Positions 1 to 33,373 of a DNA stretch of 33,373 nt are shown piece by piece; within the stretch, counting starts at the first letter, position 1, and the number at the start of each line of letters is the position of its first letter. Source of the stretch: Candidatus Angelobacter sp. (GTDB lineage Bacteria > Verrucomicrobiota > Verrucomicrobiia > Limisphaerales > AV2); NCBI GenBank assembly GCA_035607015.1, contig DATNDF010000362.1:1-33373 (forward strand), in the 5' to 3' direction. The position numbers and the translations under genes are program-made. Under the pieces are notes generated by a model. That model was not told the origin of the DNA and did not search any database. It worked only from the letters and a program-made list of their open reading frames with translations.

Positions 1-1363
1 CTCGCCGAACACGACGCAGCAAACCCGCAGTCAAGTCCGGCAACCACGCATTCCAGGCGCGCAACGCGTGGGCCGTCAAATCCGGCGCACTTCTATCGAA
101 TGGCAGATTCGTCCAGCCACGACAAAACGTCGGGATACCGCCGTCGCTGTTTTGGACTTCGAGCAACCATGTGACGCCGGCGATGGCTGAATCAATTACT
201 TCACGCCTCCTCGCTTGCACGACCGGCTCGCCGGGCTGCGGCGATCCTACCCAGAGATTGCGCAACGTCAGCAACGCTCCGGCGGTGTCGTCAGCGTCCG
301 GCACGCCCCCTGGCAGATCGGTCCACGCCCAGCCGCCGGGCGCGGCATTCGTGTAAGGTTGAACGTCGCGATATTGTTGTTTCACAAGCCAGTCGCCAAT
401 TGCGTGGCGTTCGTCGAGTGGAAGTTGAAAAGACGGGTCGTTCGCCAAGGCATTAACCGAGAGAGTCGTCACCCATGTCGCGAGGTTGGTGTCAATCGGC
501 CAACTGCCGTCGGCGAGTTGCGACGCCACGAGAAACTCGACTCCCTTCTTCGTCACTGGATGATTGACCTGCCCGCTGCCCGCGAGACTCATCACGACAA
601 AGCTTGTAAGCGGAGTGGCTTCGAGAAATCCGCCGCTCGACGGTTGAATGTCGGTGAGCACATCGAGTGTTCGCGCTCGCGTCAGATTGCGGACAATGCG
701 AGCGACCGGATTTCGCGACGGTAAATGATGGTGCCGCGCCTGTCCGATGGCGATGAGGGCGGGCAACGCATAACTGACGACCGGCAGGCGCAACGCGGCG
801 AAGAATTGGTGGGGCAGCGCAGCCAGTTCGAACGGCAATGGCAATACCCATTTCCAAGCAGCCGCGCCCGAGCTGAGTCGTCCGCTCAACGCGCACGTCG
901 TCAGAATCGGGACGGAAAAGGTGCGGTCCTCGCCGTAACGGGCGATGATGGCGGGCGCGAGTTTCTCCGGTGTGATGCCCCCGGCGCGTCCAGCCAGCCA
1001 GCGCTCCGCGCCCTTCACGACCCCGCGATACTTTTCGTCCGCGCCAGGCACGACGCCGAACGCCGCCCAGCAAAGCGTCGTGGTACTGATGTTGCTGAAA
1101 CTGAGAGTCGTGTCGCCCCAGCCGCCGTCGGTGTTGACGTGTCGCGCGAGCCAGTCGAGACCTTGGGAAATGCGCAGCGCCGGGTATGAAGTGCGGAGCG
1201 ATTGATTGTGCTTTTCAGCAAGAGCGAGGGCGCAGATCGCGGTCGCCGTGGAAAGCGCACTGCTTGAGAGTTCACCGACCCAATGACCGACCGCAGGGCG
1301 CGCCGCCAACAATTCTTTGCGCGCCGTTTCAAGCGCATTGCGAAGTCGCGTGGAAAAGTCCAA
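1..1363 (-). CDS. Squalene-hopene-cyclase-like class II terpene cyclase (partial, C-terminus off the window)
   Basis: The minus strand is open without a stop from about 1400 to the left edge and gives about 454 residues. It reads like the squalene-hopene cyclase family, which cyclises linear triterpenes or prenyl chains at the membrane. The class II protonation motif DXDD is present as PDADDT (residues 356-359, bases 287-298), close to the position usual for the family. QW-type alpha/alpha-barrel repeats are visible: HWVGEL near residue 27, DGGWGDT near 79, ADGSWP, GGWAW before the DXDD, and QNSDGGIPTF after it, followed by DLTAHALRAW. No ATG exists near the 5' end. I chose TTG at 1363, preceded by GGGA, because the translation from there begins LRNALETARKELL, like cyclase N-termini. 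It lies 43 bp downstream of the DCC gene and is probably co-transcribed with it. The substrate (squalene or another isoprenoid) cannot be read from this part. Confidence 0.85.
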   Translation of the reverse strand, partial: MDFSTRLRNALETARKELLAARPAVGHWVGELSSSALSTATAICALALAEKHNQSLRTSYPALRISQGLDWLARHVNTDGGWGDTTLSFSNISTTTLCWAAFGVVPGADEKYRGVVKGAERWLAGRAGGITPEKLAPAIIARYGEDRTFSVPILTTCALSGRLSSGAAAWKWVLPLPFELAALPHQFFAALRLPVVSYALPALIAIGQARHHHLPSRNPVARIVRNLTRARTLDVLTDIQPSSGGFLEATPLTSFVVMSLAGSGQVNHPVTKKGVEFLVASQLADGSWPIDTNLATWVTTLSVNALANDPSFQLPLDERHAIGDWLVKQQYRDVQPYTNAAPGGWAWTDLPGGVPDADDTAGALLTLRNLWVGSPQPGEPVVQARRREVIDSAIAGVTWLLEVQNSDGGIPTFCRGWTNLPFDRSAPDLTAHALRAWNAWLPDLTAGLLRRVRR

Positions 1364-1406
1364 GACGAAAAATCCCGGTGCGCGTTCGGCGGTTTGCCGA
1401 CTCGCC

Positions 1407-1841
1407 TCAAGGCTTGCTGTTCGCTGGCTCGATTGCCTTGTCGCGTCTGCGTTCCGGCAGAATCGCACAAGCTTCCTTGCAGCCGAAAACTTTGCTGAGC
1501 ACGTAACGGTTGCGGCTGACCCAGGTATAAATTCTCTCCGCAATCCAGATCACGCCGGGTATCCAGAGGATCAGCGCCAACGGCACGAGCAGGGGCATCC
1601 GCAGGCCGATGTAGCGGAAGCAGCGCGCGCCCCGATAGACTTTCCGGTCCGGCGTCACGCAGTGTATGGCCGCAGACAAATCCTCCGCTGTCAGGTCGGG
1701 CGCAATTTCCTTCGCCCGCGGGTTGGACATCGGCAGGAGCGACGCGACGTTGAACCAGTCGAGCCATGACAACGCGCGCATTTGAAACGTGCACATCGGG
1801 CACTGGTCGTCGTAGAGCACGATGTTGGTCACTGCTTTCAT
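1407..1841 (-). CDS. DCC family thiol-disulfide oxidoreductase-like protein (DUF393)
   Basis: A 144-residue protein whose N-terminus carries the family signature YDDQCPMCTFQMRAL: a thioredoxin-like strand followed by CxxC (DxxCPMC). DUF393/DCC proteins are small putative thiol-disulfide oxidoreductases of poorly defined substrate. A hydrophobic stretch around residues 80-105 (LLVPLALILWIPGVIWIAERIY) suggests membrane association, common in the family. ATG at 1841 was preferred over an upstream in-frame ATG at 1895, because the conserved strand VTNIVLYDD begins immediately after it and a promoter-like element lies between the two. It precedes the terpene cyclase on the same strand and is divergent from the type III PKS operon. 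A redox role in the same pathway is inference only. Confidence 0.85.
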   Translation of the reverse strand: MKAVTNIVLYDDQCPMCTFQMRALSWLDWFNVASLLPMSNPRAKEIAPDLTAEDLSAAIHCVTPDRKVYRGARCFRYIGLRMPLLVPLALILWIPGVIWIAERIYTWVSRNRYVLSKVFGCKEACAILPERRRDKAIEPANSKP

Positions 1842-1850
1842 CCGCGCGCA

Positions 1851-1879
1851 ATCTAACGCGCTTTGCCCGGGACCGTCAA
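1851..1879 (-). promoter_or_regulatory. Candidate sigma-70 promoter for the DCC-cyclase transcript
   Basis: Read on the minus strand, TTGACG (1879-1874) is followed after exactly 17 bp by TTAGAT (1856-1851). The -35 box matches 5 of 6 consensus bases; the -10 box is weaker. The DCC ATG lies only 10 nt beyond the -10 element, so the message would have almost no 5' leader. The call rests on sequence match and placement only. Confidence 0.45.
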
Positions 1880-1955
1880 ATACCGTGGTGGGCATTAATT
1901 TGGGCCGGACCGATTGTCGCTGGCGCGGGTGAACGCAGTTAAGCTAAATTCCGGC

Positions 1956-3014
1956 ATGTTCATCATTGGACTGGGGACGGCGACGCCGCCGAATCGTTAC
2001 GCGCAGAGCGAATGTTGGGAGGCGTTACGGGCCGCGAAACAGTTTTCGCAGCTTACAGGCCGGTCGAAGGCGATCCTGAAAAAGGTTTTGCTGGGCGACA
2101 ACGGCATTGCCACGCGGTATCTGGCGCTCGACCCACTTGACGAAGCGTTCGATTTAACTCCTGATGCATTGCATTCCCGGTTTACAAAGCACGCCCCGGC
2201 CATGGCGGCGCAAGCAGCAACCTCGGCTTTGAAGGATGCGTCGCTGCAACCAGACGCCATCGATGCCGTAATCGTCAGCACGTGTACGGGATATTTGTGT
2301 CCGGGTTTGACCAGTTACACTACCGAGCGTCTCGCCTTGCGTCCCGATGTGTTGACACTCGACCTCGTCGGGCAGGGTTGCGGCGCAGCCCTCCCGAACC
2401 TGAGGGCCGCCGAAGCTCTGGTGTCGTCGGGGCGGTGCGGGAAGGTTTTGTCGGTATGCGTCGAAGTTTGCAGCGCGGCGTTCTACCTCGACAACGATCC
2501 GGGGGTGCTGATCAGCGCGTGCTTGTTTGGCGACGGCGCGGGCGCGGCGGTTTTGTCGAACAAGCCCGCGCCGGGCAAACGCGGCATTGAATGGAAGACG
2601 GCCGATTCCATTCTAAGCCCGGAAGACCGCGATTATCTGCGGTTTGAGTACCGCAACGGGATGCTGAGGAACATACTTTCGCGGCAGGTGCCGGCGCTGG
2701 CGGCAAAGCACGCGGGACGATTGCTCGCCCGGATGTTGGCGAATTCCGGCGCGTCCCGCACGCAAATCTCTGGCTGGATTCTTCATGCGGGTGGACGCGA
2801 AGTCCTGCTGGCCATGCAGGAGAGACTTGGATTGACGGAAAGGGATTTGCGCTGGAGCGGGGCGGTGTTGCAGGAATTCGGCAATCTAAGCAGTCCATTT
2901 GTCTATTTCGTGCTGCAGGCCGCACTGTCGGAGAATGCTCCCGGTGGGCTGTGGTGGATATCGTCGTTCGGCGCGGGATTCAGTTGCCACGGCGCGCTGC
3001 TGGGAGTGGAATGA
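1956..3014 (+). CDS. Type III polyketide synthase (chalcone/stilbene synthase superfamily)
   Basis: A 352-residue homodimer-type ketosynthase that would condense an acyl-CoA starter with malonyl-CoA units to make a pyrone, resorcinol or related phenol. The catalytic triad of the superfamily is complete: Cys142 in LVGQGCGAALPNLRAAEAL, His277 in WILHAGGREVL, and Asn310 in EFGNLSSPFVYFVL. The N-terminus (MFIIGLGTATPPNRYAQSE) and the C-terminal SFGAGFSCHGALL glycine-rich loop are also typical. ATG 1956 was chosen because the family begins right there; an upstream in-frame TTG at 1914 adds 14 residues with no family resemblance. It heads an operon with a methyltransferase (69 bp downstream) and a flavoprotein. 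Starter unit and product cannot be deduced. Confidence 0.93.
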   Translation: MFIIGLGTATPPNRYAQSECWEALRAAKQFSQLTGRSKAILKKVLLGDNGIATRYLALDPLDEAFDLTPDALHSRFTKHAPAMAAQAATSALKDASLQPDAIDAVIVSTCTGYLCPGLTSYTTERLALRPDVLTLDLVGQGCGAALPNLRAAEALVSSGRCGKVLSVCVEVCSAAFYLDNDPGVLISACLFGDGAGAAVLSNKPAPGKRGIEWKTADSILSPEDRDYLRFEYRNGMLRNILSRQVPALAAKHAGRLLARMLANSGASRTQISGWILHAGGREVLLAMQERLGLTERDLRWSGAVLQEFGNLSSPFVYFVLQAALSENAPGGLWWISSFGAGFSCHGALLGVE

Positions 3015-3082
3015 TACCTGTAGAGTCACTCGCGCCTACGATATTCCGGGACACCCCGGCGTCCATGGCCGGTTGACTGAAG

Positions 3083-3793
3083 ATGGAACGACTCGTCGAA
3101 CCGGAACTGTTGGACGGGCTCCCGGCAGATGACCCGCGGGCGATCCGTTCGCGTCGTGACCTTCGTCGCGTCAACGCGCTGATGGGCAATGCCCGCGTTC
3201 TCGGCTCGGCATTGCGGGAAACGTTTATCCGTACGCCGCCGAAGCGCATCGCGGATTTGGGCGCCGGCGACGGAACTTTGATGTTAAGACTCGCGCGAAA
3301 CCTCCCTGCTCAATGGCGCGATGTGGAATTGGTGCTGGTGGACCGGCAGGCGATCATCAGCGATGAAACCCGACGCCAATTCGAGGCATTATCGTGGAGG
3401 GTCAAATTTATCGCGGCCGAGGTAACGGAGTGGCTGACCCAGTCCTCGCATGACCGGGTGGACCTGATCACTGCCAACCTGTTCCTGCATCACTTTTCCG
3501 AAACCGGGCTGCGCCAAATCCTGAGCCTGGTGGCGGAGCGAACCGATTGCTTCCTTGCCTGCGATCCGAGGCGTTATCCCGCAGCGATGCGGGCGAGCCG
3601 ATGGCTCTGGCTCATCGGTTGCGGCAGCGTCACCCGCCACGACGCGGCGGTGAGCATTCGCGCCGGATTTGACCGCCGCGAACTTTCAGCGCTGTGGCCA
3701 GCAGACGCGAACTGGCACATACGGGAAGCAGCCGTCGGGTTGTTCAGCCATTGTTTTCAAGCGCATCGCCGTGATGGTCGCGCGAACCCGTGA
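3083..3793 (+). CDS. Class I SAM-dependent methyltransferase of the type III PKS operon
   Basis: A 236-residue protein with the Rossmann SAM-binding motif I as ADLGAGDGTL (residues 57-66), an acidic strand end ELVLVDRQ (motif II), and DLITANLFLHHF (motif IV region). The C-terminal part (SRWLWLIGCGSVTRHDAAVSIRAGF) resembles methyltransferases I associate with bacterial type III PKS operons. It most likely methylates the polyketide, on carbon or oxygen, but the target atom cannot be told. Its stop overlaps the next gene by 4 bp (GTGA), so the two are probably translationally coupled. Confidence 0.85.
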   Translation: MERLVEPELLDGLPADDPRAIRSRRDLRRVNALMGNARVLGSALRETFIRTPPKRIADLGAGDGTLMLRLARNLPAQWRDVELVLVDRQAIISDETRRQFEALSWRVKFIAAEVTEWLTQSSHDRVDLITANLFLHHFSETGLRQILSLVAERTDCFLACDPRRYPAAMRASRWLWLIGCGSVTRHDAAVSIRAGFDRRELSALWPADANWHIREAAVGLFSHCFQAHRRDGRANP

Positions 3794-4833
3794 TCGCCAT
3801 GCGTTCGATCACAATCATCGGGGGAGGGTTGGCTGGACTGACGCTGGGGATCGGCCTGCGACAGCGCCAGGTACCTGTGACTGTCTGGGAGGCAGGACGC
3901 ATTCCGCGGCATCGTGTCTGCGGTGAGTTTATAAATGGGCGCGGGCTGGCGGCCTTTGAACCTCCAGGGTTGCTGGATATTCTCAGGGGGGCGGGGGCCC
4001 GCCCCGCCACAACAGCGGCATTTTTTTTGGAGAATCGCAGCCTGTCGGTTCGAACCCTGCCGCGCCCGGCTTTTTGCATTTCAAGGTTCAAGCTCGATGG
4101 CGATCTGGCCGAAAGGTTCTGCAAAACCGGCGGTGTGTTGCGTTGCGAAACGCAAAGGCGGGAGCAGAAATTCACCGAAGGTGTTGTGCGGTCCACCGGC
4201 CGCCGCGCTCAGGCAACGGAGCAAGGCTGGCGCTGGTTTGGAGTGAAGGCGCATGTTGTCAACGTCCCCCTCGTCGCGGACCTGGAGATGCATTTTTTGA
4301 GCAACGGTTACGCCGGTCTGTGCCGGATCAGCGACGATGAAGTCAATGTATGCGGATTGTTTCGCCGGAGAAAGGGTGATGGTGAAGAACGCCGGGACCT
4401 GGTCGATCGGTTGCGGGGCAACCCGGGGTCATTGCTCTACCAGCGCCTCTCCTCCGCCCGTTGGAACCGCGCATCTTTTTGCACGGTCGGGGGGTTGTCG
4501 CTACGTCCGCGCCGGGCGGCCGATCTTGAGGAATTCTGCATTGGCGACGCGCTCACAATGATTGCGCCGGTGACAGGCAATGGAATATCCATGGCATTCG
4601 AGTCCGCTGGACTTGCGGTGGAACCGTTGACCTCCTACGCGCGCGGCGACTCAACCTGGGACGAGGCAAAAGGAAAACACGCGGAGCAGTGTGACGCGTC
4701 ATTCGGCCGGAGATTGCGATGGTCCGCCCTGGTGCAACGCACATTGTTTTTCCCGGTCCTTCGTCACTTTATTCTCCCGGCCGTGCTGCGGAGCGAATCG
4801 AACTGGCGGTTTTTGTTCAACATGACGCGATAG
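3790..4833 (+). CDS. FAD-dependent oxidoreductase, geranylgeranyl reductase/monooxygenase type
   Basis: A 347-residue flavoprotein. The N-terminal dinucleotide-binding motif is GGGLAGLTLGIGL (from residue 11), followed by an acidic VWEAGR and RHRVCGEFINGRG, a Cys-Gly-Glu arrangement typical of geranylgeranyl-reductase-like enzymes. The second FAD motif is GDALTMIAPVTGNGISMAFESAG (GD at residues 252-253). Such enzymes hydroxylate aromatic rings or reduce double bonds; in this operon oxidation of the polyketide ring to a quinone-like product is a reasonable inference. The GTG start at 3790 overlaps the methyltransferase stop by 4 bp; ATG at 3799 is an alternative that loses only three residues. 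It is the last gene of the operon; a weak hairpin followed by five Ts lies near 4845-4868. Confidence 0.88.
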   Translation: MIAMRSITIIGGGLAGLTLGIGLRQRQVPVTVWEAGRIPRHRVCGEFINGRGLAAFEPPGLLDILRGAGARPATTAAFFLENRSLSVRTLPRPAFCISRFKLDGDLAERFCKTGGVLRCETQRREQKFTEGVVRSTGRRAQATEQGWRWFGVKAHVVNVPLVADLEMHFLSNGYAGLCRISDDEVNVCGLFRRRKGDGEERRDLVDRLRGNPGSLLYQRLSSARWNRASFCTVGGLSLRPRRAADLEEFCIGDALTMIAPVTGNGISMAFESAGLAVEPLTSYARGDSTWDEAKGKHAEQCDASFGRRLRWSALVQRTLFFPVLRHFILPAVLRSESNWRFLFNMTR

Positions 4834-4962
4834 TTTTCCGGGATTGGTTGACCACGGGAACCGTTTTTCTGTCGCTTCCATGAATTCCAAGATGGCGGGC
4901 CCCGCAAAAGATTCCAACACTGTCCTGTGCCCGCCGTCAATTCTGGCATTGGAACGAAGCGC

Positions 4963-5000
4963 TGTCCGATTCGCGGACACGATCTTACAGAAAGCGGACA
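4963..5000 (+). promoter_or_regulatory. Candidate enhancer (UAS): TGTCCG-N5-CGGACA palindrome plus second half-site
   Basis: A perfect 6-5-6 palindrome, TGTCCG-ATTCG-CGGACA, lies at 4963-4979. A second, imperfect site at 4985-5000 ends in the same CGGACA half-site. The centres are about 21.5 bp apart, close to two helical turns. They sit about 75-95 bp upstream of the start expected from the sigma-54 element at 5041. This is the usual arrangement for a dimeric bacterial enhancer-binding protein; the identity of the protein is unknown. Confidence 0.5.
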
Positions 5001-5040
5001 GTAAAGGTTGAAACGCCCCGTCGAGGAGCGGCTTTTCCGC

Positions 5041-5056
5041 TGGCACTTCTGGTGCT
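5041..5056 (+). promoter_or_regulatory. Sigma-54-type -24/-12 promoter
   Basis: CTGGCACTTCTGGTGCTT contains the -24 box TGGCAC and the -12 box TGCT, with GG (5042-5043) and GC (5054-5055) exactly 10 bp apart as RpoN requires. It differs from the consensus at the base after TGGCAC and at one T before TGC. Transcription would start near 5067 and run into the small ORF at 5102 and then the hybrid histidine kinase at 5528. Confidence 0.55.
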
Positions 5057-5101
5057 TGGGAATGCTTACGAACTCGTCGTATCCCTGTCCGTTCGCCGCT
5101 G

Positions 5102-5356
5102 ATGGAAACGCTGGCGCAATACTCTGGTGAAGGGTTCACCAGGTTCAGGAATTCCGGCGATCATGTTGCGAGCAAAAAAATGTTCATGTCTGTATATCAG
5201 AAACAGCATTTGCAGGTTCAATTCCTGAAATTCGGCGTGGACCACAACGGCATTATCGTGCCGATCCTGAAGCGCGGCAAAGGCAACTTTGTTCAGTTGC
5301 CGCCTGTGGCCAAGCGCGCGAATGCCCAGGGTAAAAACTCCCCGCCATCGCGTTAG
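5102..5356 (+). CDS. Possible small hypothetical protein
   Basis: An 84-codon open frame just downstream of the sigma-54 element. I do not recognise the family. It is basic, with no signal peptide or membrane segment; the central part reads QVQFLKFGVDHNGIIVPILK. Codons in the second half end mostly in G or C, like the neighbours, which mildly favours a real coding sequence, but there is no clear ribosome-binding site. An internal ATG at 5180 would give a shorter product. It could equally be chance or a gene relic. Confidence 0.35.
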   Translation: METLAQYSGEGFTRFRNSGDHVASKKMFMSVYQKQHLQVQFLKFGVDHNGIIVPILKRGKGNFVQLPPVAKRANAQGKNSPPSR

Positions 5357-5527
5357 CGTGCGTTGCGGGCAAAGCTCGATTCGGGTTCAGCATTGATCCC
5401 TCGCCCAGGTTGGTGAGCGCGAAGCGAGAAAGCCCTGTGTGCCGGCTGGTGATGCCTGACCGCTCGCCACGACGGACCGGGCTGGCTGAAACTCCGGCGG
5501 CTTTCCCCCGCCAACAAAAGCAAAAAC

Positions 5528-7750
5528 GTGAACGACATTATCGGATTCGACCTGTATTTCCCCCGGGAGTCTCTCAAGGCGGCGTTAATTGATTCCTTTT
5601 TGAGCGTCAGCGTTCTGGTGGGTATTTTTTCCTACCTCAACCGCTACACCAAACGGCGCTACTTCAGTTTCTGGACCGTGGCGTGGCTCTTCCACGCCAT
5701 CTGGCTGGGGTTGTGCATCGCTTCTGTGAACGTGCGCGAAACCCCGTCGTTGATCATGATGAAACAGTGGTGCATTGGCGCTTCGGCGGTGTTCCTGCTG
5801 TGGGGAAGCGCTTCGTTTCTGCGTCAGCGGACGAAACCGTCCCAGCTCGCGCTCTTCCTCGCATTCCTGTTCCTCTGGGGTTATGTGGGCGCTTACCAGT
5901 TGGACAGCCCGCTGCAAACACAGTTGCCGGTGTTTGTGCTGGTGGGTCTGGCGAGTCTGATGACCGGCTGGTGTTTTTTCAAATTTCGCGCGCAAAACCC
6001 TTTTCTTGGCGCAGGTCTGCTGGCCTGCGGCTTCGCTTTGTGGGGAATTTACATCGGCGCGTACCCGTTTTTTCAGGGCTCCGACCAACTGATCAGCTCG
6101 GGCTATTTTATTTCGGCAGTGCTCCAGCTTTTTATCGCGGTGAGCATGATCATCCTGGCGCTGGAGGAGGTTCGGCACACGAACCACCGGGCGTTTCAGA
6201 GGATCCGTACCTACAAAACAAAAACCGACTTTCTGCAAAAAAAAGTCCTCTCCACCGAGGAACGCTATCGCAGCCTGTTCGACCAGGCCAGCGAGGGCAT
6301 CGTCATTGCCGACGCGGAGGACCTGCGGATTCTTGAGTTGAATCAGACGGCGAAGCGGCTCCTGGGGATTAACCATGCCGACTCCAATGCGTTGTCGAGC
6401 TTTTGTCAGCTGCATCCGGAGCCACAACCGTCACCTCAGACCGGGCCCGAGTGGTTCGCCGCGATCTGCCGCCACCGCCACTTGAACCTGGTGCGGCGCG
6501 ACGGCGGAGCCACGCCGACGGAGGCGGACGGGGCGCCGATCAGTTTTGAAGGCCGCGCCGCCTACCAGTTCTTTTTGCGCGAACTGACCGAACGCGCGCG
6601 CCTGGAACAACAGCTTCGCCAGGCGGAAAAATTATCCGCACTTGGGCAGATGATTTCCGGGGTGGCCCACGAATTAAACAACCCTCTGGCGGTCATCAAA
6701 GGGTACCTTGAACTCATCCTCCGCCGGGACGAATTGAAGATGCAAACGCGAACCGACCTCGAAAAGGTTGCGAATGAAAGCAACCGCGCCGCCAAACTTG
6801 TGAACAATTTTCTTTCCTTTGCGCGCGAACAGCCAACACACCGCGAGGCGGTGGATTTGAACGAACTGGTCAAACGCGTGGCAGAGTTGCGCCGACTGGA
6901 CCTGCAGAACAGCCGGGTGGAACTGCGGCTGCACCTCGACCCGGAATTGCCTTCGACCCACGCCGACCCTGACCAGATTCAGCAGGTGCTGGTCAACCTG
7001 CTTAACAACTCAATTCATGCGCTCTCGGAAACGCCGCGACCGGGGCGGGTGCAGATTTCCACACAACGAAAAGAGGACACCGTCAAGATCACGGTGGAGG
7101 ACAACGGCCCCGGGGTTCCGCCGGAAGTGTTGCCCTACATTTTCGAGCCGTTCTTCACCACCAAGGACGTCGGCAAAGGGACCGGGCTTGGGTTATCGAT
7201 CGCCCACAGCATTCTGGCCGATCACGGCGGAAGGATCGCCTACGAGCCGTCGGCGATCGGGGGCGCCGGTTTTGTTCTCGAATTGCCCGTTGTCAGTCCT
7301 GACATCGAAGCGGACTCCCCGGCTCAACCCGCTGTGTTGCCCGCGTGTAATGATGCTCCAGCCGAACGCTCCGCGCGGATTCTCGTGCTTGATGACGAAC
7401 AGGCAATCGCGGAATTGCTTGGTGAAATGCTCGGACTGCTCGGCCATTCCACTACGTTATGCCATGCCCCGATGGACGCGTTGGAAATGATCGAGCGACG
7501 CGAGTTTGACCTGATCATTTCTGATTTTCGCATGCCGAAAATGAACGGCCAGGAGTTTTACCATCATGCCGTCCAGAAAAAACCGGAACTGGCGCGCCGG
7601 GTGGTCTTCCTGACCGGCGACGTGGTCAATGAGGAGACGCAGGCTTTTTTGCAATCCACCGGCAATCCTCATCTCTCCAAACCGTTCCAGCTCGCGCGCG
7701 TCGAGCGGATCGTGGAAGATATGCTGCAACAAAACGCGGCTGTCCCGTAA
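5528..7750 (+). CDS. Membrane-anchored hybrid histidine kinase (7TM-like sensor, PAS, HisKA, HATPase, receiver)
   Basis: A 740-residue hybrid sensor kinase. Residues 20-215 contain about six or seven hydrophobic segments forming a membrane sensor. A PAS domain follows (ERYRSLFDQASEGIVIADA, from about 240). The HisKA H-box is SGVAHELNNPLAVIKGY with phospho-acceptor His381. The ATPase domain shows the N box (NLLNNSIHAL, near 490), G1 (DNGPGVPP) and G2 (GKGTGLGLSIA, near 549). A C-terminal receiver (ILVLDDEQ, from about 616) carries the phospho-acceptor Asp666 in LIISDFRMPKMNG. No partner response regulator or output domain is encoded nearby, so the phosphate presumably passes to an unlinked protein. 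It starts at GTG 5528 with no evident Shine-Dalgarno sequence. The upstream sigma-54-like element could place it in an RpoN regulon. Confidence 0.93.
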   Translation: MNDIIGFDLYFPRESLKAALIDSFLSVSVLVGIFSYLNRYTKRRYFSFWTVAWLFHAIWLGLCIASVNVRETPSLIMMKQWCIGASAVFLLWGSASFLRQRTKPSQLALFLAFLFLWGYVGAYQLDSPLQTQLPVFVLVGLASLMTGWCFFKFRAQNPFLGAGLLACGFALWGIYIGAYPFFQGSDQLISSGYFISAVLQLFIAVSMIILALEEVRHTNHRAFQRIRTYKTKTDFLQKKVLSTEERYRSLFDQASEGIVIADAEDLRILELNQTAKRLLGINHADSNALSSFCQLHPEPQPSPQTGPEWFAAICRHRHLNLVRRDGGATPTEADGAPISFEGRAAYQFFLRELTERARLEQQLRQAEKLSALGQMISGVAHELNNPLAVIKGYLELILRRDELKMQTRTDLEKVANESNRAAKLVNNFLSFAREQPTHREAVDLNELVKRVAELRRLDLQNSRVELRLHLDPELPSTHADPDQIQQVLVNLLNNSIHALSETPRPGRVQISTQRKEDTVKITVEDNGPGVPPEVLPYIFEPFFTTKDVGKGTGLGLSIAHSILADHGGRIAYEPSAIGGAGFVLELPVVSPDIEADSPAQPAVLPACNDAPAERSARILVLDDEQAIAELLGEMLGLLGHSTTLCHAPMDALEMIERREFDLIISDFRMPKMNGQEFYHHAVQKKPELARRVVFLTGDVVNEETQAFLQSTGNPHLSKPFQLARVERIVEDMLQQNAAVP

Positions 7751-7951
7751 ATCCGCCGGCCGGTTGCGCGGACGAAACCTGCGAATCTCTTGTTGACTCG
7801 CCGCGGCGGTTTGTAGCAACCTCGCCGCAGCACAAAGAACTTGCGGTGTCGGTGTCAGAAAGACAAATGTCAGTGAAGAAGTTCGACATTCAGTGATCCT
7901 GCCGGTGCAGAATCCCCCCACTGGGTTTTTTGAGCGGGACAACCAATAAGC

Positions 7952-8296
7952 ATGAACAACGAATCCAGACTCTTCGTGGGTAACCTCGCTTACCAAACGA
8001 TGGAAAACGACCTGCAGGAGTACTTCTCCCAGGCGGGCGTGGTTACTTCTGTAAACCTGATGCTCGATAAATTTACCGGCAAATCGCGCGGCTTTGCCTT
8101 CGTCGAGTTCTCGACTTCGGAAGAGGCGAACAAAGCGGTCGAAATGTTCCACAGCAAGGAATTTCAAGGCCGTCAGCTCACCGTCAACATCGCGCGACCG
8201 CGCGAGGAGCGTCCGCCCCGTTCGGGCGGCGGCGGCGGAGGCGGGGGCGGCGGCTATCGTGGTGGCCGCGATGGCGGTCGTCGCGAGCGCTACTGA
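7952..8296 (+). CDS. RRM-domain RNA-binding protein with glycine-rich tail
   Basis: A 114-residue protein with one complete RNA recognition motif: RNP2 as LFVGNLAY (residues 7-14) and RNP1 as KSRGFAFVEF, joined by the usual beta-alpha-beta spacing. The tail after residue 88 is basic, with a run of ten glycines and RGG-like repeats (YRGGRDGGRRERY). Bacterial proteins of this shape are common in cyanobacteria, planctomycetes and verrucomicrobia and are often cold- or stress-linked; here the role is inferred. It is monocistronic, ending at a strong terminator. The 201-bp upstream gap contains a weak CCC/GGG hairpin with six Ts at about 7914-7931. Confidence 0.93.
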   Translation: MNNESRLFVGNLAYQTMENDLQEYFSQAGVVTSVNLMLDKFTGKSRGFAFVEFSTSEEANKAVEMFHSKEFQGRQLTVNIARPREERPPRSGGGGGGGGGGYRGGRDGGRRERY

Positions 8297-8320
8297 TTCA
8301 GCAATTGCAACGTCGCGGTG

Positions 8321-8349
8321 ACGGGCCGGTTTCACCGGCCCGTTTTTTT
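8321..8349 (+). terminator. Rho-independent terminator after the RRM gene
   Basis: A perfect 9-bp stem, ACGGGCCGG / CCGGCCCGT, with loop TTTCA, is followed by a run of seven Ts. It lies 25 bp after the RRM stop codon. Confidence 0.93.
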
Positions 8350-8375
8350 GTCGCCCGATTGCCGCGAATAAGCAT

Positions 8376-8404
8376 TTGACACCCACCTGCACCAACTCTA
8401 GTTT
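8376..8404 (+). promoter_or_regulatory. Sigma-70-type promoter for the Ala/Pro-rich gene and thioredoxin
   Basis: A perfect -35 box TTGACA (8376-8381) is followed after 17 bp by TAGTTT (8399-8404). The next start codon is at 8422, so the leader would be about ten nucleotides, with no Shine-Dalgarno sequence. It sits directly after the RRM terminator, giving a clean transcription-unit boundary. Confidence 0.6.
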
Positions 8405-8421
8405 GGGTTCACAAAACGTTT

Positions 8422-8814
8422 ATGGCTGAGAACATTCCCAACACTCCATCGGGTGCCGTCCCCCCGAGGCCGGCCGAGGCTGCGAAAGTGCAGCCCAAAA
8501 AAGAGACCGTGCGGATCAATTTACCCCCCAAGCCGACAGCCGCACCCACCATCAAAATTCCAGCGCCCGCGCCGGCAGCTCACGCTGCTCCAGCCGCTCC
8601 GATCGCCGCCGCAGTTCCGGCGGCGCCTGTGGCCGCGCACGCTCCCGCACCACCCACACCAACTCCGCGTTCCGCGGCGGCCCCTGCCGGCCGACCGGCC
8701 CCCGCTCCGCGGCCTGCGCCGGTCTTGGCGGGCGTCAGTGGTCTCGACAAATCGCTGGCTGTCGCTGCCGCACTCATCACAGTGGCGGTCCTGGTCCGCG
8801 TGTTGACGTTGTAA
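8422..8814 (+). CDS. Ala/Pro-rich protein with C-terminal membrane anchor
   Basis: A 130-residue low-complexity protein. Residues 10-100 are almost entirely Ala and Pro with scattered Lys and Arg (PKKETVRINLPPKP near the start), likely an extended, disordered chain. The C-terminus (LDKSLAVAAALITVAVLVRVLTL) is a single predicted transmembrane helix, so it would be tail-anchored with the chain on the cytoplasmic side. I know of no assigned function. It shares the promoter at 8376 with trxA, 48 bp downstream. Nucleotide composition is very GC-rich because of the Ala/Pro codons, not necessarily because of transfer. Confidence 0.75.
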   Translation: MAENIPNTPSGAVPPRPAEAAKVQPKKETVRINLPPKPTAAPTIKIPAPAPAAHAAPAAPIAAAVPAAPVAAHAPAPPTPTPRSAAAPAGRPAPAPRPAPVLAGVSGLDKSLAVAAALITVAVLVRVLTL

Positions 8815-8862
8815 TTGAGATTTTCTGGAGACCGTCTCACCCTCCAAACCCGTTCACGTCGT

Positions 8863-9198
8863 ATGTCCGCCGCAAATATTGTCACTTTGACCGAAGCCAA
8901 TTTTCAGCAAGAAGTACTGGAATCACCCACGCCCGTGCTGGTGGATTTTTGGGCTGAGTGGTGCGGCCCCTGCAAAATGATCGCGCCAATACTGGACGAA
9001 CTCGCCAGCGAATACGACGGGAAGGTCAAGGTCGGCAAAGTGAATATCGACGAGCACCAGTCCATCGCCACTCAATACGGCATCCGCGCCATCCCGACGT
9101 TGCTCATTTTCAAGGACGGCGAAGTCGCGGAGCAGGTGGTCGGCCTGCGCAGCAAACGCGACTTGAAGGCGAACCTCGACAAGGTGGCCGTCGTCTGA
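8863..9198 (+). CDS. trxA: Thioredoxin
   Basis: A 111-residue canonical thioredoxin, a cytoplasmic dithiol reductant. The active site [13 protein letters not shown] is intact, as are the cis-proline motif [13 protein letters not shown] and the buried Asp in LVDFWA. Length is standard. ATG 8863 is the family start; an in-frame TTG at 8815 would add 16 unrelated residues. It follows the Ala/Pro-rich protein and precedes a GspF-like gene by 21 bp, probably in one transcript. Confidence 0.97.
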
Positions 9199-9219
9199 CA
9201 GCGCGCCGGACGAGGTGTC

Positions 9220-10230
9220 ATGTCACTGATCGTCACCCCCGGCCAACTGAATCAGCGCGCAGAATTGTATTCACAACTCGCTTCGCTCCTCACCGCCGGT
9301 GTCGGCCTGATCCAGGCCCTGGAAATCATCCGGCGCAGTCCGCCCGGCCACTCGTTTCGCGAACCGCTCACCCGGCTCACCGCCAGTGTGACCGAGGGAG
9401 CGACGCTCGCGGAATCGATGCTCAACCTCGGTCGATGGCTTCCCTCCTTCGACCTGGCTCTCCTTCAGGCGGCCGAACAGAGCGGCCGTTTGCCGGAATG
9501 CTTCCGTCTGCTCGCAAATTATTACAACGAACGGGCGCAGCTCGCGCGGCGGGTCATGGCCGATCTTGCCTATCCACTTTTTGTGCTTCACTTCGCCATC
9601 CTCATCTTCCCCGTCTCTCAACTCGTCCAGTTGGTGACCCGATTTGATATTCTCGGATTCGTCCGGACAAAGGTCGTCCTGCTGGCCCCCGCTTACGGCG
9701 CGGTTTTTCTTTTACTGGTCGCGCTCCAGGGCCAACGCGGCGAGAAATGGCGCGCACGGATGGAAAAGGCGATGCGATGGATTCCGTTTCTTGGGCCCGC
9801 CCGGCGGAATCTGGCGCTGGCGCGATTGTCCGCGGCCCTGGAAGCCTTGATCAGCGCGGGGGTGTCTATCTTCGATTCCTGGGAGCTCGCGGCGGCGGCG
9901 AGCGGCTCGCCGGCATTACGACGTTCCGTCGGCGCTTGGCATGGCGCTTTGCGGGCCGGAGAAACCCCCGCCGAATTGATCGGGCGGTCGCCTGAATTCC
10001 CGGAACTCTTCGCCAATCTGTATCACACGGGTGAAGTCAGCGGACAACTGGACGATTCTCTCCGTCGGCTCCATCAGCATTACCAGGAAGAAGGTTCGCG
10101 CAAACTGCACATCTTCGCCCAGTGGGTGCCACGGCTGATCTACTTTGCCATCCTGCTGGCCATCGCCTATCAGATCATAGGCTTCTACACAGGTTACTTC
10201 AACGGCATCTTCCAACAGCTCGGTCCGTGA
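9220..10230 (+). CDS. Type II secretion/type IV pilus inner-membrane platform protein, GspF/PilC family
   Basis: A 336-residue protein with two T2SF domains. The first (LYSQLASLLTAGVGLIQALEII, from residue 13) ends with LLQAAEQSGRLPECFRLLANYY. The second (LARLSAALEALISAGVSIFDSW, from about 198) ends with LFANLYHTGEVSGQLDDSLRRL. Membrane segments lie near 125-145, 155-170 and 305-325. It is shorter than typical GspF (about 400) because the N-terminal cytoplasmic extension is missing. No GspE, GspG or secretin gene is adjacent, so it is an orphan here and its machine must be encoded elsewhere. Confidence 0.88.
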   Translation: MSLIVTPGQLNQRAELYSQLASLLTAGVGLIQALEIIRRSPPGHSFREPLTRLTASVTEGATLAESMLNLGRWLPSFDLALLQAAEQSGRLPECFRLLANYYNERAQLARRVMADLAYPLFVLHFAILIFPVSQLVQLVTRFDILGFVRTKVVLLAPAYGAVFLLLVALQGQRGEKWRARMEKAMRWIPFLGPARRNLALARLSAALEALISAGVSIFDSWELAAAASGSPALRRSVGAWHGALRAGETPAELIGRSPEFPELFANLYHTGEVSGQLDDSLRRLHQHYQEEGSRKLHIFAQWVPRLIYFAILLAIAYQIIGFYTGYFNGIFQQLGP

Positions 10231-10298
10231 GGCGTGCGTTCGTAAACCGTCGCGGACTTTTTTCTTTGCGGAACGCGGCTCCCCGCTAGCCTTGGCGC

Positions 10299-11450
10299 AT
10301 GACGCTGACCGAGCTGCTCTCCAACGAAGAACTCCGCCGCCACGAGTTCCCGGTGGCGCGCGAAAAAACATTTCTTGCGCACGCGGGGGTCTGCCCGCTG
10401 CCCCGCCGGGTTTCCGAGGCAATTCGTGATTACGCCCTGTGCTGCACTAGGGACGATCAGGAAACGTTATTGCCGGCCCGGCAAATGTCCCGATCGCGCG
10501 AACGCGTCGCGCAGCTGCTCAACGCCCGGCCCGACGAAATCGCGTTTGTCGGGCCGACCTCGCTCGCCCTCAATTTCGTTGCGGCCGGCCTGCGACTTAA
10601 AAAAAACGACAACATTCTGATCTACCTCGACGATTATCCGGCGAACGTTTATCCGTGGATGGCGCTCGCGGAAAAAGGCGTCGAAGTGCGTTTCCTGAAC
10701 GTGCGGGAACTCGGCCGCATCCGTCCCGCGGATGTCATCGGCCAGGTTGATGAACAGACGCGTCTGGTCGCGCTGGCCTCCTGCCATTTCGTATCGGGCT
10801 TCCGGATTGATCTGGACACCATCGGCAGGGCACTCCACGAGCGTAACATCCTGTTCTGCGTGGACGCCATCCAAACACTGGGCGCTTTCCCGACAACCGT
10901 CGAGCATGTTGATTTTCTCGCTGCGGACGCACACAAGTGGTTGCTCGGTCCTTGCGCCGCTGGAATCCTGTACGTCCGAAAATCACTTCAGGAACGATTG
11001 AGACCGGCTGTCTTTGGCTGGCACAACGTGCGTTGTCCCGATTACATCGCCGGAGAGGAAATGATTCTACGCGCCGACGCGCGCCGCTACGAAGCGGGCA
11101 CCCAGAATCTGCTCGGCCTCGCGGGCCTGAATGCGGCATTGGAACTCCTGTCGGAAATCGGCATCGACGCGATCGCCTCAGAACTGCTGCGCAAGCGCGC
11201 ACTGCTCGTCCCCGCCCTGAAAGACAAAGGCTACACGGTGCTCCAAGGTGACGTAATTGCGGCCAACGCCTCCGGCATCGTGACGTTTTATCGAGACGGT
11301 ATGAATGTGCCCGCACTGCATGAAAAGCTGGAGGCTGCCAACATCAGCGTGTCGCTGCGTTCCGACCGCGCCGGCCGAAAATATCTCCGTCTCTCGCCGC
11401 ACTTCTATAACACGGATTCGGAACTTTCACGGACACTCGAACTTCTTTGA
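10299..11450 (+). CDS. Class V aminotransferase / cysteine desulfurase-like PLP enzyme
   Basis: A 383-residue fold-type I PLP enzyme. The PLP-binding lysine is Lys213 in AADAHKWLLGPCAAGILYV, preceded by the cofactor-contacting Asp in LFCVDAIQTLGAFP. The segment VSGFRIDLDTIGRALHERN is typical of the NifS/Csd-like subgroup. The C-terminal small domain ends with SVSLRSDRAGRKYLRLSPHFYNT. A catalytic cysteine loop characteristic of true desulfurases is not obvious, so the substrate stays open. It starts at ATG 10299, 68 bp after the GspF-like gene, and the next gene begins 119 bp further on. Confidence 0.88.
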   Translation: MTLTELLSNEELRRHEFPVAREKTFLAHAGVCPLPRRVSEAIRDYALCCTRDDQETLLPARQMSRSRERVAQLLNARPDEIAFVGPTSLALNFVAAGLRLKKNDNILIYLDDYPANVYPWMALAEKGVEVRFLNVRELGRIRPADVIGQVDEQTRLVALASCHFVSGFRIDLDTIGRALHERNILFCVDAIQTLGAFPTTVEHVDFLAADAHKWLLGPCAAGILYVRKSLQERLRPAVFGWHNVRCPDYIAGEEMILRADARRYEAGTQNLLGLAGLNAALELLSEIGIDAIASELLRKRALLVPALKDKGYTVLQGDVIAANASGIVTFYRDGMNVPALHEKLEAANISVSLRSDRAGRKYLRLSPHFYNTDSELSRTLELL

Positions 11451-11569
11451 GCAGTTTTCAGCGTCGTCTCCCGTTGGTGTGATTCCGTCATCAACCTCCG
11501 CACGCGCAGTTCGGGGGAATGGTCCCGGTTTTGCTGAATCTTCAATCTGTAGCTGCAATTTCGAACCCG

Positions 11570-13426
11570 ATGAAAACTCTCGTATCAGCCGCGCAAAAGT
11601 TGCGCACAAAATTCTTGATTGTTAATCTGGTTGCGTCGTTCCTGTTGATCGGTCAAACGACCTTGATCGCTCAAACGGGAGTGAACGTTTTCACATACCA
11701 CAACGACCTCGCGCGAACCGGACAAAATCTGAACGAAAAAATCCTTACCCCCGCCAACGTGAACCCGGACAGTTTCGGTCTCCTTTTTACGCAGCCGGTG
11801 GACGGCTACGTTTACGCTCAACCGTTGTATATGAGCGGCGTGCCAATACCCGGCAAAGGCACACATAATGTCGTATTCGTCGCGACGGAACACGACAGCG
11901 TTTATGCGTTCGACGCCGACAATAGCCAGGGTGATAACGCCGCGCCACTGTGGCGGGTCAGCTTCATCAACCCGGCCGCTGGAGTAACTACCGTCCCGAT
12001 GAGCGAGTTCGGATTCACCTATCCGCCCGAATTGGGCGTCACCGGTACTCCGGTCATCGATCCTTCGACCGGGACGCTTTTCGTCGTCGCGAAAATTGAA
12101 GACAACAGCAGCGGCGCCAGGAAATACGCAGAAAGGCTGTTCGCGCTGGATGTCGCGACGGGCACCAACAAATTCGGCGGGCCGGTCGACATCCAGGCTT
12201 CCGTTCACGGGACCGGTGCAGGTTCGGACGCGCAAGGAAATATTTCATTTGATCCGTACTGGGAATTTCAGCGAACGGGATTGACGCTGGCTGGGGGCGT
12301 GGTTTACGTCGCTTTTGCTTCACAAGGGGACGAAGGACCTTACCACGGGTGGATCGTTGGCTATGACGCGCACACACTGCAACGCGCGCGGGCATTCAAT
12401 GACACTCCCAATGGCAGTGAGGGAGGCATCTGGATGAGTGGAGCCGCTCCGGCGGGCGATGCTGATGGAAACATCTACTGCATGACTGGCAACGGGACGT
12501 TCGATGCAAATTCCGGCGGGCCGGATTACGGCGATAGCTTTCTTCGGCTCCTGCCTTCGGGAAATACTCTGGTGGTGACCGATTTCTTCACCCCTTACGA
12601 CCAGGCGCAACTCGATTCGAATGACGGCGACCTTGGCTCTGGCGCTCCGATGATTCTCCCAGACGTGGCCGGCAGCGTTACGCATCCGCATCTGCTCGTC
12701 GGCTGCGGCAAGGAAGGCGTCATCTATCTTTTAGATCGAGACAACATGGGACGTTACAACCCGAATAACAACGATCAGATCGTGCAATCGTTTGGCCCGG
12801 TGTCGGGCACATGGAGCATGCCGGCATATTTCAACAACCTGGTTTACATCGGTGGAGTCAATGATCACTTGAAAGCTTACCGCATTACCAACGGCCTGTT
12901 GACACCGCAACCGGATTCCCAGACATCGACAACATACGGTTACCCCGGGGTGACCCCGAGCATTTCGGCCGACGGCACTAACAACGCGATCGTCTGGGCG
13001 ATTGAAACCGATGCATTCTTCACGAGCCGCGGTCCGGCGGTTCTGCGCGCCCATAATGCGACGAATCTGGCTGAACAATTCTACAGCAGCAGCGACGCGG
13101 GCGCCCGCGATCAACTCGGGCTGGCGCAACATTTCGGCGTCCCTACCATCTCGAACGGCAGGGTTTATGTCGCGACCGCCTTTGGACTATCTGCGTTCGG
13201 TCTGCTGGCTCCGCCTCAACCTCGCCTGTCGATCAGTCCGGATCTGACAATCACGGTTGAAGGAGAGGTGGGTCAATCCTACTCGATTGAGTACACCACC
13301 GACCTGGATGAAGGTTGGTCCGTTGTGGAAACGGTGACTCTTACAAACTCACCCCAGTCATTCACGGATTTTCAGCAATCTCATGACCCGCAGGGCTTTT
13401 TCCGGGTAACATCGGCACCCTTGTGA
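11570..13426 (+). CDS. Secreted PQQ-type beta-propeller protein with C-terminal verrucomicrobial-type module
   Basis: A 618-residue exported protein. An N-terminal signal peptide is clear from ATG 11570 (basic MKTLVSAAQKLRTK, hydrophobic FLIVNLVASFLLIG, then a probable cleavage after AQ). The bulk has repeated beta-propeller blades of the quinoprotein type: NVVFVATEHDSVYAFDAD, PLLVGCGKEGVIYLLDRD-like and NLVYIGGVNDHLKAYRI. The last 70 residues (LSISPDLTITVEG, YSIEYTTDLDEGWSVV, GFFRVTSAPL) form a small beta module that I associate with secreted verrucomicrobial proteins. I see no clear PQQ-ligand set, so enzyme activity is doubtful; binding or scaffolding is equally possible. An upstream in-frame ATG (11519) would bury the signal peptide. 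Confidence 0.85.
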   Translation: MKTLVSAAQKLRTKFLIVNLVASFLLIGQTTLIAQTGVNVFTYHNDLARTGQNLNEKILTPANVNPDSFGLLFTQPVDGYVYAQPLYMSGVPIPGKGTHNVVFVATEHDSVYAFDADNSQGDNAAPLWRVSFINPAAGVTTVPMSEFGFTYPPELGVTGTPVIDPSTGTLFVVAKIEDNSSGARKYAERLFALDVATGTNKFGGPVDIQASVHGTGAGSDAQGNISFDPYWEFQRTGLTLAGGVVYVAFASQGDEGPYHGWIVGYDAHTLQRARAFNDTPNGSEGGIWMSGAAPAGDADGNIYCMTGNGTFDANSGGPDYGDSFLRLLPSGNTLVVTDFFTPYDQAQLDSNDGDLGSGAPMILPDVAGSVTHPHLLVGCGKEGVIYLLDRDNMGRYNPNNNDQIVQSFGPVSGTWSMPAYFNNLVYIGGVNDHLKAYRITNGLLTPQPDSQTSTTYGYPGVTPSISADGTNNAIVWAIETDAFFTSRGPAVLRAHNATNLAEQFYSSSDAGARDQLGLAQHFGVPTISNGRVYVATAFGLSAFGLLAPPQPRLSISPDLTITVEGEVGQSYSIEYTTDLDEGWSVVETVTLTNSPQSFTDFQQSHDPQGFFRVTSAPL

Positions 13427-13522
13427 TCGATGAGCGGTCAACGTTCGTCTTGGTCCAAAATCACTCGAATCTGGACACGCCGGCAGCTTTCCGGCTTACT
13501 TTCCCGGGTTCGATTTTAACCG

Positions 13523-15322
13523 ATGCCACCACTCAACGCCGAACTGCTGTCCAAAGCCAAATCGCTGGGTTTTTCCGACCTTCAGATTGCTTGTTTGACC
13601 GGACGTATTGAGGACGACGTTCGCGCCGGACGCAAAAAACTGGGGATGGTTCCAAGCTACCGCCTCGTGGACACCTGCGCCGCCGAGTTCGAAGCGTACA
13701 CGCCGTACTACTATTCAACTTACGACCGCGACGACGACGAAGTGCGGCCTTCCGACAAACGCAAAGTGATGATCCTTGGCGGCGGACCGAACCGCATCGG
13801 TCAGGGTATCGAGTTTGACTACTGTTGTGTGCATGCCGCGTTTGCCCTCAAGGAGGACGGCTTCGAGACTTTGATGGTCAACTCGAATCCCGAAACCGTT
13901 TCGACCGATTACGACACCAGCGACAAGTTATTTTTTGAGCCGTTGACGCTCGAGGACGTCCTTCACATTTACGAGCGCGAAAAATGCTGGGGCGCCATCG
14001 CCCAGTTCGGCGGCCAGACGCCGCTCAATCTCGCGCTCGGCTTGCAAAAAAACGGCGTGAACATCATCGGCACGTCGCCCCAGAGCATTGAGATCGCCGA
14101 GGACCGCAAGCTGTTCGCCGCAATGCTCGACAAGCTCAAAATCCCGCAGCCGCCCAACGGCATCGCAACGAACGAGGCCGAGGCTCTTGCCGTGGCAAAA
14201 CAACTGGATTACCCGGTTCTCGTGCGGCCGTCATTCGTGCTGGGTGGCCGCGCGATGCAGATCGTTTATTCCGACGCCGAACTGCAGCATTACATGCGCT
14301 TTGCCGTCGAGGCTTCGCCAGAACGCCCCGTGCTCGTCGACAAGTTCCTCGAGGACGCGACGGAGGTGGACGTGGATTGCATCGCAGATGTCGGCCAATT
14401 CAAAAGCCCCGGTGACGGCATGGTCATCATCGGCGGGATTCTGGAACATATCGAGTTTGCGGGCGTTCACTCCGGGGACGCCGCAATGGTGCTGCCACCG
14501 CACACGCTCGCAAAAAGCGTGGTCGAGAAGATTCGCAAATACACCCACGCAATGGCCCTCGAACTGCGCGTTGTCGGCCTGATGAACGTGCAATACGCGG
14601 TGAAAGGCGAAGCGGTTTATGTCCTCGAAGTCAATCCGCGCGCGTCCCGTACCGTCCCCTTCGTCAGCAAGGCCATTGGCGTGCCGCTGGCAAAACTCGC
14701 CGCCAGGGTGATGGCAGGCGGGACCCTCAAGCAGCTGGGTTTCACGGGGGAAGTCTGGACGAAATATTGGGCGGTAAAGGAATCAGTGTTTCCGTTCAAC
14801 CGGTTTCACGGACAGGACATTCTGCTTTCGCCCGAGATGCGTTCGACGGGCGAGGTGATGGGACTGGACGCTGATCTTGGCATCGCCTACGCGAAATCCC
14901 AGATGGCGGCAAACGCGCCGTTGCCTCTGTGCGGAAAAGTGTTCATTAGCGTCAGTGACCTGCACAAGACCGAAGTCGCCAGCGTGGCGAAGTTGTTCGC
15001 CGAGCAGGGATTTGAGCTTGTTGCAACGGCCGGCACGGCCAACGTGCTGGAAAAGGCCGGACTGAAGGTCCAACGTACTCTCAAACTGCTCGAAGGTCGC
15101 CCAAACGTAATTGACCTGCTCAAGAACAAGGAAATCCAACTCGTCATCAACACACCCAGCGGCGCCGCGCCGCGCGAGGACGAAATCAAAATCCGCACGA
15201 CCGCGGTTTACACCAACACTCCCATTATGACGACGCTCAGCGGGGCGCGCGCCGCCGCGCTGGGCATTGCTGCACTGAAGAAGATCGGCTACGAGGTGAA
15301 GACGCTGCAGGAGTATCACTGA
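13523..15322 (+). CDS. carB: Carbamoyl-phosphate synthase large subunit, C-terminal half only (split CarB)
   Basis: A 599-residue protein corresponding to roughly residue 460 onward of full-length CarB. It contains the end of the oligomerisation domain (LNAELLSKAKSLGFSDLQIA, VDTCAAEFEAYTPYYYSTY), the second ATP-grasp synthetase domain (MILGGGPNRIGQGIEFDYCC, NPETVSTDYDTSD, FVLGGRAMQIVY, EVNPRASRTVPFVSKA), and the C-terminal MGS-like allosteric domain (from about residue 470). This half phosphorylates carbamate to carbamoyl phosphate for arginine and pyrimidine synthesis. An in-frame TAA lies two codons before the ATG, and no N-terminal-half sequence is found upstream, so the split is real rather than a local frameshift. 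Split CarB is known in Aquifex and Methanocaldococcus. Its stop overlaps the convergent TauE gene by 7 bp. Confidence 0.95.
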   Translation: MPPLNAELLSKAKSLGFSDLQIACLTGRIEDDVRAGRKKLGMVPSYRLVDTCAAEFEAYTPYYYSTYDRDDDEVRPSDKRKVMILGGGPNRIGQGIEFDYCCVHAAFALKEDGFETLMVNSNPETVSTDYDTSDKLFFEPLTLEDVLHIYEREKCWGAIAQFGGQTPLNLALGLQKNGVNIIGTSPQSIEIAEDRKLFAAMLDKLKIPQPPNGIATNEAEALAVAKQLDYPVLVRPSFVLGGRAMQIVYSDAELQHYMRFAVEASPERPVLVDKFLEDATEVDVDCIADVGQFKSPGDGMVIIGGILEHIEFAGVHSGDAAMVLPPHTLAKSVVEKIRKYTHAMALELRVVGLMNVQYAVKGEAVYVLEVNPRASRTVPFVSKAIGVPLAKLAARVMAGGTLKQLGFTGEVWTKYWAVKESVFPFNRFHGQDILLSPEMRSTGEVMGLDADLGIAYAKSQMAANAPLPLCGKVFISVSDLHKTEVASVAKLFAEQGFELVATAGTANVLEKAGLKVQRTLKLLEGRPNVIDLLKNKEIQLVINTPSGAAPREDEIKIRTTAVYTNTPIMTTLSGARAAALGIAALKKIGYEVKTLQEYH

Positions 15323-16191
15323 ACTGGCGGCGGAGGCGGTTGCTTTCGCTTTCGGCACACAATCCACCCCAGGATTACACCCGCGAGTCCTATGACGGCA
15401 AACCAGACGGCTCGTGTGGCGAGGAGCGCCGATCTGATTTCCCAGCCATAACGCAAAATCATGACCGCCACCACGCAGAGGAAGAAGACGCGCACGAATG
15501 AATTCCCCTTCAGAACGGCCAACCGCGTGCCGGCGAGCGAACCGAGCAAATTACACAAACCCATCGGCACGGCGTATTCGTAAAGGACCTGGTGCGCGGC
15601 AGAGAAGTAAGCGACGGCGGACAGGTTCGTGGCGAAGTTGACGACCTTGGCGCTCGCCGAGGCCGCCAAAAAATCAAAGCCAAACAGGCCGATGAAGATG
15701 AAGATAAGGAAGCTGCCGGTACCCGGCCCGAAAAAGCCGTCATAAAAGCCGATGATTATTCCCACCAGAACGCCGAATTGCCTTTCGCGATGCGCCGTGA
15801 ACTGCGGCGCGTGCAGGTTGCCAAAGTCTTTTCGCCAGTAAGTGTAAACGGCCACAATGCCAAGCAGGAGCAACACCAGCGGCTTGAGCGCCTGCGGGCG
15901 GATGAGCGAAAGTGTCCACGCGCCAAGCAGCGAAAACACAAACGCGGCGACCCCGGCAGGGAGGATCGAATGCCAGTTGATCCGCACGCGGCGCGAGTAT
16001 TGTACGACGGCAGCGCCCGTGCCGCAGATGGACGACAACTTGTTCGTTCCAAAAACCGGCGTCAAAGGAACCGAAAGGGCGGGTGGCAAAAAAATGAGGA
16101 GTGCGGGCAACTGAATCAGGCCGCCACCACCCACCACCGAATCCACAAAGCCGGCGAGGGCCGCGAACAGACACAGGTAAAGGATTTCCAC
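15316..16191 (-). CDS. TauE/SafE family sulfite/organosulfonate exporter-like permease
   Basis: A 291-residue polytopic membrane protein of the TauE/SafE family, putative anion (sulfite, sulfonate) transporters. The first repeat has the family signature AGFVDSVVGGGGLIQLPALL, and the second has GIIIGFYDGFFGPGTGSFLIF. Seven or eight hydrophobic segments are visible. The C-terminus is short and basic, then polyproline (KRKQPPPPPVQ). The start is the GTG at 16191, preceded by GAGG at a spacing of 8; the open frame continues upstream to 16701 but that extension is not membrane-like and overlaps the next gene. It is convergent with carB and divergent from the ABC-2 permease. Confidence 0.9.
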   Translation of the reverse strand: MEILYLCLFAALAGFVDSVVGGGGLIQLPALLIFLPPALSVPLTPVFGTNKLSSICGTGAAVVQYSRRVRINWHSILPAGVAAFVFSLLGAWTLSLIRPQALKPLVLLLLGIVAVYTYWRKDFGNLHAPQFTAHRERQFGVLVGIIIGFYDGFFGPGTGSFLIFIFIGLFGFDFLAASASAKVVNFATNLSAVAYFSAAHQVLYEYAVPMGLCNLLGSLAGTRLAVLKGNSFVRVFFLCVVAVMILRYGWEIRSALLATRAVWFAVIGLAGVILGWIVCRKRKQPPPPPVQ

Positions 16192-16538
16192 GACGGCGAC
16201 CTCGAGTTGCGGAGCCGCTTCGAGCGGCGCGTTCAGGATTGTCGGACATGAAAGACGAACGGCCTTCTTCGGGGAAGCACAAAGTTTCGCCTGTCCTCGG
16301 GAGGCACCACGGTCCGTTTCGGGTCTGATCGGCGTGGCTTCGTCAATGCTCCCTCGGGAAATATGGGAGATATGGGAGACATCATACAAATCAACCTGGC
16401 AGAGGTGTCTTTCTGTTTGCTTGGATTTTTCCCGGATGCCGCGGCAGAACGGTGCCTGTAGCGCGCGATCGGCAGCGGTCGCGGGCGGGCGTAAAACGGT
16501 TGAGTCGTCGCCGGACCCGCTTAACAATCGGCGAACCG
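16192..16538. other. 347-bp divergent intergenic region
   Basis: No gene is supported here. The region separates the TauE-like gene from the ABC-2 permease and must hold both promoters, but I see no strong -35/-10 pair. A GG-N10-GC element (16336-16349, TGGCTT...TGCT) is too weak to call sigma-54. A tandem 9-mer lies at 16361-16378. Confidence 0.6.
16361..16378 (+). repeat. Tandem 9-bp repeat (ATATGGGAG x2)
   Basis: Two perfect copies of ATATGGGAG stand head to tail, followed by AC. It is purine-rich, lies about 160 bp upstream of the ABC-2 permease, and is not part of any gene. Confidence 0.8.
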
Positions 16539-18176
16539 ATGAATTGGATTCCTCTGGTTGAACACGAGTTGCGGGCAGGCGTGCGCCGTCCCCGCACGTT
16601 CCGCACCCGGCTGGCGGCTGGCGGCGCGGCGGTTGGCATCTGTTGTTGGGGATTGCTCGTCTGGGCGGACTGGAAAAGCGCCGCTTCGCTGGGCCATTCA
16701 CTTTTGGAACTCCTTGGCTGGACCGGCTTCATCGGCACGGCGCTGGCAGGCTTGTTTTTGACCTCCGATTGTATCAGCCAGGAGCGGCGCGAAGGGACGC
16801 TGGGTCTGCTTTTCCTGACGGACCTGCGCGGGCGCGACGTGGCTTTCGGCAAACTTGCGGCCAAGGGATTGACGCCGGTTTATTGTCTTTTCGCAATGTT
16901 GCCCGCACTGACTGTTTCCTTGATTGTTGGCGGCGTCACGGCCGGCGAAGTCTGTCGTTTGTGGATGGTTCTGCTGAACACCCTTTTCTTTTCCTTGTCC
17001 GTGGCGATCCTCACTTCGACATTCTGCCGGCAGCAGCGCGCGGCCCAAGCAGTCGCCGTGGCGGCAATTTTTCTGAGCGTTTTCCGACTGCCGCTTTTGG
17101 GTGTCGGCACTGCTTCTGCATCCTCTTCTTCGCTGGTGGCCTCCTTTGCGTTTGTCTTCAGCCCGGCCTGCAATTACCTGCTGGCCTACGATGCACGTTA
17201 CCGCGGCGCATCCGGCTCGTTTTGGGGATCACTGATTGTGACAGACCTGTTGGCGTGGGGCTGCCTTTGGGCGGCCGGACGACTGCTGCCGCGGATGTCG
17301 TCGGAAGAAACAAGCTTCTTCATTCGGGCAACTGGCACCCGGTGGCCGCGCCTGCAGTCGCTCGGGGCGGCCCAACGGCAACGATCAAGGCGCGAGCTGC
17401 TGTCGAGAAATCCGATTACATGGCTCGCCAGCCGCGATGGATGGAGGCAACATTCAACCTGGTGCCTTCCCGCACTGGCCTTGTGGATCTGGCTCCGCTT
17501 CGACCCCTCTTCCCCGAGCGGCGCATCGGTGCAGATCAGTTTTGCCGCTTTCGTGGCCATTCATGCTCTCTTCAAGGTCTGGGTGGGCTCGGATGCCAGC
17601 CATGTGCTCGCCTCCGACCGGTTGAGCGGGACGCTGGAACTGTTGCTCTGCACGCCGCTTCAAACGCGTGAAGTCGCAGCCGGCATGTTGTCTGCGTTCC
17701 GACGCCGGTTTGCGGGTCCACTCGCCGCGCTTTTGATTCTCGATGCGGCGTTCGCCGTGAAAATACTCTCTGCGGGCGATCTGGACGCGGCGTTCGCGGC
17801 GGGAGCTGGCGCGGCCATGTTGCTGGCTGATTTCTACTGTCTTTGCTGGGTCGGGTTGTGGCGTGGGTTGACCGCGCGCGATCCGGTGCGGGCGATTCTG
17901 GCCACGCTCTGGCGCGTCTTGGTGTTGCCCTGGATTTTTTTTGCCGCCGGCGTCGGAATCTTCCGCCAGAGCACGCTGGCCCAATTCGCAGGAATGTGGC
18001 TGTTTATAGGTTTGGTGACGGATGTGGTTTTGTGGGTGAATGCAAAGGATTTTTTCCACGGACACTTCCGGGCAATGGCGTTGCGGCCATTCGGTGAGAA
18101 GCCTGCCCGCGTCGAAAGTAAATGGTCTCCCATGAATTGGGAGGAAGAGCCAGACGGTCAGACGACCGGACCGTGA
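16539..18176 (+). CDS. ABC-2 type transporter permease-like membrane protein
   Basis: A 545-residue membrane protein. It starts MNWIPLVEHELRAGVRRPRTF, a cytoplasmic helix typical of ABC-2 permeases, then carries TM segments, with the signature CISQERREGTLGLLFLTDLRGRDVAFGKL (coupling-helix region) near residue 85. The second half repeats the pattern (ASDRLSGTLELLLCTPLQTREVAAGML, near 365), so it looks like two fused permease halves. The C-terminus is hydrophilic (KWSPMNWEEEPDGQ). ATG 16539 was chosen because the family motif begins there. No ATP-binding subunit is encoded next to it, which is unusual; substrate unknown. Confidence 0.85.
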   Translation: MNWIPLVEHELRAGVRRPRTFRTRLAAGGAAVGICCWGLLVWADWKSAASLGHSLLELLGWTGFIGTALAGLFLTSDCISQERREGTLGLLFLTDLRGRDVAFGKLAAKGLTPVYCLFAMLPALTVSLIVGGVTAGEVCRLWMVLLNTLFFSLSVAILTSTFCRQQRAAQAVAVAAIFLSVFRLPLLGVGTASASSSSLVASFAFVFSPACNYLLAYDARYRGASGSFWGSLIVTDLLAWGCLWAAGRLLPRMSSEETSFFIRATGTRWPRLQSLGAAQRQRSRRELLSRNPITWLASRDGWRQHSTWCLPALALWIWLRFDPSSPSGASVQISFAAFVAIHALFKVWVGSDASHVLASDRLSGTLELLLCTPLQTREVAAGMLSAFRRRFAGPLAALLILDAAFAVKILSAGDLDAAFAAGAGAAMLLADFYCLCWVGLWRGLTARDPVRAILATLWRVLVLPWIFFAAGVGIFRQSTLAQFAGMWLFIGLVTDVVLWVNAKDFFHGHFRAMALRPFGEKPARVESKWSPMNWEEEPDGQTTGP

Positions 18177-18196
18177 CCACGCGCCAGGACGAAGGA

Positions 18197-18234
18197 GTCC
18201 CATTTGCGGGACGGCAAAATCCCACCATCGGAAT
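18197..18234 (+). promoter_or_regulatory. Candidate enhancer (UAS): GTCCC-N6-GGGAC palindrome and second site
   Basis: A perfect palindrome GTCCC-ATTTGC-GGGAC lies at 18197-18212. A weaker copy at 18219-18234 keeps TCCCA and CGG and is centred 22 bp away. They sit about 110-130 bp upstream of the start predicted from the sigma-54 element at 18310, the usual distance for an enhancer-binding protein. The half-site and the two-turn spacing resemble the pair at 4963-5000. Confidence 0.5.
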
Positions 18235-18308
18235 ATTCGGAAGAATAGCTTCTCGAAGAAACATTTCTATCGTGCCGTGTTTACAAGGAGTTAGTCGATT
18301 GCGAGGTG

Positions 18309-18325
18309 TTGGCACGGGCATTGCA
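18309..18325 (+). promoter_or_regulatory. Sigma-54 (RpoN) promoter, full consensus match
   Basis: TTGGCACGGGCATTGCA matches the RpoN consensus YTGGCACG-N4-TTGCW at every defined position, with GG (18311-18312) and GC (18323-18324) exactly 10 bp apart. Transcription would begin near 18336, leaving a leader of about 65 nt before the DUF4160 gene, and would proceed into the adaptor and the ADOP array. Confidence 0.85.
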
Positions 18326-18400
18326 AAAGGTTGTTTGTCCCAGTATTTCCGACCGGTCGTGGGAATGAAGGGCGAGAAAAAATATAAACGCTTTTCGTCT

Positions 18401-18661
18401 ATGCCAGTGATTTCAAAATTCTATGGGATTGTCATCCGGATGCTGATCGTCCGACCGTTTGTTGCGCATTTCCACGCGTTCTACGAAAACTGTGAATTGA
18501 TCGTCGGCATCGCGCCGCTTCGAGTCATTCAGGGCGATGCGCCCCGCCGCGTCCGCGCCATGGTAATCGAGTGGGCGGCCCAACACCAACAGGAGCTGCA
18601 GGAAGCTTGGAATCGGCTGGGCCGGGCGCAACCTCCGTTGCCGATCCAGCCGCTCCGATAG
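18401..18661 (+). CDS. DUF4160 domain protein
   Basis: An 86-residue protein matching the DUF4160 pattern over its whole length: MPVISKFYGIVIRM at the start, a histidine-rich HFHAFYE core, and RRVRAMVIEWAAQHQQELQEAW before the end. The usual DHxPPHFH core is changed to RPFVAHFH here. The family is often paired with a downstream DUF2442 gene in toxin-antitoxin-like or small regulatory loci; that partner is absent. Instead the stop codon is followed after one base by the ATG of the adaptor gene, so the two are tightly coupled. The frame is open back to 18122, but that part overlaps the promoter and is not family-like. Function unknown. Confidence 0.8.
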   Translation: MPVISKFYGIVIRMLIVRPFVAHFHAFYENCELIVGIAPLRVIQGDAPRRVRAMVIEWAAQHQQELQEAWNRLGRAQPPLPIQPLR

Positions 18662-18662
18662 T

Positions 18663-19931
18663 ATGGACGTCGCCCGACCAGACATCGCCCGCAAGCGCAG
18701 ACGCCGACGCGTCCTTTACTCGGCGGGCGGGCTCGCCATCCTCGTGCTCATTACCATCGGCCTGTCCCGGCTCCAACCTGCGGCGCCAGTGGTTGAAAAC
18801 CCGTGGACAGACACCGTCAAACGTGGCGAGATGCTTTGTCAGGTGCATGGCAACGGCACATTGGTGCCCGAGGAAATTCTCTGGATCCCGACCCTTAACG
18901 CCGGACGTGTGCAAAAAATCCTGGTTTTGCCGGGCGCGGCCGTGAAAGCCGACACTGTGCTGGTGGAGTTAAGCAATCCGGACGTCGAACAAGCCGCCTT
19001 CGACGCCGAGTGGCAGCTCAAGGCCGCAGAGGCGGACCTGGCCAACCTGCGCGTGCAACTGGACACGGCCCGCCTCAACCAGCAATCAATCCTGGCCACG
19101 GCACAGGCCAATTACAGCAGCGCCAAGCTCGACTTCGAAGTCAACGACGAACTCGCGAAGGCGGGCCTTGTCCCCGCGCTCACGCTGAAGCAGGCAAAGA
19201 CCAAAGCCGAGGAGCTGGCCAAGCTGTTGGAAATCGAACAGGAGCGTTTGAACATCAGTGCCGATGCGACCAAAGCCCAACTGGCCGCGCAACAGGCCAA
19301 AGTGGAGCAGTACCGGGCACAGCTTCAACTCAAACGCCGCCAGGTCGATGCCTTGAAAATCCGCGCCGGCATTGACGGTGTGTTGCAGAAACTGGGCGAT
19401 GCGTCTGCGACCGTGATGCTTCAGGAAGGCCAGCAGCTCGCCCCGGGCGCCAATGTCGCGCGCGTGGCCAATCCCGCAAAGCTGAAAGCCGAAATCAAAA
19501 TCTCGGAAACGCAGGCGAAAGACATCGCTTTGGATCAGAAGGCGCTGGTGGACACACGCAACGGAGTAATCCCCGGACACGTCGTCCGCATTGACCCGGC
19601 CGCCCAGAACGGAACCAGAACCGTGGACGTTGCATTGGACGGCCCCCTTCCCAAAGGCGCCGTCCCGGACTTGAGCGTGGATGGCACCATCGAACTCGAA
19701 CGGCTCAATGAAGTGATGTTCGTCGGCCGCCCGGTGCAAGGCCAGCCCGACAGCACTGTCGGAATTTTCAAAGTAATCAATGGTGGCAAAGAAGCCGTGC
19801 GTGTGCCGGTCAAACTCGGGCGCAGTTCGGTCAGCACGATTGAAATCGTCGAAGGCTTGCAGGTCGGCGACAAGGTGATTCTGTCCGACATGTCGGCCTA
19901 CGATACGCACACGCGGGTCAGGGTGAACTGA
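18663..19931 (+). CDS. HlyD/MacA-type periplasmic adaptor (membrane fusion protein)
   Basis: A 422-residue adaptor. A basic N-terminus (RKRRRRR) precedes one transmembrane anchor (residues 18-35, VLYSAGGLAILVLITIGL). A lipoyl-like half domain (RVQKILVLPGAAVKADTVLVELSNP, near 82) is followed by a long coiled-coil hairpin (about 110-230) and the second half (IDGVLQKLGDASATVMLQEGQQL). Beta-barrel and membrane-proximal domains complete it, ending GLQVGDKVILSDMSAYDTHTRVRVN. Such adaptors link an inner-membrane pump to an outer-membrane channel. It is first in line before the MacB-like ADOP permeases, 101 bp away, and would work with one or more of them. No outer-membrane TolC gene or ATPase is visible. 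Confidence 0.92.
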   Translation: MDVARPDIARKRRRRRVLYSAGGLAILVLITIGLSRLQPAAPVVENPWTDTVKRGEMLCQVHGNGTLVPEEILWIPTLNAGRVQKILVLPGAAVKADTVLVELSNPDVEQAAFDAEWQLKAAEADLANLRVQLDTARLNQQSILATAQANYSSAKLDFEVNDELAKAGLVPALTLKQAKTKAEELAKLLEIEQERLNISADATKAQLAAQQAKVEQYRAQLQLKRRQVDALKIRAGIDGVLQKLGDASATVMLQEGQQLAPGANVARVANPAKLKAEIKISETQAKDIALDQKALVDTRNGVIPGHVVRIDPAAQNGTRTVDVALDGPLPKGAVPDLSVDGTIELERLNEVMFVGRPVQGQPDSTVGIFKVINGGKEAVRVPVKLGRSSVSTIEIVEGLQVGDKVILSDMSAYDTHTRVRVN

Positions 19932-19944
19932 AGCGGGTGGGTCG

Positions 19945-19969
19945 TCCGCGGCTGGCGATCAGCCGGACA
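19945..19969 (+). other. Stable hairpin between adaptor and first ADOP gene
   Basis: GTCC, a GC bulge, then GGCTG pair with CAGCC and GGAC around the 5-nt loop GCGAT, giving nine base pairs, mostly G-C. No T-run follows, so it is not an intrinsic terminator; it could stabilise an mRNA end or set relative expression of adaptor and permeases. Confidence 0.5.
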
Positions 19970-20032
19970 CATCATGAACCGAAGGCGACAGCAGAGTGGC
20001 CGCGACAAGTCGGCCACGGCAAATCGAAAAGC

Positions 20033-22510
20033 ATGAATGATCTCAAATTCGCCTTCCGACAGTTGCTGAAGAATCCCGGCTTCACGGTTGTCGCGGTGGT
20101 GACGCTCGCGCTCGGCATTGGCGCGAACACGGCGATCTTCCAACTTCTGAACGCCGTGCGTTTGAAAACACTGCCGGTATCGAAGCCCCAGGAACTGATG
20201 GAAGTGCGGATTGTGGGGGGGAACCCGGGCCTGGGAATTTCTGACAGCGCGAATGCGGAGCTGACCTACCCGCTCTGGGAACAGCTTCAAAAACGCCAGG
20301 GGACGTTTGCCGGAATTTTTGCATGGGGCAGCGGCGAACTTCCCGTCGGCAGCGGCGTCGAGACGCGAATGACGAGATGCCTGTGGGCGAGCGGTGATTT
20401 TTTCTCGGCCCTCGGAGTTGCTCCCGTTCGCGGCCGATTGCTAAGCCCGGAAGATGACCGGCGCGGCGCGGGACCGGGTGGCGTGGTGATCAGTTACGGG
20501 TTTTGGCAAAGCGAGTTTGGCGGCGAAGAGTCTGCTATTGGCAAATCGCTGACGCTGGGCGACCGCACTTTCCAGGTCGTCGGTGTGACGCCCCCGGCCT
20601 TTTTCGGACTCGAAGTGGGAAATCAATTCGACGTGGCTCTGCCGCTGACCACACGTGAATTGTGGTGGGACAACGTGCTGGATCGGACAGACGCCTGGTG
20701 GCTGCGTGTCATGGGCCGCTTGAAAAGCGGCTCGAATCTCGCGCAGGCCGCCGAATACGTGAAAACAATCAGTCCGGGCATCATCGAGGCCACATTGCCC
20801 GTGGGTTATGGCGCGGGGACTGTCGAATCGTATCGAAAATTCCAGCTGTCCGCGTTTCCGGCCGGCACCGGCGTGAGCCAGTTGCGGGCCGACTACGAAA
20901 AGTCACTGTGGTTGCTGTTTGGAATCACCGGACTCGTTCTCCTGATCGCCTGCGTGAATCTCGCGAACCTGACCCTGGCCCGCGCGAGCGCGCGAGCGCG
21001 GGAAATTGCTGTGCGCCTCGCCGTCGGCGCGTCGCGCGCGCGGCTCGTCCGGCAATTACTCTCCGAAAGTCTTCTGCTGGCCGGGTTCGGCGCGGTCGCG
21101 GGCGCCTGGCTCGCGCATTTTTTGAGCCGGAGCGTTGTCTGGTTTCTCAGCACACAAGGAAACCGGCTCTCCATCGATCTGCACGCGGACTGGCGCGTGC
21201 TCGCTTTCACAAGCGCCGTCGCGATTTTGACCTGCGTGTTCTTCGGGCTCACGCCTGCGATCCGTTCAGCCCGGACCGCGCCGGCGGTCGCGCTCAGCGC
21301 CATCGGACGTGGCACGACCGGCAATCGCGAACACCTGGCCCTTCAGCGTGGACTGACGATTCTGCAAATGGCCGTTTCGCTCGTACTCCTTTCCGGCGCG
21401 TTGTTGCTGGTGCGAAGTTTTTGGAACCTGACCACGATGCGTCCGGGCTTCCGACAGGACGGCGTGTTCGTCACTCGCGTAAACTTCGCGCGCGTGAATC
21501 TGCCGGCGGGACGTCGCGCTGCGTTCAAAACGGAACTGCTGGACGGGGTACGATCCATTCCGCGCGTTGAAGCGGCGGCGCTCACGACTCATGTTCCGGT
21601 CATCAGCGGCAGTTGGACGATGGGCGTGCGCGTGACCGGCGCGCGGGGAGAGAAGGAAGGCTGGTCCAAGGTCGCGTGGGTCAGCCCCGATTACTTCCGG
21701 ACGCTGGAGATTCCGATCCTCACGGGCCGCGACATTTCCAAAACCGACACGACGACTTCACCCAAAGTGGCGCTCGTGAACGAGACCTTTGTCCGGCAGT
21801 GGCTTGAAGGCGCGAATCCAATCGGCGCGCGGGTTCGAACGGGAGCGGAACCGGGCTATCCGGAAGCGACCTACGAAATCGTGGGTGTCGTCAAGGACAC
21901 GAAATACGGGAATCTGCGCAATGAAATTCCACCCATTACGTTTGCGCCGGCGTCGCAGATTCCCGATCAGGGGACCTGGGCTACCATCGTCGTTCGCTCC
22001 TCCGCGCCGTTGCCGGGAATTATCGCCGCGGTCCGGCGGCGACTCGGAGAAGCGTATCCTGCGATCCGCATGGAAACGAGCGTCTTGAAAACACAGATTC
22101 GCGAAGGATTGGCGCGCGAGCGGTTGCTGGCATGGCTCTCGGGATTCTTCGGTGTTCTGGCGGCAGTGCTGGTGATGGTCGGGCTGTACGGGTTGGTGTC
22201 CTACACAACATTGTTGCGCAGAAACGAACTGGGCGTTCGCCTGGCCTTGGGCGCTCAGAGAAGCAAAATCTTGTGGCTCGTTCTTCGACAGGGACTCAAG
22301 TTGGCGGCCATCGGTATCGGCGTCGGTCTTGTTGGTGCACTCGCGCTGACGCACTTTTTGAGCAGCCTGCTCTTTGATTTGAAGGCGACGGACCCGGCGA
22401 CGCTGATCCTTACTTCACTGCTTCTTGTAGCGGTGGCTTCGTTTGCGTGTTGGCTACCAGCGCAGCGCGCGGCCAAAATCGGTCCGATGGAGGCATTGCG
22501 GTACGAGTGA
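20033..22510 (+). CDS. ADOP-family MacB/FtsX-type ABC permease (copy 1)
   Basis: An 825-residue duplicated permease of the ADOP type (acidobacterial duplicated orphan permease, TIGR03434). It begins [30 protein letters not shown], the array-wide leader with TM1, followed by a MacB-type periplasmic domain. FtsX block 1 is near residues 290-430 (LLIACVNLANLTLARASARAREIAVR). A second periplasmic domain and FtsX block 2 follow from about 705 (GLVSYTTLLRRNELGVRLALGAQ). It ends RAAKIGPMEALRYE. It lacks an ATP-binding domain, so an ATPase must be supplied in trans if it is active. ATG 20033 was chosen by matching the conserved leader; the frame is open back to 19937. IR-bounded cassette 1 begins right after the stop. 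Confidence 0.95.
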   Translation: MNDLKFAFRQLLKNPGFTVVAVVTLALGIGANTAIFQLLNAVRLKTLPVSKPQELMEVRIVGGNPGLGISDSANAELTYPLWEQLQKRQGTFAGIFAWGSGELPVGSGVETRMTRCLWASGDFFSALGVAPVRGRLLSPEDDRRGAGPGGVVISYGFWQSEFGGEESAIGKSLTLGDRTFQVVGVTPPAFFGLEVGNQFDVALPLTTRELWWDNVLDRTDAWWLRVMGRLKSGSNLAQAAEYVKTISPGIIEATLPVGYGAGTVESYRKFQLSAFPAGTGVSQLRADYEKSLWLLFGITGLVLLIACVNLANLTLARASARAREIAVRLAVGASRARLVRQLLSESLLLAGFGAVAGAWLAHFLSRSVVWFLSTQGNRLSIDLHADWRVLAFTSAVAILTCVFFGLTPAIRSARTAPAVALSAIGRGTTGNREHLALQRGLTILQMAVSLVLLSGALLLVRSFWNLTTMRPGFRQDGVFVTRVNFARVNLPAGRRAAFKTELLDGVRSIPRVEAAALTTHVPVISGSWTMGVRVTGARGEKEGWSKVAWVSPDYFRTLEIPILTGRDISKTDTTTSPKVALVNETFVRQWLEGANPIGARVRTGAEPGYPEATYEIVGVVKDTKYGNLRNEIPPITFAPASQIPDQGTWATIVVRSSAPLPGIIAAVRRRLGEAYPAIRMETSVLKTQIREGLARERLLAWLSGFFGVLAAVLVMVGLYGLVSYTTLLRRNELGVRLALGAQRSKILWLVLRQGLKLAAIGIGVGLVGALALTHFLSSLLFDLKATDPATLILTSLLLVAVASFACWLPAQRAAKIGPMEALRYE

Positions 22511-22511
22511 T

Positions 22512-22535
22512 GAGGGATTAGAGGCGAGGGGCGAG
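22512..22535 (+). repeat. Left inverted repeat of cassette 1
   Basis: A purine-rich 24-mer starting GAGGGATTAGAGGCGAGG; its reverse complement matches 22906-22929 at 20 of 24 positions. It begins one base after the stop codon of ADOP copy 1. Confidence 0.8.
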
Positions 22536-22551
22536 AATAACCGGAAGAAAC

Positions 22552-22923
22552 ATGAGCAAAAAGTTGAAAAGCTACAAAGACCTCGTTGTTTGGCAGAAGA
22601 GTCTTACTCTGGTGAAGCTGGACTATCAGCTTACGAGATCCCTTCCCGCAGATGAAAGGTTTGGCCCGGTTTCGCAGATTCAGTGCGCGGCAGAGTCCGT
22701 GCCCTCGAACCTCGCGGAAAGTCACGCCCTCAATACGACCGGCGAGTTCATTCAATTCATTTCTAACGCTGAAGGTTCGCTGGCCGGATTGTTGACGCAG
22801 TTGATCGTCTCGATAGAACCTGGTTTCTGTGCCGCCGATGGAGCACAGCCATTGCATCGGTTGATTGAAGAAATTCAGAAAATGGCGAACGCTCTGCGCC
22901 GTTCCCTCGCCTCTTGCCCCTAA
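22552..22923 (+). CDS. Four-helix-bundle protein, 23S rRNA IVP family (copy 1)
   Basis: A 123-residue protein of the S23/IVP four-helix-bundle family (related to DGR Avd proteins). The family signature is clear: [14 protein letters not shown] in helix 1, VPSNLAES in helix 2, [19 protein letters not shown] in helix 3, and [18 protein letters not shown] in helix 4. Compared with copy 2 (27864) several conserved residues are altered: NLAEGHAR has become NLAESHAL and ELETQ has become GLLTQ, which suggests relaxed constraint. The gene is not in an rRNA operon and no reverse transcriptase or variable repeat is present. The last codons lie inside the right inverted repeat. Molecular function unknown. 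Confidence 0.9.
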
Positions 22924-22929
22924 TCTCTC
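22906..22929 (+). repeat. Right inverted repeat of cassette 1
   Basis: A pyrimidine-rich 24-mer starting CTCGCCTCTTGCCCC. It encodes the terminal LASCP and stop of the four-helix-bundle gene and ends six bases before the ATG of ADOP copy 2. It is nearly identical to the right repeat of cassette 2 (28218-28241), with two differences. Confidence 0.8.
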
Positions 22930-22934
22930 GCCCT

Positions 22935-25371
<2,437 letters not shown>

Positions 25372-25379
<8 letters not shown>

Positions 25380-27825
25380 CCTCAGATTCGCCTTCCGCCA
25401 GTTGCTGAAAAACCCTGGCTTCACTGCTGTGGCCGTGCTCACACTCGCGCTGGGCATCGGAGCGAACACGGCCATTTTCAGCGTTGTGGATGCGGTACTG
25501 TTGCGTCCGCTCGCATATCCTGAGTCCGATCGATTGGTTTGGTTGAGCGAGCGGGGCCCCGATTGGTCGGGTGGATCCATTTCATGTCCCAATTTCACTG
25601 ATTGGAGGAATCAGCAATCGGTTTTTGAAAAGTTTGGTGTTTACAGCGGTAGCAATTTTACTCTCACGGGCGCAGGCGAGCCGGTCCGGCTGGCGGGGGC
25701 GATGATGTCGTCGGATGTGTTTGCGGCCTTGCGCGTCCAACCGGAAATCGGGAGGGTTTTCGGCGAAGACGAAGACAAGCCGGGTGGCCCGCCGGTAGCC
25801 GTGATCGGCCACGCACTCTGGCAGAATCGATTTGGCGGCGATGCCGGAATTGTCAATAAAACAATCAATCTCAACGGGAAAGCTTATACAATTTTGGGAG
25901 TAATGCCGGCGGGATTTGAGTTTCCCAACAAAGTTGACGTCTGGCTGCCGGTGGGCCCTCTTTTCGCTGAGTCCAGTTGGCAGAATCGAGACAACCATCC
26001 CGGCCTGTTCGGATTGGCGCGTCTCAAACCGGGAGTCACTCTCGAAAAGGCGCGAACCGATTTGGACCTAATCGCGGTTCGCCTCGAACAACAATACCCG
26101 GAATCCAACAAGACCCGGCGGGTCCAGATCGACAGATTATTGGATAACAAAGTTGGAAACGTCCGGCGTGCGCTTTGGATTCTCCTGGGAGCGGTCACTT
26201 TTGTATTGGTGATTGCTTGCGCCAACGTCGCCAATCTTTTGCTCGCGCGCGCGGCGGCCCGAGAAAAGGAAATGGCTCTGCGCGCGGCATTGGGAGCGGG
26301 CCGATGGCGAATCACCCGACAATTGCTCGCGGAAAGCGGCTTGCTCGCGCTCCTCGGCGCGGCCACGGGTTTGCTTTTTGCCAAAGGCGGGCTCCGTACC
26401 GTAACGGCCCTGGCCGGCGATAGCATGCCGCGCGCGGCCGAAATCAGTCTTGATCCGCGGGTGCTTCTGTTCTCGGGGCTGGTGGCGGCGCTCACGGGCA
26501 TCTTATTCGGCCTTGCCCCAGCCTGGCACGCGAGCCGCGTCAATTTGCAGGCCACATTAAAAGAAGCGGGGCGTGGAGCAACCGCCGGCCGCGCGGGTTT
26601 GCGACAGGGGCTTGTCATCGCGGAAGTCGCGCTGACGTTCGTTCTCCTGGTTGGGGCCGGCCTGCTGCTCCTCAGCTTTCATCGACTATTGCAGGTCAAT
26701 CCCGGCTTCGTGGTTGACCGTGTTTTGACTTTTCGCATCAATCCACCTGGAGACACGTATCAAACAGACGAGCAGCAGATTCTTTTTTGCCGGGCTTTGC
26801 TCGAAAAACTTCGCGCGTTGCCCGGTGTGCAAGCCGCGAGTCTTGCCTCACAGAATTCAATTCCCCTCCACGACGGCGGTTGGGATATGCGGTTCCTGGT
26901 TGAAGGAAGAGCCGAACCGCCGCCTCATCTTCAACCCTCGTTGCAGTTTCATCTCATTGCACCGGATTACTTCCAGGCCATGGGCATTCCGCTTCTGCAA
27001 GGACGTGATTTCACGGACCAGGACAATCGAGAGCGCCTGAGGGGCGCTTCATCCGGTAATGATTGGGGCGCCGGGCTCAACTCGGTCATCATCGATGAAG
27101 AATTCGCGAAGCGCTATTGGCCCAACCAGAATCCACTCGGCCAGCGCATCCGGATTCCTTTTGGAGAACGCGAGAAACAACCGGTCGTCACCATAGTGGG
27201 CGTCGTCGGACGCATTAAAGAGAATCGCTTAAGCGAGCAAGGCGGGTTGGTGCAGGCCTATTTTCCCATGTATCAGCAACCGCTCGGGAATATGGCGGCG
27301 GTGGTCAAAACCACCAGTGAACCCGCCGCGCTGCTCAGCACGGTGCGGCGGCAAGTTGCTCAACTCGACCCGACGCTGCCCATTTTTGAAATCTCCACCT
27401 TGAAAGAAATGCGCGACCATAATGTTGCGCCGGACAGAGTTAATCTCGGTTTGATTGGCGGGTTCGCCGTTCTCGCCCTGGTGTTGGCCATCATCGGACT
27501 CTATGGCCTTCTGTCATTCACGGTCACTCAGCGTCAAAGAGAGATCGGCGTGCGCATGGCTCTGGGCGCCCAACGATTCGATGTTCTCAATTTGGTGATC
27601 GGGCAGGGGATGCGGTTGATCCTTGCCGGCGTGGTCATCGGACTTTTTGGATCATTCGCTTTGACGCGAGTTTTAGCCAGCGTGCTTTTCAACGTCGAGC
27701 CTGCCGATCCACTCACTTTTATCACCGTGACGTTTTCACTTTGCGCCGTGGCCTTGCTGGCGTGCTATATCCCGGCTCGTCGCGCCACAAAGGTCGATCC
27801 GATGGAGGCGCTAAGGTGTGAGTGA
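25372..27825 (+). CDS. ADOP-family MacB/FtsX-type ABC permease (copy 3)
   Basis: An 817-residue ADOP permease starting [17 protein letters not shown]. FtsX block 1 is near residues 265-400 ([29 protein letters not shown]) and block 2 from about 700 ([24 protein letters not shown]). It ends [14 protein letters not shown]. Its start overlaps the stop of copy 2 in ATGAATGA. Codon use is somewhat less GC-rich than in copies 4 and 5 in places (for example 25600-26150), which may reflect a different origin of the body of the gene. IR-bounded cassette 2 overlaps its stop codon. Confidence 0.95.
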
Positions 27826-27843
27826 AGAGGGGCGAGGGACGAG
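27820..27843 (+). repeat. Left inverted repeat of cassette 2
   Basis: A purine-rich 24-mer containing GAGGGGCGAGGGACGAG. It matches the left repeat of cassette 1 at 19 of 24 positions and the reverse complement of 28218-28241 at 17 of 24. Confidence 0.7.
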
Positions 27844-27863
27844 CAACGCAGAAGGTTTTGCAA

Positions 27864-28235
27864 ATGAACCAAACAGTCAAAAGCTATAAGGATCTCGTTG
27901 TTTGGCAGAAGAGTATCGCGCTCGTAATGCGGGCTTATGAACTTACGCGATCCTTTCCCACAGATGAAACGTTTGGTGTGGTTTCGCAGATGGGTCGGGC
28001 GGCGGTATCAGTCCCATCGAACCTCGCCGAAGGCCATGCCCGGAAGACGACGGGAGAGTTTATCCAGTTCATTTCGCACACCGAGGGTTCATTGGCCGAA
28101 CTGGAGACCCAACTAATTTTGGCCGAGGAAATAGATTTCTGTTCGTCCATTGAAGCGCAACCCATTCAAAACCTAATCGAGGAAGTTCAGAAAATGGCCA
28201 ATGCTTTGCGCCGTTCCCTAGCCTCTTGCCCCTAG
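27864..28235 (+). CDS. Four-helix-bundle protein, 23S rRNA IVP family (copy 2)
   Basis: A 123-residue paralogue of the protein at 22552, identical in length, with the full family signature: [55 protein letters not shown], and [20 protein letters not shown]. Unlike copy 1 it retains the NLAEGxxR motif, so this is the better-preserved copy. ATG 27864 was chosen because the alignment with copy 1 starts there; the frame is open back to 27822 through the left repeat. It lies on the same strand as the permeases. Function unknown; IVP relatives are found inside 23S rRNA intervening sequences, but this one is between protein genes. Confidence 0.92.
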   Translation: MNQTVKSYKDLVVWQKSIALVMRAYELTRSFPTDETFGVVSQMGRAAVSVPSNLAEGHARKTTGEFIQFISHTEGSLAELETQLILAEEIDFCSSIEAQPIQNLIEEVQKMANALRRSLASCP

Positions 28236-28241
28236 TCTCTC
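28218..28241 (+). repeat. Right inverted repeat of cassette 2
   Basis: A pyrimidine-rich 24-mer starting CTAGCCTCTTGCCCC. It covers the last codons of the four-helix-bundle gene and ends five bases before the ATG of ADOP copy 4. It differs from the right repeat of cassette 1 at two positions. Confidence 0.8.
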
Positions 28242-28246
28242 GCCCT

Positions 28247-30721
28247 ATGCAAGACCTCAAATTCGCCTTCCGCCAGTTGTTGAAAAATCCCGGTTTCACC
28301 GCTGTGGCGGTGCTCACCCTCGCGTTGGGCATCGGGGCCAACACCGCCATCTTCACGGTGATCAACGCGCTCGTGTTGCGGTCGCTCCATGTCCCGGAGC
28401 CGGAACGGTTGGTGCGCGTGACGGTCTGGAGCGCACCCGTCCGCGACGAGGGTTTTCCATATGGATTCTATCAGCGGCTCTCCGAGCACGCGCCATCGCA
28501 CACGACCCTCGCAGCGGCGCAGCGCTGGATATCGAAGCGGGAACTTACGGCGACCGGTCTGGGCCAAACGGAACCGGAGGCCGTCAACGCCCAGGCGGTT
28601 TCGGGCAGTTTTTTTCCCGTGCTCGGGGTCTCCGCAATCGTCGGTCGCTCGCTTACCCCCGCCGATGATCGCGCTGACGCTCCGCAACCGGTGGCCGTGA
28701 TCAGCCACGCGTTCTGGCAGCGCCGGTTTGGCGCGAACCCGGAGGTCATCGGTCGCGCGATTCAGCTCGATACGGTGCCTTTCACGATCGTCGGCGTGAT
28801 GCCGGCGGGTTTTTCCGGCATCGAGGTCGACGGCCACGCCGATCTGTGGTTGCCCCTGCAGATGCTCCCGCAGGTTGACGGTGACACGCGGGACCTGGTG
28901 CGCGCGAGACCGGAAGCGGGCGAATGGCTGACCGTGTTTGGCCGGCTGAAATCCGGCGTCGCACGCGAACAGGCGCGCGCCGAGCTGAGCACGTTTTACC
29001 AGCAGCAGCTTGCCGCGCAGTTGGAGACGCGCGGCGCGCAATGGACCGAGACCCAGCGCAACAATTTCCTCAATCAGCCGCTTGAGCTCGAGGTCGCCGG
29101 CGCCGGCACGAGCATTGGCCGGCGATTCTCCCGGTTGTTTGGCATTCTCGCGGGCACGGCCGGCCTGGTGCTGCTCATCGCGTGCGCGAATGTCGCCGGC
29201 CTGCTGCTCGCCCGCGGCGCGTCGCGTCGGCGCGAATTCGCCGTGCGGGCAGCACTCGGCGCGCGGCGGGGCCGCCTCATTCGCCAACTCGGGGCGGAAA
29301 ACCTGTTGCTCGCATTGTTGGGCGGAGTGTTTGGGCTGGTTTTCGCCCGCTGGGGGACCGATTTGCTGGCCGGTTATTTGCCGCAACACGGCCGGGCATT
29401 TGATCTGATGCCGGACGGGCGCGTGCTGTTGTTCGCGCTGACGGCGTCTGTGCTGACCGGCGTGATGTTCGGTCTCGTGCCGGCGCTCCGCCTCAGTCGT
29501 CCGGATTTGGCGACGGCGATGAAAGACCAGGCGGGGCAAATGGCGGGCGGCGCGCGTGCGTGTGCGAACCACGCGCTCGTGGTCGGCCAAATCGCCCTCT
29601 CGGTGATCCTGCTGGCGGGCGCGGGGCTGTTCGTTCGCACGCTGCGCAACCTGCAGGGTCTCGATCTGGGATTTAAGCGGGACCATCTCGTGTTGTTCGA
29701 TCTCGATTTTCCGCGGACCTACGACGCGGGCCAACAAACCCAGGTGAATGCGCGGATTCTCCAACTGGTCTCGTCGCTGCCCGGGGTGCGCTGCGCATCG
29801 CTTTCCGGGGCCGGGCTCCTGAGCGGCAATACCGTGCGCACCCGATTTTCGGTCGATGGCTACACGCCGCAGCCGGATGAAAAAATGCAGGTAACGGCGG
29901 TTGTCGTGGGTCCGCGTTTCTTTGAGACACTGCGCATCCCACTGCTCCGTGGCCGCGAGTTGGCGACCGCGGATGTTTCCAGTCCACCCAAAGTCGTCAT
30001 CGGCGAGTCGATGGCGCGGCGGTTCTTCGGAGAGACGGATCCGATTGGCCGCATAATCCGGCACGGGCGCGAGGCGACGCCGTTCGAGATCATCGGTGTG
30101 GCGAAGGACACCACTTACCAGAATCTCCGCGAGAAGACCCCGCTGGAGTATTATGTGCCGTATTTCGGCGGGATGACCAATATTCCGCCGACGTTTTACG
30201 CCGACACAACCCACGATCCCTCGGTCCTGGAAGCCAACCTCCGCCCGATTATCCGGCAGGTCGATCCACGGGTGACGATCAGAGACATGCGCACGATGAA
30301 AGAGGTGATCGACGGCACCATCGTGCAGGAACGCGCTATTGCGCAACTGGCGAGCTTCTTCAGCGTGTTCGCGCTGATCTTGGCTAGCCTGGGCCTGTAC
30401 GGGGCGTTGTCGTTTGGCGTCGTCCGTCGCACGCGCGAGATTGGCGTGCGCATGGCGCTGGGTGCGAGCGCGCGCGAAGTGCTCGCCCTCGTCGTGCGGC
30501 AAGGACTCACGCTGGCGTCGCTCGGCTGCGCCCTCGGTCTCGCCGGTGCGCTCGCGCTCGCGCGGCTTGTCGCGAGCCTCCTCTACAATGTGAAAGCGAA
30601 CGACCCGCTCACGTTCGTGGCAACCGCGCTCGTTCTGCTTGGCATTGCTCTGCTCGCGTGCTGGCTGCCCGCGCGCCGGGCGGCCGAAGTCGATCCGATG
30701 GAGGCGTTGCGTTATGAATGA
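28247..30721 (+). CDS. ADOP-family MacB/FtsX-type ABC permease (copy 4)
   Basis: An 824-residue ADOP permease starting [17 protein letters not shown], like copy 2 and likewise preceded by a four-helix-bundle cassette. FtsX block 1 is near residues 295-430 ([29 protein letters not shown]) and block 2 from about 710 ([24 protein letters not shown]). It ends [14 protein letters not shown]. Its first periplasmic domain (VGVMPAGFSGIEVDGHADLWLPL) is unlike copies 2 and 3 and nearer copy 1. The stop lies inside the start of copy 5 (8-bp overlap). The opposite strand has a full-length open frame across this gene, judged an artefact of codon bias. Confidence 0.95.
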   Translation: MQDLKFAFRQLLKNPGFTAVAVLTLALGIGANTAIFTVINALVLRSLHVPEPERLVRVTVWSAPVRDEGFPYGFYQRLSEHAPSHTTLAAAQRWISKRELTATGLGQTEPEAVNAQAVSGSFFPVLGVSAIVGRSLTPADDRADAPQPVAVISHAFWQRRFGANPEVIGRAIQLDTVPFTIVGVMPAGFSGIEVDGHADLWLPLQMLPQVDGDTRDLVRARPEAGEWLTVFGRLKSGVAREQARAELSTFYQQQLAAQLETRGAQWTETQRNNFLNQPLELEVAGAGTSIGRRFSRLFGILAGTAGLVLLIACANVAGLLLARGASRRREFAVRAALGARRGRLIRQLGAENLLLALLGGVFGLVFARWGTDLLAGYLPQHGRAFDLMPDGRVLLFALTASVLTGVMFGLVPALRLSRPDLATAMKDQAGQMAGGARACANHALVVGQIALSVILLAGAGLFVRTLRNLQGLDLGFKRDHLVLFDLDFPRTYDAGQQTQVNARILQLVSSLPGVRCASLSGAGLLSGNTVRTRFSVDGYTPQPDEKMQVTAVVVGPRFFETLRIPLLRGRELATADVSSPPKVVIGESMARRFFGETDPIGRIIRHGREATPFEIIGVAKDTTYQNLREKTPLEYYVPYFGGMTNIPPTFYADTTHDPSVLEANLRPIIRQVDPRVTIRDMRTMKEVIDGTIVQERAIAQLASFFSVFALILASLGLYGALSFGVVRRTREIGVRMALGASAREVLALVVRQGLTLASLGCALGLAGALALARLVASLLYNVKANDPLTFVATALVLLGIALLACWLPARRAAEVDPMEALRYE

Positions 30722-33146
30722 TCTCAAATTCGCCTTTCGTCAGTTGCTGAAAAACCCCGGCTTCACCGCCGTGGCCGTGCTCACCCTTGCGCTCGGCATC
30801 GGCGTAAATACGGTTGTCTTCAGTTGGATTCGCGCGGTGCTGCTCGACACTGTGCCCGGGGCGCGAGATGCCCACCGGCTCGTCGTGCTCTGTCCGCGGC
30901 ACGTCAGCGGCCGTCTCAGCGACACGACGTCGGTGCTTGATAATCGCGATCTGGCGGCGGAGACGAATGCCTTTGTCGGCGTCACGGGGTCGCGCTACGA
31001 CGCGATGAGTTTGCGCGTGGGAAAGGAAATCGAGTGGGTCTGGGTGGAATCAACGGAGGCCAATTTTTTCGACGTCCTTCGAGTGACACCCGCGCTGGGC
31101 CGGTTCTTCCTGGCCGGCGAGGACACGCATCCCGGCGGTGACGCCGTGGCGGTGCTCAGCCATCGTTTTTGGCAGCGGCGCTTTGGCGGCGAAACAAACG
31201 TGATCGGCCGCGTGGTGGAGATTGCGAACCGTTCTTTCACCGTGATCGGCGTCGCGCCCGCGAATTTCTACGGAGGCATGGGCGGACTGCAATTCGACCT
31301 TTGGCTCCCGATCACCATGAGCACGGATTTCAACGACACGGCGGAAGCTTTGAGCCGGCGAAACTTTCGCGTCCTGCACACCTATGCGCGATTGCAACCG
31401 GGCGTCAGCATCGCGCGGGCCCAAAGCGCCGCGAGCGCCGTGATGCGCCGGCTTGAAACCGAATATGGGGACACGAACCGCGACGTAGGCATCGCCGTGT
31501 TGCCCGTCTGGAAATCGCCGTGGGGCGGTCAGTCGGCGCTCCTGCCGCTGCTTCGTTCGCTGGCTGTCGTGGCGACGCTGCTGTTGTTGCTCGTGATCGC
31601 AAACGTCGGCAACCTGCTGCTCGCCCGCGCCACGGCCCGGCAGTCGGAAATGGCGGTGCGCCTGGCGCTCGGGGCAGGGCGGGCCCGACTCGCGCGTCAG
31701 TTGCTGACCGAGAGCTCTTTCCTCGCGGCGCTTGGCGGTGCGCTCGGCTGCATGTTTGCCTCCTGGGGCGTGGGACTTCTCTTCAGACTCCTGCCTCCGG
31801 CGCCGCACCTCCCGCTGGGTTACGATGTGCATCTCAACGGAACGGTCCTGTCCTTCAGCGCCCTCGTGACTCTCGGCACCGGAGTTCTGTTCGGCCTCAC
31901 TCCCGCGTCGCAGGCCGTAAAGGCGAACCTCAACGACACGCTCAAGCAGGGGGCGCGCGCCGGCGTTTCCGGACCGCAGATCCATCGATTGCGAGGTTCG
32001 CTCGTGGTTTGCGAAGTTGCCTTCGCCCTCGTGCTGTTGGCGGGAATGGCCCTTTGCGCTCAAAGCTTTCGCCGTGCCCGGCAAATCGATCTCGGTCTCG
32101 ACCCGCGTAACGTCTGGGTCGCAGGCTTCCGACTGCCTGTGGTCGGTTACGATGACGATCGGACGCGAAGCACATATCGCCGCCTGCGCGAGAGCCTCGC
32201 CGCGCTGCCCGGTGTCGAAAGCGTCGCGCTTGCCGACTGGTTGCCGCTCGGATTCGAAGGCGGCAGCAGCACGCGCTTCGCGGCGGCAGGATACCAGCCG
32301 GCGCCAGGGGAACCGATGTCCGCCGGTGTGAGCACAGTCTCGCCGGATTATTTTCGTACGCTGCGAATCCCCGTCCTCGGCGGCCGCGAATTCGCCGAAC
32401 GCGATGACGCCGCCGCCGCGCGTGTCGTCGTCGTCAACCGGCTTTTCGCCGACCGCTACTTTTCGGGACGCAATCCGCTCGGATTGAAACTGGATTTCTG
32501 GTCGCGCGAATGGACCGTCGTGGGCGTGGTGAAGAGCGGGAAATACCGTTCCCTGAACGAGCCGCCGACGCCGTTCATCTACGTTTGCGAACCGCAGGTC
32601 GGCGACCGCAGTCTTGCGGCCGTCGTGCGCACTGACGGTGATCCGCGCGGCATCGCGCGGGCTGTCGAGCGGGCGGCGCTGGCGGTCGATTTGTTGCTCA
32701 AGCCGGTCGCGGCCCTGACGATGCCGGATTACACGGCCGGGGCGTTTGCCGTTCCGCGCATGGCGGCGGCACTGCTCAGCGCTGTCGGCGCGATTGCGTT
32801 GGCGCTCGCGGGGCTTGGGCTCTATGCGGTCATTGCCTGTTCCGTGAGCCAGCGCACGCGCGAAATCGGCCTGCGCATGGCGCTGGGCGCGCAACGATTC
32901 GATGTGCTCCGGTTGTTCGTGAAGCAAGGGTTGAAGCTCACCGGACTGGGAATTGTGATCGGTGTGATCGGCACCGCGGCCGCCGCGCAAGTGTTGTCCA
33001 GCCTGTTGATCGGCGTCTCCGCGAGCGATCCGGAGGCTTACTTTACCGTTGTTGCCATGCTGGCCGGGGTCGCGTTGATCGCCTGCTGGCTGCCCGCTCG
33101 GCGCGCCGCCAAAATCGATCCGATGGAGGCACTGAGATACGAATGA
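30714..33146 (+). CDS. ADOP-family MacB/FtsX-type ABC permease (copy 5)
   Basis: An 810-residue ADOP permease starting [19 protein letters not shown]1 reads TLALGIGVNTVVFSWIRAVLL, departing from the GANTAIF of the other copies. FtsX block 1 is near residues 280-415 (VIANVGNLLLARATARQSEMAVRLALG) and block 2 from about 695 (YAVIACSVSQRTREIGLRMALGAQ). It ends RAAKIDPMEALRYE. Its start overlaps the stop of copy 4, and a 39-bp spacer separates it from copy 6. Confidence 0.95.
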   Translation: MNDLKFAFRQLLKNPGFTAVAVLTLALGIGVNTVVFSWIRAVLLDTVPGARDAHRLVVLCPRHVSGRLSDTTSVLDNRDLAAETNAFVGVTGSRYDAMSLRVGKEIEWVWVESTEANFFDVLRVTPALGRFFLAGEDTHPGGDAVAVLSHRFWQRRFGGETNVIGRVVEIANRSFTVIGVAPANFYGGMGGLQFDLWLPITMSTDFNDTAEALSRRNFRVLHTYARLQPGVSIARAQSAASAVMRRLETEYGDTNRDVGIAVLPVWKSPWGGQSALLPLLRSLAVVATLLLLLVIANVGNLLLARATARQSEMAVRLALGAGRARLARQLLTESSFLAALGGALGCMFASWGVGLLFRLLPPAPHLPLGYDVHLNGTVLSFSALVTLGTGVLFGLTPASQAVKANLNDTLKQGARAGVSGPQIHRLRGSLVVCEVAFALVLLAGMALCAQSFRRARQIDLGLDPRNVWVAGFRLPVVGYDDDRTRSTYRRLRESLAALPGVESVALADWLPLGFEGGSSTRFAAAGYQPAPGEPMSAGVSTVSPDYFRTLRIPVLGGREFAERDDAAAARVVVVNRLFADRYFSGRNPLGLKLDFWSREWTVVGVVKSGKYRSLNEPPTPFIYVCEPQVGDRSLAAVVRTDGDPRGIARAVERAALAVDLLLKPVAALTMPDYTAGAFAVPRMAAALLSAVGAIALALAGLGLYAVIACSVSQRTREIGLRMALGAQRFDVLRLFVKQGLKLTGLGIVIGVIGTAAAAQVLSSLLIGVSASDPEAYFTVVAMLAGVALIACWLPARRAAKIDPMEALRYE

Positions 33147-33185
33147 GCGATGAACCGGTTTAACGCTTCGACTATTCAACGACCC

Positions 33186-33373
33186 ATGAACGATTTGAAA
33201 TTCGCCATCCGCCAATTATTGAAGAATCCCGGCTTCACGGTCGTGGTTGTGTTCACCCTGGCGCTCGGCATTGGCGCCAACACGGCCATCTTCACGGTGA
33301 TCAACGCGCTCGTGCTTCGGTTGCTGCCGGTGCAGGACCCTCACGACCTCGTCCAAGCGTCCCTGGCCGGGGG
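33186..33373 (+). CDS. ADOP-family ABC permease (copy 6, partial, runs off the window)
   Basis: The first 62 residues of another ADOP gene, [17 protein letters not shown] followed by [26 protein letters not shown]. The stretch ATCTTCACGGTGATCAACGC continuing to CTCGTG is identical at nucleotide level to the same position in copy 4, pointing to recent shared ancestry or exchange of the 5' ends. The remainder is outside the window. Confidence 0.9.
   Translation, partial: MNDLKFAIRQLLKNPGFTVVVVFTLALGIGANTAIFTVINALVLRLLPVQDPHDLVQASLAG

Follow-up and report, generated by a model that had tools for sequence, protein, structure and literature searches.

The window, the whole stretch of 33,373 nucleotides that we analysed, comes from a soil bacterium and ends in a series of export genes on the forward strand (Table 1). 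A DUF4160 gene and an HlyD-type adaptor gene are followed by an array of ADOP-type permease genes. Such arrays are common in uncultured soil bacteria. To our knowledge, both their control and their cargo are unclear. In front of the DUF4160 gene lie a -24/-12 element and an upstream element (UAS) made of two similar copies.

Table 1. Features of the export locus and of the region in front of it.
Feature	Position	Strand	Basis
UAS copy 1, palindrome GTCCCATTTGCGGGAC	18197..18212	+	conserved across order
UAS copy 2, TCCCACCATCGGAA, degenerate, 22 bp after copy 1	18220..18233	+	sequence comparison
Sigma-54 promoter, -24/-12 element	18309..18325	+	sequence match; conserved in relatives
Predicted transcription start, approximate	18336..18336	+	inference from -12 position
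DUF4160 gene, conserved start MPVISKFYGI	18402..18661	+	
HlyD-type adaptor	18663..19931	+	
ADOP-type permease 1 (MacB_PCD, FtsX)	19937..22510	+	
ADOP-type permease 2	22914..25379	+	
ADOP-type permease 3	25372..27825	+	
ADOP-type permease 4	28226..30721	+	
ADOP-type permease 5	30639..33146	+	
Sixth ADOP-type permease, start only, cut by contig end	33186..33373	+	

Exporter genes here and in relatives

The domain content of the downstream genes is as the earlier note described it. Permeases with MacB_PCD and FtsX domains accompany an HlyD adaptor, a combination expected of a MacAB-TolC-like ADOP exporter. Orthologues or relatives of the adaptor (P0002) occur in 28 of the 116 genomes searched, including the genome of the window itself. 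In relatives, the ABC ATPase and TolC are encoded in the same operon, and the gene order is activator, kinase, (TolC), element and promoter, (DUF4160), HlyD, ATPase 1, ATPase 2, ADOP array.

In the genome of the window, ATPase and TolC are found on contig C26, which carries an orthologue of ATPase 2 (80% identical) as well as a TolC gene (42%). C26 begins inside an ADOP gene and the window ends inside one; the two contigs may be adjacent. No sequence overlap was found between C26 and the window contig (C362). A close ATPase 1 orthologue is missing from the assembly (best match 51%).

Several details of gene content stand apart from this pattern. A second layout, with the array upstream of hlyD (ADOP array, ATPase 1, HlyD, sometimes TolC), occurs at L080, L082, L083, L084, L096 and L072, which have neither the UAS nor an activator of the clade described below. 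In genome G085 a 23S_rRNA_IVP-family gene (L087, 11181-11627) sits between hlyD and the ATPases. At 28226-30727 of the window two open frames of 831 amino acids overlap almost entirely on opposite strands. The forward frame is the MacB/FtsX permease and the opposite one is probably an effect of composition.

Promoter and upstream element

The -24/-12 element, TTGGCACGGGCATTGCA, has GG at 18311-18312 and GC at 18323-18324. It thus shows the GG-N10-GC spacing of a sigma-54 promoter, with TGGCAC at -24 and TTGCW at -12. We scanned the whole genome (4.58 Mb, 522 contigs, 96% complete). The sequence TGGCACGGGCATTGCA (18310-18325) is its sole perfect match to TGGCACG-N4-TTGCW, and TGGCACGNNNNTTGCW without mismatch likewise matches once, at the same place. 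With one mismatch allowed, there are 28 matches against 52 for the reversed control pattern (all matches counted). Hence, weaker sites cannot be separated from noise by scanning alone. The genome contains one rpoN gene, on whose presence the earlier note had made its interpretation depend beforehand. No sigma-70-like site was found in 18050-18750.

Sites resembling TTGGCACG-N4-YTGCR are present upstream of many hlyD orthologues, 29 to 701 bp from the gene. Because this distance varies so much, it is the promoter element itself that is conserved, and not merely its surroundings. The variation is partly due to the DUF4160 gene, which is accessory. Only some families have it between promoter and hlyD; in others the promoter lies 29-65 bp from hlyD. 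The earlier note's placing of DUF4160 behind the promoter applies at this locus and not in every family. On this comparative evidence it is close to certain that 18309-18325 is a sigma-54 promoter.

The palindrome has no other exact copy in the window, and the degenerate second copy follows it in an exact 22-bp register. The earlier note recognised both sites, as a palindrome and a weaker neighbour. They are better described as one bipartite element of two copies, TCCCA-N5-GGGA-N8-TCCCA (18198-18224), with the palindrome as its first half. The perfect bipartite element occurs once in the genome, and its start at 18198 is 112 bp from the TGG of the -24 element at 18310. A one-mismatch copy on contig C501 has no -24/-12 site nearby and was left out of the counts. 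Across 320 genomes of the order, the perfect element is found 61 times and the reversed pattern 3 times.

Across the order, element and promoter are both retained in front of orthologous hlyD or permease genes, at a usual distance of 110-112 bp from each other, which settles in the affirmative the conservation that the earlier note had asked about. Of 44 distinct element-promoter pairs, 24 are spaced by 110-114 bp and 8 by 122-125 bp; a conserved site about 80-200 bp upstream is typical of sigma-54 promoters. Among 30 elements examined, 19 have a -24/-12-like site (score of at least 21) within 60-300 bp, most of them at 110-112 bp, compared to 2.5% of random windows. The genes that follow these pairs encode HlyD, DUF4160, ADOP or TolC. 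The spacings at first also seemed significantly phased with the DNA helix. We dropped this idea because the signal comes mostly from the single peak at 110-114 bp and because other periods fit equally well.

A candidate activator encoded elsewhere in the genome

As the earlier note stated, the window encodes no activator. The genome encodes eight strong Sigma54_activat (NtrC-type) proteins. One of them, on contig C92 (968-2329), has the domain architecture of an NtrC-type regulator: a receiver, a Sigma54_activat domain (AAA+, GAFTDA) and a Fis-type HTH. It is followed by its histidine kinase and then by an ABC-export gene pair. The earlier note had proposed a search for orphan activators. This does not fit, for the C92 regulator has its own kinase and many relatives encode its counterpart next to the exporter. 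Eight genomes of the order have activator and kinase immediately in front of UAS-hlyD. In one genome of the same genus the pair is also upstream, at a distance of about 9 kb and on the contig that bears UAS-hlyD. In the genome of the window the pair is unlinked to the operon. Nevertheless, the C92 regulator is 63-83% identical to the hlyD-linked activators of relatives, compared to about 33-45% for the other activators of its genome.

All aligned members of this activator clade have GAFTDA in place of GAFTGA, and their receivers share an inserted DTTSG. The recognition helix, GLSRSAFYRRLEK, does not vary among them, apart from L095, where the frame is interrupted. We considered GAFTDA as the mark of a dead activator and dropped this reading, as GAFTDA belongs to the variants that, in Desulfovibrio, were judged to permit activation (PMC4641369).

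The activator and the exact UAS tend to occur together. In the 116 genomes, 13 have both, 3 only the activator, 5 only the UAS and 95 neither (Fisher p 8e-11, uncorrected for phylogeny). Where a genome has hlyD and enough upstream sequence, a UAS with at most 2 mismatches is present at hlyD in 14 of 15 genomes with the activator and in 1 of 8 without it. Most hlyD genomes that lack the activator have a different gene order (permeases-ATPase-HlyD). There are exceptions: G043, G051, G055 and G092 have the UAS and no detected activator of the clade, and G017 has the activator and no UAS at hlyD. Incomplete assemblies may account for them.

The UAS motif was derived within the order, and we tested it on loci that were not used for the derivation. 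A sample of the phylum yielded 16 further activator genomes, outside the order and within the same class. At 14 of these 16 activator loci the UAS is present with at most one mismatch; the reversed control pattern is found at none. Every one of the 18 UAS sites outside the order has a strong -24/-12 site downstream, at 111-114, 122-125 or 134 bp. In four complete or near-complete genomes of the same class (G418, G441, G591 and G594) activator and element share one locus. Several of the 18 sites stand immediately in front of the activator gene itself, which points to autoregulation at these loci. We do not claim autoregulation for the genome of the window because contig C92 carries no UAS within 2 mismatches.

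Taken from sequence comparison, the pairing of activator and UAS is strongly supported by synteny, co-occurrence and the conserved recognition helix. The C92 response regulator is the probable activator of the window promoter. Further along C92, 3' of activator and kinase (L113 in G000, 3981-7136), we observed genes for an ABC ATPase, a PF16962 ABC exporter and a Yip1-domain protein.

A proposed sigma-54 regulon for ADOP-type export genes

We propose that 18197-18336 is the control region of a sigma-54 regulon that is run by a phosphorelay and dedicated to an ADOP-type MacB/HlyD/TolC exporter, and we regard this as very likely. The basis is comparative: a promoter and a UAS at fixed spacing, together with a single orthologous activator that is linked to them in relatives and co-occurs with them. 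Against the proposal stand the genomes with only UAS or only activator named above, the distance of the C92 pair from the operon, the missing close orthologue of ATPase 1 and the departure of GAFTDA from GAFTGA. The sigma-54 and enhancer interpretation in the earlier note is thereby supported. The C92 histidine kinase would phosphorylate its partner regulator, which would bind as dimers to the two copies of TCCCA-N5-GGGA that stand 22 bp apart. Once bound, the regulator would oligomerise, loop over about 110 bp and remodel RpoN-RNA polymerase at -24/-12. The resulting transcript would span DUF4160, the HlyD adaptor and the ADOP-type permeases. Permeases and adaptor, together with an ABC ATPase and TolC (C26), would then form a MacAB-TolC-like exporter.

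Could the promoter match and the palindrome be chance, or a dispersed REP-like repeat with no regulatory role? One-mismatch promoter matches are no commoner than the control, and a few UAS matches lie at unrelated genes and have no promoter. Yet the genome has a single perfect copy of each element, 112 bp apart. In two orders, both elements have been kept in front of the same gene families, where a spacing of 110-114 bp is preferred. The activator loci outside the order already contradict such an origin, which we consider extremely improbable. Alternatively, the UAS is real and bound by some other protein, activator or repressor, in which case the C92 regulator would be no more than a neighbour that acts on different targets. 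The four genomes that have the UAS and no detected clade activator would fit this, as would the seven further activators in the genome. However, co-occurrence across the 116 genomes, synteny, the conserved recognition helix and the motif at 14 of 16 activator loci outside the order, in some cases directly upstream of the activator gene, all argue for the C92 regulator, and another binder is improbable.

How far the transcript reaches is a separate matter. The sigma-54 promoter may drive DUF4160 and hlyD only, with the ADOP array expressed mainly from other promoters; the export system would therefore not be switched as a unit. Gaps of about 400 bp separate ADOP1 from ADOP2 and ADOP3 from ADOP4. 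In some relatives single ADOP genes have their own UAS-promoter, and hence some ADOP genes are off the hlyD transcript there. However, ADOP1 starts 6 bp past hlyD, and the ATPases and ADOPs of relatives follow close behind hlyD on the same strand. We judge split expression unlikely, though well worth considering.

Beyond this locus, our proposal extends to a single-purpose sigma-54 regulon across the Verrucomicrobiota, a generalisation towards which we lean. One orthologous pair of kinase and GAFTDA regulator, with its own bipartite enhancer, would have ADOP-type export genes (adaptor, permeases, TolC, DUF4160) as its only targets, although in some families the regulator probably also controls its own gene.

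The components resemble known systems. Like the C92 regulator, NtrC, NtrC1 and ZraR are single proteins that unite a receiver, an AAA+ sigma-54 interaction domain and a Fis-type HTH, and they too have a kinase next to them. The solved structures closest to the C92 regulator are those of the NtrC family (4l4u, 1ny5) and ZraR. A further feature shared with the window is a tandem of palindromic sites that precedes -24/-12 by about 110 bp. Unlike NtrC, NtrC1 and ZraR, the C92 clade has GAFTDA, the DTTSG receiver insertion and ADOP/HlyD export targets. Similarly, MacAB-TolC exporters combine MacB_PCD and FtsX permeases with an HlyD-type adaptor, ABC ATPase and TolC, as the relatives do together. 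In contrast to MacAB-TolC, the permeases here are of the ADOP type, with duplicated domains, no fused ATPase and arrays of several paralogues.

Sigma-54 is well known as a controller of the cell exterior (PMC3162934). In 2025, sigma-54 promoters were found to be enriched at COG0577 and COG1136 genes in Opitutia and Bacteroidia, described as the first sigma-54 link to FtsX-type permeases (PMC12316311). That system shares its class of target genes and its phylum with the window operon. In the portion of the report considered here, the evidence is enrichment in a promoter scan, and neither a cognate activator nor an enhancer site nor the anatomy of an operon is named. We found nothing closer in the literature on ADOP and on combinations of activator, HlyD and TolC, and the activator and UAS appear to be new. 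With the pairing of enhancer and activator, what was a statistical association with sigma-54 (PMC12316311) becomes a regulon that can be tested, and TCCCA-N5-GGGA-N8-TCCCA provides a sequence handle for locating the target exporters. If the proposal is true, then the enhancer predicts which ADOP arrays work together as a single machine and is of use in the search for their signal.

Elsewhere in the window, a hybrid PAS kinase with a C-terminal receiver (5528-7750) is distinct from the kinase paired with the C92 activator. A type III polyketide synthase-like gene precedes those for a methyltransferase and an FAD-dependent oxidoreductase (1914-4833), possibly as a small biosynthetic operon.
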